This document shows positions 1-64,000 of a stretch of DNA of 64,000 nucleotides, piece after piece. The stretch is from assembly GCF_001465545.3 (NCBI RefSeq), contig NZ_CP013480.3:2604001-2668000 (forward strand), in the 5' to 3' direction. This DNA is from Pandoraea norimbergensis (GTDB lineage Bacteria > Pseudomonadota > Gammaproteobacteria > Burkholderiales > Burkholderiaceae). The stretch's first letter is position 1. The number at the start of each line of letters is the position of its first letter. Both the position numbers and the translations under genes were made by a program. The notes beneath the pieces were generated by a model. That model was given only the letters and a program-made list of their open reading frames with translations. It ran no database searches and was not told the DNA's origin.

Positions 1-155
1 CCGCTGCCCTGACCGACGCGCTTGCCGTCTTTACCGAACGTGTTGACGACCCAGACGCTGGGCGAGACCTTTTCGTAGAGCTTTTCGGCATCCAGAGCAA
101 GGGCCGGGACGCTGAGGGTGGCCGCGAGTGTTGCGGCGAAGAGACGGTTGAGCAT
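1..155 (-). CDS. Secreted trypsin-like serine protease, N-terminus only
   Basis: Only the first 51 codons are inside the window; the rest lies beyond the left edge. The ATG at 155 begins a clean Sec signal peptide (starts MLNRLFAATL, cleavage expected after an Ala-Leu-Ala near residue 20). The mature part opens with a segment EKLYEKVSPSVWVV and then GQGSG. That V-x-P-S-V followed by G-x-GSG pattern is typical of the first strands of trypsin-like/HtrA-type (S1C) proteases, but the catalytic His, Asp and Ser are all outside the window. It is transcribed away from the lipoprotein gene that starts at 414, so 156-413 should hold both promoters; I see no convincing named motif there. The family call rests on a short stretch and is inference. 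Confidence 0.6.
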   Translation of the reverse strand, partial: MLNRLFAATLAATLSVPALALDAEKLYEKVSPSVWVVNTFGKDGKRVGQGS

Positions 156-413
156 GTGCGAGAAGCGCCGTTCTGTGTCGGCTGTCAAAAAACTTGGGGT
201 CAGGCGTTCTCGCCAAACCCCGGTGGAATCGCGGCGCTCTGCATGGAGCGTCCCCCTGTGGCCTGTTTCATTGGTCTGGCCACGCCGGTGCGGCAGCAAT
301 TCCGTTCTTACAGAGCGCGCCCGGTTAGCGAAGTGTACCGAAACGCGAACGTGGCGGCAAAATGGCGCGCTGAGGTATGCTATGACGCACAAAAAAATAC
401 GTACACGACTGCG

Positions 414-1331
414 ATGAATACACCACAACACGGGGGATGGGGGCGCGTTGCCCTCTTGTCGTTCACCACGCTCGCCTTGAGCGGTTGCATCTCGCCAACC
501 ACTCAGATCACATCGGTTCGCGCGCCGGACTACAAGGCGCAGGTTCACCGGATCTTCGTGATTTACGACGGCCAGATGCGCTTCGGGGCCGACTTCGGCA
601 ATGGCTTCCGTCAGGAAGTGACGCAGCGGCTGGCGTCTTGCGATATCGAGTCGCAGTTCGGTCTGGTCCAGACATTGATGCTCGACACGCGCGGCGTGCA
701 GCGCGAGATCGACAATTTCCGCCCGGATGTGGTGTTGCGCGTTCGCCCCAACGGGGGCGTCGTGCAGGGAAACTTGCCGATACGCGTGGACTTCGTGGCC
801 GACATGGCCGACAACGCCACCGACGCGTCGGTCTGGCGTGGCGTGTTTCAGGTGCACCACGTCGGCACGCTGTACGTGTCGTACTTCGAACGCGGCGGCG
901 TGTTTGCGACGGATCTGATCAACCGGCTCATCACCGACGGGATGATCAACAATTGCCCGATTCTCCCGCTCGATCCGGGCAATCGGCTGCCAAGCCGGGG
1001 CACGATCACGATGTCACCAAAGGCTGCGACACCGGTGGCGCCCGCGGTACCCGCTTCGCCTGCGTCACCTGCATCACCCACGGTACCGGCCAAGCCGTCG
1101 GGGACATTGCCGCAAACGCCGTCGCAATCGGCCAAATCACTGCCACCGATCGCGAACGGGGTCCCGGCGTCGCCCGCCGCGCCGGGTACCGTCCCCAGTA
1201 CACCAAGCACGCAGGCGAGTCAGGCAAAGCCGGAAGCTCCGCCGCCGCCTCTCACCGGCGACGCGGTTTATCGGCCCAAGCGCTCGGTGTCGCTCGATGA
1301 CCTGAACGGGTTGCTGCCGCCGGCTAAGTAG
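414..1331 (+). CDS. Lipoprotein with Pro/Ala-rich C-terminal tail, function unknown
   Basis: A 305-residue protein. I place the start at the ATG at 414 because it gives an ordinary lipoprotein signal: a hydrophobic stretch ending in the lipobox LSGC, with the lipidated Cys at residue 25. Longer readings upstream add only low-quality sequence. Residues 30-200 form a soluble domain (RIFVIYDGQMRFG, FRPDVVLRVRPNGG) that I do not recognise. Residues about 203-280 are low complexity, rich in Pro, Ala, Ser and Thr, followed by a short charged end. Such a tail could span periplasm or peptidoglycan, but that is inference. The gene converges on the TonB receptor gene. Confidence 0.8.
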   Translation: MNTPQHGGWGRVALLSFTTLALSGCISPTTQITSVRAPDYKAQVHRIFVIYDGQMRFGADFGNGFRQEVTQRLASCDIESQFGLVQTLMLDTRGVQREIDNFRPDVVLRVRPNGGVVQGNLPIRVDFVADMADNATDASVWRGVFQVHHVGTLYVSYFERGGVFATDLINRLITDGMINNCPILPLDPGNRLPSRGTITMSPKAATPVAPAVPASPASPASPTVPAKPSGTLPQTPSQSAKSLPPIANGVPASPAAPGTVPSTPSTQASQAKPEAPPPPLTGDAVYRPKRSVSLDDLNGLLPPAK

Positions 1332-1348
1332 CCTCGCCCGACGACATC

Positions 1349-1395
1349 CGCCGCCGTGTCGCCCGCTCACGAAAAGCGAAGCGACAGCGGTGGCG
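1349..1395. terminator. Imperfect hairpin between convergent genes
   Basis: CGCCGCCGTGTCGC (1349-1362) pairs, with one mismatch and one bulge, with GCGACAGCGGTGGCG (1381-1395). It lies between the convergent stops at 1331 and 1402. There is no U-run, so it may slow or end transcription only with help, or simply protect transcript ends. Confidence 0.4.
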
Positions 1396-1401
1396 TCACA
1401 C

Positions 1402-3603
1402 TCAGAACGGCTTCGACATTGCGAGATAGAACGTGCGGCGCGGCCCGAACTGCGGCGCGCCTACGCCGATTCCCGTGCCGTCGCGCAGCTCATACACACG
1501 GTCGAACAGATTGATGACCGAGAACTTCGCGTCGAACCGGCCCAGACCGGGCAGGTCGATCTTCTGGCCCACGCCAAGGTTGACCTGAAAATACGCCGGC
1601 AGGTGCCCCGTGTTCGCAAAGCCGCTACGCAGGCCCGAGCCGAACAGAACATCGGTCGACAACAGGGTCTTGCCCCATTGGTACGACGCACCGGCTGACG
1701 CCGTCAGTTGCTGGTCGTGATCCAGATGCACCCAGTGGCTGTTGATGTAGGCAAGCTCGTCGGCGTCGAAGTTGAACTGCCCCGTCTCGATGCCTTCACC
1801 CATCGCGCGCGACACCGACACATTCAGATACGCCCCCACGTTGCCCTGACGGAAGTTGACCGTGCCTTCCAGTCCGTACACGCGCCCCTTGTCGTAATTG
1901 AACGTCGAATAGATCAGCGCATTGCCGAACTGCCCTTCGTCCTGAAGATGACGCACGTGCCGGTAGTAAGCATCGAGCCCCACGGTGATCGACGACGTCA
2001 ACTGATGCGAAATCCCCAGATCGAAATAGTCCGAGCGCTCCGCCTTGACGGCCGTGTTGGCATCGGACGGCAGCGCATTGGTCGTATTCAGGAATTTGGC
2101 GACTGACGTCGTATCGATCTTCTCGGTGGCCGGCGGCGTGAAGTAGCGGGCATAGCCGGCATGCACCCGGGTGCGGTTCGACAAGTCGTACGTCAGACCC
2201 AGACGCGGCGAGAGCTGCCCCTCGTCGGTGACCGTGTTGACGTGGTCGTAGCGTGCGCCGTAGTTGATCGTCAGGCGCTCGGTGGCTTTCCACTCGTCTT
2301 GCAGGTAGAGCCCGTACGTGGTGCCCCGATCGCTCGCGTTGTCCACGATGGTGAAGGGCGTGCCGCTCGATTGCTGGCCGTCCACTGCCGGAAACACGTT
2401 CGACGTGTTGTTCACGCTGAACTGTTCCTGCTGCACGAACAGACCGAAGCGCAGCGTGTGGCGATCGTTGAGCTTGTAGCTGCTGTCGGCCTGCACGCCG
2501 TAGGCTTCATTGCGCCGGGTGATGTCGGATGCGACGCCGTTGTAGGCCAGATCGCCGAGCGGGTCGGGTGTGTAATCGACACGGGTCGTGCGATGGAACA
2601 GCGAAATCTGTGTGTCCAATTGCGGCGACAGATGGCTCTGCCACGACAACACCTGAAAGTCGTTACGTTCCTGCTGATGGGCGTTCAGGCTGGCTGAGTC
2701 GGGGATCACGCCATTGTCGAGCGTGTATGACGGTGCGACGCCCGGCAGGTTGGGAATCTGGAAACGGTTGTTGGCCGTGCCGAACATGAACGACACGCGG
2801 TTATCGGCGTTGAGCAGATACGACATCATGCCGAACGCGTTGGTCTGGTTCGTGTGATCGTGAATGGCGTTGCGATCGCCGGTTGGGTTCTCGATGCCGA
2901 GATCGTTGGCCGACACGCGGGCGCTGAAGTAGTAGGACAGCGCGCCTTTCGTGCCGTAAAGCTGGGTGTTGACCTCGCGGTCGGCATGACTGCCGAAGAC
3001 GACGCCGACTTCACCGCCAAAGGCCTTGGGCGGCTCGCCGCTGTCGGCCGCCTCACCGGGGGAGCCCTTCGTGTGGATATCGACAATGCCCGCCGTGCGG
3101 TAGCCGAACTGGGCCGGTAGCGCGCCCGTAATCAGGTTGATCTGCGACGCAATGCGGGCATCGATCGCCTGACCGAAGCCACTGATCGCCTCGGGAATGA
3201 TCACGCCGTCGATCCGGTACTGCAAGTTGGCGTGGTCGCCTCGCACGTGAAGTTGCCCGTAGGAGTCTTGCACCACGCCGGGCGCTTGTAGCAAGACTTG
3301 GTTGAGCGGTGTATTTGCGCCCAGCGGCAGCGTCTCAATATCGGTGCGGTCGAAGTTGTAGACCGAACTGCCCGTGTCGGGGGAGAGCGCGTTGCGCGCG
3401 GCATCGAGCCGCTTGGCCGAAATCGTGGTGCCGGACAGCGAGGCGTCGGGGGCGTTCGTGGCCGTGTCGTTGCTGGCGGGCGGCGGCGTGCTTTGCGCGT
3501 GAACGTTGACGACGAAGGCCGAGGCTGCTGCGGCAGCAATGGCGTGGCGAGTGAGCGCGGCGAACCGCGCGCTTCTGAAGCTGGTTCCGGAGTTGGCAGA
3601 CAT
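1402..3603 (-). CDS. TonB-dependent outer-membrane receptor
   Basis: A 733-residue protein with a Sec signal peptide (to about residue 36), a TonB-box-like segment near residue 58 (TTISAKRLD), a plug domain (about 65-190, including LNQVLLQAPGVVQDSYGQLH and RGDHANLQYRIDG) and a long beta-barrel ending in a terminal Phe, as outer-membrane proteins usually do. The start at 3603 has AGGA about nine bases upstream. The protein should import a scarce ligand using TonB energy; the ligand cannot be read from the sequence. It lies 87 bases downstream of a small DUF2946-like gene on the same strand, and both sit behind the tandem palindrome at 4158-4186, so metal-dependent control is plausible. Confidence 0.9.
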   Translation of the reverse strand: MSANSGTSFRSARFAALTRHAIAAAAASAFVVNVHAQSTPPPASNDTATNAPDASLSGTTISAKRLDAARNALSPDTGSSVYNFDRTDIETLPLGANTPLNQVLLQAPGVVQDSYGQLHVRGDHANLQYRIDGVIIPEAISGFGQAIDARIASQINLITGALPAQFGYRTAGIVDIHTKGSPGEAADSGEPPKAFGGEVGVVFGSHADREVNTQLYGTKGALSYYFSARVSANDLGIENPTGDRNAIHDHTNQTNAFGMMSYLLNADNRVSFMFGTANNRFQIPNLPGVAPSYTLDNGVIPDSASLNAHQQERNDFQVLSWQSHLSPQLDTQISLFHRTTRVDYTPDPLGDLAYNGVASDITRRNEAYGVQADSSYKLNDRHTLRFGLFVQQEQFSVNNTSNVFPAVDGQQSSGTPFTIVDNASDRGTTYGLYLQDEWKATERLTINYGARYDHVNTVTDEGQLSPRLGLTYDLSNRTRVHAGYARYFTPPATEKIDTTSVAKFLNTTNALPSDANTAVKAERSDYFDLGISHQLTSSITVGLDAYYRHVRHLQDEGQFGNALIYSTFNYDKGRVYGLEGTVNFRQGNVGAYLNVSVSRAMGEGIETGQFNFDADELAYINSHWVHLDHDQQLTASAGASYQWGKTLLSTDVLFGSGLRSGFANTGHLPAYFQVNLGVGQKIDLPGLGRFDAKFSVINLFDRVYELRDGTGIGVGAPQFGPRRTFYLAMSKPF

Positions 3604-3690
3604 GCCGATCCTCAGTGTGCGTGACGTGTGGACGCCGTGTGGTCGAACGCGGGCTACCGAAGCGTTATCGACGACGGCGAATCTTATGGT

Positions 3691-4083
3691 TCAGGCGAAC
3701 AACACTGAGAAGGCGGGCGGGTCGCGGTTACGGGTGGGACCCGGAGAGATCCAACGCACGCGCACGGGCGGCGCTGGCGGGTAGTGCCACTCGCGCACCG
3801 CGGCAATCTGCGCGATGACAGGAAGGCTGGTCAGCGCAACATCGACGGCGATGAGTGCAAGACATTCCTCACAGACACCATCGTCGTGCTGGCTGGCGTG
3901 CTGATCGGTGCGTGGCGTATCGACGCTGGTTTCGAATGCACCGTCGAGCGCATTGTCTAGCTGAGCGCGCGCCGCGCTGATGCCCAGCGCCACGGCCGTG
4001 TGCGCGACGATATGGCGTGCGAGCGCGGCCTGCGAGACGAGCAGGCAAACGACAAGCCATAGGGGAAGCCAGCGGCGAAACAT
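3691..4083 (-). CDS. Small DUF2946-like membrane/periplasmic protein
   Basis: About 130 residues from the ATG at 4083 (MFRRWLPLWL...), which begins with one hydrophobic segment. A longer reading from a TTG at 4161 would run into the operator and is unlikely. A CEECLALIA motif and His-rich neighbourhood (HASQHDDGVCEEC) recall DUF2946 proteins, which are often found next to TonB-dependent receptors and are suspected of metal roles. The family assignment is by general pattern only. It probably forms a two-gene operon with the receptor downstream. No clear ribosome-binding site is visible. Confidence 0.55.
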   Translation of the reverse strand: MFRRWLPLWLVVCLLVSQAALARHIVAHTAVALGISAARAQLDNALDGAFETSVDTPRTDQHASQHDDGVCEECLALIAVDVALTSLPVIAQIAAVREWHYPPAPPVRVRWISPGPTRNRDPPAFSVLFA

Positions 4084-4157
4084 GGGGCCGGAGCGCGCAA
4101 TCGAAAACGAAGACGGTGACAGAAAGGTGCTGCCCCAAAAGGGATGCACGAGATAAT

Positions 4158-4186
4158 GCAACTCAATTGCAATGCAACTGAGTTGC
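4158..4186. promoter_or_regulatory. Tandem 13-bp palindromic operator (metalloregulator-like)
   Basis: Two copies of GCAACT-N-AGTTGC lie 16 bp apart: 4158-4170 (one mismatch) and 4174-4186 (perfect). They are about 75 bp upstream of the small gene that precedes the TonB receptor. The spacing of one and a half turns and the AT-rich flanks suit a dimeric repressor of the Fur superfamily, but the sequence is not a textbook Fur or Zur box. Confidence 0.5.
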
Positions 4187-4244
4187 GAATTCTGTCACAC
4201 TCGCGCCGGCTTTGCCAAGCGGAAAGCCGTTTTATCGTGGCGTG

Positions 4245-5225
4245 TCAGCCGATGGCGTTGGGCAGTGTCGCGTCCGCGACACGGATCGGGCGGGGGATGA
4301 GCTTGAGTTGCAGGAACGTGTCGGCGATGCGCTGTTGTGCCTCCAGCACCGGTTTCGAGACGGGTTTGTAGATGTGGGCGTAGTGCCGCAGTCCCTTCTC
4401 GATGATCTTCGCGTCCAGCCCCTGAATGGGGGCAAGCTTGGCGGCCGCGCCGGCGTAGTCCGCGCGAATCTGCTGACCGGTTTCGCTTAACGAGTCGAGC
4501 GTGGCCTTGATGACATCGGCACGCTTCTCGGCAAAGGTCCGCTGGCTGAGGAAGAACTGATGGTGATCGGCGGCCCCTTCGGCATTGGCCAGCAAGCGCA
4601 CGGGGCTTTGTTCGAGCACGGCGGAGAAGAACGGGTCCCAGATGGCCCACGCGTCGACCGAGCCCCGCTCAAGCGCGGCGCGGGCGTCGGCCGGTGCGAG
4701 ATAGACCGGCTCGATGTCGCCGAAGTCGAGTCCATGTTTGCGCAGCAGGGCGATGATGAACCAATGGACATCCGAGCCCTTGTTAAACGCGACCTTGCGG
4801 CCTTTGAGATCGGCAACAGTCTTGATCGGCGAGGTGTTGGCGACGACGACGCCCTCGGCCAGCGGCGTCGGAATCTCATAGGCGCTGTAGACGAAGTCGG
4901 CCCCGGCGGCTTGCGCAAACACCGGCGGCGCTTCTCCCACGTAACCGAAGTCGATCGCGCCGACGTTCAGGCCTTCGAGCAATTGTGGCCCGGCGGCAAA
5001 CTCGGCCCACGTTACCTGCACGCCCAACGGGCGCAGTTTGGCTTCCAGCGAACCGTTTGCCTTGGCGAGCACCAGCGTGCTCGCCGCCTTCTGATAGCCG
5101 ATACGGAACTTGCCCGCTTCGAAGGCGGCGCGTGCCGGCAAGGCTAAGGAAGCGGTGCCGGCCGCAGCGCATGCGCCGAGCAGCGTAAGAAATTGTCGAC
5201 GAGTCGGATTGCCGGAGTGCGCCAT
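4245..5225 (-). CDS. Aliphatic sulfonate-type ABC transporter substrate-binding protein
   Basis: A 326-residue SsuA-like periplasmic binding protein. The chosen ATG at 5225 puts a twin-arginine signal at the N-terminus (TRRQFLTLLG, Arg at 9 and 10) ending near AARA-type residues; an upstream extension has no signal character. The mature protein starts FRIGYQKAASTLVLAKANGSLE, followed by GAIDFGYVGEAPPVFAQAAG, both typical of the SsuA/NMT1 family, and VADLKGRKVAFNKGSDVH. Its partner permease and ATPase are not adjacent. It might share the transporter at 20166-22607, or be an orphan. The exact ligand (sulfonate, taurine, nitrate-like) is inference. Confidence 0.85.
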   Translation of the reverse strand: MAHSGNPTRRQFLTLLGACAAAGTASLALPARAAFEAGKFRIGYQKAASTLVLAKANGSLEAKLRPLGVQVTWAEFAAGPQLLEGLNVGAIDFGYVGEAPPVFAQAAGADFVYSAYEIPTPLAEGVVVANTSPIKTVADLKGRKVAFNKGSDVHWFIIALLRKHGLDFGDIEPVYLAPADARAALERGSVDAWAIWDPFFSAVLEQSPVRLLANAEGAADHHQFFLSQRTFAEKRADVIKATLDSLSETGQQIRADYAGAAAKLAPIQGLDAKIIEKGLRHYAHIYKPVSKPVLEAQQRIADTFLQLKLIPRPIRVADATLPNAIG

Positions 5226-5313
5226 TTGCGTTGCCCGTATCAGAAGAGACTGTGGACGTCCGATTATCCATACCGGTCTCGCACGGGCAACGAAGCGATA
5301 GTGCTTTAGATAT

Positions 5314-6936
5314 TCAGCGCTGCGGCGCAATGTAGGCAACGCACATCGTCACCGGTTCTGCGCCGCCGTGATACGAGAAAGGGACGGTCTCGTACGCGTC
5401 GATTTCCAGATTCGGCCACTGCATGAGTGTCTTGCCGAAACCGGCCCTGCGGCACGGCCGACCCGGGTGGCCCAGCAGCATCGCCCCATGAGCGCGCACC
5501 TGCGCCTCGTCGATATCCTTCGTGTAGATGTTGGGCCGGTGTTCGGGCGACCAACGCATCAGCAGATGCGGATTGCCCGGAGCATAGAACGTCACCCACT
5601 TGGCGACATTGTCATGGCCGACGTAGCGTAGTGGCGTGTGATAACGCGTCTGCCAGCGCTGTTCCAATGCGAGACTTGCGGTCTTCAGCCCCACGAATTT
5701 CTGCCCGGCATTCCGGATATTGGCGCTCAAGAATACCGAGTAACCCGCGAGCACCAGCACGCCGGCGACCGGCAGCCAGCGCGTGGTTTTCCATAAGCGT
5801 GCGTTCATGCCGGGCCACACACACGCGACCAGCAGCGCTGGCGCGGGCACGGCAAACGGTTGCAGCCATTCGGAGATGCGGCCGCCTTCGTGCCATGTGA
5901 AGTAGAGCAGGATCGGCACCAGCGGCGGCAGCAACACGCATGCGGCGATGGCGACGGGGGCACAGGCGGGGCCCGTCGTGTTCTGCACATCGTATGGCGC
6001 TCGCCAAGGCCACGTCAGACGGCCGCCCGTCAAACGCACGATCAGCGCAAGCACGATCAGCGGATAAAACGCGCTCAGCGCTCCGCACAGCGCACGCGAG
6101 TTCAGGCGTGGCTTGATCTGATCGTCGACCCAGCGAAACGCGGCGAAGTCGTGTTGCACCAGCCAGACGATATTCGGCAAGACGATCACTGTGAAGAGCG
6201 CAAGGCCCAGCAAAAACGCCGGATGCCGGTAGTGGCGGCGTGTCTGCGGCGTCCAGAGCGTGACGATGAACATCGTGCCGAGCAGCGCAAATGTCGAGTA
6301 TTTCGTCATCGCAGCCAGACCGGCGACGACGGCAAAGGCTGGCCAGAGGCGCGGCGTGTCGAACAACGCCCGGATGAACAGCCACAGCATCCACGGCCAG
6401 AGCATGACCAGCAGAAAGTTGTCGTTGTACGGGAGGATGTCGATGTTGACGGCCCCCGAGACATGCAGGGTCAACATGGCGAGCCATGCGAGACGACGGC
6501 TGCCCGACAGCCTGTGCGCAAGGTGCCAGACACCGAGCATGCCGATGGCGACGCCCGCGAAATGCGACGCGTACCAATAGAGACTCAGGGCATTGCCTTC
6601 CAGTCCCAGCGCGGGCCACATTGAGAGGCCGACAAGCCACGGATTCTTGGGCGTGCCCCATTCGGCATTGCGTGCCCAATTGAACGCTTCGACGGCGTCG
6701 AAGGGCACCGTGGGGTCGAGCATCGCGCTGACCAGCGACCAGATCACGGCATAGAACGCAACGTAAGCGGCGGGCGATCTTATGGCCGCAGCAGCGAATC
6801 GTCTGATGCGACTCGGGCGGGCGGCCATTTGCCGGGGGCGTGACGACAGATCGGCAATGCCTCCCGACGCAAAGCCGGCAGCCATCGAGGCCGAAGGGAA
6901 CGCAGGTTCCGAAGCGGAGATTTGGGTTTTTCGCAT
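5314..6936 (-). CDS. GT39-family membrane glycosyltransferase (ArnT/PMT-like)
   Basis: A 540-residue multi-pass inner-membrane protein. After a hydrophilic N-terminus the first membrane segment (YVAFYAVIWSLVS) leads into the loop PFDAVEAFNWA, whose acidic residues (Asp80, Glu83) match the catalytic DE position of ArnT/PMT-type glycosyltransferases. About ten further membrane segments follow, and the C-terminal third is periplasmic-like. Such enzymes move a sugar from a polyprenyl-phosphate donor to lipid A, protein or glycan in the periplasm; the acceptor is unknown. There is no neighbouring sugar-synthesis gene, so it stands alone. Start could be a little downstream (Met at residue 18). Confidence 0.8.
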   Translation of the reverse strand: MRKTQISASEPAFPSASMAAGFASGGIADLSSRPRQMAARPSRIRRFAAAAIRSPAAYVAFYAVIWSLVSAMLDPTVPFDAVEAFNWARNAEWGTPKNPWLVGLSMWPALGLEGNALSLYWYASHFAGVAIGMLGVWHLAHRLSGSRRLAWLAMLTLHVSGAVNIDILPYNDNFLLVMLWPWMLWLFIRALFDTPRLWPAFAVVAGLAAMTKYSTFALLGTMFIVTLWTPQTRRHYRHPAFLLGLALFTVIVLPNIVWLVQHDFAAFRWVDDQIKPRLNSRALCGALSAFYPLIVLALIVRLTGGRLTWPWRAPYDVQNTTGPACAPVAIAACVLLPPLVPILLYFTWHEGGRISEWLQPFAVPAPALLVACVWPGMNARLWKTTRWLPVAGVLVLAGYSVFLSANIRNAGQKFVGLKTASLALEQRWQTRYHTPLRYVGHDNVAKWVTFYAPGNPHLLMRWSPEHRPNIYTKDIDEAQVRAHGAMLLGHPGRPCRRAGFGKTLMQWPNLEIDAYETVPFSYHGGAEPVTMCVAYIAPQR

Positions 6937-7086
6937 GGCCGCTTGGACTCCGCGCGCGAGAACCTGTTCGTGCAGTTATGTCGCAATCCGAACTAGATGC
7001 TTCGGATTAGGAGTGTCGAGAAGTGCCTTGTTCTAATTGGACTTTTTGGCGCTTCTCTTGCCGCATATTTGCCGTTTTCGCTCACG

Positions 7087-7102
7087 TTCGTTCACAAACG
7101 AA
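7087..7102. promoter_or_regulatory. Short inverted repeat in AT-rich gap
   Basis: TTCGTT-CACA-AACGAA lies in the 233-base gap between the glycosyltransferase start (6936) and the end of the gene at 7170. A related AAACGAA recurs a few bases on. The gap is notably AT-rich compared with its surroundings. It could be an operator; no known regulator is suggested. Confidence 0.25.
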
Positions 7103-7169
7103 AACACATCAAAACGAATGAAAACCAATGGAAACAATTCTGCGCCGCGTTTTGCCGCCCGTGTGGAAT

Positions 7170-7595
7170 TCAATGCGTATTGTTGGCGTCGACGAGGGCG
7201 TCGACCATCAGCGCAGGATTGACGAGCCGCACGCGCTGATCGACAAAGTAGCCCCCGCCTTCCTGATAGCGCAGGTACAGACGGCTGCACTCGCGGCAGC
7301 GGCACACTTGGCTTCGGTTGTAGGGGAAGTAACGCGGTGCGATCGGTGCATCGACCGCCCAGTACGACGTGCCGTTCGGATGAAACTCAGCGAACGTGGG
7401 TTCCTGCGTGTCGTTCGGCGCCATGAGTGTCGCGATGGGTTCCAACTGGGCATCGGGCAGCGAGTTGGGCAGGCTGGCCCAACCGTCGAGCGGGGTCCGG
7501 GTGCACGAGCAGGCGGCTGTCGCAGACGGGAGATTCGCTGCCGATTGGGCGAGCGTCAGCAACGCCGTGTAATCAAGGTAGGGTAGATCGCTCAT
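7170..7595 (-). CDS. Cys-rich conserved-looking protein of unknown function, ModE-box neighbour
   Basis: A 141-residue protein beginning MSDLPYLDYT at the ATG at 7595. It has no signal peptide or membrane segment, so it is probably cytoplasmic. Five cysteines fall in two groups, C29-x-C31 and C98-x-C100-x-x-C103 (CRCRECSRLYLRY), suggesting a bound metal or cluster. I do not recognise the family. It is transcribed divergently from the molybdate-type transporter and shares the 56-base intergenic region containing the ModE box, so its expression probably answers to molybdate or tungstate. A role in metal handling or as a molybdoenzyme accessory is a guess. Confidence 0.7.
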   Translation of the reverse strand: MSDLPYLDYTALLTLAQSAANLPSATAACSCTRTPLDGWASLPNSLPDAQLEPIATLMAPNDTQEPTFAEFHPNGTSYWAVDAPIAPRYFPYNRSQVCRCRECSRLYLRYQEGGGYFVDQRVRLVNPALMVDALVDANNTH

Positions 7596-7616
7596 CAAAA
7601 TCTAATATATGATATT

Positions 7617-7640
7617 CGTTATATAACAACTTATATAACG
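7617..7640. promoter_or_regulatory. ModE box (molybdate-responsive operator)
   Basis: A perfect inverted repeat: CGTTATATAA (7617-7626), CAAC, TTATATAACG (7631-7640). The CGTTATAT-N8-ATATAACG layout, 24 bp in total, matches the ModE operator known upstream of modABC in Escherichia coli. It ends just before the GGAG ribosome-binding site of the binding-protein gene and lies 22 bp from the divergent gene, so bound ModE should repress both. Confidence 0.88.
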
Positions 7641-7651
7641 GAGTTCCGGCT

Positions 7652-8614
7652 GTGAAGAAGAAGTGGTTTTCTGCGCGCGTCGTCGCGACGATGAAGCATA
7701 CCCTGTGTCTCACGGCGGCGGCACTGGCTGTCGCACATGCCAAGGCGGACGAGACGTTCCGTGTTGCGTACGCCGGGTCGATGGGTGTCGTGATGGACAA
7801 GGCCTTGGGGCCGGCGTTCGCGCAGCGCGAGCATGTCACGTTTCAGGGGCAAGGCGAGGGGGCTTACGGGCTGGCCCGTTTGCTGGCATCGGGTCGCTCG
7901 ACGGCCGATGTCTTCGTCTCGATCACCCCCGGGCCGATGGCAATCCTCAAGGACGCGGGGTTGATCGACGAGGCGGTGCCGGTCGCCAGCACGCGCATGG
8001 TGATCGCGTACAACCCGAAGGGCCGCTTTGGTGAGGCGCTGCGGCTTGCCGGCAGCGACGCTGCGCACCCGGCTTGGTGGAAGGTGTTGCAGACACCGGG
8101 TCTGCGCTTCGGCCGGACCGACCCCGCGACCGATCCGCAAGGTCAGAACATCGTCTTCACGTTGATGCTCGCGCAAAAGTATTACGACCAGCCGGGGCTT
8201 GCCCAATCGGTGCTTGGCGATATCCGCAATCCGCAGCAGGTGTTCGGTGAGGGCGGTCTGCTCACGCGGCTGGAAGCCGGGCAGGTCGATGCCGCCTCGG
8301 GCTATGAGAGTGCTACGCGCTCGGCCAAGCTGCCCTACATCGCGCTGCCCGACGAGATCAATCTGAGCAACCCCACGTTTGCCAAGGCCTGGTACGACAC
8401 AGTCGATTTCTCACTGCCCGGTGCCGATGGCAAGACCAAGACCGTACGTCCGCAACCGCTCGTGTTCTACGCCGCCAAGCTGAAGAATTCGCCGCACCCC
8501 GAGGCCGCTGAGCGATTCATCACGTTCATGACATCGACACAAGGCCAGCAATTGTTTGATGCGAATGGATATGGCAAGCCGAAGGGCGACGCGCTGTACC
8601 CGCAGCACAACTAA
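7652..8614 (+). CDS. Molybdate/tungstate-type ABC substrate-binding protein
   Basis: 320 residues from a GTG at 7652 preceded by GGAG eight bases upstream; an ATG at 7691 (MKHTLCLTAAALAVAHAKA) gives a tighter signal peptide and is the alternative start. The mature domain FRVAYAGSMGVVMDKALGPAF, then SRSTADVFVSITPGPM-like and FGRTDPATDPQGQN segments, is typical of ModA/WtpA-type oxyanion-binding proteins. The ModE box directly in front supports molybdate or tungstate as ligand. It forms an operon with the permease that starts 15 bases downstream. No ATPase gene follows. Confidence 0.85.
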   Translation: MKKKWFSARVVATMKHTLCLTAAALAVAHAKADETFRVAYAGSMGVVMDKALGPAFAQREHVTFQGQGEGAYGLARLLASGRSTADVFVSITPGPMAILKDAGLIDEAVPVASTRMVIAYNPKGRFGEALRLAGSDAAHPAWWKVLQTPGLRFGRTDPATDPQGQNIVFTLMLAQKYYDQPGLAQSVLGDIRNPQQVFGEGGLLTRLEAGQVDAASGYESATRSAKLPYIALPDEINLSNPTFAKAWYDTVDFSLPGADGKTKTVRPQPLVFYAAKLKNSPHPEAAERFITFMTSTQGQQLFDANGYGKPKGDALYPQHN

Positions 8615-8629
8615 GCGGCGTACAAACAC

Positions 8630-9436
8630 GTGTTGAAGTGGATCCGTGGTGCGCCACGCGCCGTGGCACATCTGGGTGATGGCATCACGTGGATGTTGCT
8701 CGCGATTCCGTTTGTCGCGCTGGTGGTGGAAACGCCGTGGCGGCATTTCAGGCTCGCCTATGGCGACTGGGATGCCGTCGCGGTGTCGCTCGGGCTGTCG
8801 TGCCTGTCGATGGCGATCGTCGTCGCGCTCGGCACACGTGTGGCACTTTGGCTGGCCACTACGCGTTCACGTATGGCGCGTGTGGCGGAAGGGCTGGTGC
8901 TCGTGGCGCTGATGACGCCACCGCTCGCGATGGGCATTCTGCTCGCGTCCGCCTATGGCCCGGTCGGCACCTTTGGCTCGCTGCTGTCGCGCGCCGGCAT
9001 TCTGCTCGGCAACAACGCCCCGGCCTTCGTGCTCTCGCAGGTCTACGGCGGACTGCCTTATTTCATCCTCGCGGCGCGCGCAGCTTTCGAGGCCGTGCCG
9101 CCCGTGTTGCCGATGGCCGCCAGCACACTCGGTGCGACCCCGTGGCGTGTGTTCCGGCACGTGACGTTGCCACTCGCGCGCGGTGGCCTGACTACAGGGC
9201 TGGTCATTGCGTGGGTGCGTGTCATCGGCGAGTTTGGCATCGTGATGATCTTCGCGTACTTTCCGCAGGGCATTCCGGTCAAGCTCTACGTCAACCTGCA
9301 AAACGACGGGTTGGGTGCCGTGTATGCGCTGCTCTGGTTGCTGCTGGTGGTGGCGTTGCCGCTGCCGATCGTGGTGTTGATGCGCGCCCGTCGCAGCCAC
9401 CGGCGAACCACTGGCGAGGATGACACGGTGTACTGA
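8630..9436 (+). CDS. Molybdate/tungstate-type ABC permease
   Basis: A 268-residue inner-membrane protein with about six membrane segments. The cytoplasmic EAA loop reads AASTLGATPWRVFRHVTLP (about residues 162-180), the contact site for the ATPase in ModB/CysT-type permeases. It starts at GTG 8630 (or TTG 8633), 15 bases after the binding-protein stop, so the pair is one operon. The usual third gene, a ModC/WtpC ATPase, is absent; the next gene is a broken esterase. The transporter must borrow an ATPase encoded elsewhere, or have lost it. Confidence 0.85.
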   Translation: MLKWIRGAPRAVAHLGDGITWMLLAIPFVALVVETPWRHFRLAYGDWDAVAVSLGLSCLSMAIVVALGTRVALWLATTRSRMARVAEGLVLVALMTPPLAMGILLASAYGPVGTFGSLLSRAGILLGNNAPAFVLSQVYGGLPYFILAARAAFEAVPPVLPMAASTLGATPWRVFRHVTLPLARGGLTTGLVIAWVRVIGEFGIVMIFAYFPQGIPVKLYVNLQNDGLGAVYALLWLLLVVALPLPIVVLMRARRSHRRTTGEDDTVY

Positions 9437-9564
9437 GCATCCACACCGATCTTCGATTCCATCCCCTGACAATCATTTCAAATGTTAATCTTTCGGGCGC
9501 CCGGCATTCAGAGCTGGGTGTTCTGCATAACTAGACAAAGTCATGATTTCCCCCAGGAGGGTAT

Positions 9565-10470
9565 GTGTTCAAGATGTTCGGTCAAACCGGTGCGAGCTTC
9601 GCACGACAAGTGGCGACGGGTGTCATCGCCGCCGCAGCACTGAGCAGTTCGTTCGCCAACGCGAGCGAGGTGCTTTCCAGCGAGGTGTACAGCAAGAACC
9701 TGTCGCGCCCGCTCACGTAAAACGTCTACCTGCCGACGGGCTATGAGTCGTCGGGCAAGACCACGTACCCGGTGCTGTATCTGCTGCACGGCAACGATGG
9801 CGTGCGTAACGACTGGGTGGTCAAGGGCCATATGCAGTCGACGATGGACAAACTGATCAGCCATGGCGACATTCCCCCAGCCATCGTGATCATGCCGGAC
9901 GCCAACACCAACTGGTATGTCGATCTGAAGGAACGCATGGAAACGGCGTTCTTCAGCGAGTTGATTCCCCACGTCGAGAAAACGTACCGCACCATTACGA
10001 CTCGCGATGGCCGTCTGATCGGTGGTCTGTCGATGGGCGGCTACGGCGCGCTGCGTTACGTGCTCAAGTACCCGGAGAAGTTCAAGGCCGCGGCGCTGCT
10101 CAGCCCGGCGATCTACAACCCGGAACCGCCCAAGGATTCGTCGGCCCGCTTCGTGAAGGTGTTTGCCGAACCCAACACGGGCGGCGAGTACAGCGCGCGC
10201 GTCTGGCAGGCGAACAACTACCCGGTGTTCTTCGACGCGTTTCTGAAGAAGGGCATCAAGGTGCCGATGTACATCAACTCGGGCGATGACGACGACTTCA
10301 ACATCGAGTCGGAAGCCACGCGCTTTTATGAGTTGCTGCGCGCCAACAAGCAGCCGGCAGAGCTTCGCATCGTGGACGGCAAGCACGAGTGGCCGGTGTG
10401 GTCGAGCACGCTGCCCGACGCGCTGAAGTACATCTTCCGTGACGTGCAACGCCCGCAACGTCAGGACTGA
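9565..10470 (+). pseudogene. Secreted alpha/beta-hydrolase esterase broken by one in-frame stop
   Basis: One reading frame runs from GTG 9565 (with a strong AGGAGG at 9555-9560) to 10470 with a single TAA at 9718-9720. Before the stop there is a signal peptide ending SSSFANA; after it the frame continues as NVYLPTGYESSG... and then an intact esterase-D-like domain: HG oxyanion motif (YLLHGNDG), nucleophile GLSMGGYGA, acid in NSGDDDDF and His in KHEWPVW. Related esterases usually have Tyr-x-VYLP at this point, so TAC or TAT to TAA is the simplest event. Downstream restart at ATG 9772 would give a 232-residue protein without signal. Sequencing error cannot be excluded. Confidence 0.8.
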
Positions 10471-10502
10471 GCGACCCGTCAATCAGCTTCAACAGGCTGA
10501 AG

Positions 10503-10546
10503 AAAAGCCCCGTGCGCTTCGATGAAGCGAATCACGGGGCTTTTTT
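10503..10546. terminator. Bidirectional intrinsic terminator
   Basis: AAAGCCCCGTG and CACGGGGCTTTTTT form a stable stem around a second small stem (CGCTTC/GAAGCG). A-run on one side and U-run on the other make it work in both directions, between the convergent esterase (ends 10470) and dgdA (ends 10564). Confidence 0.9.
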
Positions 10547-10563
10547 GCGACTGAAACAACGCG

Positions 10564-11910
<1,347 letters not shown>

Positions 11911-11958
11911 TCAATCGCTTGCAGTCTAAGCAGCGCTCTGCTTTCATAGAAGCGAATA

Positions 11959-12879
11959 ATGCTAATAAAAGATAGAAGGAAATCTAATATCTTGAGCCTC
12001 TCACTGGACATCGATCTGCTGCGCTCGTTTGTCGCCATCGCGCAAGCGGGCTCGCTGAGCCGCGCGGCGCAGCGCATTGCCCGCACGCAGTCGGCGCTGA
12101 GCCAGCAGATGAAGCGGCTGGAAGAAGTCGTTGATCAGCCGCTATTGCAGCGCACGGGCCGTGGCGTGGTGTTGACGGGGGCCGGTGAGCGCTTGCTCGG
12201 TCACGCCCAGCGCCTGCTTCGGTTGCATGACGAGGCGCTGGCCGACATAACGGGGAAGGGCCTGAGCGGCACTCTTCGGTTTGGGTGTCCCGACGACTAC
12301 GCCGCCGCGTTCCTGCCCGATCTGCTGCGCCAGTTCGCCAGCCAGCATCCACAGGCGCTGGTCGAGGTGATCTGCGAACCGACGCCACGGCTATTGGAGC
12401 AACTGGCGCGCCACGCACTGGATCTGGCGCTGATTTCGCTGCCGGACACTTTATCTCCTGGCGCCGTTGCCGACGACATCATCCGTCGCGAGCCGCTGGT
12501 CTGGATCGGCAGTCCGGGGCTCGAAGCCGCGCTTTTTGATCCGCTGGTGCCGCGTGAGCCCGTGCCGTTGGCGTTATCCGACCCTGACACGCTGGACCAC
12601 ATCGCCGCCTGCGAGGCCCTGCAAGCGGCGGGCGTGCCGTACCGTGTCGCCTATGCGAGCAGCAATCTGGCCGGGTTGACGGCACTGGCGCGTTCCGGAC
12701 AGGCGCTGGCGGTCATGACCCAGACGGCGGTGCCTGCGGACCTGCATGTGTTGAACGGTGTTCCCGGGCTGCCGCCGTTGCCGTCGGTCGGGATTACGGT
12801 AAAGTTCGACCGGGCCCGCCCGAATCATCTGTCGCAGGCGTTTGCCGACCACATCCGCCACACCCTGCCGATGTTGTAA
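11959..12879 (+). CDS. dgdR: LysR-type regulator of dgdA
   Basis: 306 residues with an N-terminal winged helix (DLLRSFVAIAQAGSLSRAAQ, then RTQSALSQQMKRLEEVV) and a C-terminal periplasmic-binding-like effector domain. Known DgdR represses dgdA until the dialkylglycine substrate is present. The divergent position strongly supports that role. The ATG at 11959 is used here, but a TTG at 11992 with AAGGA upstream gives MSLSLDIDLL, a more typical LysR start. T-N11-A type binding sites would be expected in 11866-11958. Confidence 0.88.
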   Translation: MLIKDRRKSNILSLSLDIDLLRSFVAIAQAGSLSRAAQRIARTQSALSQQMKRLEEVVDQPLLQRTGRGVVLTGAGERLLGHAQRLLRLHDEALADITGKGLSGTLRFGCPDDYAAAFLPDLLRQFASQHPQALVEVICEPTPRLLEQLARHALDLALISLPDTLSPGAVADDIIRREPLVWIGSPGLEAALFDPLVPREPVPLALSDPDTLDHIAACEALQAAGVPYRVAYASSNLAGLTALARSGQALAVMTQTAVPADLHVLNGVPGLPPLPSVGITVKFDRARPNHLSQAFADHIRHTLPML

Positions 12880-13040
12880 CCGAAGGTAAAAGACGTCGGC
12901 GATGGCCCCGGCGGGCGGCATTTGTTGGACAATTGCGGGTTGTCTCAGCGCGCGTCGGCGTGTCTGGTTGTTTTGTTGAAGCGCGAGCGTCCGTTTCCCG
13001 GAAACTCGTTCCCCATCAGTTCTGTATCGAAGAGGTCGAT

Positions 13041-13169
13041 ATGCTGTCGCGTTGCCTGGCGTTTTTCTTGTTGGTCGGTTCGTTGTTCGCGCTCGCGGGC
13101 TGCAATACGGTGGATGGCGTCGGCCAGGATATCTCGGGTGCTGCACGCACCGTGAAGAAGGCCCTCTAA
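13041..13169 (+). CDS. Entericidin A/B family lipoprotein
   Basis: A 42-residue lipoprotein. The start at 13041 has GAGG in front. The signal peptide ends in the lipobox LAGC (Cys20), followed by NTVDGVGQDISGAARTV, the hallmark of EcnA/EcnB-type entericidins, small membrane-active lipoproteins originally described as a stress-related antidote/toxin pair. Only one such gene is present here. The flanking 160 bases upstream and 210 downstream carry no other gene. Confidence 0.85.
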   Translation: MLSRCLAFFLLVGSLFALAGCNTVDGVGQDISGAARTVKKAL

Positions 13170-13383
13170 GCCGTTCTGAAGCTGTTGTTGTATCTGGCGG
13201 AACGGCGATTGCCAACGTGAATATCTTAATGAAAAGCCGTTGGTTCCGTTTCGCTGAACGCATGCCTATAGTCGCTGCCACGGTTGTGTAGACGAATGCG
13301 CGAGCCCGCCGAGGTGCGGGTAGCGTCGTCTTGCTGCCGGCATCGGGCCGCCCGGCCCGGTGAGTTCACCGACGGCAGGCACG

Positions 13384-14712
13384 ATGGCAAAACGCGCTCA
13401 TCTCAATTTGTTCATTCACGGCCGCGGCCACCATGAGGCCGGCTGGCGTCATTCGGGCGCGACGCGCCTGCCGCTGACCGATATCGACTATTTCGCCGGG
13501 CTTGCGCAAACCGCAGAGGCCGGGCGCTTCGATTCGGTATTTCTCGCCGATGCGCTGGCGCTTGCCGAAGCCGCCGAGCATGTTGCCACTGCGCAACTCG
13601 AACCCATCACGACCCTCGCTGCGTTGGCTTTCGCCACGCGGCATATCGGGCTGATTGCCACAGCGTCGACCACCTACACCGAGCCGTTCAATCTGGCGCG
13701 TCAGTTCGCGTCGCTCGATCACATCACCAAGGGCCGCATTGGCTGGAACATCGTCACGTCATGGGTCGGTGCCGCCGCCAAAAACTTCGGGCTCGATCAG
13801 CCGATCAGTCATGCCGAGCGGTATGCCCGTGCGAACGAATATCTCGAGGTCGTGACCGGCCTCTGGGATAGCTGGGCCGACGACGCCATTGTCGACGACG
13901 CCGCCACCGGCCGTTTCGTCGCGCCGGGCAGGGTGCGCAGCATTGATCACCGGGGCGATTACTACCGCGTGGCGGGGCCGCTCAATCTGCCGCGTTCGCC
14001 GCAAGGCTGGCCAGTGCTGGTGCAGGCGGGATCGTCCACCGATGGCAAGGCGTTCGCCGCGCGTTATGGCGAAGCGATCTTTACCGCGCATCTGACGAAA
14101 GCATCGGCGCGCGACTTCTATCGCGATCTGAAGTCGGCGGCCGAAGCGCGTGGACGGCGAGCCGATCAGGTCGTGATCCTGCCCGGTCTGAGTGCCGCGA
14201 TTGGCGCGACCGATGCCGAAGCCGTGGCGCTGCTCGAAGAACTCAACGGCCTGACCGACATCAGCGTTGGTCTGACCCGGCTTTCCGACCGCTTTGGCGG
14301 CTACGACTTTTCACGTCTGCCGCTCGATCAGCCGCTCTCGGTCGATGACTTCCCGAACCCTGCCACCGTGCAGGCGGCGAAGAGCCGGGCGGAAGTCATC
14401 GTCGGCCTCGTCGCACGCGAGCGGCCGACGTTGCGCCGTCTGCTTCATCAACTCGCGGGGGCGCGCGGGCACTTCACGTTAGCCGGCTCGCCCGAGCGCA
14501 TTGCCGACGTCATCGAAGACTGGATCGACGATGGCGCGGCGGACGGCTTCAATCTCATGCCCCCGGTATTGCCTGCCCAACTCGATCTGTTCGTCGAGCA
14601 CGTGGTGCCGATCCTGCAACGTCGCGGGCGGCTTCGTACGGAATACGACACGCGCACGTTGCGCGAGCACTACGGGCTCGAACGCCCGGAGAACGGTCAC
14701 TTTTCACGCTGA
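13384..14712 (+). CDS. FMN-dependent monooxygenase, NtaA/SnaA/DszA type
   Basis: 442 residues from ATG 13384 (a GTG at 13360 is a possible earlier start). It has the luciferase-like TIM-barrel signature of the NtaA/SnaA/DszA/SoxA branch: AHLNLFIHGRGHHEAGWRH at the start, SLDHITKGRIGWNIVTS near residue 110, and a long C-terminal part. These two-component enzymes use FMNH2 from a separate reductase to oxidise organosulfur or amine compounds. The gene leads a likely operon with a sulfonate-binding protein and a sulfate-exporter-like carrier, so desulfonation or sulfone oxidation is the best inference. No flavin reductase gene is nearby. Confidence 0.85.
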   Translation: MAKRAHLNLFIHGRGHHEAGWRHSGATRLPLTDIDYFAGLAQTAEAGRFDSVFLADALALAEAAEHVATAQLEPITTLAALAFATRHIGLIATASTTYTEPFNLARQFASLDHITKGRIGWNIVTSWVGAAAKNFGLDQPISHAERYARANEYLEVVTGLWDSWADDAIVDDAATGRFVAPGRVRSIDHRGDYYRVAGPLNLPRSPQGWPVLVQAGSSTDGKAFAARYGEAIFTAHLTKASARDFYRDLKSAAEARGRRADQVVILPGLSAAIGATDAEAVALLEELNGLTDISVGLTRLSDRFGGYDFSRLPLDQPLSVDDFPNPATVQAAKSRAEVIVGLVARERPTLRRLLHQLAGARGHFTLAGSPERIADVIEDWIDDGAADGFNLMPPVLPAQLDLFVEHVVPILQRRGRLRTEYDTRTLREHYGLERPENGHFSR

Positions 14713-14775
14713 ACTCACGCTGAATTCATGAAACACCCCGTCTGTACGGGGGCCGCAAGCATTTCAAGGTTTGAC

Positions 14776-15756
14776 ATGGCAATCACTCGACGTACTGCAC
14801 TCTCCTGGCTGGGCGCTACTACCGCCGCCGCGCTCGCAGCGGGGCACGTGCCGCGCGCAATGGCCGCCGTAGCATGGCCCACCGCCATTCGCATCGGCAT
14901 TCAGAAAGGCGACCCGTTGGTGGCGCTGCGTGCGTCCGGCAAGCTTGAAGCGGCGCTGCGCCCGCACGGTGTGGCCGTGAAGTGGATCGAGTTTGTGTAC
15001 GGCGCGCCGATGGTCGAGGCAATCAACGCAGGCGACGTCGATGTTGGCGTAGTGGGTTCACCGCCACCGATTCTCGCGCAAGCGGGCGCCGCGCCGTCAG
15101 TGGTCTACGTCGCTGCCGGCAGCCGTTATCAGAACGGTTACGCCATCGTCGTGCCCGCCAATTCCACGGTGCGCACGATTGCCGATTTGCGCGGCAAGAA
15201 GATTGCTTTCGCGAAAGGTTCGCAAGGCCACTTGTTCGTGCTGCGTGCGCTGGCAGACGCGGGCGTTTCGCCGTCGGAAGTGCAGTTTGCCTATCTCTCT
15301 TACAGCGATGCGCGCGCGGCCATCGAACGCGGTTTCGTCGACGCGTGGTCCGTGCCGGACCCGCGCTATGCCGACGCCGAGATCGCCAGTCACGTGCGCA
15401 CCATTCTCAAGATCGGCGAGGTGTCGGTGCCGCAATACGCGTTCTACATCGGCACGCGCACGTTCGCCGAGAAGTATCCGGCCACGCTGCGCACGCTCTT
15501 CGACACGCTGAGTACCGACATTACGGCGCGTCTGGCAAAGCCGGACGAAACGGCCGATCTGCTCGCGCAGAACACTGGTGTGCCGCTCGACGTATGGAAG
15601 CGCGCCATCCCGCGTCTGGAATGGGGTGTGCAGTACCCGATCACCCCTGACGTCCTCAAGGCACAGCAGGCGAACGCCGATCTGGCCTTCCAGACCCGTC
15701 TGATACCGCGCGCGGTCGACGTGCGACAGGCGGTCGTGGACATTCGTAAGGGCTGA
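14776..15756 (+). CDS. Sulfonate-type ABC substrate-binding protein
   Basis: 326 residues from the ATG at 14776, chosen because it starts a twin-arginine signal (AITRRTALSWLGATT, ending before AVAWP). The mature part carries IRIGIQKGDPLVALRASGKLE and GDVDVGVVGSPPPILAQAG, typical of SsuA-like binding proteins. It lies 63 bases after the monooxygenase and 77 before the membrane transporter, all on the same strand. It has no adjacent permease, so it may feed the complete transporter at 20166-22607. Ligand unknown. Confidence 0.85.
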   Translation: MAITRRTALSWLGATTAAALAAGHVPRAMAAVAWPTAIRIGIQKGDPLVALRASGKLEAALRPHGVAVKWIEFVYGAPMVEAINAGDVDVGVVGSPPPILAQAGAAPSVVYVAAGSRYQNGYAIVVPANSTVRTIADLRGKKIAFAKGSQGHLFVLRALADAGVSPSEVQFAYLSYSDARAAIERGFVDAWSVPDPRYADAEIASHVRTILKIGEVSVPQYAFYIGTRTFAEKYPATLRTLFDTLSTDITARLAKPDETADLLAQNTGVPLDVWKRAIPRLEWGVQYPITPDVLKAQQANADLAFQTRLIPRAVDVRQAVVDIRKG

Positions 15757-15833
15757 GCCCGGCAGGAGATAACAAAAGCCGGGTCACCCGGCATCGTCAA
15801 ACACACGTCACGTCAATTGAAGGGGAATGCAGT

Positions 15834-17303
15834 ATGGAGCAAGCCTCAACCACACCACAGGTCTCGGCCGCCAAGCCGGTGAGCGAAGATTGGCTCGCCG
15901 TCATCATCGGTCTGATCATCGTTATCGCCGGGCTCACGGGCGTGTCCGGGGCCGACCCGATCGGCTGGGTCGTCACCACGCGCGTCTGGACCGATCCGGC
16001 GGCGGCACTTGCGCCCGCAGCGTCGGGATACGCCCGCCTTGGCGGATTCACGGCGTTTGTCCTGACGTGGATCGTCCTGAGCGCGGTGCTCTCGCTGGGC
16101 GTTGCCGCGTTACAGCAAGACGTTCGCCGCTTTGTCGTGCGCTTTTCCGTGTTGTTCTGGCTGGCGTATGCGAGCTGGTTTCTCGGCAGCTATGCCTATC
16201 TGGCGGCGGTCACGCCCGCCGAGCAGACCAAGTTCGGCATCGACTGGTCGCTGCGCCTCACCAACGAGGGGGGCTACATCGTCGCGCTGGTGGTCGGCCT
16301 GATCATCGCCAATGCCTTCCCGCGTGTGAGCGCGTGGCTCTCGGATGCCGTGCGTCCCGAGTGGTACATCAAGACAGCGATCGTCGTGCTGGGGGCGTTT
16401 ATTGCCGTCACGGTGGCCGACCGGCTGACGTTCGCGTCGTCGATTTTGCTGCGGGGTGTGGCCGCCATCGTCGAGGCGTATCTGATCTATTGGGCGGTCG
16501 TCTATTACATCGCGCGCAAGTGGTTCCGCTTCCCGCGCGAGTGGGCGGTGCCGTTGGCCTCGGGCATCTCGATCTGCGGCGTCGCAGCGGCCATTTCAAC
16601 CGGTAGCGCCATTCGTGCGCGGCCGGCGATCCCGGTACTGGTGTCGTCGCTGGTCGTGGTGTTTGCGGTGATTGAACTGCTGATCCTCCCGTTCCTCGCC
16701 CAGCATTTCCTCGCGGACGATCCGCTGGTCGCAGCGGCGTGGCTCGGGCTGGCGGTCAAGACCGATGGTGCGGCGGTTGCGGGTGGCGCAATCACCGAGG
16801 CACTGATCAACGCAAAGGCGGCTGCGGGCGGCACGCATTACGCGGCAGGCTGGATCGTCGGCACGACGGCCACGATCAAGGTGTTCATCGACATCTTCAT
16901 CGGCGTGTGGTCGTTCATTCTGGCTTACATCTGGACCAACCACATCAACGTCACCGACGCCTCGCAACGTGCGCGTCCGCGCGAGATCTGGGAGCGGTTT
17001 CCGAAGTTCATCATCGGCTTTGTCGTGACGTTCGCGCTTGCACTGGGCCTGTCGCTCGCGGCCGGACCGGAAGCCGCAGCGAAGATCAAGGGCGCTGTCG
17101 GTGAGGCGAATAACTTCCGCGTCATCTTCTTCGTCCTGACGTTCTTCTCGATCGGTTTGCTGTCGAACTTCCGCAAGCTGTGGTCCGAGGGCATCGGCAA
17201 GCTCGCAGCGGTGTACGTCATCAGCCTGTTCGGTTTCGTCATCTGGGTGGGCCTGCTGATCTCGTGGCTGTTCTTCCACGGGGTGAAGCCGCCGCTGGCG
17301 TAA
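15834..17303 (+). CDS. Putative sulfate exporter (YeiH/UPF0324-like) membrane protein
   Basis: 489 residues, about 13 membrane segments. The motifs SICGVAAAISTGSAIRAR, LGLAVKTDGAAVAGGAITEA and WIVGTTATIKVFIDIFIG resemble the conserved core of the YeiH/Cons_hypoth698 family, whose members near sulfonate genes are annotated as sulfate or sulfite exporters. It is longer than the usual 310-360 residues, mainly through extra N-terminal membrane segments. In this setting it would remove sulfite or sulfate released by the monooxygenases. It is followed 41 bases later by a 53-residue membrane protein. Confidence 0.75.
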   Translation: MEQASTTPQVSAAKPVSEDWLAVIIGLIIVIAGLTGVSGADPIGWVVTTRVWTDPAAALAPAASGYARLGGFTAFVLTWIVLSAVLSLGVAALQQDVRRFVVRFSVLFWLAYASWFLGSYAYLAAVTPAEQTKFGIDWSLRLTNEGGYIVALVVGLIIANAFPRVSAWLSDAVRPEWYIKTAIVVLGAFIAVTVADRLTFASSILLRGVAAIVEAYLIYWAVVYYIARKWFRFPREWAVPLASGISICGVAAAISTGSAIRARPAIPVLVSSLVVVFAVIELLILPFLAQHFLADDPLVAAAWLGLAVKTDGAAVAGGAITEALINAKAAAGGTHYAAGWIVGTTATIKVFIDIFIGVWSFILAYIWTNHINVTDASQRARPREIWERFPKFIIGFVVTFALALGLSLAAGPEAAAKIKGAVGEANNFRVIFFVLTFFSIGLLSNFRKLWSEGIGKLAAVYVISLFGFVIWVGLLISWLFFHGVKPPLA

Positions 17304-17344
17304 GTCGTGCCGCCCCAACGTTCTCACATCACAGGAGTCTCACC

Positions 17345-17506
17345 ATGTCTGATCTCGACAACCTGTCGAAAGCCATCGCGCAAGCGCCGCAGGAGCCGCT
17401 GCTGCCGATCGAAAAGAAGTTGATCGGCTGGAGTCTCGGTATCGGCATCGTGCTGCTGGTCGTGCTCGGCATCATCAATCACTACCTGCCGGTGGCGGCG
17501 GTATAG
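17345..17506 (+). CDS. 53-residue single-pass membrane protein, possible transporter partner
   Basis: Starts at ATG 17345 with GGAG nine bases upstream. The N-terminus (MSDLDNLSKAIAQAPQEPL) is soluble, and one hydrophobic helix (IGIVLLVVLGIINHY) follows. Good ribosome-binding site, same-strand close spacing after the exporter and codon use like its neighbours argue that it is real. I do not recognise a family. A small subunit stabilising or gating the exporter is a reasonable but untested idea. Confidence 0.7.
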   Translation: MSDLDNLSKAIAQAPQEPLLPIEKKLIGWSLGIGIVLLVVLGIINHYLPVAAV

Positions 17507-17557
17507 CGTCGCAAACGTGTTTCTGTTTGTGTGAATTTGCTTAGCAGATATTCGAAT

Positions 17558-17585
17558 TTGTCATCAGGCAACCGAACTCTATACT
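17558..17585 (+). promoter_or_regulatory. Sigma-70 promoter for second monooxygenase gene
   Basis: TTGTCA (17558-17563), 16-bp spacer, TATACT (17580-17585). It predicts a transcript start near 17592 and a leader of about 127 bases before the ATG at 17719. Confidence 0.55.
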
Positions 17586-17592
17586 GGGTTGC

Positions 17593-17632
17593 GACGGCGT
17601 GCGGGGCGGCTTGTGCCGCCTTCGCCGCCGTC
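17593..17632 (+). promoter_or_regulatory. Nested stem-loop at the 5' end of the leader
   Basis: GACGGCG (17593-17599) pairs with CGCCGTC (17626-17632). Inside it GGCGGC (17605-17610) pairs with GCCGCC (17615-17620) around TTGT, with 5-base internal loops. It begins right at the predicted transcript start. It may stabilise the mRNA 5' end or act in attenuation; no known riboswitch is recognised. Confidence 0.5.
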
Positions 17633-17718
17633 ACTGTGGTCCGGGAAGACAACTGAGCAGGCGCTGCCAACGAAGTTACCCGCGCCGGTCTTTTACTCTG
17701 TTTTCCCGAATACCTCGC

Positions 17719-19053
17719 ATGCCTACGAATGCCCCGCGACAAATGAACCTGGCCGCCTACGTCATGGCGGGCCCGGTGTCTGGTCACCATGGCGGCTGGC
17801 GCTACCCCTCGGCGCAGCACGACATTCTCAACGTCAAGTTCTATCGCGACATCGGACGTCTGCTCGAAGCCGGCAAGTTCGACATGATCTTCCTGCCGGA
17901 CATTCAGGCGTTGCCGCGCCGTCTCGGCGACAGCCTCGATTCGCAACTGCGTCATGGTGCACTCGGTGCCTTGCGCCTGGACCCGCTCGTCGTGCTGTCG
18001 GCGCTGGCTGCCAGCACCGACAAGCTTGGGTTGGCCGCCACGATTTCGACGTCCTACTTCACGCCGTTTCATGTGGCCCGCGCACTGGCGTCGCTCGATC
18101 ATCTGAGCGCCGGCCGGGTCGCGTGGAATATCGTGACGTCGTTTCAAGATGCCGAAGCGCGCAACTTCGGTCTGGCCGAGCAACTCTCGCGCGAGGACCG
18201 TTACGACCGCGCCGACGAGTTCGTGGAAGTGGCGTGCAAGCTCTGGAATAGCTGGCACGACGACGCGCTGACGCTTGATCGCGCCACGCCGCAGTTTGCC
18301 GATCCGTCGCGTGTGGCGCCAATCTCGCACCGTGGCAAGTGGTTCGACGTTGAAGGGCCGCTGAACGTGAGCCGTCCGCCGCAGGGCCGTCCGGTGTTCA
18401 TTCAGGCGGGCGCCTCGGCCCGGGGCAAGGACTTCGCGGCGAAGTGGGCCGATGTGATTTTCGTCACGCACTCGTCGCAAGAGTCTGCGCAAAACTTCTA
18501 TCGCGATATCAAGGAACGTGCGGTGCAGCATGGCCGTAACCCTGATGACGTGAAGATTCTCCTCGGCATGGTGCCCGTCGTTGGCGAGACCGATGCCATC
18601 GCGCGCGATAAGCAGGCGTTGCTCGACGAGTTGTGCGATCCCGAAGCCGGGCTCTCCACGCTGTCGTATCAACTGGACATCGACCTGTCGCCATTCCCGC
18701 AGGACGGCGTGCTGCCCGATCTCGAAGTCGGCGGCGTGCAGGGTCATTACAAGGAAGTGGCAGAACTCACGCGCAAGCAGGGGCTGTCGTTGCGCGAGAT
18801 CGGCAAGCGTTACGGCATCGGCCCGCTGCGCGACTTCAATGGCTCGGGCGCCGCTGTGGCCGACACGATGCAGCAATGGTTCGATGCGCGCGCCTGCGAC
18901 GGCTTCATGGTGCAGATGCCGTACCTGCCGGGTGGCGTGGAGGACTTCGTGCGCCTCGTCGTGCCCGAACTGCAATCGCGCGGCAGCTTCCGCGCCGAGT
19001 ACGACGGCGCCACGTTGCGCGACCACCTCGGTCTCGCGCGCCCTGCGCACTAA
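17719..19053 (+). CDS. FMN-dependent monooxygenase, NtaA/SnaA/DszA type (second copy)
   Basis: 444 residues from ATG 17719. It shows the same family hallmarks as the gene at 13384 (GGWRYPSAQHD, SLDHLSAGRVAWNIVTS, YRDIKERA) but is clearly divergent from it, so it is a distinct enzyme rather than a recent duplicate. It heads a second unit with a binding protein, ATPase and two permeases, a layout that points to uptake and oxidation of a specific organosulfur compound. The reductant partner, a flavin reductase, is not encoded here. Confidence 0.87.
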   Translation: MPTNAPRQMNLAAYVMAGPVSGHHGGWRYPSAQHDILNVKFYRDIGRLLEAGKFDMIFLPDIQALPRRLGDSLDSQLRHGALGALRLDPLVVLSALAASTDKLGLAATISTSYFTPFHVARALASLDHLSAGRVAWNIVTSFQDAEARNFGLAEQLSREDRYDRADEFVEVACKLWNSWHDDALTLDRATPQFADPSRVAPISHRGKWFDVEGPLNVSRPPQGRPVFIQAGASARGKDFAAKWADVIFVTHSSQESAQNFYRDIKERAVQHGRNPDDVKILLGMVPVVGETDAIARDKQALLDELCDPEAGLSTLSYQLDIDLSPFPQDGVLPDLEVGGVQGHYKEVAELTRKQGLSLREIGKRYGIGPLRDFNGSGAAVADTMQQWFDARACDGFMVQMPYLPGGVEDFVRLVVPELQSRGSFRAEYDGATLRDHLGLARPAH

Positions 19054-19080
19054 GCCATTTGCGCCATTTGCGCCATTTGC
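19054..19080. repeat. Three perfect 9-bp tandem repeats
   Basis: GCCATTTGC occurs three times head to tail, starting one base pair after the stop codon of the monooxygenase and ending 36 bases before the next start. It could expand or contract by slippage. No regulatory role is known. Confidence 0.8.
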
Positions 19081-19116
19081 CAACGCACACATAACAACGA
19101 CTTCTCGCACACTGCC

Positions 19117-20169
19117 ATGTCTTCCCATTCGTCATCGCGTCAATCGTCGGCTAACGGCCGACGCAACTTTATCAAGCAGGGCGCAGCGGTGGCTGCGGCC
19201 TTGTCTTTCCCGATGATCGCCCGTGCGGCACCGCCCGTGATTCGCTACGCCAGCGCAGGCGTCGTGGGGCCGGGTGAGCTTGAAACGGTGATCTTCAGCG
19301 ACTGGTTCAAGGCCAACGTGCTGAAGCGCCACGGCAAGGAATACGTCATCGAGACGACCACCGCGCGTGGTACGCCGGGTGTCGCCACGCTGCTGGCTGC
19401 CGAGCAGGCCGATCTCGGCACGCTCGCGTTCACGAGCCTTGCTACCACGATTGCGCAGGAAGCCGTGCCGGGTGGCGTGACGGCCATTGCCGAAATCCAC
19501 CGCGATGCCGTGCAGGGCTATGCGTCTAACCCGTTCGTCGTACTCGCTGACAGCCCGGTTCGCACGATTGCCGATCTCAAGGGCAAGTCGGTGGCCGTGA
19601 ATGCGTTCAACGGCAGCGTCGACATCATCTTGCGCATCGCGCTTCAGGCCCACGGTCTGGACCCGCGCAAGGACGTGCGTGTGGTGGAAATGCCGTTCGG
19701 CAATATCGGTCCGGCATTGCGTCAGAAGCGCATCGACGTCGGCGTACTCGCCATGCCGTTCCAAGTCGACGAGGCGAAGAAGGGCGGCATTCGCACAGTG
19801 TTCGATGCGGTGGGTGTTGTGCCGCCATACCCGGTGCTGTTCCAGAGCGCCCGCACGCGTTTCCTGAAGTCGCAGCCCGCCGCCGTGCGCGCTTGGCTGG
19901 CGGACTATGTCGATGCGCAACGCTGGATCTATGACCCGGCAAACCGCAAGCAGGTCGTGGCACTCACGGCAGATCTGGCGAAAACCCCGGCGGCATCGCT
20001 CGACGAGTATTTCCTGACAGCGAAGGATTTCTATCGCGACCCGAACGCGACGATCTCGGCAGCGAGCTTGCAGCCGCCCATCGACGCGATGGCCAAGCTC
20101 GGGTTGCTGCCCAAGCCCGTGACGATTGCGTCGTACGTCGACGCGTCTTATCTTCCGCATCGCGTATGA
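19117..20169 (+). CDS. Aliphatic sulfonate-type ABC substrate-binding protein
   Basis: 350 residues. The N-terminus contains a twin-arginine signal (NGRRNFIKQG) ending in ARAAPP. The mature domain IRYASAGVVGPGELE, then RGTPGVATLLAAEQADLGTL and TIADLKGKSVAVNAFNGS, fits the NMT1/SsuA group. The stop overlaps the start of the ATPase gene by 4 bases, so this is its own transporter's receptor. Together with the monooxygenase upstream it forms a tight five-gene unit. The compound bound is unknown. Confidence 0.87.
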   Translation: MSSHSSSRQSSANGRRNFIKQGAAVAAALSFPMIARAAPPVIRYASAGVVGPGELETVIFSDWFKANVLKRHGKEYVIETTTARGTPGVATLLAAEQADLGTLAFTSLATTIAQEAVPGGVTAIAEIHRDAVQGYASNPFVVLADSPVRTIADLKGKSVAVNAFNGSVDIILRIALQAHGLDPRKDVRVVEMPFGNIGPALRQKRIDVGVLAMPFQVDEAKKGGIRTVFDAVGVVPPYPVLFQSARTRFLKSQPAAVRAWLADYVDAQRWIYDPANRKQVVALTADLAKTPAASLDEYFLTAKDFYRDPNATISAASLQPPIDAMAKLGLLPKPVTIASYVDASYLPHRV

Positions 20170-20981
20170 GCGACGCCGCCTCCCACGACAGCCTGCCGGC
20201 GATTCACGTCGCCGGATTGTCGAAGTCGTTCGACAAGGGCGGCGAATCGGTGCTCGCGCTCGATCGCATCGATCTGGACGTGCCGGCTGGCAAGCTCGTG
20301 TCGCTGGTCGGGCCGTCAGGCTGTGGCAAGAGCACGCTGCTCTACATCCTCGGCGGGTTTGTTCAAGCGTCACAAGGGGTCTGCTCGACGTTCGGCGCGA
20401 CGATTACCGGCCCGGGTGTCGACCGCGGCATCGTGTTTCAGGAATACGCGTTGTTCCCGTGGCTTACGGTCTACGACAACATCGCCTACGGTTTGCGCCG
20501 CAAGGGCGTGGATGCCGACACGGTGGCCCGTACCGTTGAGCGCTACATCGCACTGATCCATTTGAAGGGGTTCGAGCGTCGCTTTCCCCGCGAGTTGTCG
20601 GGCGGGATGCGTCAGCGCGTGGCGTTGGCGCGCACGTTTGCGAGCGATCCGAAGATTCTGCTGCTTGACGAGCCGTTCGGCGCGCTCGACGCACAGACCC
20701 GCGAGTTCATGCAGGACGAACTGCTGCGTCTGTGGTCGGCGTCGGGCAAGACGGCCGTATTGGTGACCCACGATATCGACGAAGCCGTGTACCTCTCGGA
20801 CACCATCTACGTGATGTCGCGCCGTCCGGGGCGGATCGTCAAACGCATCGACGTCGATCTGGACCGCACGCTGGGCCGCGAGACTGCGATGCTCTCTGCT
20901 CGTTTCGCGGCGTTGCGCAACGATGTCTGGCTGACCGTTCGTGAGCAAGTGCGGGGCACCGAGCACGAGGAGATTACATGA
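20166..20981 (+). CDS. ABC transporter ATPase, SsuB/TauB type
   Basis: 271 residues with all nucleotide-binding motifs: Walker A GPSGCGKST, Q-loop FQEYALFPW, signature LSGGMRQR, Walker B ILLLDEPFGALD and switch His in VTHDID. The relaxed D-loop and EAVYLSDTIYVMSRRPGRI segment are typical of the nitrate/sulfonate/taurine subfamily. Start overlaps the preceding gene by 4 bases and the next gene starts inside its stop (ATGA), indicating translational coupling. Confidence 0.92.
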   Translation: MSDAASHDSLPAIHVAGLSKSFDKGGESVLALDRIDLDVPAGKLVSLVGPSGCGKSTLLYILGGFVQASQGVCSTFGATITGPGVDRGIVFQEYALFPWLTVYDNIAYGLRRKGVDADTVARTVERYIALIHLKGFERRFPRELSGGMRQRVALARTFASDPKILLLDEPFGALDAQTREFMQDELLRLWSASGKTAVLVTHDIDEAVYLSDTIYVMSRRPGRIVKRIDVDLDRTLGRETAMLSARFAALRNDVWLTVREQVRGTEHEEIT

Positions 20982-21784
20982 GCGGGGCAACGTTACCGAC
21001 GCTGGCGGTCCGGCGCTTGCACGGCGCGCGCACGCTGACGGGCATGGTGTCGGTCGCACTGTTGTTCGTCCTGTGGCACGCCGCGACGCGCTGGCAATGG
21101 TTGCCGGAGGGTTTCGTGCCGCCGATGGGCGACGTCTGGCGTGCCATGTTGCATCTCGCGCGCACGGGCGAACTGTGGGACAACCTCGCCGCGACCCTTC
21201 GTGCGAGTGTCTGGGGGCTGGCGGCTGGGTTGCTGATCGGCGTGCCGACGGGCTTGCTGATGGCGACGTCGGGTGCGTTCGAGCGCATCGTATCGCCGGT
21301 GGTGCGCTCCACTTATGCATTACCCAAGACGACGTTGATTCCGCTGCTGGTGCTGTGGTTCGGGGTGGGTGGCATGACCAATATCGTGGTTATTGCCGTG
21401 ACCACAACACTGCCGCTGATCGTCTACACCCTGCGCGGTGCGCAAGAGGTGCCGCATGTGCTGCTGTGGAGCGCACGTTCGCTCGGGACATCGCGTGCCG
21501 AGTTGCTCTGGCGTGTGGTGCTGCCGGGAGCGATGCCGCAGATTCTCACGGGCGTTCGCGTCGCGTTCGGCTTCACGCTGCTGGTCGCCATCTCGTGCGA
21601 GATGATCGTGGCGAATCAGGGCATCGGTAAGTTGATCTCGCAATACGGCGACCAAGGCAGTTACGACTATCTGTTTGCAGCGCTGTTGGTGACGACGGTG
21701 ATTGCCTATCTGGCCGATCTCGCGCTCAACCGGGCCAGCCAGTTCTTGCTGCGCTGGCATGAAACGGCACAACATCATGACTAA
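20978..21784 (+). CDS. ABC transporter permease, SsuC/TauC type (first)
   Basis: 268 residues with about six membrane helices and the EAA loop SARSLGTSRAELLWRVVLPGAMP, as in SsuC/TauC-type permeases. It overlaps the ATPase gene by 4 bases. A second, different permease overlaps its end by 8 bases. Two permease genes imply a heterodimeric channel, unlike the homodimer of the classic SsuABC system. Confidence 0.9.
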   Translation: MSGATLPTLAVRRLHGARTLTGMVSVALLFVLWHAATRWQWLPEGFVPPMGDVWRAMLHLARTGELWDNLAATLRASVWGLAAGLLIGVPTGLLMATSGAFERIVSPVVRSTYALPKTTLIPLLVLWFGVGGMTNIVVIAVTTTLPLIVYTLRGAQEVPHVLLWSARSLGTSRAELLWRVVLPGAMPQILTGVRVAFGFTLLVAISCEMIVANQGIGKLISQYGDQGSYDYLFAALLVTTVIAYLADLALNRASQFLLRWHETAQHHD

Positions 21785-22607
21785 GGCGACGGTATGGAAT
21801 GGTCCGGTGGTACCACACGCTGCGCAGACGGGCGACGCCCCGGCGCGCAAGCGCGCTGCGGGCCCGCTTCGTTGGATTGAGCGCTGGATTGCGCTCGCCG
21901 TGCTGCTGGCGCTCTGGCAAATCTCGACGCATTACGGCTGGGTGAGAGCGGTCTTTCTGCCGTCTCCGTCGGTCGTGTTCGGTACGCTGTGGCAACTCGT
22001 CTCGACCGGGGAGTTGTTCGCCACACTGGGCACGAGCCTAGGCCGAGCTTTCGCAGGCGTTGCGCTGGCCGCGCTCGTGGGCATTCCGGCGGGCTTCCTC
22101 ATGGCGGAGTCCCGGTTCTGCCGCTGGTGGCTCTCGCCATATGTCGCGTTTGGCTTTCCGCTGCCGAAGATTGCACTCATCCCGGTGCTGACCGCGTGGT
22201 TCGGTATGGATAGCCTGTCGAAGGTGATTCTGGTGTTTGCCACCTGCGTGTTCCCGTTCATCGTGGCGGCGCAGTCCGGGGCATCGCTGATTTCTCAGAA
22301 GCTGCGCTGGGCGGCGTTTTCACTCGGCACGAAGCGCAGTGAATTGTTCTGGCTGATCCTGTTGCCTGCCACGGTGCCGTCAATGTTGTCGGGGCTTCGT
22401 ATTGCGCTGCCGATCGGCCTTATTACGGTGTTCACGGCAGAGATGGTCACGGGCGGCGGGCTGGGCGAAGCGATCGTGCAAGCGCAGCGATATTTCCAGT
22501 CGCCGCAGGTGTATGCCTATGTGATCGTCACGATGGTCGTCGGGTATTTGGCCGATGCGGGCATTGCGTGGTTGCAACGACGGTTTGCCGCGTGGGCTAC
22601 CGAGTGA
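21777..22607 (+). CDS. ABC transporter permease, SsuC/TauC type (second)
   Basis: 276 residues from ATG 21777, which overlaps the stop of the first permease. Six membrane helices with EAA loop AAFSLGTKRSELFWLILLPAT. The first 35 residues are soluble and Ala/Arg-rich. It is related to, but distinct from, the first permease. It completes the ABC transporter, and the rhodanese gene follows 43 bases later. Confidence 0.9.
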   Translation: MTKATVWNGPVVPHAAQTGDAPARKRAAGPLRWIERWIALAVLLALWQISTHYGWVRAVFLPSPSVVFGTLWQLVSTGELFATLGTSLGRAFAGVALAALVGIPAGFLMAESRFCRWWLSPYVAFGFPLPKIALIPVLTAWFGMDSLSKVILVFATCVFPFIVAAQSGASLISQKLRWAAFSLGTKRSELFWLILLPATVPSMLSGLRIALPIGLITVFTAEMVTGGGLGEAIVQAQRYFQSPQVYAYVIVTMVVGYLADAGIAWLQRRFAAWATE

Positions 22608-22650
22608 ATTTTCGGTCCACCGCGACCGCATTCTGACTTTCGATTTGAAA

Positions 22651-23544
22651 ATGACTGCTACATCCTCAACACCGGCCATCGAGCCGGGCTATCTCGTGAA
22701 CACGGCGTGGCTCGCCGAGAATCTGCATCGCGCCGACCTGCGTCTGTTCGATTGCAGCGCGACGATGGTGGTCGATCCCGTCATCAAGCAACGCGTGCAG
22801 CCGGAACGTGCGGCCTTTGAGGCGGCACACATCCCGGGCGCACAGTTCATCGACATCGACGCGCAACTGTCGCACCGCGATCACCCGATTCACTTGATGC
22901 TGCCGCCGCCGGAAGCGTTCAAATCGGCAGTGGAGGCGCTGGGCATTCGCGACGACAGTCTCGTTGTCATCTACAGCACCGGCACGCCGTGGTGGGCCAC
23001 GCGTGTGTGGTGGATGCTGCGTGTCTATGGATTTACCAATGCGCATCTGCTTGATGGCGGTCTGGCCAAGTGGCAGGCCGAGGGGTATCCGGTAGAGCGA
23101 GGCCCGGCGGCTGCCCCGACGCGCAGTAAGTTCACGGTGGCGCAGCCGTTGCCCTATGTGGCCGAGCGTGCCGACGTGGAGCAGGCGCTGCACGCGCCCG
23201 AAGTTCGGCTGGTGAATGCGCTGCGACCCGCGCAGTACAGCGGCGAGGAACTGCCGCGCAAGGGGCGCCCGGGGCACATTCCCGGCAGTATCAACGTCTC
23301 TGCGGCGAGCCTGCTCGACACGGCGACGGGGCAGTTGCTGGACGATACCGGGTTGCGGGAGCGCTTCGCGGCGGCAGACATCGGTCCTGAGCGCGCTGTC
23401 ATCGCTTACTGCGGTGGCGGTGTGTCGGCAAGCCTCGTCGTCTTCGCGTTGATGAAGCTGGGGCATCCCAATGTGCGCCTGTACGATGCATCGCTTGGCG
23501 AGTGGGCGAGCGCGCCCGAGTTGCCGATGCAGGTCGACGTTTAA
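22651..23544 (+). CDS. Two-domain rhodanese sulfurtransferase
   Basis: 297 residues from ATG 22651 with tandem rhodanese domains. The first (about 15-150) contains VVIYSTGTPWWATRVWWMLR without a catalytic Cys at the active-site position, as usual for the structural domain. The second carries the active cysteine in IAYCGGGVSAS. Such enzymes move sulfane sulfur from thiosulfate or 3-mercaptopyruvate to cyanide or thiols. At the end of an organosulfur operon it may handle sulfur released by the oxidation steps. It converges on a LysR gene. Confidence 0.88.
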   Translation: MTATSSTPAIEPGYLVNTAWLAENLHRADLRLFDCSATMVVDPVIKQRVQPERAAFEAAHIPGAQFIDIDAQLSHRDHPIHLMLPPPEAFKSAVEALGIRDDSLVVIYSTGTPWWATRVWWMLRVYGFTNAHLLDGGLAKWQAEGYPVERGPAAAPTRSKFTVAQPLPYVAERADVEQALHAPEVRLVNALRPAQYSGEELPRKGRPGHIPGSINVSAASLLDTATGQLLDDTGLRERFAAADIGPERAVIAYCGGGVSASLVVFALMKLGHPNVRLYDASLGEWASAPELPMQVDV

Positions 23545-23607
23545 GAGCAGCGTAGCGCGAGTAGGTCGTGAGCTTGGGGGCGGTCATCGTGCCCCGGACT
23601 TGTGCGT

Positions 23608-24585
23608 TCACAACATCGCGTCCGCCGGGCGTGCAATCCCGAGCTTGCCGATATCGACCGCTCGACGGCGGGCAAACTGCCGGCACTCCTGCAAGAGCCA
23701 GGCGTTGAACACGCTTGCCGCCGGGGAATTCGCACTGCGCGAGATCATCCAGTACGAGGCGGGCGATCGCACTGCGACCGGTACGACAGGCACCAATCGC
23801 CCGTCACGCAACTCGTTCGTCAATAGCGACACACGGGCAATCGCAATGCCCTGATGGTTGAGCGCCGCACTGAATGCCATACTCGCGAGATTGAAATGCG
23901 GCCCGTCCACGTGGCGAATCGCTGCGGGCTGCACCGCCGTCATCCACGCCCGCCATTCGGCAGAGGCATCCGCCCCGGTCCACGCGGCGGCGTCATGCAA
24001 CAACACACACGACTTGTCGATGCGGCCCTTGGCGGCTGCCGGATTGCGCAACAGATAGGTCGGTGTGGCGACGGGCAATAGCCACTCGTCGAGCAACAGC
24101 GCATGCACATCGGTCAGCGGGAAGTCATCCACCGAGTAGCGAATGGCGACGTCCACGCCGGTCGTATCGTCGTCAGGCATGCCGACCGCAGTGAACTCCG
24201 CGTTGAGCTGCACCGGGTTTCGTTCGAAGTGCTGGTGAAAGTCCGGGAGTCGCGACACCAGCCAATGCAGCGCAAACGAAGGACAACAACCGACGCGTAC
24301 CGGCTCGTCGGTGCTGGCAATCCGCACGAGCGTGGTTTCTATTTCGTCGAAGGCCCGCTGCGTGCCTTCCAGCAGCATTTCCCCCTCGCGAGTGAGCGTC
24401 AGGCTGCGATGACCACGCACGAAAAGCGCATAGCCCAATCGTTTTTCCAACTGCCGGATCTGTTGACTGATGGCGCTCTGCGTCAGGCTGAGCGCATCCG
24501 CTGCGCGGGTGAAGCTCAGCAGCCGGGCGGCCGTCGCAAAGCAACGCAGGGCACCGAGCAAAGCGGCGTCGATGGGTTTTCGCAT
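23608..24585 (-). CDS. LysR-family regulator (GcvA-like)
   Basis: 325 residues from ATG 24585. The helix-turn-helix reads LLSFTRAADALSLTQSAISQQIRQLEKRLG, and the C-terminal domain (VRVGCCPSFALHWLVSRLPDF) resembles the GcvA branch. It lies between the sulfur cluster and PBP1A and faces the PBP1A gene over 213 bases. Target unknown; the neighbouring rhodanese operon or a remote gene are both possible. Confidence 0.85.
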   Translation of the reverse strand: MRKPIDAALLGALRCFATAARLLSFTRAADALSLTQSAISQQIRQLEKRLGYALFVRGHRSLTLTREGEMLLEGTQRAFDEIETTLVRIASTDEPVRVGCCPSFALHWLVSRLPDFHQHFERNPVQLNAEFTAVGMPDDDTTGVDVAIRYSVDDFPLTDVHALLLDEWLLPVATPTYLLRNPAAAKGRIDKSCVLLHDAAAWTGADASAEWRAWMTAVQPAAIRHVDGPHFNLASMAFSAALNHQGIAIARVSLLTNELRDGRLVPVVPVAVRSPASYWMISRSANSPAASVFNAWLLQECRQFARRRAVDIGKLGIARPADAML

Positions 24586-24798
24586 TAGCGTGATTAATGC
24601 ATGAGTAAGGAAATATCGCTTGTCTGCCGTCCGGCGCTTCGCAGAGTATGGCTGCCGGGTCTGGCTGATTCTTGGCGATTCATGCGGATTGTAGAGCACC
24701 TCTCGTGCGCTCGTGTGGCGTGCCATCGGTGTTCTCGTGACATCCATACATTAGCCAGACTTGTCGATTGGTTTAGTTATTGAAGGAATGGTTCACGG

Positions 24799-27258
24799 AT
24801 GAATGAAAGGAATTTCGACGCGAACGCGCAGGGCCCCGAACGAGGTAGCCCCACGCCGCCGCCAGCCCGCAAGCCCCGGCACTGGCTGAAGTGGTTGTTG
24901 TTCGTGATGGTGGCTGGTATCACGGCGTTCGGCGCGCTCGCGGCCTATGTGATTGTGGTCGTGTACCCGGAACTGCCACCCGTGGCCGTGCTCGGTGAAT
25001 ATCGCCCGGCGCAACCCTTGCGCATCTACTCGGCGGATAACCAGTTGCTTGCCGAGTATGGCATTGAGAAGCGCATTCCCTTGACCTACGACCAGATTCC
25101 CGCGCATCTGCGCAATGCGCTTCTGGCCACCGAAGACGCCGATTTCTTTGCCCACGGCGGCGTCGATTTCCCCGGTCTGATTCGGGCCAGTGTCGCCAAC
25201 GCGATGCATGGCGGCAAGGCGCAGGGCGGCAGCACGATCACCATGCAACTGGCGCGCAACTTCTTTCTTACGCGAAAGAAGACCTACGCGCGCAAGCTCT
25301 ACGAAATTCTGCTCGCCATCAAGATTGAACGCACGTTGAGCAAGCCGCAGATTTTGACGCTCTACATGAACCAGATTTATCTGGGTGAGCGGGCTTACGG
25401 CTTTGGCGCGGCGGCTCGCGTCTACTACGGCAAGCCGGTCGAAGAACTGACGCTTGATGAATGCGCGATGCTCGCTGGTCTTCCCAAGGCTCCGGCAGCG
25501 TTCAATCCGATCGTAGACCCCGCACGTGCACGCACGCGGCAGCTTTACGTGCTCGGCCGCATGTTGCAATCCGGTGTGATTTCGCGCGAAGACTTTGCCG
25601 CTGCGTCGGCTGCGCCGCCGTTCTCGCCACGGGTCGCGACCGGCCGCGATATTCCGGCCGATGCGGTCACCGAGACGGTGCGCCAGATGATCGTGAAGGA
25701 CTACGGCGATGAAGCCTACGAGTTGGGGCTGCGCGTCTGGACAACGGTCGACACGCAACGTCAGCGCGCTGCGGCCGATGCTGTGTTGCGCGGTGTCGAG
25801 GCGTATCAGGCGCGCCAGCCGTATCCCGGCGCGGAGACGAGGGTGCCGGAAGACCTGCGCGCGCAACTCGATCTTCGCGCTGGTCTGACACCAGCGCTCG
25901 CGGCGTATCTGAAGCAGCAGCCCGACTACCCGGGCTTGAGCGTTGGCGTGGTGGCCCATGTCGACGGCGCGGCCAAAGGCGCGAACGCTGGTCGCGTCAC
26001 GGTGCTGATGGAAGACGGCCAGCACGCCACCGTTGCTCAGGCTTCGACCAAGCAACGCGTCCATCTCGGCGACGTTGTGCGCGTGCGGGCGCTTGCGAAC
26101 GGCACCTTCCAATTGAGCGCGATGCCCACCGTGCAGGCGGCGCTCATTTCGATCTCGCCCGAAGATGGCGCGATTCTCGCGATGATCGGCGACAACGGCA
26201 TGTCGGGCCAGCATCTCAATCACGCGACGCAGGCGTGGCGTCAGCCGGGCTCGGCGTTCAAGCCGTTCCTGTATGCGGCAGCGATTGCCAAGGGATACGG
26301 GCCTTCGACGCAGGTCTTCGACTTGCCGCTAGAGATCCGGCCAGCCCCCGGCGCGCCGATCTGGCGACCCAAGGCGGGCGGCGCACCGCTTGGGGAATTG
26401 TCCTTGCAGACGGCGTTGGCCAAGTCCCGCAACCTCGTCGCGATTCGACTCGTGCAGGCGATTGGACCGGCGTATGCGCGCGACTTCGCCGTACAGACCT
26501 TCGGTTTCGATAAGGACAAGATTCCGGCCAACTTGCCGATGGCGCTGGGGGCCGGGGCCGTCACGCCGTTGCAGATGGCAGTGGGCTACGCCGTGTTCGC
26601 CAATGGTGGCGAGCGTGTGGCGCCGTATCTCGTGTCGCGCATCGTCGATAGCCGTGGGGCGGAGTTGTTCCATGTGCGGCCGGAGCGCGTACGTGTGATG
26701 TCGCCGGCGACCAGCTATCTCACATCGCAGATGTTGCGCGAAGTTGCCCAGCACGGCACGGCGTCGGCCACTCGCGTGCTCGGCCGCAGCGACATTGGCG
26801 GCAAGACTGGCACCACCAACGACTATCGAGACGGCTGGTTCGCAGGCTTCCAGCAAAGCGCGGCAACCGTGGTCTGGATGGGACACGACACGCCGCGTTC
26901 GCTGGGCCGCAGCGAATGGGCCTCGCGCACAGCATTGCCGGTGTGGATCGACTACATGAAACAGGCGCTCGATGGCGTTCCGCAGGCATCGGTCGTTGTG
27001 CCGGATGACATTACCGTTGCTGACGATGTCGCTTACGACAAGGCGTTTCGGCCGGGCAGCGGTTTTGTGGAGAAGCTGAGCCCAGACGGCGTGGCGCTGT
27101 CGCAACCGGCGAGCGGGGATGACGAGGAGGGTGATGACGCTCAGGCCGCGACTGCGGCGGGGGCGAGCGCGAATGCGCAAAAGCGCGGGGTGCCGTCGGA
27201 CACGTCTGCGGCGAAGTCCGAGCGCGATCGCATCTTGCAGTACTTCATCAACGAGTGA
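24799..27258 (+). CDS. mrcA: Penicillin-binding protein 1A (bifunctional peptidoglycan synthase)
   Basis: 819 residues. A cytoplasmic tail and one membrane helix (about 31-55) precede the GT51 glycosyltransferase domain, whose catalytic glutamate is Glu112 in LLATEDADFF, followed by GGSTITMQLARNFFL. The transpeptidase domain has the active serine Ser485 in PGSAFKPF, Ser-x-Asn at 543-545 (KSRNL) and Lys669 in GGKTGTTND. A loop domain lies between them and a soluble Ala-rich tail ends the protein. It polymerises and cross-links glycan strands at the inner membrane. Confidence 0.92.
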   Translation: MNERNFDANAQGPERGSPTPPPARKPRHWLKWLLFVMVAGITAFGALAAYVIVVVYPELPPVAVLGEYRPAQPLRIYSADNQLLAEYGIEKRIPLTYDQIPAHLRNALLATEDADFFAHGGVDFPGLIRASVANAMHGGKAQGGSTITMQLARNFFLTRKKTYARKLYEILLAIKIERTLSKPQILTLYMNQIYLGERAYGFGAAARVYYGKPVEELTLDECAMLAGLPKAPAAFNPIVDPARARTRQLYVLGRMLQSGVISREDFAAASAAPPFSPRVATGRDIPADAVTETVRQMIVKDYGDEAYELGLRVWTTVDTQRQRAAADAVLRGVEAYQARQPYPGAETRVPEDLRAQLDLRAGLTPALAAYLKQQPDYPGLSVGVVAHVDGAAKGANAGRVTVLMEDGQHATVAQASTKQRVHLGDVVRVRALANGTFQLSAMPTVQAALISISPEDGAILAMIGDNGMSGQHLNHATQAWRQPGSAFKPFLYAAAIAKGYGPSTQVFDLPLEIRPAPGAPIWRPKAGGAPLGELSLQTALAKSRNLVAIRLVQAIGPAYARDFAVQTFGFDKDKIPANLPMALGAGAVTPLQMAVGYAVFANGGERVAPYLVSRIVDSRGAELFHVRPERVRVMSPATSYLTSQMLREVAQHGTASATRVLGRSDIGGKTGTTNDYRDGWFAGFQQSAATVVWMGHDTPRSLGRSEWASRTALPVWIDYMKQALDGVPQASVVVPDDITVADDVAYDKAFRPGSGFVEKLSPDGVALSQPASGDDEEGDDAQAATAAGASANAQKRGVPSDTSAAKSERDRILQYFINE

Positions 27259-27301
27259 ATGACGCGTCGCGGCGCAGGTGCCGCCGTACTACGGAGACAG
27301 C

Positions 27302-28336
27302 ATGATCGATACACAATCGCAAATCGCCAGCCACTTCCCGAGCGTTCCATTGATCGAGGGGGCGACGCCGATCCGGCGCTTGTTCAGTCTCGAAAGCCAG
27401 TGTGGCGCGGACCGGCAGAACATCGCCATCTACGTGAAGCGCGACGATCTTGGCGAGATCGGCGGCGGAGGCAGCAAGCTGCGGAAACTGGAACTGCTGT
27501 TGGGCGCAGCGCTGGCAGACGGCGCTGATACCGTCATTACGATTGGCGGCATCCAGTCCAACCATGCGCGTCTCACGGCGGCCGCCTGTGCGCGACATGG
27601 CCTTGCCTGCGAACTGATGCTGGCGGACATGGTTCCCCGGCATGACGTGGCTTATCGCAACAACGGCAACATCATGCTGGATGATCTTTTTGGCGCGAAG
27701 GTGCATCGTCTGGCGCCGAATGTCGACGCGTTCGCAGCGGCGCAGGACCGTGCCGTCGAATTACGTGAGCAAGGGCGGCGTGCGATGGTGGTCCCGTCGG
27801 GTGGCTCGTCGCCGATAGGTGCGCTGGGCTATGTTCGCTGCGCGCTGGAAGTGATTGAGCAGGAAGCGGTCCTCGGCACGACCTTCGATCGTGTGATCGT
27901 GCCGAACGGCAGCTCGGGCACGCAGGCGGGGTTGGTCGCTGGGTTTCATCTGGCGGGGCGGGGTGCGCAGACGGTCAACGCGTATTCGGTGCTGGCAGAT
28001 CGAGACATGACGCATGCCCGCACGGTGCAATTGGCCGGGGAGACGTTGGCGCTGCTGGGGCATTCGGCGTCCGCACTCTCAGCGGACGATGTGGTGATCG
28101 ACGGTGCGCACCGTGGCGAAGCCTACGGTATTCCGACGCCGGGGATGCTTGACGCCGTGCGCTTGTTGGCGCGCAGCGAAGGGCTGCTGCTTGATCCGGT
28201 CTATTCCGGCAAAGCCTTTGCCGGATTGCTCGCCGATATTCGAGCGGGCGCGATGCCCGCAGGCACTCGCGTGCTTTACGTGATGACGGGGGGGACGCCG
28301 GGATTGTTCGCGTATCGGGAGGCTTTTGCTGGTTAA
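27302..28336 (+). CDS. D-cysteine desulfhydrase / ACC-deaminase-family PLP enzyme
   Basis: 344 residues from ATG 27302. The PLP lysine sits in GGGGSKLRKLE (Lys59), where most relatives have GGNK. ITIGGIQSNHARLTAAA and PSGGSSPIGALGY match the D-cysteine desulfhydrase/ACC deaminase family. DcyD-type members split D-cysteine into pyruvate, ammonia and sulfide, which fits the sulfur theme of this region, but substrate cannot be proved from sequence. It starts 43 bases after PBP1A; whether the two are co-transcribed is unclear. An intrinsic terminator follows. Confidence 0.82.
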   Translation: MIDTQSQIASHFPSVPLIEGATPIRRLFSLESQCGADRQNIAIYVKRDDLGEIGGGGSKLRKLELLLGAALADGADTVITIGGIQSNHARLTAAACARHGLACELMLADMVPRHDVAYRNNGNIMLDDLFGAKVHRLAPNVDAFAAAQDRAVELREQGRRAMVVPSGGSSPIGALGYVRCALEVIEQEAVLGTTFDRVIVPNGSSGTQAGLVAGFHLAGRGAQTVNAYSVLADRDMTHARTVQLAGETLALLGHSASALSADDVVIDGAHRGEAYGIPTPGMLDAVRLLARSEGLLLDPVYSGKAFAGLLADIRAGAMPAGTRVLYVMTGGTPGLFAYREAFAG

Positions 28337-28345
28337 TTGCCGGTG

Positions 28346-28371
28346 AAGGGCCGCGCGAGTGCGGCCCTTTT
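28346..28371. terminator. Intrinsic terminator between convergent genes
   Basis: AAGGGCCGC and GCGGCCCTT form a 9-bp GC-rich stem with a 6-base loop, followed by TT. The A-run equivalent on the other strand lets it act in both directions, between the stops at 28336 and 28385. Confidence 0.85.
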
Positions 28372-28384
28372 CACGCTAATCACC

Positions 28385-29038
28385 TCACTCCGTGGCGGCC
28401 GAAGTGGAGAAGGCACGCCATTGATTCAGATGGCGATAGACGACGGCGCACAGGCCTTCGGCGTCACGATTGCGCAGCGTGTCGAGCATGGCGATGTGAT
28501 CGGCATTGCTGGCGCGCAGCGAGGCGACGGTGTCCCATGTTCCCGTGCGTCCCGGAATACCGCGCTCGCGGTTCTGGCGGATTTCTTCGGCAAGCAACGT
28601 GTTGCCCGCCATGGCGTAGAACGCCTCGTGCAGGCGAAAGTTGATGACGCGCAGTTCCTCGCGGCTGCCCACTTCGACGGCGGTGTCGAACTGTGCGACC
28701 AGAACGCCAAAGCTGTCGATCTGCTCCTGTGTGGCGCGCACGACGATCAAGCGGCAGGCCGCCAACTCCATGATGGTTCTGACTTCATAGAGCTGATCGC
28801 GTTGAATCGACGAATGGCTCGCAATGCGATAACCGCGATTCTGAATGTGTTCCAGCAGGCCGCGTACCGCCAGCTCGTTGAGTGCCATGCGCACTTCGAA
28901 ACGATTCGCCCCGTATCGCTGCTCGACATCCGTTTGCTTGAGCCAGTCGCCGGGCGAGTACTTCCCTGCGAATAGGTCGCTCCGGATCTCGCGACTGAGA
29001 TCGTTGAGGGAATCAAATGTGAGCGGGGTCGTTTCCAT
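28385..29038 (-). CDS. GntR-family (FadR/FCD) regulator of the 29-37 kb cluster
   Basis: 217 residues: winged-helix DNA-binding domain (GDWLKQTDVEQRYGANRFEVRMALNELAVRGLL, read in parts) and an FCD effector domain (MELAACRLIV, NFRLHEAFYAMAGN). It is followed on the same strand upstream by an aldolase gene, and its own start lies five bases from a copy of the AGTAGCC motif that recurs at two other promoters of the cluster. Autorepression and control of the cluster are inferred from this. Effector unknown, probably a carboxylic acid. Confidence 0.85.
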   Translation of the reverse strand: METTPLTFDSLNDLSREIRSDLFAGKYSPGDWLKQTDVEQRYGANRFEVRMALNELAVRGLLEHIQNRGYRIASHSSIQRDQLYEVRTIMELAACRLIVVRATQEQIDSFGVLVAQFDTAVEVGSREELRVINFRLHEAFYAMAGNTLLAEEIRQNRERGIPGRTGTWDTVASLRASNADHIAMLDTLRNRDAEGLCAVVYRHLNQWRAFSTSAATE

Positions 29039-29043
29039 TCGCC

Positions 29044-29060
29044 TTTAGTAGCCAATTTTG
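29044..29060. promoter_or_regulatory. AGTAGCC operator copy, GntR promoter
   Basis: TTTAGTAGCCAATTTTG lies directly upstream of the GntR start at 29038 and overlaps its ribosome-binding region. The same core occurs at 29893-29915 and 32716-32733. Confidence 0.6.
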
Positions 29061-29103
29061 TTCGCGGATTATAGCATCGGGCCGATGCCACTCCGCGACC
29101 GGT

Positions 29104-29871
29104 TCAAACGTTTTGGTGTGCCAACAACATGGCACCTTTGCGCAGAAATCCGACGTCACAGCCCAGCGTGACGAAGGCGTGCCCACGGGCGTACGCGTGC
29201 GCCGGCAACTCGTTCGGACGTAATGCCGAGCCCAGATAGGCGCCACTCGTGCGCACCTGCCGCTCCACCGAGTCGATGGCATCCTGCACTGCGGCATTCG
29301 CCATGTCGCTGCCGCAGCCGAGACTTTCGGCGAGATCGAGCGGGCCGACGAAGATCATGTCGAAAACGTTCTCGGCGAGGATCTCGGGCAGGGCATCGAC
29401 GCCACGGATGCTCTCGATCATGCCGATCAACAACAATTCCTGTTTCGCCTGCGCCCGATAGTCGGCAGCTTGCCCGCCCCATGCCGCTGCGCGCGACACG
29501 GTGTAGTGCGCCCCCCGTGTGCCGTCGGGCGGATACCACGCTGCGTTTGCCAACGCGCGGGTTTGTGCCGCCGATTCCACGTTCGGGAGCAAGAGGCCTT
29601 CGACCCCGGCGTCGAGCAAGGGTTTGATCACATGGGCGTCGTGCGCGGGCACTCTTGCGAGTACGGTGCTCGCCCCGGCCGCGCGAATGGCGCGGGTCTG
29701 TTCAACGGCAGTCTGAACGTGTCCGGCCGTGTGTTCGTGATCGATGATGAGTGCGTCGTAGCCCAACGTGCCGAGAATCTCCGCGGTGTCCGCGCTGGGG
29801 ACGAAAAGCCACGCACCCGCGCACGAGTGTCCTTCGGACAGGCGCTGCTTCAAGCGGTTAGGGCGAAACAT
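29104..29871 (-). CDS. HpcH/HpaI-family class II aldolase / citrate-lyase-like enzyme
   Basis: 255 residues, TIM-barrel pyruvate aldolase fold. Signature residues: DHEH (His45/His47), Arg73 in LARVPAHD, metal-binding Glu in IGMIES and Asp in VGPLDLAESLG. Relatives cleave 4-hydroxy-2-oxo acids to pyruvate and an aldehyde, or related malyl-CoA-like substrates. It is transcribed towards the GntR gene and away from the carbon-nitrogen hydrolase, and its promoter region holds two copies of the shared operator. It likely does the C-C cleavage step of the pathway. Confidence 0.85.
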   Translation of the reverse strand: MFRPNRLKQRLSEGHSCAGAWLFVPSADTAEILGTLGYDALIIDHEHTAGHVQTAVEQTRAIRAAGASTVLARVPAHDAHVIKPLLDAGVEGLLLPNVESAAQTRALANAAWYPPDGTRGAHYTVSRAAAWGGQAADYRAQAKQELLLIGMIESIRGVDALPEILAENVFDMIFVGPLDLAESLGCGSDMANAAVQDAIDSVERQVRTSGAYLGSALRPNELPAHAYARGHAFVTLGCDVGFLRKGAMLLAHQNV

Positions 29872-29892
29872 GGGGGACTCCTTGAAGACAAT

Positions 29893-29915
29893 AAATAGTA
29901 GCCAAAATAGTAGCC
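29893..29915. promoter_or_regulatory. Two direct copies of the AGTAGCC operator
   Basis: AAATAGTAGCC occurs at 29893-29903 and again at 29905-29915, a 12-bp period. The pair sits between the divergent aldolase (start 29871) and carbon-nitrogen hydrolase (start 29967). Confidence 0.65.
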
Positions 29916-29966
29916 TTTAACAATTCGGTCGTCTATCCTTGGAAACTCCTCACACCGGAGATTTCC

Positions 29967-30842
29967 ATGTCTGTGCTTACCCCTGTGCTCTCGACTCCCC
30001 CCGGCGGCCCGGTCCCCGAGCGCCTGCGCATAGCCTGCGTGCAGGTTTGCGCCCGCAACGACGTGAAAGAGAACGTTGCCGATACCGTTGCGTGGATTCG
30101 TCAGGCAGCGCTGGGCGGCGCACAACTTATCGCGCTGCCTGAAGCGGTCGACTATCTCGATGCCGACTTCCAACGCACGCGCGACTACGCCCGTGCGCCG
30201 TCCGAGCATTTCGCACTGGCGGCGTACCGGGCTGCGGCGCTCGATCTCAGCTGCTGGATTCTCGTCGGGTCGATCACGACGCGCGACGCTGACGGCGAAC
30301 TCGTCAATCGCAGCATGTTGATTTCGCCGCAGGGCGACGTGGTCTGTCATTACGACAAGATCCATCTCTTCGATGCGTTGCCGGGGTCGTCAAGTTTTAC
30401 CGAATCCAAGCTGTATAAACGCGGCGCGCGCGCACAGCTTTGGGACGGTCCGTGGGGCCGTCTGGGGTTCTCGATCTGCTATGACGTGCGCTTTCCGCAG
30501 TTGTATCGGGCGCTTGCGCAGGCAGGGGCCAACCTGATCGCGGTGCCGGCGGCCTTCATGAAAATCACGGGAGAAGCACACTGGCACACGCTGCTTCGCG
30601 CGCGGGCCATCGAGACCGGCTGTTACGTCATCGCGCCGGCCCAATGCGGGCATCACTATGGCGAGCGGTATAGCTTCGGGCACTCATTGATTGTTGACCC
30701 GTGGGGCGAGATTCTTGCCGATGGCGGTCTTGAGCCCGGTATCGTGATGGCCGACATCGATCCCGCGCGGGTCGATTGGGCGCGCACGAGCATTCCGAGC
30801 CTCGGACAAGACCGCAGCTTCGACGTGGCGGTGGGTGTATGA
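29967..30842 (+). CDS. Carbon-nitrogen hydrolase (nitrilase superfamily, Nit-like amidase)
   Basis: 291 residues with the Glu-Lys-Cys triad of the nitrilase superfamily: Glu59 in LPEAVDY, Lys131 in HYDKIHLFD and Cys171 in FSICYDVRFP. The FPQLYRALA segment after the Cys is typical of the Nit1/omega-amidase branch, which hydrolyses amides to acid and ammonia. It overlaps the next gene by 4 bases, so both are translationally coupled. The substrate is probably an amide made in or taken up for this pathway. Confidence 0.88.
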   Translation: MSVLTPVLSTPPGGPVPERLRIACVQVCARNDVKENVADTVAWIRQAALGGAQLIALPEAVDYLDADFQRTRDYARAPSEHFALAAYRAAALDLSCWILVGSITTRDADGELVNRSMLISPQGDVVCHYDKIHLFDALPGSSSFTESKLYKRGARAQLWDGPWGRLGFSICYDVRFPQLYRALAQAGANLIAVPAAFMKITGEAHWHTLLRARAIETGCYVIAPAQCGHHYGERYSFGHSLIVDPWGEILADGGLEPGIVMADIDPARVDWARTSIPSLGQDRSFDVAVGV

Positions 30843-31732
30843 CACGGCCATTCGAAACGGTGCGTGTGCGCCTTGCCGAAGGCTATGACGTTCAGGCGTA
30901 CGTTTGCGGCGATTTGTCGGCCGCCGGCACGCGCATATTGTTCGGCTTGAATGGCGGACCGGGGCTGCCCAGCGAGTATCTGCGCGAAGGCCATGCGTGG
31001 TTAGCCGACGAGGGGTTTGCGCTGGTGTTCTACGATCAGTTGGGCTGCGGGGCGTCGGATCGTCCGGAGGATGAACGGTTGTGGACGTTGGCCCGCTATG
31101 TGGAAGAAGTCGAACAAGTGCGTGCTGTGCTGGGTATCGGGCGATTCCATCTGTTGGGGCACTCCTGGGGAACGTGGCTCGGCACCGAGTACTGCCTGAC
31201 ATATCCCGAGCGTGTCGCCAGCTATATCGTTGCCGACGGGGCCTGCGACATTCCGCATCTGCGCACGGAACTGGAGCGCCTACGCGCAGCGCTCGGTGCG
31301 GAAACGGTCGCGATGATGCGGCATCACGAGGCGGCGGGCACGCTGACCCATCCTGAATACGCCGCTGCGTTGACCCTCCTGAACTATCGTCACGTGTGCC
31401 GCTTGCCCGTCTGGCCGGAGGCACTGACGCGTTCGCTGGCGCAGTGGAACGAAGGCCCTTACCGCACGATGCAGGGGCCGAACGAGTTCACCTATACCGG
31501 CAACATGCGCGAGTGGAACCGGGTGCCGGACATGCATGGCATCACGGCACCGGCGCTGGTGATCTGCGGCGCGTTCGACGAACTGACGCCGGCGTGCTCG
31601 CGAGCGATGTACGAGGCGATGCCGAATGCGCAACTGGAAGTACTGGAAGACGCTTCGCACATGCCTTTCTACGAAACCCCAGCGGTGTACCGCCACGTGG
31701 TCGGCATGTTCCTGAAGGCGCAGCCGGTGTAA
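30839..31732 (+). CDS. Alpha/beta hydrolase, proline-iminopeptidase-like
   Basis: 297 residues starting at the ATG inside the previous stop. It has NGGPGLPS near residue 38 (HGGPG-type oxyanion motif of proline iminopeptidases), DQLGCGASD, nucleophile Ser109 in GHSWGTW, an Asp in GAFDELTP and His in DASHMPFYE. The family releases N-terminal residues from short peptides or cleaves amide and ester bonds in small molecules. Given its partners, an amino-acid amide or ester substrate is likely. Confidence 0.85.
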   Translation: MTRPFETVRVRLAEGYDVQAYVCGDLSAAGTRILFGLNGGPGLPSEYLREGHAWLADEGFALVFYDQLGCGASDRPEDERLWTLARYVEEVEQVRAVLGIGRFHLLGHSWGTWLGTEYCLTYPERVASYIVADGACDIPHLRTELERLRAALGAETVAMMRHHEAAGTLTHPEYAAALTLLNYRHVCRLPVWPEALTRSLAQWNEGPYRTMQGPNEFTYTGNMREWNRVPDMHGITAPALVICGAFDELTPACSRAMYEAMPNAQLEVLEDASHMPFYETPAVYRHVVGMFLKAQPV

Positions 31733-31773
31733 GCATGGGCGGGGCCGTCGATTGACGGCCCCCGACACGTGGA

Positions 31774-32583
31774 TCAGCGCGAGACCGTGGCGAAGAAAGC
31801 CTGTGCCGCATCGACCAGCGGTTCCATTTCATGACGCACGCCGGGCAACGCCTCGTATCGCGTGTCGATGCCCAGCGCGACCATAGCGTCATACAGACGG
31901 CGCAATCGCTCGACGCGTGTCTTGCCGAGGGCATCGGCACCCGGCATCCAGTACGGGTGCGACGGACTCTGGATCATGCCTTGCGGGTTGATGTCATCGG
32001 CACCGACGACCAAATGCATGACGATGCTTTTGAGCGCAGCCCAATCGACCGGCCGACCAAAGCGCTTTTCAAAATCCTGCAAGCCGACCCACCACGGATG
32101 CTCCGCATCGGGCAACGTGATCCCGCCGGGCGCTGCAATCGACGCGGCCCGCACGCGCGAGGCGTGCCCATACAGAAAGCGATGGGCGAAATGCGCGCCG
32201 CCCGAAAACCCGAACACCAGCATGCGATCCGCCGACACGTCGTAGGCATACGCCACCTCGTCGATCATGTCTTTGGCGATGAGATCGTAGCGAAGGTCGC
32301 CCTGCGCCAGATATTTATAGGCATCGATATTGTCGTCGCCCGTCATCCCCGCAGGGAACAACGGCGCCAGCACGATGCAGTTGTCGCGCTCGGCGAAGTC
32401 GGCAAAGCGATCGCGCAGCCGCTGGTTGGCGCGCTCGGTGCCGTGCACGGCGAGCAAGATCCGGCAGCGTGGCCGGGCCGGGTCGGCATAGCCGCGCGGC
32501 ACATACAGACAGTATGAAAAGCGCGGGTCCAGGCGGCACGAGAACGACATCGTCGGCCCGACGTGATATGGCGTGATCTTCAC
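31774..32583 (-). CDS. Alpha/beta hydrolase, esterase/depolymerase-like
   Basis: 269 residues from a GTG at 32583 with AAAGGA about eight bases upstream. Nucleophile Ser127 in VFGFSGGAHF, acid in VVGADDIN and His in GVRHEMEP. LLAVHGTERANQRLR carries the oxyanion HG. No signal peptide, so probably cytoplasmic. It lies in opposite orientation inside the cluster and shares the promoter region at 32584-32879 with the ABC transporter, including the third operator copy. Confidence 0.8.
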   Translation of the reverse strand: MKITPYHVGPTMSFSCRLDPRFSYCLYVPRGYADPARPRCRILLAVHGTERANQRLRDRFADFAERDNCIVLAPLFPAGMTGDDNIDAYKYLAQGDLRYDLIAKDMIDEVAYAYDVSADRMLVFGFSGGAHFAHRFLYGHASRVRAASIAAPGGITLPDAEHPWWVGLQDFEKRFGRPVDWAALKSIVMHLVVGADDINPQGMIQSPSHPYWMPGADALGKTRVERLRRLYDAMVALGIDTRYEALPGVRHEMEPLVDAAQAFFATVSR

Positions 32584-32715
32584 GAACGGTGATCCTTTCC
32601 GTAGGGAGGGTGAAGGAAGAACAGGGCAGCGTCGCTGAGGCATGGCCATACGCGTCGTCACGTATTAGGGATACCCCGGGGTCGCATCGCTTATTGAACG
32701 GTTGTGAGTGTATCT

Positions 32716-32733
32716 CAAATTGGCTACTATTTG
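32716..32733. promoter_or_regulatory. AGTAGCC operator copy, esterase/ABC transporter promoter
   Basis: CAAATTGGCTACTATTTG: the reverse complement contains AGTAGCC, and the ends CAAAT and ATTTG form a palindrome with an 8-base core. It lies between the divergent esterase (32583) and the binding-protein gene (32880). Confidence 0.62.
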
Positions 32734-32879
32734 CATCAAGGTGATCTTGCGATGAAATGGCAGGGTCTCGAAGTTCTGGGATGTTCTGGAATTTGGCAGG
32801 CTATCGATTGGAGGAGCAGTTGAAAGCGAATAACGAAGGTAAGAACGGCAAGCCGCCGGAAGGGGTTGTGTGCAAGGCC

Positions 32880-34004
32880 ATGCCCGACGCCACGCGTCGC
32901 CGTCTGTTGACGGCGGGAGTGGCGGGAATGGTGGGCGTGGCGGGCACGGTCAGCGGATTCGGCTGGGTGGGTAGCGGCACGGCGTTCGCAGCACCGGCCG
33001 CGGCCGATCTGGAGACGAAGGCGCGCGGCGAGCAGGGCGTGCTGATTTACTCGAATTTGTCGAACGCCAACATGGCGCCGTTTCTCGCCGGATTGCGCGC
33101 GAAGTATCCGTGGCTCAAGGTCGATGCGCTGCATCTGGGACCGGCCGAAGTGTTCGAGCGCTATTACAGCGAGTCGTCGGTCGGACGCCGCAGCGCCGAC
33201 CTGATCATCACGGCCGCGCCGGATGCGTGGCTGCGCTTTCATGAGAAAGACGGCATCGAGCCCTACAACGTGCCCGACGCTGGCGCGCTGCCTGCATGGA
33301 GCAAGCCGCTGCCCGGGCTTTATACGTTTTCGACCGATCCGTTGGTGATGGTCTACAACAAGCTGCTGTTGCCGCCGGACAAGCGTCCCCAGTCCATGGC
33401 TGATCTCGCACGGCTGAGCCAGCAATTCCCCGGTCTGTTCAATCGCAAGATCACCACGTACGACGCTGCCAAGCATGCGTTCGCGTATGTATTGCAATGG
33501 ACTTATGCACGCGAGCGCGGCTGGCCGGCGCTGGAAGGCGTGGCCCGCGCCACGCAACTGGAGAGCAGCGGGGCGACTATGATCGAGAAGGTGACCACCG
33601 GCGAGTACTCGGCGGTGTACTTCGCATCAGGCGCCACCTTCTTCGAACGGTTGCGGCAGGAAAAGCGCGGCGACATTCTCGGCTGGAACCTGATCAAGGA
33701 CGGCACACCGCTCATGCCGCGCGGCATGGCGATCACGCGGCGCTCGCAGAGCAAGGCGTCCGCGAGTCTGGTGATGAACTGGCTGCTGTCGCACGACGGG
33801 CAGGTGAGCATTGCGAATGGCGGCCTCGTGCCGTATCGCAGCGACGTGAATCCGAATGAAGTGCCGGTGATTACCTACGCGCAGATCGTCGAGCAACTGG
33901 GGGCGAAGAACGTCATCCAGATTGGCTACCCCCCCGAGATGTTGCGTGAGCAGCCGGCGTTCGTCGCCAAGTGGCAAGCCACGTTCACCGGCGGGAGGAA
34001 GTGA
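32880..34004 (+). CDS. ABC transporter extracellular solute-binding protein (Fe3+/polyamine-like)
   Basis: 374 residues from ATG 32880, beginning with a twin-arginine-like signal (ATRRRLLTAGVAG) and a long hydrophobic part. A TTG at 32820 with GGAGGAG just upstream is an alternative start. The mature domain (GVLIYSNLSNANMAPFLAGLR, ADLIITAAPDAWLRF, TGEYSAVYFASGATFF) belongs to the family-1/FbpA-type binding proteins. Ligand may be an organic acid or phosphonate rather than iron, considering the catabolic setting. The permease follows after 2 bases. Confidence 0.82.
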   Translation: MPDATRRRLLTAGVAGMVGVAGTVSGFGWVGSGTAFAAPAAADLETKARGEQGVLIYSNLSNANMAPFLAGLRAKYPWLKVDALHLGPAEVFERYYSESSVGRRSADLIITAAPDAWLRFHEKDGIEPYNVPDAGALPAWSKPLPGLYTFSTDPLVMVYNKLLLPPDKRPQSMADLARLSQQFPGLFNRKITTYDAAKHAFAYVLQWTYARERGWPALEGVARATQLESSGATMIEKVTTGEYSAVYFASGATFFERLRQEKRGDILGWNLIKDGTPLMPRGMAITRRSQSKASASLVMNWLLSHDGQVSIANGGLVPYRSDVNPNEVPVITYAQIVEQLGAKNVIQIGYPPEMLREQPAFVAKWQATFTGGRK

Positions 34005-34006
34005 GC

Positions 34007-35722
34007 ATGGCATCGCTCGCCAATGTGTTGCCGGAAGGTGGCACGCGCCGCCGCATCGACCCCGAGCGCTGGGTGCCGCGATTCGTGTTTGTCGCAGTCT
34101 TGTTGCTCGTGGCAACGCCGCTGTGCCTGATCGTCTATCAATCGCTGATCGACCGCCCGTTGTACGACGGGCACGGCGTGCTGACTTCGCAGAACTACAG
34201 CGGGTTGCTGACCAGCCGCGCATTTCTTGAGGCCGCGGCCAACTCGTTCTATCTGGCGGTCGTGTCGACGATAGTCGCCACGGTCGTGGGCGTGCTAGGT
34301 GCGTTCTGTTTTACGCGGCTCGAACTGCCCGGCCAGCGCTGGCTGCGCGGCGTGATGGCGCTGCCTGTCTATCTGTCGCAGCTTGTGTTGGCGTTCGGCT
34401 GGTATGTGCTGTACGGGCCGTCGGGCTATGTGACGTTGGCCGTGCAGCGCTGGCTGTCGGATACGCCATGGAATCTGTACTCGATTCTCGGCATGGGCGT
34501 ACTGGCCGGGGTATCGCAGGCACCGTACGTCACGGTGTTGTGTTCAAGCGCGTTGTCTCTCTCTAACGGTTCGCTGGAAGATGCCGCCCGCACCACGGGG
34601 GCGAGGCCGTGGCGGGTGATGACCACGATCACGTTGCCGCTCATGCGTCCGTCGATCTTCTACAGCGCGCTGCTGGCGTTCGTGGGCGGCTTGGAGCTGT
34701 TGTCGATTCCGTTGATCTTCGGCGCACCGTCGAATCTGGAATTCTTCACCACGTTCCTGTACCGCGAAGCACTGGGCCAGACATCACCGAACTACGGCAT
34801 GTTGGGGGCGGCAGCGGTCTACATGCTGATCTGTGTGGCGCTGCTGGTCATCGTGCAGCAACGCATGCTGGGCAACACGCAGCGCTTTGTCACCTTGCGC
34901 GGCAAAGCGCAACGGCACCGGGCGACGCGCGTTGGCGGCTGGCGATTCGTGATCGCTGCGCTCTGGTGGCTGTACCTCGCCATTAGCGTGCTGCTGCCGA
35001 TTGCCGGGTTGGTCGCGCGCTCAGCGGTGCAGTTCCTGAGTCCGTTGGTGTCACCGCTGGATTATCTGACGGCATCGAACTACCAGCAGCTCTTCACGCA
35101 GTCGGAATACTGGCACGCCATCACCAACAGCCTTTTTGTGGCCGGCATCGGTGCGGCATTGGCGACGGCGTTCGTAGCACTCGTGGTGCTTTGTGTGCAG
35201 CGCTCGAACTTCCGCTGGCGGCGTTCGCTGGAAGTGTTGTGTCTGGCGCCGCGCGCCGTGCCCGGCATTGTGGTCGGTATCGGCTTCCTCTGGCTTACCT
35301 TGTGGCTGCCCGGCATGGGCGTGCTCTACGGCACGTTGTGGCTGCTCATCATCGCGTTTTCGATGCGCAACCTGCCGACGGCCTTCGCGGCGATGGCACC
35401 CACATTCATGCAGATCGGTCGCGAACTCGATCAAGCCTCGCGTGCCTGTGGTGCCACGTGGTGGCAGACGAGCCGCAACATCGTGCTGCCGCTGGGACGC
35501 CGCGCGATGGCCAGTAGTTATCTGCTGCTGTTCGTGAGTTTTCTGAAGGAGTACGCCGCTGCCGTGTTTCTGGTCGCGCCGACGAGTCAGGTCATCGGCC
35601 CGACCATGTTGCGGCTGTGGACCAATGGCGATTTCGGACCGGTGGCGGCGCTGTCGATCGTGCAACTGTTGCTGACCTTGGCGCTGGTAATGGTCGCCAA
35701 GACGCTTGGAAAGGGTAAATAA
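34007..35722 (+). CDS. ABC transporter permease, two fused permease domains
   Basis: 571 residues, about twelve membrane helices in two halves, each with its own EAA loop (DAARTTGARPWRVMTTITLPL in the first; QASRACGATWWQTSRNIVLPL in the second, both slightly shortened here). This is the FbpB/ThiP type, where a single polypeptide replaces the permease dimer. It starts two bases after the binding-protein stop and ends one base before the ATPase start. Confidence 0.9.
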   Translation: MASLANVLPEGGTRRRIDPERWVPRFVFVAVLLLVATPLCLIVYQSLIDRPLYDGHGVLTSQNYSGLLTSRAFLEAAANSFYLAVVSTIVATVVGVLGAFCFTRLELPGQRWLRGVMALPVYLSQLVLAFGWYVLYGPSGYVTLAVQRWLSDTPWNLYSILGMGVLAGVSQAPYVTVLCSSALSLSNGSLEDAARTTGARPWRVMTTITLPLMRPSIFYSALLAFVGGLELLSIPLIFGAPSNLEFFTTFLYREALGQTSPNYGMLGAAAVYMLICVALLVIVQQRMLGNTQRFVTLRGKAQRHRATRVGGWRFVIAALWWLYLAISVLLPIAGLVARSAVQFLSPLVSPLDYLTASNYQQLFTQSEYWHAITNSLFVAGIGAALATAFVALVVLCVQRSNFRWRRSLEVLCLAPRAVPGIVVGIGFLWLTLWLPGMGVLYGTLWLLIIAFSMRNLPTAFAAMAPTFMQIGRELDQASRACGATWWQTSRNIVLPLGRRAMASSYLLLFVSFLKEYAAAVFLVAPTSQVIGPTMLRLWTNGDFGPVAALSIVQLLLTLALVMVAKTLGKGK

Positions 35723-35723
35723 C

Positions 35724-36809
35724 ATGGCTGCATTGCAAATCGACTCGTTGTGCAAGCGTCACGGCGATGTCGACATTCTGAAGAACGTTTCGCTGGAAGT
35801 TCGCGACGGCGAATTTCTGACGCTGCTCGGGCCCAGTGGTTGCGGCAAGTCCACCACGTTGTTCTCGATTGCCGGGCTTGAAACGCCGACGAGCGGGCGC
35901 ATCACGCTTGGCCCAGTACGGCTTTTCGATCGCGACGAGAACATCGAGCTTGCCCCCGAGGCCCGCAATTGTGGCCTTGTCTTTCAGTCGTACGCGCTCT
36001 GGCCGCACATGACCGTGCGGGAGAACGTGGCGTATCCATTGCGCCTTCGCGGCGTGCGCAAGGCCGTGCTCGATCAGAAAGTGGACGACGCGCTCGGGCT
36101 GGTCGAAATGCTGTCACTGGCCCAGCGCTATCCGCACGAACTTTCCGGCGGGCAGCAGCAACGCGTCGCACTGGCTCGGACGCTGGTCTATGAGCCGACG
36201 TTGTTGCTGTTGGACGAGCCGCTCTCTAATCTCGATTCGACGTTGCGACTGCGCGCGCGGGGCTGGTTGCGGGAGTTGCAGCGCCGGCTGCGGATCACGA
36301 CCGTGTATGTGACGCACGATCAGGACGAAGCGCTTTCGTTGAGCGACCGCATCGCGGTCATGAGCGCGGGCCGGATCGTACAGATCGGTACGCCGCGCGA
36401 AATCTATCAAGCCCCGCGCAACCCGTTTGTGGCGGACTTTGTCGGGCACAGCAATCTGCTGTCGTGCACCGTCGAGTCGGTCGGTGTGGCGGGCGAGCGG
36501 ACCGTGCGCTTGGCTGACGGGCAGTTGTTGCGCGCGCAGACCGGCACGGTGGCACAGGGCAGTGAGGCACAAATCGCGATTCGAGCCGATCACGTGGAGA
36601 TCGTCGATACGAACGACACGCTGCCGAACGTGATTCGCGGCAACGTGCTGCAACGCGACTTTCTTGGCACGCATATGGAGTATCTCGTCGCCATTGGCAG
36701 TGCCGAAGTGCGTGTGCGCGCGGCGCGCGAGATTCAGACGGACAGGGTCTGGCTGCACTTGCCGCAGGACCGCTGCATGCTTTTCGATGCGCCGTCCGTA
36801 CTCGCCTAG
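35724..36809 (+). CDS. ABC transporter ATPase (Fe3+/polyamine type)
   Basis: 361 residues. Walker A GPSGCGKST, Q-loop VFQSYALWPHM, signature LSGGQQQRVALA, Walker B LLLLDEPLSNLD, switch His in VTHDQDEAL. The last 110 residues form the TOBE regulatory domain of the PotA/FbpC subfamily. It starts immediately after the permease and completes the transporter. Confidence 0.93.
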   Translation: MAALQIDSLCKRHGDVDILKNVSLEVRDGEFLTLLGPSGCGKSTTLFSIAGLETPTSGRITLGPVRLFDRDENIELAPEARNCGLVFQSYALWPHMTVRENVAYPLRLRGVRKAVLDQKVDDALGLVEMLSLAQRYPHELSGGQQQRVALARTLVYEPTLLLLDEPLSNLDSTLRLRARGWLRELQRRLRITTVYVTHDQDEALSLSDRIAVMSAGRIVQIGTPREIYQAPRNPFVADFVGHSNLLSCTVESVGVAGERTVRLADGQLLRAQTGTVAQGSEAQIAIRADHVEIVDTNDTLPNVIRGNVLQRDFLGTHMEYLVAIGSAEVRVRAAREIQTDRVWLHLPQDRCMLFDAPSVLA

Positions 36810-36922
36810 TGGGCCCGGACGTGTTCGCGCAACAGCTATTCGCGCTTGCCGCCAGCGGTGGCGACACGCGTGGGTAGGGTAGGGGTAGTTGTTTTTGGCA
36901 GCAGGTGCCGCATGCCTTCGCT

Positions 36923-36947
36923 CCCGACATCAGGGCGCCCTGTCGGG
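36923..36947. repeat. Near-perfect inverted repeat before porin gene
   Basis: CCCGA-CAT-CAGGGCGCCCTG-TCGGG: outer arms pair around a perfect 12-bp palindrome with a three-base bulge. Located in the 226-base gap between the ATPase and the porin. It could be an operator, or part of transcript termination after the transporter operon; no U-run follows. Confidence 0.4.
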
Positions 36948-37035
36948 GGCGTTGGCAGGCGCATTTCTCTTCTCGCTCGTGACCCGTGGTGTTTTCACGG
37001 CGATCGATTGTTTTTATCAATTAGGACTGCGTATT

Positions 37036-38139
37036 ATGAAAAAAAGAAGTATCGCGGCTGGCGCTCTGCTCACATTCAGCGGGTATGCGGCGGCGCAGAG
37101 TCAGGTGACGATCTACGGGATTCTGGACAACGGTGTGAACTACACGACCAATCAGGGTGGATCACACAATGTTCAGGTGGCAGGCGGCGCGCTTAACGGC
37201 AACCGATGGGGGCTGCGTGGCACGGAGGATCTGGGCGGCGGGCTGCAAGCCATCTTCCGTCTGGAGAACGGGTTCGACATCACTAACGGCAAGCTCGCCA
37301 ACAACAGTCGGGAGTTCGGACGGCAGGCGTTCGTCGGGCTGTCGGGTGACTTCGGCTCGGTCACGATCGGCCGCCACTACGATTCGCTGGGCACTTTCCT
37401 CGGGCCGCTGGCATCGAGCAACAAGCTGGTCGGCTTCATGAGCTCTCACCCGGGCGATGCCGATAACGTCGATTCGACCGCGCGAGTCAACAACTCGGTG
37501 CGCTTTAACAGTGCGGACTACAAGGGCTTCACGTTCGGTGGCGTGTACAGCTTCGGGGGTGTCGCGGGGTCTTACCGGACGAATCAGATCTACAGCTTGG
37601 GGGCCAGCTATCTGCGCGGGCCGCTGCATCTGGGCTTCGGCTACCTGAATGCGCAGAACCCGCTCACATCGATGTACGACGGCAGCATGACGAGCCCGGT
37701 GACCAGTGGCTATTCGAACGCGAAGTCGTTGCAGGTCATCGGCGCCGGCGGCTCGTACCAGTTGGGACCGGTCAAGTTGGGACTGCTCTACACGAACACG
37801 CAGTTCAAGGACGTCAGCTTTACGAGCACAACGCCGTTCAGAGGCACGGCGAAGATGAACAACTACGAGCTGAACGCCCAGTACACGTGGTCGCCCGCCG
37901 TGGTGATCTCCGGCGCCTACACGTACACGCGTGCGGAGAATGCACGGTATCAGCAACTGAGTGCTGTGTACGACTACTTCCTGTCGAAACGCACCGACGT
38001 CTACGCCCTTGCGATTTATCAGCGCGCGACCGGCCGCGATTCGACGGCCGGGCCTGCGGTTGCGCAAATCTATGGCGTGGCAGCGTCGTCGAGCAATGGG
38101 CAGGGGCTGCTGCGGGTCGGTGTGCGTCACCGTTTCTGA
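37036..38139 (+). CDS. Outer-membrane general porin (Burkholderia-type trimeric)
   Basis: 367 residues: signal peptide (MKKRSIAAGALLTFSGYAAA), then QSQVTIYGILDNGVNYTTN, the usual opening of betaproteobacterial porins. GGLQAIFRLENGFD and GRQAFVGLSGDFGSVTIGR follow, and the protein ends in RVGVRHRF with the terminal Phe. It lets small hydrophilic solutes cross the outer membrane. It follows the transporter genes and may supply their substrate, but has its own upstream gap. Confidence 0.93.
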   Translation: MKKRSIAAGALLTFSGYAAAQSQVTIYGILDNGVNYTTNQGGSHNVQVAGGALNGNRWGLRGTEDLGGGLQAIFRLENGFDITNGKLANNSREFGRQAFVGLSGDFGSVTIGRHYDSLGTFLGPLASSNKLVGFMSSHPGDADNVDSTARVNNSVRFNSADYKGFTFGGVYSFGGVAGSYRTNQIYSLGASYLRGPLHLGFGYLNAQNPLTSMYDGSMTSPVTSGYSNAKSLQVIGAGGSYQLGPVKLGLLYTNTQFKDVSFTSTTPFRGTAKMNNYELNAQYTWSPAVVISGAYTYTRAENARYQQLSAVYDYFLSKRTDVYALAIYQRATGRDSTAGPAVAQIYGVAASSSNGQGLLRVGVRHRF

Positions 38140-38157
38140 GTCTGCGGGTGACTTGTG

Positions 38158-38192
38158 GCGGCACCTTTGACCCTTGAGCTCACAGGTGCCGC
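38158..38192. terminator. Hairpin between convergent porin and RidA genes
   Basis: GCGGCACCT (38158-38166) pairs with AGGTGCCGC (38184-38192) with a 17-base loop between. No clear U-run, so termination strength is uncertain. Confidence 0.5.
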
Positions 38193-38203
38193 TTGCGGGG
38201 CGG

Positions 38204-38599
38204 TCAAGCTGCCGGCAGTTTCGCGATCACCTTGATCTCGAACTGGAAGCCGTACAGCCACGTCACGCCCACGGCGGTCAGTGTCGGATGGGGCGCTTCG
38301 CCCCAGTACTCGGGCACGATTTTCCACACGCGCTCGAACGTCGCTGCCGGGTCGACCATGAACACCGTGACGTCGACCACGTCGTCGAAGGTGCAGTCGG
38401 CCGCTTTCAAGATGGCGTTGAGATTATCGAAAGCCCGGCGCACTTGAGTCTCAAGGTCGGGCTCCGGCGACCCGTCTTCCCGGCTGCCGACTTGTCCGGA
38501 GACGAACAGGAAGCCGTCGGCGCGAATCGCCGGGGAGTAGCGGTTACGGTCATACAGGGCCTGACGGCCGGCAGGAAATACCACGTCGCGAATCGTCAT
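38204..38599 (-). CDS. RidA-family (YjgF/UK114) enamine/imine deaminase-like protein
   Basis: 131 residues. AIRADGFLFVSGQVG, DLETQVRRAFDNLNAILKAA and the F-x-V-D/TVFMVD segment mark the RidA family, whose members hydrolyse reactive enamines or imines or act in catabolism. The usual RidA Arg near the C-terminus (R-x-E-I-E) is not seen; the end reads FQFEIKVIAKLPAA, so this is a Rid subgroup rather than a canonical RidA. It is divergent from a LysR gene. Confidence 0.85.
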   Translation of the reverse strand: MTIRDVVFPAGRQALYDRNRYSPAIRADGFLFVSGQVGSREDGSPEPDLETQVRRAFDNLNAILKAADCTFDDVVDVTVFMVDPAATFERVWKIVPEYWGEAPHPTLTAVGVTWLYGFQFEIKVIAKLPAA

Positions 38600-38699
38600 T
38601 CATCCACTCCATCGATGGGCCGCAGTCGGCCCGGGTTATGCGATGAAGGCACTCTAAGCGGGCGCGCGAACGCGATAAACGGGCAACTGCATCCTTCAC

Positions 38700-38718
38700 T
38701 GTTTGTAAAATGCAAACA
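38700..38718. promoter_or_regulatory. LysR-type inverted repeat
   Basis: TGTTTG-N7-CAAACA, a 6-7-6 palindrome of T-N11-A type, between the divergent RidA (38599) and LysR (38765) genes. Likely binding site of the LysR regulator. Confidence 0.55.
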
Positions 38719-38764
38719 ATCGCAAGCCCCGAATATCTCGATCCCGATCTGTCAGGAGGCGCCT

Positions 38765-39694
38765 TTGGACCGATTCGACGCCATGCAGGCGTTTGTGCGC
38801 GTGGTGGAGGCAGGCAGTTTCACCAAGGCTGCCGAGACGCTGCACATGAGCAAGACCAGCGTGACGCAACTGGTTCAGCAACTGGAAGCGCGGTTGCGCG
38901 TGAAGCTGCTCAACCGGACCACGCGCAAGGTCAACGTCACCGCCGACGGCGCGGCCTACTACGACCGTGTGGTGCGGCTTCTCGCGGATATGGACGACGC
39001 GGAGACCAGTCTGTCCGATGCCTCGACCCTGCCACGCGGACGTTTGCGCGTCGACGTGCCGAGCCCCTTCGCCAGCCTGATTCTGATGCCCGCGTTGCCG
39101 GCGTTTTATGCGCGCTACCCCGACATTCAACTCGATATGGGTGTGAGCGACCGGATGGTCGATCTGATCGGGGAGAACGTCGATTGTGTCGTGCGCGGTG
39201 GCGAACTGACCGACCAGTCGTTGATGGCGCGCCACGTCGGGGACTTGCGGCTTGGCGTGTACGCCGCACCGGACTATGTGGCCCGCGCCGGTGCGCCGTC
39301 TCACCCGGGCGATCTGGAAGACTCGCATCACAGGATCGTCGGTTTCCGCTGGTCGCGCATCGGCAAACCGCTGCCTTATGCCATGCACCGAGGTGCCGAG
39401 CAGGTCAATGTGCACGGCAAATACGCGCTGGCGGTGGATGACGGCAATGCCTATCTGGCTGCGGGATTGGCGGGCATGGGGGTGTTGTGGCTGCCGGAAT
39501 ATATGGCCAGGGATGCGGTCGCGCGAGGGGCGCTGGCGCCCCTTTTCGAGGACTGGACGTTGGACGCCATGCCGATGTACGTGGCGTTTGCTCCCAATCG
39601 TCACGTCAGCGCCAAGCTTCGGGTGTTCATCGACTGGATCGTCGAGGTAATGGAGACCCACGGACTGGCGCCGGTCAGGGCGGTGCGAGTTTGA
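38765..39694 (+). CDS. LysR-family regulator
   Basis: 309 residues. The start is a TTG at 38765 with AGGAGG five bases upstream (38754-38759); this gives MDRFDAMQAFVRVVEAGSF, the canonical LysR beginning. A longer ATG reading has no such signal. The effector domain (RLRVDVPSPFASLILMPALP) belongs to the common CrgA/AaeR-like group. It probably controls the divergent RidA gene through the palindrome at 38700-38718. Confidence 0.87.
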   Translation: MDRFDAMQAFVRVVEAGSFTKAAETLHMSKTSVTQLVQQLEARLRVKLLNRTTRKVNVTADGAAYYDRVVRLLADMDDAETSLSDASTLPRGRLRVDVPSPFASLILMPALPAFYARYPDIQLDMGVSDRMVDLIGENVDCVVRGGELTDQSLMARHVGDLRLGVYAAPDYVARAGAPSHPGDLEDSHHRIVGFRWSRIGKPLPYAMHRGAEQVNVHGKYALAVDDGNAYLAAGLAGMGVLWLPEYMARDAVARGALAPLFEDWTLDAMPMYVAFAPNRHVSAKLRVFIDWIVEVMETHGLAPVRAVRV

Positions 39695-39744
39695 CGACTT
39701 CACCCCCCGAAATATGGATGTTTGCACCGTAACCGGCTGTTTTC

Positions 39745-39771
39745 TCAAGTTTTTTACGTTTGCGCCGTTGG
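39745..39771 (+). promoter_or_regulatory. Sigma-28 (FliA) flagellar-class promoter
   Basis: TCAAGTTT, 11-bp spacer, GCCGTTGG closely fits the FliA consensus TAAAGTTT-N11-GCCGATAA. It lies about 180 bases upstream of the chemotaxis receptor, as expected for a late flagellar gene. Confidence 0.65.
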
Positions 39772-39949
39772 AGCCCTTAGGGGCCTTTGCGGCCCTTTGA
39801 CCCGTCATGGCAGCGCGGCGACGAGGCCGTCTCCGGGCTAGCCCAGCCAACAATGACACGCGTGCGTTTGTCACGCATTTCGGGCAGCATGACGGGCGGC
39901 GGATTCCGGGGTCGGATACCGCCATTCCGAAAGAAAGGCGATAGCGCAA

Positions 39950-41584
39950 ATGTTGAAGAATTGGACGATTCGTTGGCGGTTACGGTTGGCGGTGGCGGGG
40001 CTCGCCACGCTGGTTGTGGTGGTAGGCGGCCTGACACTCGCGGGGTTGCGCGAGACGGTCGGCAGTCTGCGAGAGGTCTACAACAAGGAACTGGCCAGTA
40101 CACGGTTACTCGGCGAGGCGGAAATTCAGATTGGCCGCGCCCGCGCCGTGGTACTCAGAGCGCCGCAGGCCCCCACGGCCGATCTGAAGGCCGACGATAT
40201 CAAGAAGGGCACGACCTACTGGGGCGAATCGGAGAAGGCATGGCAAGCCTATCTGGCGCTGCCGGCCGACGCTGACGAGCAACGGTTGGCCGCGCAGGTG
40301 ACCAGCGCCCGGCAGGCGTTGAAAGAAGCGTTCACGTTGGTGCAGAACGGCATCTCGGCCGGTCAGACCGATGTGTATTACGAGCAGGCGGCGGTACTCG
40401 GCAAGCGCTATACGTCGTACGTGAACGCCAATGAGTCGCTCAAGCAACTCTACGACGCGCGTGCAAAGACGAGCTTCGAATCGGCCGAGTCGGCCTACGA
40501 CCGCCAACTGGTGCTGACGCTGTGCGCCATCGGTTTCGCGATCATCGCCGCATTCCTGACGGCGCGTGCCTTGAATCGGGCGATCACGCGACCGCTCGAC
40601 GATGTGCTGGAACACTTTCAGGAAATCGCAGACGGCAATCTGCGCCGGGCGGTGCAAATCACGTCGACCGACGAGATGGGGCGGCTGCTTGAGGCGCTTG
40701 CCGCCATGAAGGCACAACTGGGCGATACGGTCGCGCGGGTGCGCAAGAGTGGCGAGGCGATTGCGGCCAGCGCTCGCGAGATCGCGGCGGGCAATCTCGA
40801 TCTGTCGTCGCGCACGGAGCAGCAGGCCGCGTCGCTCGAAGAGACGGCCGCGAGCATGGAGCAACTCACCGGCACCGTGCGCCAGAACATGGAACACGCG
40901 CATCAGGCGAATCAGTTGGCGCGTCAGGCGAGCGAGCAGACGAGCGCGGGTGACAGCGCGATGGCGCAGGTGACCGACACGATGCGCCAGATCGACGCCG
41001 GCTCGGCCAAGATACGGGAAATCATCGCGCTGATCGACGGCATTGCCTTCCAGACGAATATCCTCGCGCTCAATGCCGCGGTGGAAGCGGCGCGGGCAGG
41101 TGAGCAGGGCCGGGGGTTCGCGGTGGTGGCTAACGAGGTGCGCACGTTGGCGCAGCGCTCAGCAAGCGCGGCACGCGATATCAAGACGTTGATCGAAACG
41201 TCGGCCGAACGCTCCGCCGCAGGCAGCCGCATCGTCGGCGAGGCGGGGGCCGCGATGCAGGAGATCGCCGGCAGCGTTCGCCGGGTGACCGACATCATGG
41301 CGGAGATTTCGGCGGCGTCGGAAGAGCAGACGACGGGGATCGATCAGGTGGCACGTGCGGTGACGCAGATGGACGAGGTCACGCAGCAGAACGCCGCGCT
41401 GGTCGAGCAGGCATCGGCGGCCGCGCAATCGCTTGCGGAACAGGCGGAATCGCTAAAGCAGGCCGTGGCCGTGTTCCAGTTGGCGCAGTCAGACGAGCCG
41501 CACATGGGCCACTTCGATTCGCTGGGGCAAGGCGGCGCGAGTGCTGCTGCGGCGCGCGGGCGGTTGCATTCGGTGGTTTCTTGA
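39950..41584 (+). CDS. Methyl-accepting chemotaxis protein
   Basis: 544 residues. Membrane helix 1 (about 12-34), a four-helix-bundle ligand domain (about 35-185), membrane helix 2 (about 187-208), HAMP domain ([19 protein letters not shown]) and the signalling coiled coil, whose hairpin tip reads [30 protein letters not shown] (in parts). It senses an attractant or repellent in the periplasm and drives CheA. There is no C-terminal NWETF-type pentapeptide for CheR/CheB docking. A sigma-28-like promoter stands upstream. Confidence 0.92.
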
Positions 41585-41645
41585 GTTGACGCGGGGGTGA
41601 TGGGGCTCGGCACGTGTGCATGATCCCCGTTACCCTCGTCATCCC

Positions 41646-43853
41646 CTAGGCACGGTTCAAATTCCACTCCCCCCAGCCGCTAGTTCGCCCGACGTTGAAC
41701 GTGGTGCCGAACTCAGACGCGGGCATCGGTTTTCCGAACAAATAGCCCTGTCCCTCATCGCAGCCAAGTTGGCGCAAGTTATCTCGTTGCTCCACTGTCT
41801 CAACACCTTCCGCCGTCGTTCTCAGATCGAAGCTTCGCGTCATGTCCACGAGCGCGCGCACAACTGACGCGTCTCGTTCCGACTCGACCATCGCCTGCAC
41901 AAACGAGCGGTCGATCTTGATGCGGCTGAGCGGATAGCGCCTCAAGAGGCTGATCGACGCGTAGCCGGTGCCGAAATCGTCAAACGCAATGCCGACGCCA
42001 TAGTCGCGCAAACGTTGCAACGCATCGAGGACCACATCGTCGTCGAGCACGATACTTTCGGTCACTTCGAGTTCGAGTGCCTGCGGTGGCAGACCATGCC
42101 GGTTGAGCACCGCGATCACTTCATCCACGACGCTCCCGATGCGGAACTGCAAACCGAACAGATTCACGCCGATCCGGAAGGCCGGCGCACCGTGGCGGCG
42201 CCAGAACGCGGCTTGCGCGCAAGCTTCGTCAAGCACCCACGCACCCACGGCCGCCGCGAGCGGCCCGCGTTCCAGCGCAGGAAGAAACGCCGCAGGGGAC
42301 AGCAATCCGCGCTGTGGATGCCGCCAGCGGATGAGCGCTTCCGCGCCGGTCAGCGACCCATCGGCAAAGTCCACCTGCGGCTGATAGAACAACACGAACT
42401 CACCGTCGTTGACGGCACGGTGCAACTCGATGTTGTACACACGGCGCTCGACCGCTTCCATGCGCAATGATTCGACGAACACGAACACCTGACCCGGCCC
42501 GTGATGTTTCGCTCTCGACAGTGCGAGATCCGCGTTGCTGATCAGGCTAAGCGCCTCGTGCGCGTGCTGCGGCGAGACGGCGATGCCACAACATGCGGTC
42601 ACGCGAACGTCGAAGCCGCCGATGACCATCGGTTCGGCAATGGCCGCCGCTGCTGCGTCTGCAAAGAGACGTGCGTCTGCCGTCTTCGTCACGCCCGGCA
42701 GCAAAAGGGCGAACTCGTCTGCGCCGATGCGCGCGACGGTGTCGTCGGGGCGAGCCAGCGCCGTAAGACGTCGAGAGACTTCGCAAAGAATGCCGTCACC
42801 GACCTCGTGCCCCAAGGTGTCGTTGACGTCCTTGAATCCGTCGAGATCGATAATCACCACCGCCGCGCCGGTCATGGACGCTGACGTGATTTCCGTATTT
42901 CGATAGAAGGTTGCGCGATTCGCTACGCCGGTGAGCACGTCGGTGCTGGCCAGTCGCTTGAGTGCATCCTTCTCGTCGCGCAGTGCACTCAGATCATGCA
43001 CATGCGCGTTGAACGTCAGTGCGCCGTTTTCGTGCCAGCAGAACAGCGATGCGCTCAACAGAAACTCGGCACCGTCTTTTCGGAGCCCATACACCACGGA
43101 CGGCATTGTGATGCCGTCGACCGACCCTGCTGCCACAACTTGTGCAATTCGATCGCGTAATGAGGGCCGGCCGTGTTCGGGTACGAGCGTCTCGAGCGTA
43201 AGGCCGGGGCCATCGGCGACGTCGTAGCCATACAGGGTGGCCGCCGCCAGATTCCACTCGAGAATCTTGCCGCTTTCGTCAAAACGGATCATCGCCGTCG
43301 GCGAACGGCGCTCGGGTTCCGCGAAAGTCCGCCGGTCGCGTTCGACGAAGAGTTCGACGCGCCGCAACTCCAGCCGGTCGGACGCCATCCTCGCCAGTTC
43401 GCGCAGGCGTTCGCCGTCAACGGCGGAGAAATGGTGATTCGGTTTGGTGTCGATGACGCACAAGGCGCCAAGCGCATGCCCGCCGACCGACATAAGCGGC
43501 ACGCCCGCATAGAAGCGCACTTGCGATGGCCCGGTGACGAGCGGGTTGTCGTGGAAGCGGTCGTCGCGGCTTGCGTCGGGCACGACCAGCACGGCGTCCT
43601 GAAGGATGGCATGGGCGCAGAACGAGGCATCGCGGCTCATGTCGACGTCGCCGCCTGCAAACCCGGCCGCGGCGGCAAAGAACACGTGATCGTTGCCGAC
43701 CATGTTGACCGCCGCCACCGGCACATCAAACATATGCGCGGCGATACGCACGACGACATCAAGGCTGGGCAGCGGACGGTCACTCCCCAGTCCGTATTCA
43801 GCCAACGCAGCGAGTCTCTCGGTTTCCATCGGCAATACAGGGGGACACTTCAT
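41646..43853 (-). CDS. GAF-PAS-GGDEF-EAL cyclic-di-GMP signalling protein
   Basis: 735 residues, GAGGAG upstream of the start at 43853. N-terminal GAF domain (about 25-160), PAS domain (about 190-300), GGDEF domain with the active-site loop changed to GADEF (IGADEFALLLPG), then an EAL domain with intact catalytic motifs EALIRWRHP, DDFGTGYAS, IKIDRSFV and EGVET. I read it as a phosphodiesterase breaking down c-di-GMP, with the altered GGDEF domain possibly sensing GTP or inactive. No membrane segments, so it is cytoplasmic. Confidence 0.9.
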   Translation of the reverse strand: MKCPPVLPMETERLAALAEYGLGSDRPLPSLDVVVRIAAHMFDVPVAAVNMVGNDHVFFAAAAGFAGGDVDMSRDASFCAHAILQDAVLVVPDASRDDRFHDNPLVTGPSQVRFYAGVPLMSVGGHALGALCVIDTKPNHHFSAVDGERLRELARMASDRLELRRVELFVERDRRTFAEPERRSPTAMIRFDESGKILEWNLAAATLYGYDVADGPGLTLETLVPEHGRPSLRDRIAQVVAAGSVDGITMPSVVYGLRKDGAEFLLSASLFCWHENGALTFNAHVHDLSALRDEKDALKRLASTDVLTGVANRATFYRNTEITSASMTGAAVVIIDLDGFKDVNDTLGHEVGDGILCEVSRRLTALARPDDTVARIGADEFALLLPGVTKTADARLFADAAAAAIAEPMVIGGFDVRVTACCGIAVSPQHAHEALSLISNADLALSRAKHHGPGQVFVFVESLRMEAVERRVYNIELHRAVNDGEFVLFYQPQVDFADGSLTGAEALIRWRHPQRGLLSPAAFLPALERGPLAAAVGAWVLDEACAQAAFWRRHGAPAFRIGVNLFGLQFRIGSVVDEVIAVLNRHGLPPQALELEVTESIVLDDDVVLDALQRLRDYGVGIAFDDFGTGYASISLLRRYPLSRIKIDRSFVQAMVESERDASVVRALVDMTRSFDLRTTAEGVETVEQRDNLRQLGCDEGQGYLFGKPMPASEFGTTFNVGRTSGWGEWNLNRA

Positions 43854-44186
43854 CAGTGGTCTCCTCGCCTGAAAGCGGCTTTATCGACAAACCTCGGGCT
43901 GTATATGCATGCGTTCAGACACGAAACGTCCCGGTCTTAATGCCGGTGAGGTACGTTCGAGCAAAGGAAGCCCCGTTAATGATGCTTTTCGCTATATCGG
44001 CCGGAATAGCCGTTCGGCCGAAATCGGATAATTCGTTTCCGATTAGGCGGATTATAGTGCCAAGACAATTTCTTTTGCATCCGTGCTGATTCGGTATGCG
44101 AACCGTATTGCAATGCGATGTTGTGTAACCGCATTCCATACTGTCGTTTGAATCGTAATGATATTAATGATCAATATCAATGTGGC
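43854..44186. other. 333-base gene-free region with EAL-gene promoter and hairpins
   Basis: No coding gene is supported. Reading the minus strand, a perfect TATAAT (44056 down to 44051) is the best -10 for the GGDEF-EAL gene, with only a weak -35. Its leader would be about 190 bases and contains the stem TCGGCCG (43997-44003) / CGGCCGA (44015-44021). Nearer the isochorismatase-like stop, TGATATT (44159-44165) and AATATCA (44173-44179) form an AT-rich inverted repeat. I see no c-di-GMP riboswitch signature. Confidence 0.45.
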
Positions 44187-44756
44187 TTACGCAAGCCACG
44201 CTAAGGCATCGGGGAGCGACAGCACGTGAGTTCGCGATTCGAATGCGGTCGAGAACAGGTGTTCGTGCACGACTTGATCGGGATCGTAACAGCAGTCTTT
44301 CACGGTGAATAACCGGAAATCCGCATCGCTCGCATAGGCAATCGATGACAGCATCACCCCGGTCGAGGCGATGCCGGCCATGATCAACGTGTCGATCCCT
44401 CGCGCCGAGAGACGCACCTGTAGGTCGGTGCCGTGGAACACACTGGCACGATGCGCAATGATCAGCGGTTCATTAGCCTGCTGGCCCAGTTCCGGTGAAA
44501 TCCGATCCTCGACGAAAAGCCCCAATTGCTTGATGCCTTGCCCGTTCTTGTTTAACGGACTGACTTCCGGATAGCCGGGACTAAAGTGGATTTTGGCAAA
44601 ATAAAGCGCGACACCCTTTGCACGTGCAGCGTCACACAGCTTGCGCGTATTCGAGAGCAGCGTCGGTGCGACGGACGGGAATAACGCCAGAATATCGGTC
44701 TGATAATGCATGACCACTAGCGCGGTTTTCTCGGGAAGGATGTCCGGCATCGGCAT
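44187..44756 (-). CDS. Isochorismatase-fold protein with a degenerate catalytic triad
   Basis: 189 residues from ATG 44756. The fold is recognisable (TALVVMHYQTDI, FHGTDLQVRLSARGIDTLIMAGI, FRLFTVKDCC), but all three catalytic positions differ from the Asp-Lys-Cys triad: His17 replaces Asp, the usual Lys region reads AHRASVF, and the Cys position in IASTGVMLSS is Val134. Related Cys-less members with a TSGV motif are common and of unknown activity. It may bind a ligand or use another mechanism. Confidence 0.8.
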   Translation of the reverse strand: MPMPDILPEKTALVVMHYQTDILALFPSVAPTLLSNTRKLCDAARAKGVALYFAKIHFSPGYPEVSPLNKNGQGIKQLGLFVEDRISPELGQQANEPLIIAHRASVFHGTDLQVRLSARGIDTLIMAGIASTGVMLSSIAYASDADFRLFTVKDCCYDPDQVVHEHLFSTAFESRTHVLSLPDALAWLA

Positions 44757-44901
44757 AGTCGCGTTGGGCGCTTTGCATGCGCCTTGCAGGGAGTGATGCG
44801 CGACTCTATCACGCCGGGAATTGATTCGAAGGCAGGAACGGAATAGCAAAACGGGCGCCGAAGCGCCCGTCAGTATTTTCTATGCCGTCCGTATTGACCG
44901 T

Positions 44902-45519
44902 TCAGATCGAGAGGCGGCCCAGCCATTCGCGCACGTGGTCCGCGCGCTCGGCGCGCGGGTTGACCTCGGCGTCAGCAGGCGGCGAGCCAACGAACAGGAA
45001 CCCCAGAATCTTTTCATTCGGCTCGAAATCGAGCACCTGATGCAGGTCGGCGTCATAAGCATCGGGGCCGGTCGCCCAGAAGCCGCCATAGCCGAGAATG
45101 TGCAGCGCATTGAGCATGTTCATCGTCGCCGCGCCCACCGACAGCAGTTGCTCGCCTTCGGGCACGCTCGTTTGCGTCGACACGGACGCCGCGATCACGA
45201 TAATTGCCGGCGCGGCGAACGCCTTACGACGGCGTTGCTCGTGGGTCTCAGCAGGGGCGTCCGGATTGCGCTTGGCAGCGATCTCGACCAGTGCCTGACC
45301 CAGATCCTCACGCGCCTCGTCGCGCACGATGACAAAACGCCACGGACGCAGGCGGCCATGGTCGGGTGCGCGCAAGGCCGCATCGAAAACCAGATTCAGT
45401 TCCACATCGTTCGGTGCCGGTTCGACCAGCGGCCAGTGCGACTGGCGCGAGAGCAGGGCATCGAGCGCCAACTGACGCGATGCGGTAACCGGGGCGGCAA
45501 AATCGGTGGACGTACCCAT
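44902..45519 (-). CDS. Nitroreductase-family flavoprotein (YdjA-like)
   Basis: 205 residues from ATG 45519. The N-terminal FMN-binding segment reads ALDALLSRQSHWPLVEP and AALRAPDHGRLRPWRFV, typical of the YdjA group of small nitroreductases; GGFWATGPDAYD is in the C-terminal half. Such enzymes reduce nitroaromatics or quinones with NAD(P)H, or act in metal-ligand reduction. A Fur-box-like sequence lies 53 bases upstream. Confidence 0.87.
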   Translation of the reverse strand: MGTSTDFAAPVTASRQLALDALLSRQSHWPLVEPAPNDVELNLVFDAALRAPDHGRLRPWRFVIVRDEAREDLGQALVEIAAKRNPDAPAETHEQRRRKAFAAPAIIVIAASVSTQTSVPEGEQLLSVGAATMNMLNALHILGYGGFWATGPDAYDADLHQVLDFEPNEKILGFLFVGSPPADAEVNPRAERADHVREWLGRLSI

Positions 45520-45571
45520 CAAGAACTCTCCAGAAACAGATGAGCCATCATCCCCGATTCTTCGGCAAAAA

Positions 45572-45591
45572 GCAAAATGATTCTCATTTGC
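45572..45591. promoter_or_regulatory. Fur-box-like operator
   Basis: GCAAAATGATTCTCATTTGC: imperfect palindrome with the ATGATTCTCATTTGC core of proteobacterial Fur boxes. It lies between the divergent nitroreductase (45519) and AhpD-like (45695) genes. Confidence 0.6.
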
Positions 45592-45694
45592 GATTATGTC
45601 TTGCGTTTATGGCAAGAACGGCTGGGGGGCGTTGTGTCAGCGCAAAAGCTTGTAATCTAGCGCTTTGCCCAGCCTCCAACTGAAAGGCCTATCC

Positions 45695-46096
45695 ATGAGC
45701 CAAGCCCCTGTCGAGCACGCCAACGCCACGCCGGAAGTCAAGGCGGTCTTTGAAGACATCATGACGACGCGTGGTGTCCCTGACGTCAACAACTTCTGGA
45801 AATTCATCGCTCAACACCCGCCCACGCTGGCCCGCACGTGGGACAGCATCAAGGATGTGATGGCACCGGGGGCGCTCGACCCGCTGATCAAGGAATTGAT
45901 CTACGTTGCGGTGAGCGTGACGAACAACTGCGGGTACTGCGTCGCCAGCCATACCGCCGCCGCCCGGCGCGCGGGCATGACGGACGAAATGTTCGGCGAG
46001 TTGCTGGCGGTGGTGGGCATGGCCAACGAGACCAATCGGTTGGCGGTCGGCTACCGGGTGCCCATCGACCCGGCCTTCGAGCTGCCAGCCAAGTAA
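45695..46096 (+). CDS. AhpD-like / carboxymuconolactone decarboxylase-family protein
   Basis: 133 residues from ATG 45695. The AhpD-type redox motif C79-G-Y-C82 with His86 (NNCGYCVASHTAA) identifies a thiol peroxidase-related member of the CMD family, usually part of oxidative-stress defence. Single-domain, cytoplasmic. It converges on the OYE-type oxidoreductase gene with 4 bases between stops. Confidence 0.87.
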   Translation: MSQAPVEHANATPEVKAVFEDIMTTRGVPDVNNFWKFIAQHPPTLARTWDSIKDVMAPGALDPLIKELIYVAVSVTNNCGYCVASHTAAARRAGMTDEMFGELLAVVGMANETNRLAVGYRVPIDPAFELPAK

Positions 46097-46100
46097 CGCG

Positions 46101-47336
46101 TCACCGCGCGGCGCTTCGTTCCATCCACAGGCGATAGCGCCGCGTCTGACATGCCGTTGCGATCTGCTGCAAGATCAATGCCCTGAGTGGCGAGACGTCG
46201 GGTTTCGTCGTGCGCCCGGCGCTCAGCCGGTTGAGCTGGAACTTGACGACGGCCATGTTGGCCAGCGAGCCGAGTGTCTTGCTCTTCCACGTGATCGGGC
46301 GCAGATTCGGCTCGCTGTGTTTGCCATCCCGCCAATGACGGGGCAGCGCGGGGTCGATGGACAAGGCCGTGGCAATGCCGACCATCGCCACGCCGGAATC
46401 GATCACCTGCTCGGCCACGGTGCGACGCCGCACGCCCCCCGTGACCATCAGCGGCATGCGTGCCACGGCCGTGATATCTCGTGCAAATTCCAGAAAATAG
46501 GCTTCGCGGGCCAACGTGCGCCCGTCGCGCGCTTGCCCTTGCATCGCAGGCGCTTCATAACTTCCCCCGGAGAGTTCAACCAGATCGACACCCAGCGGGT
46601 TGAGCAACTCCACCACACGCTTGGCGTCGTCCGCGCTGAAGCCGCCGCGTTGAAAATCTGCCGAATTCAGTTTCACTGCTACCGCGAAGCCCGGGGACAC
46701 CACTTGTCGAACCGCCCGCACGACGTCGATCAGCAAGCGGGCACGATTCTCGAGGCTGCCGCCCCAAGCGTCCTGACGCTTGTTGGTCAGTGGCGAGAGA
46801 AACTGGCTGAGCAGATAGCCGTGTGCCGCATGAATCTGCACACCGTTGAAGCCAGCCTGCTCGGCAAGCTCGGCGCTGCGAACAAAGCGGGCCTGCACGT
46901 CGGCGATATCGGCCGGGGTCAATTCTCTAGGCACGGCGAAGCGCTTCGACAGCGAGCCGAGATCCAGCGCGACTGCCGACGGGGCAACCGTCGGCTGCCC
47001 GAGCGCCGATTGCATCTGCCGGCCCGGGTGGTTGAGTTGCATCCAGATCTGCGCACCTTGCGCGCGCGCCGTGTCCGCCCAGCGGCGAAAGCGTTCGAGG
47101 TGGGCGTCGTCTTGGAGCACAACGCCATTGGGGCCGGTCATGGCTTGCGCGTCGATCATGACGTTGCCCGTCAGGATCAGGCCCGCACCGCCGCGCGCCC
47201 ACGCATCATAAAGGCGCAACAGCGCGTCGGACGGCGCGTGGTCGGCGTCGGCCATGTTTTCTTCCATGGCGGCCTTGGCCAGCCGGTTCGGAATCGTGGT
47301 GCCGTTAGGCAAGGTAAGGGGGGTGAAGAGCTTCAT
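46101..47336 (-). CDS. NADH:flavin oxidoreductase, Old Yellow Enzyme family
   Basis: 411 residues. LFTPLTLPNGTTIPNRLAKAAM at the start (in parts), the substrate/FMN contacts in WMQLNHPGRQ, the FNGVQIHAAHGYLLSQFLSP signature and VTGGVRRR near the phosphate-binding end. These enzymes reduce activated alkenes or nitro compounds with FMN and NAD(P)H. The final 70 residues extend past the barrel. It is divergent from a MerR gene and has a MerR-type promoter, suggesting induction by an electrophile. Confidence 0.9.
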   Translation of the reverse strand: MKLFTPLTLPNGTTIPNRLAKAAMEENMADADHAPSDALLRLYDAWARGGAGLILTGNVMIDAQAMTGPNGVVLQDDAHLERFRRWADTARAQGAQIWMQLNHPGRQMQSALGQPTVAPSAVALDLGSLSKRFAVPRELTPADIADVQARFVRSAELAEQAGFNGVQIHAAHGYLLSQFLSPLTNKRQDAWGGSLENRARLLIDVVRAVRQVVSPGFAVAVKLNSADFQRGGFSADDAKRVVELLNPLGVDLVELSGGSYEAPAMQGQARDGRTLAREAYFLEFARDITAVARMPLMVTGGVRRRTVAEQVIDSGVAMVGIATALSIDPALPRHWRDGKHSEPNLRPITWKSKTLGSLANMAVVKFQLNRLSAGRTTKPDVSPLRALILQQIATACQTRRYRLWMERSAAR

Positions 47337-47366
47337 CGCGTCGCTTCCTCAGTTGACGATGAGGGG

Positions 47367-47397
47367 ACGATAACCTTAAAGTAAGCTTTAATGTCAA
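47367..47397 (-). promoter_or_regulatory. MerR-type promoter and operator for the OYE-type gene
   Basis: On the minus strand TTGACA (47397-47392) and TATCGT (47372-47367) are separated by 19 bp, the lengthened spacer of MerR-activated promoters. The palindrome TTAAAG-TAAG-CTTTAA (47376-47391) fills that spacer. Confidence 0.65.
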
Positions 47398-47414
47398 GTG
47401 CCCGGAGGCGGATG

Positions 47415-47864
47415 ATGAAAATTGGTGAACTGGCCAAAGTCAGCGGCTTGGCGGCGTCGAAGATCCGCTTTTACGAGGCCGAGGGGCTGCTGCCCGACGC
47501 GCAACGGCAGGCCAACGGCTACCGCGATTACGGCGACGATGCGCTCACGAGGCTCGATATCATTCGCCGCGCCCAGAATGCAGGCTTTTCGCTAGACGAG
47601 ATTCGGGCGATTGTGCCGCCCGATCTCAGCGCATGGCCGCACGACTTACTGCTCGACGTGTTACGCCGCAAGGTCAGCGAGATCGAGCAGTTGGAACAGA
47701 GTCTCGCGCAGAGCAAACACAACATTTCGGCGCTAATCGCCGCGATCGAGCAGCGTGGGGAAGGGGAGGGTTGTGGGGAGGCGGCGCAGCGCGTGTTGAC
47801 GTCGTTGCGCAATACCCCGGTGGAACCGCCGCTCACGAACGGACGGGCACGCAAGCGGGCATGA
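47415..47864 (+). CDS. MerR-family regulator
   Basis: 149 residues from ATG 47415, six bases after GGAGG; an ATG three bases upstream is too close. Winged-helix MKIGELAKVSGLAASKIRFYEAEGLL, then DIIRRAQNAGFSLDEI and a dimerisation coiled coil (LRRKVSEIEQLEQSLAQSKH). Few Cys, so it is not an obvious metal sensor; a drug or electrophile sensor like SoxR/NmlR-type proteins without cluster is possible. Controls the divergent OYE-type gene through 47367-47397. Confidence 0.88.
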   Translation: MKIGELAKVSGLAASKIRFYEAEGLLPDAQRQANGYRDYGDDALTRLDIIRRAQNAGFSLDEIRAIVPPDLSAWPHDLLLDVLRRKVSEIEQLEQSLAQSKHNISALIAAIEQRGEGEGCGEAAQRVLTSLRNTPVEPPLTNGRARKRA

Positions 47865-47982
47865 GACGCCTGCTGGGGGGATTGTGCCAACGCGATCGAC
47901 GCCGCGACCTATGATGAATTGGGAGCTGGTTTTGCAACGGTTTCCGTTTCGCGGGTGAGCCGATACCAATTCTGATGACGAG

Positions 47983-48004
47983 ACGCCCGCAGGAGGCGTT
48001 TTTT
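47983..48004 (+). promoter_or_regulatory. Terminator-like hairpin containing the Shine-Dalgarno of the next gene
   Basis: ACGCC (47983-47987) and GGCGT (47995-47999) form a short stem followed by six T. The ribosome-binding AGGAGG (47991-47996) lies in the loop and 3' arm, nine bases before the ATG at 48006. It may both end MerR transcripts and limit translation of the SPFH gene. Confidence 0.5.
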
Positions 48005-48005
48005 C

Positions 48006-48875
48006 ATGAATCCGATCACATCGTTTCTCGTACTGGTTCTCCTGCTGATGGGCGCGGCGACAGGTGCGTATGTCAGTCCCTATCTGGCGGCGTGTTTCGT
48101 CGTCGCGGCCATGCTGCTCGCGTCCACGTTGAAGATGGCCAACGCGTGGCAGAAGTTCGTCATTTTGCGTGCCGGCAAACTTCAGAGCGTGAAGGGCCCC
48201 GGGTTGTTCATGATTCTGCCGGTCGTCGACAACGTGACCGCCATCATCGATACCCGCATTCAAACCACGGCGTTCAACGCGGAACAGGCGCTGACGAAAG
48301 ACACGGTGCCGGTGAACGTCGACGCCATCATCTTCTGGCACGTGCACGACGCCGAGCGGGCGGCGCTCGCGATCACGGATTACCGGCAGGCAATCGACCG
48401 GGTCGCACAGACGTCGCTGCGCGAGATGATCGGGGCGTCGATGCTGTCGTCGCTGCTTTCGGACAGAAAGGCCTCGGACGAGCAATTGCGCGCCGATATC
48501 AGCGCTAAAACGGCAGCATGGGGGATTGCGGTGATTTCGGTGGAAGTGCGGGACGTCGCAATTCCCGTGGCGCTTCAGGATGCAATGTCCAGACAGGCGC
48601 AGGCCGAGCGGGAGAAGCAGGCTCGTATGATTCTCGGGTCGGCGGAAGCGGTTATTGCGGCACGTTTTGTCGAAGCCGCGACGATCTACGAAGGTCACCC
48701 GCAGGCGTTGCAATTACGCGCGATGAACATCATCTACGAGACCACCAAGGAGCGCGGGGCCACCATCCTGATGCCGTCATCGATGGTCGACAGCATGAAC
48801 CCGGCAGTGCTGGCCTTCGCGGTTGGCAGTACCGATCCGTCTACGACCGCACCGACGTTGAAGACGGCAGCTTGA
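48006..48875 (+). CDS. SPFH/Band-7 slipin-like membrane protein
   Basis: 289 residues. Two N-terminal hydrophobic segments (about 5-45), then an SPFH domain (ANAWQKFVILRAGKLQSVKGPGLFMILP in parts, TKDTVPVNVDAIIFWHVHD, AAWGIAVISVEVRDVAIP) and a short coiled coil (QAEREKQARMILGSAEAVIAA). This pattern is that of slipins/stomatins, which build membrane microdomains. No NfeD partner gene is adjacent. Strong AGGAGG ribosome site. Confidence 0.88.
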   Translation: MNPITSFLVLVLLLMGAATGAYVSPYLAACFVVAAMLLASTLKMANAWQKFVILRAGKLQSVKGPGLFMILPVVDNVTAIIDTRIQTTAFNAEQALTKDTVPVNVDAIIFWHVHDAERAALAITDYRQAIDRVAQTSLREMIGASMLSSLLSDRKASDEQLRADISAKTAAWGIAVISVEVRDVAIPVALQDAMSRQAQAEREKQARMILGSAEAVIAARFVEAATIYEGHPQALQLRAMNIIYETTKERGATILMPSSMVDSMNPAVLAFAVGSTDPSTTAPTLKTAA

Positions 48876-48895
48876 TCGTTGGACGTGATGAGCGA

Positions 48896-49615
48896 TCAGG
48901 TGGCGATCGTATCGGGGAGAAGTCGTGTGAATTCGCGTCTGACCACGCTGTAGCACTCGCAGACGCGCTTCTCGAGACCGTCCCGATCAAGCACCTTGAT
49001 ATGGCCGTGGCTGTATTGAATCAGCCCCGCCGTCTGGAGTTTCAGCGCGGCTTCGGTGACGCCGGAGCGGCGTACGCCGAGCATGTTGGCGATCAATTCC
49101 TGCGTCATCTGAAGCTCGTTGGACGGCAGGAGATCGAGGCTCAGCAAGAGCCAGCGGCAGAGTTGCTGATCGATGGAGTGATGGCGGTTGCAGACTGCGG
49201 TCTGGGCCATTTGCGTGATCAACGTCTGCGTGTAACGCAGCAGCAGTCGTTGCAACGGCCCGGCCCGTTTGAATTCGTCTTTAAGTACTCGCGCGCTGAG
49301 GCGGTAGGCGTAACCGGCACTTTGCACGATGGCGCGGCTCGGCGTGGTTTCACCGCCCATAAATAGCGCGATACCGATCAGTCCGTCGTTGCCCACGATG
49401 GCGATCTCGGCGGAGGCGCCGTCTTCCATGACATAGAGCAGGGAAACAATGGAGGTCGTTGGGAAATAGACGTGGGCCAACTGATCGCCGGACTCGTAAA
49501 TCACCTTGCCAAGCGGCATCTCAACCAACATCAGTTCAGGCGCAATCCGGTTCCACTCGTTCGGAGGCAGCACAGCCAGCAGACGGTTCGCACCCTGATT
49601 CGGTTGCGGCGACAT
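48896..49615 (-). CDS. Crp/Fnr-family transcription regulator
   Basis: 239 residues: N-terminal cyclic-nucleotide-type beta-roll (MPLGKVIYESGDQLAHVYFP) and a C-terminal winged helix (TQELIANMLGVRRSGVTEAALKL). It lacks the Fnr Cys cluster and the residues of Crp that bind cAMP, placing it in the broad unassigned Crp/Fnr group often involved in oxidative or phosphate stress. Stop is convergent with the SPFH gene. Confidence 0.87.
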   Translation of the reverse strand: MSPQPNQGANRLLAVLPPNEWNRIAPELMLVEMPLGKVIYESGDQLAHVYFPTTSIVSLLYVMEDGASAEIAIVGNDGLIGIALFMGGETTPSRAIVQSAGYAYRLSARVLKDEFKRAGPLQRLLLRYTQTLITQMAQTAVCNRHHSIDQQLCRWLLLSLDLLPSNELQMTQELIANMLGVRRSGVTEAALKLQTAGLIQYSHGHIKVLDRDGLEKRVCECYSVVRREFTRLLPDTIAT

Positions 49616-49749
49616 TCGTATTCCCCTTCATGAACGCAAGCGGGTTCATGCCTGTGCATTCTTGTCTGCCAGCGTGGGCATGTCAATCCTGCGTATACCG
49701 CCGGTCTCGCTGAACCGGCGCTGTCAACGCCGCCTCTTCCCCATGACCG

Positions 49750-50871
49750 TCACGCCAGCCGATAGACCTTCGCTACCGTCTCACGGAACAGTGCGGCGCG
49801 TTCCGTGGGGCTGGCTTGTGCCGTCAGGCGCTTGAAGGCGTTCCAGCCGTTGTTGAACGTGTACGACCCCTTGTCGACCGGGAAGTTGCTCTCGAACATG
49901 CAGCGATCGGCGCCAAACGCTTCGATACAGGTGTGCATCCATGGCTTCCACGCTTCGGCGAGTGCTTCCGATGACGGTGAGCGTTCCCCCTTCTCGAAAT
50001 CGAAGCCGTTGATCCGCATCCCCAGCCCGCCAACTTTCACGTAGACGTTCGGCAACTGCGCCAACTCGCGCATCGAACGTGACCACCGCGTGAAGACTTC
50101 TTCACGTGCGTTCTCATAGCTGGCAATCCGCACCACGCCGCCGCAATGGTTGATGACGAAAGGCGTTTCCGGATATGCCTTTGCCAGATCGAACAACTCC
50201 GGCAACTGCGGGAAGAACAGCCACGCGTCGTACGACAAACCCAGCGGCCCCAACTGCGCCACACCGGCGCGGTAGTCCTTGTCGAGCAACAGCCCACGCG
50301 GTGCTGCGGAGAGCGGATTGACCAGCGTCTGGTCCGCGTCCCACGTCACCAGATGCCGCACACCCTTGAAGCGGCCTTGTCCCACGGCAAGGTGGGCTTC
50401 CAGTACTTCACGCACCGCAGCCCCACGTCGCAAATCGGCATACCCGACCATGCCCTGCGCCACACGCGGCGCGGCATGTTGCAATGGCGCCGTGATCTCT
50501 GCGACGTACTGCGTCTCACCGACCGGACGCAGCGCCTCCGGTCCCGACTGCCGATATCGCGTCAGCGCCTGCATGAACACCGAAGCCGTGATGTTGTGCC
50601 CGCCGCGTGCGTCTTCCAGATACTCGTCGAGCAGGTAGATCCAGCCCGGGCGCTCGTAGAAATGGTGATGCGCATCGATGATGGGCATCGCGGGCTCAAG
50701 GGCCGCTTCGTTGCCCGCGGCCAGCCATTCGGCGCGCACGGGCAGATAGTTGCTGGTCGCCGGCATGGGGCGGGATTCCTCTTTTGCGAAAACACGGGTG
50801 GCCGACAGTGCCGCCGACGCCGCTGCGACCTGCAAGAGCTTGCGGCGTGCCGGTGATTGAATACTGCGCAT
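49750..50871 (-). CDS. Exported amidohydrolase-2 (PDC-hydrolase/LigI-like)
   Basis: 373 residues from ATG 50871, which shares its first base with the stop of the MFS gene. A twin-arginine-like signal (ARRKLLQVAAASAAL) precedes the metal-dependent hydrolase domain: HHH at 68-70 in IIDAHHHFYERPGW, HCGG in INHCGGVVR, FESNFPVDK with the catalytic Asp. Relatives hydrolyse lactones or decarboxylate aromatic acids, usually in the cytoplasm, so export is unusual. It ends the four-gene operon. Confidence 0.85.
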   Translation of the reverse strand: MRSIQSPARRKLLQVAAASAALSATRVFAKEESRPMPATSNYLPVRAEWLAAGNEAALEPAMPIIDAHHHFYERPGWIYLLDEYLEDARGGHNITASVFMQALTRYRQSGPEALRPVGETQYVAEITAPLQHAAPRVAQGMVGYADLRRGAAVREVLEAHLAVGQGRFKGVRHLVTWDADQTLVNPLSAAPRGLLLDKDYRAGVAQLGPLGLSYDAWLFFPQLPELFDLAKAYPETPFVINHCGGVVRIASYENAREEVFTRWSRSMRELAQLPNVYVKVGGLGMRINGFDFEKGERSPSSEALAEAWKPWMHTCIEAFGADRCMFESNFPVDKGSYTFNNGWNAFKRLTAQASPTERAALFRETVAKVYRLA

Positions 50872-52181
50872 TATTTCTCCTCCTGCGGAAACGCGAACAA
50901 TGCGAGTGTGAGCAACGTGGTGACGCCGAGCACGATCGACAGACCCAGCATGCCTGCCGTGAACGTGCCGAAGCTGTCCTTCAGATAACCCACGAGATAC
51001 GGTCCCGCAAAGCCGCCCAAGGCACCGATCGAATTGATGAGGGCGAGCCCGCCCGCAGCTGCCTGACCCGACAGGAATCGTGCCGGCAGCGTGAAGAAGA
51101 TCGTGCGTCCTGCGATGGTGCCGATCAGCGCAAGCGTGATGCCGGTCATGGCAGGCAGGAGCTGATTGAAATAGGTCGACACGCCCAACGCGACCGCACC
51201 GATCAGCAACCCGGCCGCCAGATTCGCGATGTGCCCGCCGCGACGGTCCACACGCTTGGCCCACCACAGCAGCGCAATCGTCGCGAAGAAGTACGGCACC
51301 GCCGAGAGCCAGCCCGTCTGTGTCACGCTCATGCCGTGCGCCTTGAGCATCTGCGGCAGCCAGATACCGATGCCGTACGAACCCATCGTGAAGCCGAACG
51401 AGATCGAGGCGAGCAGGTAGACACGCACGTCTTTGAGCGCCGCGCCAAAGTCCTTCTTTTTCTTGCTCGCCGAGCCCTCGCGTTCGAAGGCTTGTTGCAG
51501 CGCCTGTCGCTCGTCAGGTGTGAGCCACTTAGCGTCGGCAGGCTTGTCCGCGAGAAGCTTCAACACAAGATAGCCAAGCAGACACGCCGGCAAGCCCTCG
51601 ATGATGAACATCCACTTCCAGCCCGCGAGACCGAGCATTCCGTCCATTTGCAGCAGCCACGTCGACAACGGGCCACCGACCAGTGACGACAGCGGTGTGG
51701 ACACCGTGAACCACGCGAGCACCCGCGTGCGGTAGTTCGCGGGAAACCAGACCGCAAGGAAGAAAATCACACCGGGAAAGAAGCCGGCTTCGCCAATGCC
51801 CAGCAACAAGCGAATCACATAGAAGCTCATCGGGCCGGTAGCGAGCGCCGTGGCCGCCGCGAAGATGCCCCACGTGATCATGATCCGCGCCAGCCAGCGG
51901 CGCGCGCCGAAGCGATAGAGCGCGAGATTGCTCGGCACTTCGCAAAGGCAGTAACCGGCAAACATGATGCCCGCGCCCCAACCGAATTGCGTGGCCGTCA
52001 GGCCGAGATCGCGATTCATCGTGAGCGCGGCGAACCCCACGCTGGTGCGGTCCAGATAGTTGAAGAAATAGGCGAGGGCAAGCAACGGAATGAAGCGCCA
52101 CGCGGCTTTTTGCACGGCGCGCTGTTCCAGGGAGTCGCCCAGCGGCATAGCCGCCGGTGTCGTACGGGATAACGAGGTCAT
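50871..52181 (-). CDS. MFS carrier, anion:cation symporter (ACS) family
   Basis: 436 residues from ATG 52181 with GGAGA upstream; the earlier Met at 52232 has no ribosome site. Twelve membrane helices, YFFNYLDRTSVGFAAL and the WFPANYRTRVLAWFTV loop are typical of the ACS family (4-hydroxyphenylacetate, phthalate or tartrate carriers). Organic-anion uptake for the operon is the most likely role. Confidence 0.9.
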   Translation of the reverse strand: MTSLSRTTPAAMPLGDSLEQRAVQKAAWRFIPLLALAYFFNYLDRTSVGFAALTMNRDLGLTATQFGWGAGIMFAGYCLCEVPSNLALYRFGARRWLARIMITWGIFAAATALATGPMSFYVIRLLLGIGEAGFFPGVIFFLAVWFPANYRTRVLAWFTVSTPLSSLVGGPLSTWLLQMDGMLGLAGWKWMFIIEGLPACLLGYLVLKLLADKPADAKWLTPDERQALQQAFEREGSASKKKKDFGAALKDVRVYLLASISFGFTMGSYGIGIWLPQMLKAHGMSVTQTGWLSAVPYFFATIALLWWAKRVDRRGGHIANLAAGLLIGAVALGVSTYFNQLLPAMTGITLALIGTIAGRTIFFTLPARFLSGQAAAGGLALINSIGALGGFAGPYLVGYLKDSFGTFTAGMLGLSIVLGVTTLLTLALFAFPQEEK

Positions 52182-52272
52182 GGTTGTCTCCTGCATATTG
52201 CCGGACGTGCGTGCCGCTATTGCGGTCGGCACGGCCCGGCGTTCTTGTGTGTCACTTCACGAAATCAGGGGT

Positions 52273-53553
52273 TCAGGCGCTGGCAAGTTCAGTCGGGGAC
52301 GGTGACGCGGCCGACAGGTCGTCGGCATGCGACGTGGCGCAGCGCACGACACCGGCATCGGCAAGTCGCTCGATGTCGTCGGGCGAGTAGCCCAGTTGAG
52401 TCAGCAACGCCTGTGTGTCTTGCCCAAGCGAAGGCGGCGCGGCGCGCAGTGGCAACCGCTCGCCCGCCAGCGTGATCGGCAGCAGCGCGGTGCGCGTTGT
52501 GACCGATTCCCCTGAGGCACTCGCGTCGGGGGGCAACGTGACTTCAGCCAGACCGCCGGTGGCCAGCAAATGCGGATCGTCGAACAGCGCTTGCGGTTTC
52601 GTGATCGGCGCGTACGGCAACCCGGCGCGCTCGAAGACGGCGCCAATGTGCGCCGCGCTGAACGCTTCCATATGCTGGCGGAGTTGCGGCATCAGCCACT
52701 CACGCGCCTGCACACGCTGGTTGTTCGTGGCGAGCCGTTCGTCCGCTTTGAACGCGGGCAAGCCGAATGCGTCGCAGAACAGTGCCCATTGCGTATCGGA
52801 GACCACCGCCAGAAAGATCTGTTCGCCATCCTTGACGGTGAAGACGTCGTACACCGCCCACGCGGAAATGCGGCTCGGCATCGGTGCGGCGGGGCGCCCA
52901 GTCACGGCGAACTGCATCATGTGCTGCGCCATCAGGAAGACGTTGTTCTCGAACAGCGCGCTCTGCACTTCCTGTCCTTGGCCAGTGCGCTCGCGCTGCG
53001 CCAATGCTGCCATCGCGCCGATTGCCCCGAACATGCCGCCCATGACATCGTTGACGCTGGCACCAGCTCGCAACGGTTTGCCTTCCGGCCCCGTCATGTA
53101 CGCCAGACCGCCCATCATCTGGACGACTTCGTCGAGCGCCGTGCGATGGTCGTACGGACCGGGCAAGAAGCCCTTGTGCGATACGTAGACGAGTCGCGGA
53201 TTGAGCCGGGAGAGCGTGTCGTAACCCAGCCCGAGCTTGTCCATCGTGCCGCTCTTGAAGTTCTCGCTGAAGACATCGGCATTGGCGAGCAACCGGTGCA
53301 CGATCTCCACGCCGCGTGGGTCTTTCAGATCGACGGCCAGACTCTTCTTGTTGCGATTGAACGTGCTGAAGAACCCCGCGCCGGACCCGCGCAGATTGCG
53401 GGTGCTGTCACCGGTGATCGGTTCGACCTTGATGACTTCGGCGCCGAGGTCGGCCAGCACCATGCCGCACGTCGGGCCCATCACCATGTGCGTCATCTCG
53501 ATGACGCGCACGCCGCTGTACGGCAACGATTGCTCGTTTTTTACACCGCTCAT
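52273..53553 (-). CDS. CaiB/BaiF-family CoA transferase
   Basis: 426 residues from ATG 53553. VRVIEMTHMVMGPTCGMVLAD, LGAEVIKVEP and NRNKKSLAVDLKDP mark the N-terminal CoA-binding fold; the catalytic Asp is expected in GASVNDVMGGMFG. The enzyme moves CoA from one acyl donor to a carboxylic acid. It overlaps the lyase gene by 4 bases, so activation followed by lyase cleavage is the probable sequence of steps. Confidence 0.9.
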   Translation of the reverse strand: MSGVKNEQSLPYSGVRVIEMTHMVMGPTCGMVLADLGAEVIKVEPITGDSTRNLRGSGAGFFSTFNRNKKSLAVDLKDPRGVEIVHRLLANADVFSENFKSGTMDKLGLGYDTLSRLNPRLVYVSHKGFLPGPYDHRTALDEVVQMMGGLAYMTGPEGKPLRAGASVNDVMGGMFGAIGAMAALAQRERTGQGQEVQSALFENNVFLMAQHMMQFAVTGRPAAPMPSRISAWAVYDVFTVKDGEQIFLAVVSDTQWALFCDAFGLPAFKADERLATNNQRVQAREWLMPQLRQHMEAFSAAHIGAVFERAGLPYAPITKPQALFDDPHLLATGGLAEVTLPPDASASGESVTTRTALLPITLAGERLPLRAAPPSLGQDTQALLTQLGYSPDDIERLADAGVVRCATSHADDLSAASPSPTELASA

Positions 53554-54536
53554 TGCGCATCTCCCAGCAAGCAGCCTTCCGGCTGCGGCGCGCTGGGGGC
53601 GCGTCCGTCGGCGTAGTGAAAACCCTTCGGCAGTCCGGCGTCCTGAACGTGGCCGTACAACGCCTCGCCCGGCAATGCCTCGGCCAGCACGGCACGCGCT
53701 GCGGCGAGCGCATCGACGTCGATGCCGGTGTCGTAGCCCATCGCTTCGAGCAGAAACACCAGATCTTCTGTCACGATGTTGCCCGTTGCGCCGGGCGCGT
53801 ACGGACATCCGCCAAGCCCGGCCTGACTCGCATCGATGGTCGTCACGCCGGCGTCGAGAGCAGCAACCACGTTGGCCAGCCCTTGGCCGCGCGTGTTGTG
53901 AAAGTGCGCGCCGCCCGCCTTGCTGCCGACTTCGGCCTGCAAGCGACGGAACATGCGGCGGACCTGCACTGGGTTGGCGTAGCCGCTGGTGTCCGACAAA
54001 CCCACTTCGTCGACACCGCACTCGGCCATGGCGAGACACATGCGCAGGGTCTGGTCATCGGTGACGGTGCCAGCGATCGTGCAGCCGAAGGCCACCGAAA
54101 CCCCAGCTTCGATTTCGATACCGGGGAAACGCGCGTCGCGCAGTGCCACGATTTCGCGCACGGCTTCGATCATCTGCGCCGTGGTCTTGCGGATGTTGGC
54201 CATCGAGTGCTCGTCGGTGACCGAGACGGGCAGCGTCAGCTTATGCACGCCGGCTTCGAATGCCGCTTGCGCGCCGCGCAGGTTCGGGGCGAGCACGGCC
54301 ACGCGAAGGCCGGGAATCGACAGGGCATGAGCGACGACGTCGTGGATGTCGGCCATCTGCGGCAACAACTTGGCCGGCACGAACGAGCCGACTTCAATTT
54401 CCTTGAGACCGGCGGCGGCGAGCGCAGAAATCCAGCGCAGCTTGGCGGCGGTCGGCATCACGCGCTTCAGACTTTGCAGTCCGTCGCGGGGGCCGACTTC
54501 GCTCACGAGGACTCGCGGGGCGGAAGATTGTGTCAT
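53550..54536 (-). CDS. HMG-CoA lyase-like enzyme
   Basis: 328 residues. VSEVGPRDGLQ with the catalytic Arg-Asp, AHFHNTRGQGLANV with metal His residues and AGLGGCPYAPGATGN with the catalytic Cys, all as in 3-hydroxy-3-methylglutaryl-CoA lyases. With a CoA transferase partner, the real substrate may be HMG-CoA, citramalyl-CoA or an aromatic-substituted analogue. First gene of the operon; its promoter holds the IclR palindromes. Confidence 0.9.
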   Translation of the reverse strand: MTQSSAPRVLVSEVGPRDGLQSLKRVMPTAAKLRWISALAAAGLKEIEVGSFVPAKLLPQMADIHDVVAHALSIPGLRVAVLAPNLRGAQAAFEAGVHKLTLPVSVTDEHSMANIRKTTAQMIEAVREIVALRDARFPGIEIEAGVSVAFGCTIAGTVTDDQTLRMCLAMAECGVDEVGLSDTSGYANPVQVRRMFRRLQAEVGSKAGGAHFHNTRGQGLANVVAALDAGVTTIDASQAGLGGCPYAPGATGNIVTEDLVFLLEAMGYDTGIDVDALAAARAVLAEALPGEALYGHVQDAGLPKGFHYADGRAPSAPQPEGCLLGDAQ

Positions 54537-54552
54537 TCGAAGACTCCTGTTA

Positions 54553-54589
54553 GTTCTATCTGAAAGAACTACGTTCTATTTGATAGAAC
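54553..54589. promoter_or_regulatory. Two 17-bp palindromic operators, likely for IclR
   Basis: GTTCTATCTGAAAGAAC (54553-54569) and GTTCTATTTGATAGAAC (54573-54589), 20 bp apart centre to centre. Both follow GTTCT-N7-AGAAC. They lie just upstream of the lyase-operon start at 54536, overlapping its promoter. Confidence 0.75.
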
Positions 54590-54656
54590 TATACGAGCAA
54601 CATCGGCCGTGTTTAAGTTGGGTAAACCCGTATTTTCCCTATTTTATGGAACTTGT

Positions 54657-54673
54657 GTTCTGCCCGACAGAAC
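54657..54673. promoter_or_regulatory. Third 17-bp palindromic operator
   Basis: GTTCTGCCCGACAGAAC, the same GTTCT-N7-AGAAC arrangement, 44 bases before the IclR start at 54717. Suggests the regulator controls its own gene as well as the divergent operon. Confidence 0.7.
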
Positions 54674-54716
54674 TGTAGAGTGGCCGCATTCAACGAATTC
54701 ATGAAAGGGAACACGA

Positions 54717-55517
54717 GTGGCACACGAGGCATCGGACATGACGGCGCAAGCGTCGGACGGCGGCAGCGGGGTGGCCGTGCTGGATCGTGCGTTTGCGATC
54801 CTCAACGCGTTCGGCCCGTCGGAGGATGGGTTGACGCTCACCGAAATCTCGCTGCGCACCGATCTCTACAAGAGCACGGTGTTGCGGCTGCTCGGGGCGC
54901 TTGAGCACGGCGGTTTCATTCGCAAGCTCAGCGACGGGCGCTATGCCATCGGGCCGCAGCCTCTGCGTCTGGCAGCGCGCTATCAGCGGTCGTTTCAGGT
55001 CGGGCCGGTGATCGAACCGATCCTTCAGCAGTTGAGCCGCGAACTGGGCGAAACCGCTTCGTTGTATGTTCGTCAGGGCGATCAACGACTGGTGCTGTAC
55101 CGGGTGGAGCCGTCACGCGCGGTACGCGTGTCGATCCGCATCGGTGAAGAGTTTCCGATTTCGAAAGGCGCTTCGGGAAAGGTGTTGCTCGCGTTCACGG
55201 AAAGCGACGATCCGCGTTGGGCCGACGTACGCGAGCGCCTCTGGGCCGTCTCGTTCGGCGAACGCGATCCGGAAACAGCCTCGGTGTCAGTGCCGGTGTT
55301 TGGGGCGAGCGGTGAGTTCGTCGGTGCGCTGACGCTCTCGGGACCGAAGGCGCGCTTCGACATGGCATCGGCGGTCAAACAGGCGCTGACGGCGTTACTC
55401 GACGGTGCGCGCCGCGCAACGGTTGCGCTGGGGGGCATGGGGGAGCGCTACGACGCAAGCCTTGCCGCGACTCGACAAGCCGGATTCTCAGCGCCGGGGC
55501 AAGGCGAAAACGCCTGA
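54717..55517 (+). CDS. IclR-family regulator of the lyase/CoA-transferase operon
   Basis: 266 residues from GTG 54717 with AAAGGGA six bases upstream. Winged helix (GLTLTEISLRTDLYKSTVLRLLGALEHGGFI in parts) and IclR effector domain (SRAVRVSIRIGEEFPISKGASGKVLLAF in parts). The three GTTCT-N7-AGAAC sites in the shared 180-base region are probably its operators. Effector unknown, likely a substrate or CoA ester of the divergent pathway. Confidence 0.9.
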   Translation: MAHEASDMTAQASDGGSGVAVLDRAFAILNAFGPSEDGLTLTEISLRTDLYKSTVLRLLGALEHGGFIRKLSDGRYAIGPQPLRLAARYQRSFQVGPVIEPILQQLSRELGETASLYVRQGDQRLVLYRVEPSRAVRVSIRIGEEFPISKGASGKVLLAFTESDDPRWADVRERLWAVSFGERDPETASVSVPVFGASGEFVGALTLSGPKARFDMASAVKQALTALLDGARRATVALGGMGERYDASLAATRQAGFSAPGQGENA

Positions 55518-55545
55518 ACGCCTGCCCCCTGAACGGCCGGCGATT

Positions 55546-56235
55546 TTAATCGCCCTTACGAATGGCCTCCGCCACGACGGTAAGCACCTCCGTGGCCGTA
55601 TTCTCCGAGTGCGCCTTGAGCACTGCGCCCAGACGCGGGCGTCCATCTTCCCTTAGCGCACGCATGATCTGCTCATGCTCTTCGTGCGATTCCTGCCAAC
55701 GCAAATGATCGGCATTTGCCGCGCCACGCGCGCGGTGAACCTTGCTCATCAACGCCGCGTAAATCGATGACAGCACCGGGTTGGCCGCACCGTCGACGAT
55801 CAGTTGATGAATCTCCTGATTGATGCGGAAGTAGTCGGTGCGATGGCCCTTGCTATGCGCGTCGAGCATCTGAAGATGCTTCTTTTCAAGCGTTCGTAGC
55901 GCCACATCCGTCAGGCGCATCGCGGCCAATTCGCCCGCGGTGCGCTCCAGTCCATGCAGCGTCTCGAAGGTCGCGCGCAACTCCTCCAGATCGAGCGGTG
56001 CCACGCGATAGCCGATGTACTGCCGGTGCAGTACCAGCCCTTCTGACACCAGCGTCTTCAACGCCTCACGCAAGGGCGTCTTCGAAACATCGAAAAGCTC
56101 GCAAAGCGCCTTCTCGTCGATGCGTTCGCCGGGCGGGAGTTCGCCTTCTTCAATCATCACGCGAAGGCGGGCAGCGATCTCGGCGGACATGCCGAGCGTG
56201 CGAAGTCTGGGGGAGTGCTGGAGCGGGAGGGCCAC
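55546..56235 (-). CDS. GntR-family (FCD) regulator of the hydantoin-type cluster
   Basis: 229 residues. Winged helix (GERIDEKALCELFDVSKTPLREALKTLVSEGLV in parts) followed by an FCD domain (GLERTAGELAAMRLTD, EIHQLIVDGAANPV). It is divergent from the MFS gene at 56412; the perfect palindrome at 56279-56294 in the shared region is a likely operator. It probably represses the cluster until its substrate is present. Confidence 0.88.
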   Translation of the reverse strand: MALPLQHSPRLRTLGMSAEIAARLRVMIEEGELPPGERIDEKALCELFDVSKTPLREALKTLVSEGLVLHRQYIGYRVAPLDLEELRATFETLHGLERTAGELAAMRLTDVALRTLEKKHLQMLDAHSKGHRTDYFRINQEIHQLIVDGAANPVLSSIYAALMSKVHRARGAANADHLRWQESHEEHEQIMRALREDGRPRLGAVLKAHSENTATEVLTVVAEAIRKGD

Positions 56236-56278
56236 GGTGTCTCGTTATCAATTATCAGTGTCGAAAAGATCCTACCAT

Positions 56279-56294
56279 ATAGGGAAATCCCTAT
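56279..56294. promoter_or_regulatory. Perfect 16-bp palindrome, likely GntR operator
   Basis: ATAGGGA-AA-TCCCTAT, 43 bases before the GntR start and 118 before the MFS start. A 7-bp tandem repeat (ATTACAG twice) lies nearby at about 56334-56347. Confidence 0.6.
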
Positions 56295-56411
56295 GTATCA
56301 TCTCAATTAAATCAATTATTTACCTACGTTGTAATTACAGATTACAGATTCTATACTCACTCCCAAGTTGCGCGACGACGGTACTCAAGTCATCTAATCG
56401 GGAGATTCACC

Positions 56412-57710
56412 ATGCAGTCGACAAGCAGGGCCGCAACGCTGACCGGCGCGAAGAGCACGGTTCGCTGGAAGATCTTTTTTCTGATGCTGTTCCTCATCGC
56501 CGTGAACTACATCGACCGCGCGTCGTTGTCGGTGGCGATGCCGTTGATCTCGAAAGAATTCGACCTCACGCCGGCGATGGAGGGGCTGATTCTGAGCGGC
56601 TTCTTCTGGACGTATGCCGTCATGCAGATTCCGGGCGGCATGCTCGCCGACAAGTACAAGCCGCGCATCGTCATTGCGCTGGCGACCGTCTTCTGGGGTC
56701 TGTTTCAGGCCGCCGCGGCGTTTTGCACCAGCGCCACCACGCTGCTGCTGACCCGCTTCGGGCTGGGCGCCGCCGAGGCACCGATCTATCCGGCGGGCGG
56801 CAAGCTTAATGCCATCTGGATGACCCAGAACGAGCGCGGGCGCGGCGCCACTTTGCTCGACGGCGGCGCGCCGCTGGGTGCCGCACTGGGCGCGATCATC
56901 ATCACGTGGCTCATCACCGTGCTGGGCTCATGGCGTTTGGCGTTTGTCGTGGCGGGCGTCGGCACGATGCTCGCGGGCTATCTGGCATGGCGCTACATCC
57001 GCAATTCACCGCGTGAGCACCCGGCCGTGAACGAAGAAGAGGCCAACTACATCGAGATGGCGCAGGCGTCCGAGCATCGCGCCGAGCCGGAGAACCTGTC
57101 GGGCCGCTCGATGGACTTCTTCAAATACCGCTCGGTCTGGTGCATGGCCCTTGGATGGATGTGCTTCAACACCGTGTTCTACGGCTTGCTGACGTGGATG
57201 CCGAACTATCTGCACAAGGTGCACGGCTTCGACATCAAGCAGATGGGCGGCGCGAGTTTCATCATCTTCTTCTGCGGTTTCGTCGGTGAGTTGATCGGCG
57301 GGTGGATCGGCGACAAGTGGAAAGCCGCAGGCGGCTCGCCCAACAAGGTGATGCGCACACTCTTCGGTATTGCCGCTGTCATCGCCACCGCATCGATCTT
57401 CTCGGTGGCGTATGTCACCAGCGACGTGGTGACCGTCGTGTTGCTGTCCTCGACGCTCTTCTTCCTTCGCTGGTGCGGCCTGTACTGGTGCATTCCGTCG
57501 ATTCTCGGCACCCGCAACAAGATCGGTTTCCTTGGTGGCGTGATGAATCTCGGCGGCAACATCGGCGGTATCAGCGTGCCGCTGATCGTCGGCCTGATCG
57601 TGCAGACCACCGGCTCGTACTTTCTCGCGCTGATGTTCTTCGCGGCCGCTGGCGTGGGCTTGCTCGTGTGCTCCACGTTGATCGATTACGAGAAAAAACT
57701 CCCTGTCTGA
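56412..57710 (+). CDS. MFS carrier, ACS-type
   Basis: 432 residues, twelve membrane helices. VNYIDRASLSVAMPLI after helix 1 and DKYKPRIVIALATVFWGL in loop 2-3 are typical of ACS-family uptake systems for organic anions. It heads the cluster of maleate-isomerase-like, dihydropyrimidinase and racemase-like genes, so uptake of a hydantoin-, dihydropyrimidine- or carbamoyl-amino-acid-like compound is inferred. Confidence 0.9.
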   Translation: MQSTSRAATLTGAKSTVRWKIFFLMLFLIAVNYIDRASLSVAMPLISKEFDLTPAMEGLILSGFFWTYAVMQIPGGMLADKYKPRIVIALATVFWGLFQAAAAFCTSATTLLLTRFGLGAAEAPIYPAGGKLNAIWMTQNERGRGATLLDGGAPLGAALGAIIITWLITVLGSWRLAFVVAGVGTMLAGYLAWRYIRNSPREHPAVNEEEANYIEMAQASEHRAEPENLSGRSMDFFKYRSVWCMALGWMCFNTVFYGLLTWMPNYLHKVHGFDIKQMGGASFIIFFCGFVGELIGGWIGDKWKAAGGSPNKVMRTLFGIAAVIATASIFSVAYVTSDVVTVVLLSSTLFFLRWCGLYWCIPSILGTRNKIGFLGGVMNLGGNIGGISVPLIVGLIVQTTGSYFLALMFFAAAGVGLLVCSTLIDYEKKLPV

Positions 57711-57785
57711 TTCACCGGTTTGCCGGATCGGCCCGCGCTTGTGGCGGCCGATCCTTGCCTTTCCGCTTTTGGCTTTGAAACGACA

Positions 57786-58520
57786 ATGACAAAAAACTCC
57801 CGCACTTTGCTTGGCATGCTTACGCCGTCCTCCAACACCGCGCTGGAACCCATTACCAGTGCCATGGTTGCCGGGCTGCCCGATGTCAGTGTCCATTTTT
57901 CACGCTTTCGCGTCACCGAGATCTCGCTGGGTTCGACGGCGCTCGGTCAGTTCGATCTCGACAAGATTCTTGACGCGGCGAAGCTGCTTGCCGATGCAGA
58001 AGTCGACGTCATCGCCTGGAACGGCACGTCGGCGGGCTGGCTCGGGTTCGAGACCGATGAAGCCCTGTGCCGCCAGATTACCGAGGCGACCGGAATTCCT
58101 GCGACGACGTCCGTGCTGGCGCTCAACGAGATTCTCGAACAAACCGGGGTCAAGGAACTCGGCCTCGTCACGCCGTATCTGGAAGACGTGCAGCAGCGGA
58201 TCATCGCCAACTACGCGCGCAAGGGCATTCAGTGCACGGCGGAGCGGCACCTGAACCTGCGCAAGAATTTCGAATTCTCTGAAGTCGATCGCGACACGCT
58301 CACGCGCCTCGTGAATGAAGTGGCTGACAAGCGCCCGCAAGCGATCACCACGTTCTGCACCAATCTGCATGCCGCGCCGCTGGCACGCGCGCTCGAAGCG
58401 CAGACCGGCATTCCGGTGTACGACACGATTTCGACGGTGATCTGGAAATCGATGAAGATCGCCGGCCTCGATACCCGCGCGTTGTCCGAGTGGGGACAAC
58501 TGTTCGCCTCTGGGGAGTGA
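57786..58520 (+). CDS. Maleate-isomerase / arylmalonate-decarboxylase-like protein
   Basis: 244 residues from ATG 57786. The Asp/Glu-racemase-type fold begins LGMLTPSSNTALEP. Only one of the two expected cysteines is there: Cys191 in TTFCTNLHAAP. The N-terminal one is replaced (WNGTSAGW, Gly80). Maleate isomerases need both, while arylmalonate decarboxylases use one, so the chemistry may be a decarboxylation or a one-base isomerisation. Same-strand neighbours are dihydropyrimidinase and a racemase-fold protein. Confidence 0.78.
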   Translation: MTKNSRTLLGMLTPSSNTALEPITSAMVAGLPDVSVHFSRFRVTEISLGSTALGQFDLDKILDAAKLLADAEVDVIAWNGTSAGWLGFETDEALCRQITEATGIPATTSVLALNEILEQTGVKELGLVTPYLEDVQQRIIANYARKGIQCTAERHLNLRKNFEFSEVDRDTLTRLVNEVADKRPQAITTFCTNLHAAPLARALEAQTGIPVYDTISTVIWKSMKIAGLDTRALSEWGQLFASGE

Positions 58521-58524
58521 AGCG

Positions 58525-59958
58525 ATGACGAATGCGTTTTCAGGCGCGCAGCCTTTTGATCTGGTCATTCGCAATGCCGACGTCGTGACCGCGTCCGATC
58601 GGTTCCAGACCGATATCGGTGTGAGCGACGGCGTCATCGTGGCCCTCGGCCGCCGGCTCGGCCCGGGCAAACGTGAGGTGGATGCGACGGGCTTGCTTGC
58701 CATGCCCGGTGGTGTCGACGGGCATTGCCACCTTGATCAGCCGATGCCCGATGGGCTGCGCATGGCCGATGACTTTTTCACGGGGACGCGGGCGGCCGTT
58801 TGCGGCGGCACGACCACCGTGATCCCGTTTGCTGCGCAGGAGAAGGGCGGTTCGCTACGGGCCGCCGTCGAGGACTATCACCGTCGGGCGAACGGGCGCG
58901 CCGTCGTGGATTACGGTTTCCATCTGATCGTTGCCGACCCCACGGAGAAAGTGCTTCGCGAGGAGCTTCCGCAACTGATTCAGGAAGGCTACACGTCGTT
59001 CAAGATCTATATGACTTACGACGATCTGAAACTCTCGGACCGAGAGATTCTGGAAGTGCTTTCCGTGGCCCGCGAGCATGGCGCATTGGTGATGGTGCAC
59101 GCGGAGAATTCGGATTGCATCGCGTGGCTGACGGACAAGCTTGTCGGGCAAGGGCGTATTGCGCCGAAGTTCCACGGGCTCGCACGCCCTGCTGCGGTCG
59201 AGCGCGAAGCCACCCATCGGGCGATCACGTTTGCCGAGCTGGTCGATGTGCCGATCCTGATCGTGCACGTGTCCGGCAAGGATGCGATCGGGCAGATTCG
59301 CTGGGCGCAGGGACGCGGCATGCCGATTCTCGCCGAGACGTGTCCGCAGTATCTCTACCTCACGGCTGACGACATGGGGCATCCGGGCGACGATGGCTAT
59401 GCCGGCGCCAAATGCGTGTGCAGCCCGCCGCCGCGCGATTCCGACAATCAGGAGGCGGTCTGGAAAGCGTTGAAGCAGGGCGTGTTCTCGGTCTTTTCAT
59501 CCGACCATGCGCCGTTCAACTACGACGATCCGCAGGGCAAGAAGCCGGGCGGCAACGCGCAGTCGTTCGAACACATTCCCAACGGCATCCCCGGTATTGA
59601 AACGCGCTTGCCGCTGCTGTTCGACGGCGTACGTCAGGGGCGGCTGTCGGTGCACAAGTTCGTCGAGCTGACGTCATATCGTCCGGCGCGACTGTATGGC
59701 CTGTACCCACGCAAAGGCACGATCGCCATCGGGGCCGATGCCGACATCGTGTTGTGGGACCCGGACGCCCGCGTGCAGATCACGAACGGCGCCTTGCATC
59801 ACGCCGTCGACTACACGCCGTACGAGGGCAGGGAAGTGACCGGCTGGCCGGTGCATTGTTTCTCGCGGGGCGAGCAACTCGTTGCCAACCGCCAATACCT
59901 TGAACCGACGCCGGGACGCGGGCAGTTTTTGCCTGCCGACGCCCCGTCGCTGGTGTGA
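58525..59958 (+). CDS. Dihydropyrimidinase / hydantoinase
   Basis: 477 residues starting 4 bases after the previous stop. Zinc-site motifs are all present: His67-x-His69 in GGVDGHCHLDQP, the carbamylated Lys160 in TSFKIYMTYDD, His192 in VHAENSD, His248 in VHVSGKDA and Asp in SDHAPFN. The family opens the ring of dihydrouracil, dihydrothymine or 5-substituted hydantoins. A carbamoylase that would normally follow is not present here, so the pathway may stop at the carbamoyl acid or continue elsewhere. Confidence 0.92.
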   Translation: MTNAFSGAQPFDLVIRNADVVTASDRFQTDIGVSDGVIVALGRRLGPGKREVDATGLLAMPGGVDGHCHLDQPMPDGLRMADDFFTGTRAAVCGGTTTVIPFAAQEKGGSLRAAVEDYHRRANGRAVVDYGFHLIVADPTEKVLREELPQLIQEGYTSFKIYMTYDDLKLSDREILEVLSVAREHGALVMVHAENSDCIAWLTDKLVGQGRIAPKFHGLARPAAVEREATHRAITFAELVDVPILIVHVSGKDAIGQIRWAQGRGMPILAETCPQYLYLTADDMGHPGDDGYAGAKCVCSPPPRDSDNQEAVWKALKQGVFSVFSSDHAPFNYDDPQGKKPGGNAQSFEHIPNGIPGIETRLPLLFDGVRQGRLSVHKFVELTSYRPARLYGLYPRKGTIAIGADADIVLWDPDARVQITNGALHHAVDYTPYEGREVTGWPVHCFSRGEQLVANRQYLEPTPGRGQFLPADAPSLV

Positions 59959-59981
59959 CGCACAGACAAGGAGACGACGCG

Positions 59982-60719
59982 ATGCGCTTGCTCGTGATCA
60001 ACCCCAATATTTCCACTAGCGTGACGGCGCTGATCGAGGCGGAAGCCCGCCGGGCCGCTTCGCCTGAGACGGCGCTGTCGTTTGCCACGGCGCAATTCGG
60101 CGTGGCGTATATCGAAACGCGCTTCGAAGCGCTGACCGGAGGTTATGCGACGGCATGTGCCGCAGCCGAGCGTGCCGGGGAGTTCGATGGTCTCGTCGTG
60201 GCGGCCTTCGGCGATCCCGGCTTGGGCGGCATCAAGGAGTTGTTCGATGTGCCGGTCGTCGGCATGACCGAAGCCGCGCTGGCGAGTGCCTGCCTGCTCG
60301 GCAACCGGTTCTCGATCATTGCCATTTCTCACCGGATTCAGGCGTGGTACCGGGAGTGTGTTGCGGCGAATGGTTTGTCGTCGCGGCTGGCGAGCATTCG
60401 CAGTCTTACCTCACCACTGCGCGACATCGCCACGGTGCAGGAAGATCACGCGGCCCGGCTCATCGAGCTGAGCCAGATGGCGGTGGAGCGAGACGGTGCC
60501 GACGTCATCATCGTCGCCGGGGCACCGCTGGCCGGGCTGGCACGCCAGTTGCGCGGGCAGATTCCGGTGCCTGTCGTCGATGGCGTCTCCAGTGCGGTCA
60601 GGCACTGCGAATCGTTGATGGCGCTGCAACCGGGGGTGGCGACGGGTGGCAGCTTCCAGCGGCCACCGAGAAAAGACAACGCCGGATTGCCGCCGGCATT
60701 GCGGGCGTTACTCGAGTGA
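59982..60719 (+). CDS. Hydantoin-racemase-fold protein lacking both catalytic cysteines
   Basis: 245 residues from ATG 59982. The fold and neighbours suggest a hydantoin or Asp/Glu racemase. The usual Cys-containing motifs read AAFGDPGL (Ala75) and VAGAPLAGL (Ala181), so both acid/base cysteines are absent. Members with this GAPLAG pattern exist but I know of no proven activity. It may act on a hydantoin by another mechanism or bind a ligand. Its stop lies within a four-copy 9-bp repeat. Confidence 0.8.
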   Translation: MRLLVINPNISTSVTALIEAEARRAASPETALSFATAQFGVAYIETRFEALTGGYATACAAAERAGEFDGLVVAAFGDPGLGGIKELFDVPVVGMTEAALASACLLGNRFSIIAISHRIQAWYRECVAANGLSSRLASIRSLTSPLRDIATVQEDHAARLIELSQMAVERDGADVIIVAGAPLAGLARQLRGQIPVPVVDGVSSAVRHCESLMALQPGVATGGSFQRPPRKDNAGLPPALRALLE

Positions 60720-60751
60720 CGTCAGTGACGTGAGTGACGTGAGTGACAGGA
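60716..60751. repeat. Four 9-bp tandem repeats across a stop codon
   Basis: GTGACGTCA, GTGACGTGA twice, then GTGACAGGA. The first copy includes the TGA stop of the racemase-fold gene. The middle two are perfect. Slippage could occur but would not change the protein. Confidence 0.75.
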
Positions 60752-60760
60752 AGGAAGTGA

Positions 60761-60796
60761 AAGGCCGGCGCGCAAACGTTGCCGGCCTTCGTTTTT
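60761..60796 (+). terminator. Intrinsic terminator after the hydantoin-type cluster
   Basis: AAGGCCGGC (60761-60769) pairs with GCCGGCCTT (60781-60789), followed by C-G-TTTTT. It cleanly separates the metabolic operon from the contractile injection genes. The remaining 60797-61010 must carry the promoter of the latter; I find only a GGGGA ribosome site before the ATG at 61011. Confidence 0.88.
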
Positions 60797-61010
60797 CTAT
60801 CCCCGAGCAAAACGCCGTGCTCATGTGCTACAGTTCCGCAGCAAAAAATGAAAGCGAGACGCTGAAACGCTCAGGAATGCCGAACATATAGGACCTTTTG
60901 TTTCGGTAACCAAGACGGTGTAGGAAAAATAACGACAAAGCAGTGCCGGTAGTCGTAAGTGTTGTACCGAATCAGATAAGCAACTGGATTGCGAACGGTA
61001 TCGGGGAACC

Positions 61011-61586
61011 ATGATTAACGCTGCTGTGGGCCACCTGGCGGGGCGGCTCAACGAATATTTAAAACAAGCCTACACACTCACCGAAGACATCGTGACGATG
61101 TCCGGTCTCGTGGATATGCACGGGCATGCTATTGCCGACACGAACAACCGTTTGGTCGTGTTCCTCACGCATATCGAACGAGACACGGGCCCCTATCGCC
61201 AGTCTTTGCCGGGTGACGCCGGTGCGTCGCGCGTGACGACCACCGTCGCGCCGCTCTACCTGAATCTCTACGTGATGGTGGCTGCCAATTACACCGGCGG
61301 CAACTACGAAGATTCGCTCAAACTGATCTCGGGCGCGATCCAGTTCTTCCAGCGTTATCCGGTCTTCGACCATCAGTCGTCGCCATCGCTCGATGCGCGC
61401 ATCGACCGGCTGGTGCTCGAGATCGAGAACCTCAATATTCGCGAACTCAGCAATCTGTGGACGATGCTTGGCGGCAAATATCTGCCGTCGGTGCTGTACA
61501 AGGTGCGCCTGATGGCCCCCGATACCGGCGACGTCGTCGGTACCGTGCCGACGGTGCGCACACCTGTACCGGCGCTCAATCACTGA
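61011..61586 (+). CDS. Pvc16/DUF4255-family protein of a contractile injection system
   Basis: 191 residues, no signal peptide. The segments IERDTGPYRQSL, PLYLNLYVMVAANYTGGNYEDSLKLISGAIQFFQ (in parts) and NLWTMLGGKYLPSVLYKVRL are characteristic of DUF4255/Pvc16 proteins. Afp16/Pvc16 end the tail tube and sheath of Photorhabdus-type and Serratia antifeeding systems. It is the first gene of a same-strand run leading to the sheath. Confidence 0.85.
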   Translation: MINAAVGHLAGRLNEYLKQAYTLTEDIVTMSGLVDMHGHAIADTNNRLVVFLTHIERDTGPYRQSLPGDAGASRVTTTVAPLYLNLYVMVAANYTGGNYEDSLKLISGAIQFFQRYPVFDHQSSPSLDARIDRLVLEIENLNIRELSNLWTMLGGKYLPSVLYKVRLMAPDTGDVVGTVPTVRTPVPALNH

Positions 61587-61606
61587 CCCGGCCCGGAGAG
61601 CGCCCC

Positions 61607-62542
61607 ATGTCCGCCACGTCCACCGGGACAGCCGCGTTACCGTATGCGTGCTTGTTCACCGTTGATCTCGCTCACGCCTACTGGCCGCAGCCAAACGCTT
61701 CACTGCCATGGGCGCGTTTTGCCCTGACACCTGAGACCACGGATTGGGTGCGTCGCCGCGACCTGCTCGTGATTCCACACCGGCACGGCGTTGCGTTCTT
61801 TTGCGAAACTCGCCGTCGCGATGTTCTGCTGGGCGGTTTGAAGCCCGGCGCGGCCGTCGCCACCGTCAAGTGGTATGCGAAAGACGAACACTTTTCCCGC
61901 TACACAGCACCGGCGTTGACCGGCGGCGCAGCCGTCTATTTCCTGCAAAGCGCGGCGAGCGTGCGAATCGATGGTGCACTCATGCAGCGGCTGCATGCCG
62001 GCGAGGCCGTGGATGCCACGAATGCTTTGCCGGTCAGCGCGCCGTCGCTGGCCCCTCATCTGGAGCGCGCCGACAGACTCAGTCCTCCGGTGCTGGTCGT
62101 GCAGATCGATCTCGCCGATCAGGTGGCGAACACCGCAGTCAACAAGGCCGGCGTCGACTACATCGTCACCTTCGCCGCGCGCTCGACCCGCTGGCGCTAC
62201 TACTACGTTTGCGATGCCGAGAACGATGCGTTGGCCATCGTCGATCTCGACGAGAAAGTCAGCTTTGTGGCCGTCGGCAGTGAGCCGCGCAATGGCGGGC
62301 GTCGCGCGCTGGTGTTCGAGAGCGAACAAGAAATTGCAATGCAGCAGCAATATCCGCAGCGTTTTCAGTTGCGGGAACGGGGCCGGTCGGGTGAACGCGT
62401 GTTGATCCGGAGACTGCCCAATGCCGAAGTTGGCAGCGTGATTCAGCAGGGGATGGAGACAAAGCAACGGCAGGAAGGGCAGGCGCAGCAGAAAGCGGCA
62501 ATGAGCCCGGCAGTTTGGGTGTCCGAGATCTACATCAATTGA
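61607..62542 (+). CDS. Uncharacterised contractile-injection-associated protein
   Basis: 311 residues from ATG 61607, 20 bases after the Pvc16-like stop and 21 bases before the sheath start, so part of the operon. No membrane segment or signal. The middle reads as a compact beta-rich domain (CLFTVDLAHAYWPQ, VLVVQIDLADQVANT, VDYIVTFAARSTRWRYYYV) and the last 50 residues are Gln/Arg-rich (RERGRSGERVLIRRLPNAE, QQGMETKQRQEGQAQQK). I do not recognise a family. A baseplate, cap or assembly role is possible. Confidence 0.75.
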   Translation: MSATSTGTAALPYACLFTVDLAHAYWPQPNASLPWARFALTPETTDWVRRRDLLVIPHRHGVAFFCETRRRDVLLGGLKPGAAVATVKWYAKDEHFSRYTAPALTGGAAVYFLQSAASVRIDGALMQRLHAGEAVDATNALPVSAPSLAPHLERADRLSPPVLVVQIDLADQVANTAVNKAGVDYIVTFAARSTRWRYYYVCDAENDALAIVDLDEKVSFVAVGSEPRNGGRRALVFESEQEIAMQQQYPQRFQLRERGRSGERVLIRRLPNAEVGSVIQQGMETKQRQEGQAQQKAAMSPAVWVSEIYIN

Positions 62543-62563
62543 TATCGTTGACCGAGGTGAACC

Positions 62564-64000
62564 ATGGCGCAATACAAAACACCAGGCGTATACGTAGTCG
62601 AACAAAATGCGTTTCCCAACTCCGTGGTGGAAGTCGCCACGGCCGTCCCGGCATTCATCGGCTATACCCAGTTCGCCGATAACAAGGGCACGCCGCTGGC
62701 CAATACGCCGTGGCGTATCAGCTCGATGGCGGAATTCGTGACGTACTTCGGTGGCGCACCTGCCACGAGCTACTCGCTCGACGCGGTGCCGGCAGCACCG
62801 AGCGCACCGGCGGCTGCCAAGAAGGCAGACGGCGGCGACGCAGCGGCTGCCGATGCGGGTGGCGCCACGCCGCCGGCACGCCCGGTGGTGACCGATCTTT
62901 TCATCGGCGCGACCGGCGCGCGCAAGCCGTTCAAGTTCACGCCGCAGGGCACGGAATACCTGCTGTACTACAGCATGCTGCTGTTCTTCCAGAACGGCGG
63001 CGGCCCGTGCTACATCGTGTCGGTCGGCACGTACGCCGACGGCGAGATCGACCCGGGCAAGCTGACCGCCGGTATCGATACGCTCGTCAAGGAGCAGGAA
63101 CCCACGATGGTGGTGGTGCCCGAAGCCGTGCGCCTGTCGAGTCAGGACTGCACGACCGTGCAGCGCGCGATGCTCATGCACTGCGGTTACACGATGCGTA
63201 ACCGCTTCGCAATCGTTGATGTCTTCGACGGCTCGTGGGACCGTCAGGCGCCCGGCGGCGATGCCATCACGGCATTCCGCGATTCGGTGGGCTCGGAGTT
63301 TCTGGACTTCGGCGCGGGCTACTACCCGTGGGTCAACACGTCGATCGTGACCGAGAAAGATCTCGACTTCACGAGGATTTCGAACCCGGCACAACTGCAA
63401 TCGTTGATCACGGCAGAACTGGCGGCTGTGCTCAACCCCGTGCCGGCATCGCCTGCCGCGACGGCGAAGGCCAAGCAGATTCAGGAAGTGCTGACGCAAC
63501 TCGGCGGTACGGCCGCCCCGGCAGCGCCTGCCGGAGGCGATGCCGCTGCGGCGAAACCGGACGCCGCCGCTGACGCCGGTGGTGCCGATGCGAAGCCCGC
63601 CGCCGATGCGGGCGGTGCTGATGTAGCCGCAGCAGCGAAGCCTGCTGCCAAGCCAGCGGTCATGTCGCCGAACGACATCGAGACGCTGCACAAGACGCTG
63701 GCCGCGCTGAGCAATGTGTACGTGCAGGTGCTGCAATCACTGCAAAAGAAGCTCAACTTGCTGCCGCCGTCGGCTGGCATGGCAGGGCTGTACACGCTCG
63801 TCGACAACACGCGCGGCGTATGGAAGGCACCGGCCAACGTGAGCCTGAACGGCGTGGTGTCGCCCAGCGTGAGCATCTCGAATGCCGATCAGGAAGACCT
63901 CAACGCACCGACCAACGGCAAGTCGGTCAACGCCATTCGCAGCTTCATCGGCGAAGGCGTGATGGTGTGGGGTGCCCGCACGCTCGACGGCAACAGCCTC
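62564..64000 (+). CDS. Contractile tail sheath protein, truncated by the window edge
   Basis: 479 codons are visible, ending in-frame at the last base. MAQYKTPGVYVVEQNAF, YKTPG and FIGYTQFA at the start, GPCYIVSVGTY and RNRFAIVDV in the middle and GEGVMVWGARTLDGNSL at the right end are classic features of phage-type/Pvc sheath proteins. The sheath contracts to drive the inner tube through a target membrane. Two Ala/Asp/Gly/Pro-rich insertions (about residues 75-107 and 315-366) interrupt the usual domain and share an ADAGGA core. Confidence 0.92.
   Translation, partial: MAQYKTPGVYVVEQNAFPNSVVEVATAVPAFIGYTQFADNKGTPLANTPWRISSMAEFVTYFGGAPATSYSLDAVPAAPSAPAAAKKADGGDAAAADAGGATPPARPVVTDLFIGATGARKPFKFTPQGTEYLLYYSMLLFFQNGGGPCYIVSVGTYADGEIDPGKLTAGIDTLVKEQEPTMVVVPEAVRLSSQDCTTVQRAMLMHCGYTMRNRFAIVDVFDGSWDRQAPGGDAITAFRDSVGSEFLDFGAGYYPWVNTSIVTEKDLDFTRISNPAQLQSLITAELAAVLNPVPASPAATAKAKQIQEVLTQLGGTAAPAAPAGGDAAAAKPDAAADAGGADAKPAADAGGADVAAAAKPAAKPAVMSPNDIETLHKTLAALSNVYVQVLQSLQKKLNLLPPSAGMAGLYTLVDNTRGVWKAPANVSLNGVVSPSVSISNADQEDLNAPTNGKSVNAIRSFIGEGVMVWGARTLDGNSL

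Follow-up and report, generated by a model that had tools for sequence, protein, structure and literature searches.

A contractile injection system cluster of Pandoraea that groups by sequence with clade Ib, its GH18-fold membrane protein and its likely distant cargo gene

The Afp and PVC systems carry three sheath genes and insect-active cargo. According to the available text of two reports, AlgoCIS, MACs, T6SS subtype iv (T6SSiv) and BIS constitute clade Ib of the contractile injection systems (CIS) (PMC8894135, PMC12210884), and the modes of action within this clade are very different, being free, arrayed or membrane-anchored (PMC8894135). So far the mode of a clade-Ib CIS is not readable from sequence alone, and a membrane protein that goes with a single sheath lineage would offer a marker of it that can be tested. 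Cis13 of the Anabaena thylakoid CIS (tCIS) bears its own predicted transmembrane helix (PMC8894136, available text). DUF4157 (eCIS_core) is described as a marker and toxin tag of extracellular CIS (eCIS) (PMC8213781), and the accessible parts of two papers place cargo in or near the CIS operon (PMC8213781, PMC11297309). eCIS loci are reported to be apparently absent from mammalian pathogens (PMC8213781, available text). A literature search found no paper joining 'Pandoraea' with 'contractile injection'. The genus includes opportunists of cystic fibrosis airways. It is unmentioned in the main text, as available, of PMC8213781 and PMC11297309, and the occurrence of a CIS in Pandoraea seems new in the literature reached.

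The cluster and its boundaries

The window, the whole stretch of 64,000 nucleotides analysed here, covers bases 2604001-2668000 of a single 6.17-Mb contig of Pandoraea. Near its end, ORF and Pfam analyses found three same-strand genes (Pvc16/DUF4255, a 311-aa protein and a sheath) separated by 20 and 21 bases, just as an earlier note on this DNA had claimed. The sheath gene extends beyond the window to genome position 2668333, and the three genes open a cluster of 17, all on one strand, spanning 25.7 kb with a largest gap of about 127 bases (Table 1). The expectation that they mark the start of a complete CIS was borne out, as the tube, spike, PAAR, gp25, Baseplate_J, tape-measure and AAA ATPase genes were found past the window end. 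Because tube, spike, baseplate, tape-measure and ATPase genes lie there, this is no chance arrangement of ORFs. Sheath, inner tube, spike/PAAR, gp25, Baseplate_J, tape measure, cap and AAA ATPase all occur in one cluster, and the machine belongs to a known kind of CIS.

Table 1. Features of the CIS locus. L004 denotes locus coordinates; window position = L004 + 60500 and genome position = L004 + 2664500.
Feature	Window position	L004 position	Strand	Basis
GC-rich hairpin then T-rich tail, probable terminator of upstream amidohydrolase/racemase genes	about 60761-60799		+	folding
Pvc16_N / DUF4255 protein, 191 aa, tail terminator/cap complex, first cluster gene	61011-61586	511-1086	+	PF14065 E 1.2e-33
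311-aa protein, tail cap / cap adaptor (Cis16b-like)	61607-62542 (ATG at 61607)	1107-2042	+	13-sequence profile vs PDB
Contractile tail sheath, 589 aa in full	62564-64000 (479 aa, open at window end)	2064-3833	+	Phage_sheath_1
Tube protein 1		3961-4419 (start codon may be 3958)	same strand	PF06841 E 1.8e-50
Tube protein 2		4485-4949	same strand	PF06841 E 2.1e-37
DUF5908 protein		4954-5148	same strand	E 2.1e-9
CIS_tube protein, Pvc7-like		5152-5835	same strand	E 2.9e-39
VgrG-like spike		5840-7630	same strand	vgr_GE E 1.3e-54
PAAR tip		7690-7992	same strand	E 3.4e-21
gp25		8060-8497	same strand	E 3.4e-25
Baseplate_J protein, 1299 aa		8547-12446	same strand	E 4.7e-6
274-aa protein, Cis13-like N-terminus		12436-13260	same strand	profile match
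113-aa protein		13257-13598	same strand	without family match
853-aa baseplate protein, Cis12 by position		13595-16156	same strand	weak TIGR02243 match E 3.3e-5
Tape measure, 1820 aa		16159-21621	same strand	CIS_TMP E 1.1e-91
AAA ATPase		21585-23006	same strand	E 1.1e-29
Membrane protein, 1082 aa, last cluster gene		23008-26256	same strand	predicted GH18 fold

The matches of sheath, tube and spike to phage tail families (PHROGs) would also fit an ordinary prophage tail or an R-type tailocin remnant. However, AAA ATPase, CIS_TMP, CIS_tube, DUF5908 and Pvc16_N are present, and no head, terminase, integrase or lysis protein was named by Pfam (run on all 17 genes), NCBIfam (10 genes) or PHROGs (10 genes), which upholds the earlier statement that the locus is not a prophage. 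Although 223 phage records match the sheath, no match reaches 80% coverage of it, and identities among the ten listed lie at 28-35%. The gene content of the cluster refutes the prophage or tailocin reading, to which we assign next to no probability. A toxin gene, which had been sought downstream, was not recognised among the 17 cluster genes. In the 113-aa protein, present in 8 of 8 Pandoraea and 2 of 3 Herbaspirillum loci examined, we noticed by eye an apparent internal duplication, with xxALxxLP[FY][KH]RVxxLI occurring twice.

Upstream, a strong terminator had been proposed. The hairpin with its T-rich tail is present (GGCCGGC...GCCGGCC, then TTCGTTTTT) and folds at -20.3 kcal/mol (z -2.83, equalled by 2 of 200 shuffles), and this part of the proposal stands; it is, however, absent from the + strand list of the consensus terminator scan. 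A consensus scan of 60600-61100 gave no sigma-70-like promoter. A short direct-repeat run (TGACGTCAGTGACGTGAGTGACGTGAGTGACAG) lies at the racemase stop codon (window 60718-60750). Downstream of the cluster, on the opposite strand, is a flavodoxin-like gene that we take to be wrbA. In three Pandoraea loci (L008, L009, L015) the cluster is followed by relatives of wrbA- and marR-like genes, and none was found in the stretch examined behind the cluster in five others (L010-L014); the CIS seems to occupy two or more chromosomal sites in the genus.

Cap, sheath and baseplate

As a single sequence the 311-aa protein gave no Pfam family over the cut-off and no accepted PDB match, in keeping with its earlier description as unknown. 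A profile of 13 family members nevertheless identified it as the tail cap, matching 'SalCis16b - cap' (9r9n_C, E 2.4e-18) and the AlgoCIS 'cap adaptor protein' (7adz_1A, E 1.4e-4). The full sheath, which also matches Phage_sheath_1C (Pfam), was compared with solved structures, and the best matches were 9r9h (E 4e-183), AlgoCIS 7adz (5e-109) and tCIS 7b5h (4e-97), followed more weakly by 9qgl (2e-56), Pvc3 (1e-53) and Afp3 (2e-50); the PDB sheath entries include Pvc2-4 and Afp2-4. For the baseplate the order was 9rce (2e-95), AlgoCIS (6e-87), tCIS (3e-86), then 9qgl (1e-33) and Pvc11 (2e-21). Since 9r9n has its sheath chain in common with 9r9h, 9r9i and 9rce, the nearest solved machine is SalCIS. 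Relative to SalCIS, the Pandoraea sheath carries two Ala/Asp/Pro-rich low-complexity inserts (residues about 80-120 and 292-364), and many of its sister sheaths are smaller by about 70-90 residues.

The whole genome contains one CIS sheath gene, and the three paralogues of Afp/PVC (clade Ia) were not found. With a single CIS sheath, and with SalCIS, AlgoCIS, tCIS and a Parabacteroides sheath as nearest relatives, the earlier assignment to the antifeeding prophage/Pvc type was not sustained. Instead of the further paralogues expected downstream, the genome has two phage-like frames of 477 aa, 31% identical to the CIS sheath. These frames, at genome positions 1250538 and 3115764, gave identical scores against it and probably, from their sequences, belong to Mu-like prophages.

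A tree of 42 sheath rows was built from loci already collected, among them those of 10 CIS-positive Pandoraea out of 13; the placement of several long branches is unsure. All 24 rows labelled membrane-protein-positive fell within one clade of 29 (support 100/99), which also takes in Parabacteroides, Aureibacter and Persicobacter plasmid sheaths, and none of the 13 rows outside it was so labelled; Pandoraea rows received their label on the basis of the CIS result, and the two Bacteroidota rows on that of GH18 annotation. AlgoCIS scored far above Pvc and Afp for both sheath and baseplate, and with our own sheath tree this places the machine, by sequence, in clade Ib.

Other systems were seen in these genomes. 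In Herbaspirillum rhizosphaerae the first cluster and its eCIS_core gene are followed, after only a few kb, by a second, different CIS (L016:16840-22999; sheath 35% identical). A TssF match in the Pandoraea genome (4291272-4293047, E 1.9e-169) suggests that it also has an ordinary T6SS.

The membrane protein, the 274-aa protein and the eCIS_core genes

The product of the last cluster gene has a predicted GH18 TIM-barrel fold and three C-terminal hydrophobic segments, and most of its homologues start with a signal-like hydrophobic segment. The GH18 catalytic motif is DxxDxDxE. With the motif placed by eye, this signature was degenerate in 26 of 26 aligned rows; one sister protein retains only its Glu, and the Persicobacter protein nearly retains the whole motif. 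The PDB homologue, 9r9a_B, is distant (E 1.1e-6) and probably belongs, going by accession number only, to the same deposit as the SalCIS entries. Relatives of the gene were found in 8 Pandoraea loci (best Pandoraea sp. PE-S2T-3, 97%) and in Herbaspirillum, the protein itself being seen in this genome, these 8 loci and 3 Herbaspirillum loci. The gene occurred in 13 of 300 Burkholderiales genomes, all among the 14 with the same sheath lineage. No paper joining 'contractile injection system' with 'glycoside hydrolase family 18' was found, and the apparent link of this protein with one sheath lineage seems new in the literature reached. In several sister clusters (L091, L092, L094, L095) the membrane-protein gene is separated from the eCIS_core gene or match by a gene of about 200 aa; that of L094, the only one tested, encodes a class I methyltransferase (Methyltransf_12 E 1.1e-11).

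The 274-aa protein is 35% identical to a Persicobacter protein annotated 'adhesin' and 33% identical to an Aureibacter protein, both at the same cluster place. As a single sequence it reached only E 0.77 against tCIS All3316, and a four-row profile matched the N-terminus of tCIS Cis13/All3316 (E 6e-4), bd2133 (0.0016) and AfpX13 (0.68). We regard it as a candidate homologue of Aasi_0556 / BDI_2455 of T6SSiv / BIS. Hydropathy gave no transmembrane helix in it; because tCIS Cis13 has one, we propose by analogy that the separate membrane protein would serve as the dock in place of the Cis13 helix. That the operon encodes a predicted membrane protein speaks for docking at a membrane, and the protein is a candidate inner-membrane attachment partner as in T6SSiv.

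The same two proteins could also be read as parts of a free, MAC- or AlgoCIS-like extracellular machine released by lysis, in which the 274-aa protein would be a short fibre that binds the target and the GH18-fold protein an egress factor (a cell-wall-acting domain plus a holin-like membrane part) instead of a dock. The bd2133 and weak AfpX13 matches fit such a fibre, and Phage_holin_2 matched weakly in 9 of 26 membrane-protein rows (best E 0.0046; row 1 reached 7.6 bits against a cut-off of 32). Clade-Ib AlgoCIS and MACs are themselves extracellular (PMC8894135, available text), and eCIS_core is a published eCIS toxin marker (PMC8213781, available text). However, the uniformly degenerate catalytic signature and the lack of any endolysin or spanin named by Pfam among the 17 genes count against an egress factor, and we consider this reading possible but unlikely.

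The single eCIS_core (PF13699) gene of this genome, with its domain over the cut-off, is located at 1276229, 1.39 Mb from the cluster, and encodes 177 aa with nothing behind the core. By resemblance, its neighbours are Mu-like-looking genes and a convergent sensor-kinase-like gene, and it lies about 26 kb from the first 477-aa sheath-like frame. Strong sheath matches (982 bits or more) occurred in 13 of 32 Pandoraea genomes, a 14th having only a weak 31% phage-like match, and eCIS_core was found in exactly the same 13 (Fisher 2.9e-9, a test that takes no account of kinship). When 30 of the 32 genomes were placed on an rpoB tree, the label needed 4 changes and left only 2 supported independent pairs (sign test p 0.5), so that the co-occurrence within the genus alone is not statistically independent. 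Outside Pandoraea, cores of 34-53 bits, a class set after inspection of the result table, were present in all 14 genomes of this sheath lineage against 1 of 286 others (G043), and any eCIS_core at all in 51 of 300 genomes.

None of the 19 Pandoraea eCIS_core matches listed (one right at the cut-off, 22 bits) was within the CIS cluster; core and sheath on a common contig were about 40 kb to 1.7 Mb apart, and the rest were on other contigs. The likely cargo gene of the Pandoraea CIS lies far from the cluster on the chromosome, and eCIS_core cargo without any linkage to the operon would, judged by the two papers that place cargo in or near it, seem new. Since unlinked eCIS_core genes co-occur so exactly with the CIS, operon-only cargo lists seem to miss cargo. 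Among the 13 genomes with the membrane protein, 9 have an eCIS_core gene 0.6-1.5 kb behind its match, and none was found there in this genome, G051, G094 and G273. The 11 frames of these 9 loci are 59-79% identical to the core of this genome, and in H. rhizosphaerae the gene starts about 115 bases behind the membrane-protein gene. The Pandoraea eCIS_core proteins have alike cores and mostly different C-termini, two pairs being alike over their full length, which in sequence terms is a polymorphic effector pattern; Pfam analysis of nine proteins gave one sub-threshold DNA/RNA endonuclease match (25.5 bits, cut-off 27).

These C-termini bear on a further reading, a Streptomyces-like cytoplasmic stress or cell-death CIS acting in the producing cell, in which the membrane protein would be a functional CisA analogue that triggers firing. 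In the available text, CisA is encoded in the operon, sits in the membrane with a solute-binding-like domain outside the cytoplasm, and is required for contraction and function (PMC12237407), and tCIS are proposed to act in stressed cells (PMC8894136). The N-terminus of CisA is cytoplasmic (PMC12237407, available text), whereas most homologues here begin with the signal-like segment, and the diversity of the C-termini that follow the common eCIS_core domain suggests that other cells are the target; we therefore hold action in the producing cell to be improbable.

Proposed mode of action and comparison with known systems

The best explanation, in which we place slightly better than even confidence, is that this clade-Ib CIS is docked at the inner membrane and receives its cargo from unlinked eCIS_core genes: the Pandoraea machine may stay at the inner membrane of its own cell rather than act as a released insect-toxin syringe. 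Parts list, lineage and co-occurrence were read from the sequence, and from them we infer assembly site, docking, glycan sensing, outward firing and cargo loading. The particle would assemble in the cytoplasm, and its baseplate and Cis13-like fibre would dock it to the GH18-fold inner-membrane protein, whose large extracytoplasmic part may bind a cell-wall or surface glycan without cutting it. Firing would be directed outward from the producing cell, as in T6SSiv, perhaps triggered by envelope contact or stress. The putative cargo would be eCIS_core-tagged proteins encoded elsewhere on the chromosome, with the AAA ATPase helping to load them. More tentatively, and with the chances somewhat against it, we propose that GH18-fold inner-membrane proteins, most of them without catalytic residues, are a family of docks and firing sensors that would make clade-Ib CIS of Betaproteobacteria and Bacteroidota cell-anchored, outward-firing weapons, with interchangeable eCIS_core cargo supplied by scattered genes in the manner of T6SS orphan effectors.

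Among the known systems, Afp and PVC have the general parts list in common with the Pandoraea cluster, which differs from them in its one sheath and in having no recognised toxin. AlgoCIS is the second-best match for sheath and baseplate, and its cap adaptor matches the Pandoraea cap; the 1299-aa Baseplate_J protein would fit a spike cage as in AlgoCIS and MACs, whereas the membrane protein is extra to both and the annotation of the cluster revealed no Alg19-type fibre. The Anabaena thylakoid CIS is an anchored machine whose Cis13 resembles the N-terminus of the 274-aa protein, with its membrane helix in Cis13 itself, where Pandoraea has a membrane protein as a separate gene. SalCIS (9r9h, 9r9i, 9r9n, 9rce; probably 9r9a) is the closest solved system by sequence in sheath, baseplate and cap, yet the membrane proteins are only distantly alike and the Pandoraea sheath has its two extra Ala/Asp-rich stretches. 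Gut BIS are said to lack Cis6 (PMC12210884, available text), which the DUF5908 gene of the Pandoraea cluster may encode. For BIS and the T6SSiv of Amoebophilus (clade Ib), the point of contact is the Parabacteroides distasonis plasmid sheath, taken as BIS-like from the species alone, which is 48.6% identical to the Pandoraea sheath and lies in a common clade with it (support 99/97), the Pandoraea system itself being betaproteobacterial. The Aureibacter and Persicobacter plasmid clusters have most gene types in common with Pandoraea, including the 274-aa 'adhesin' family, and they too encode a GH18-annotated protein with C-terminal hydrophobic segments.
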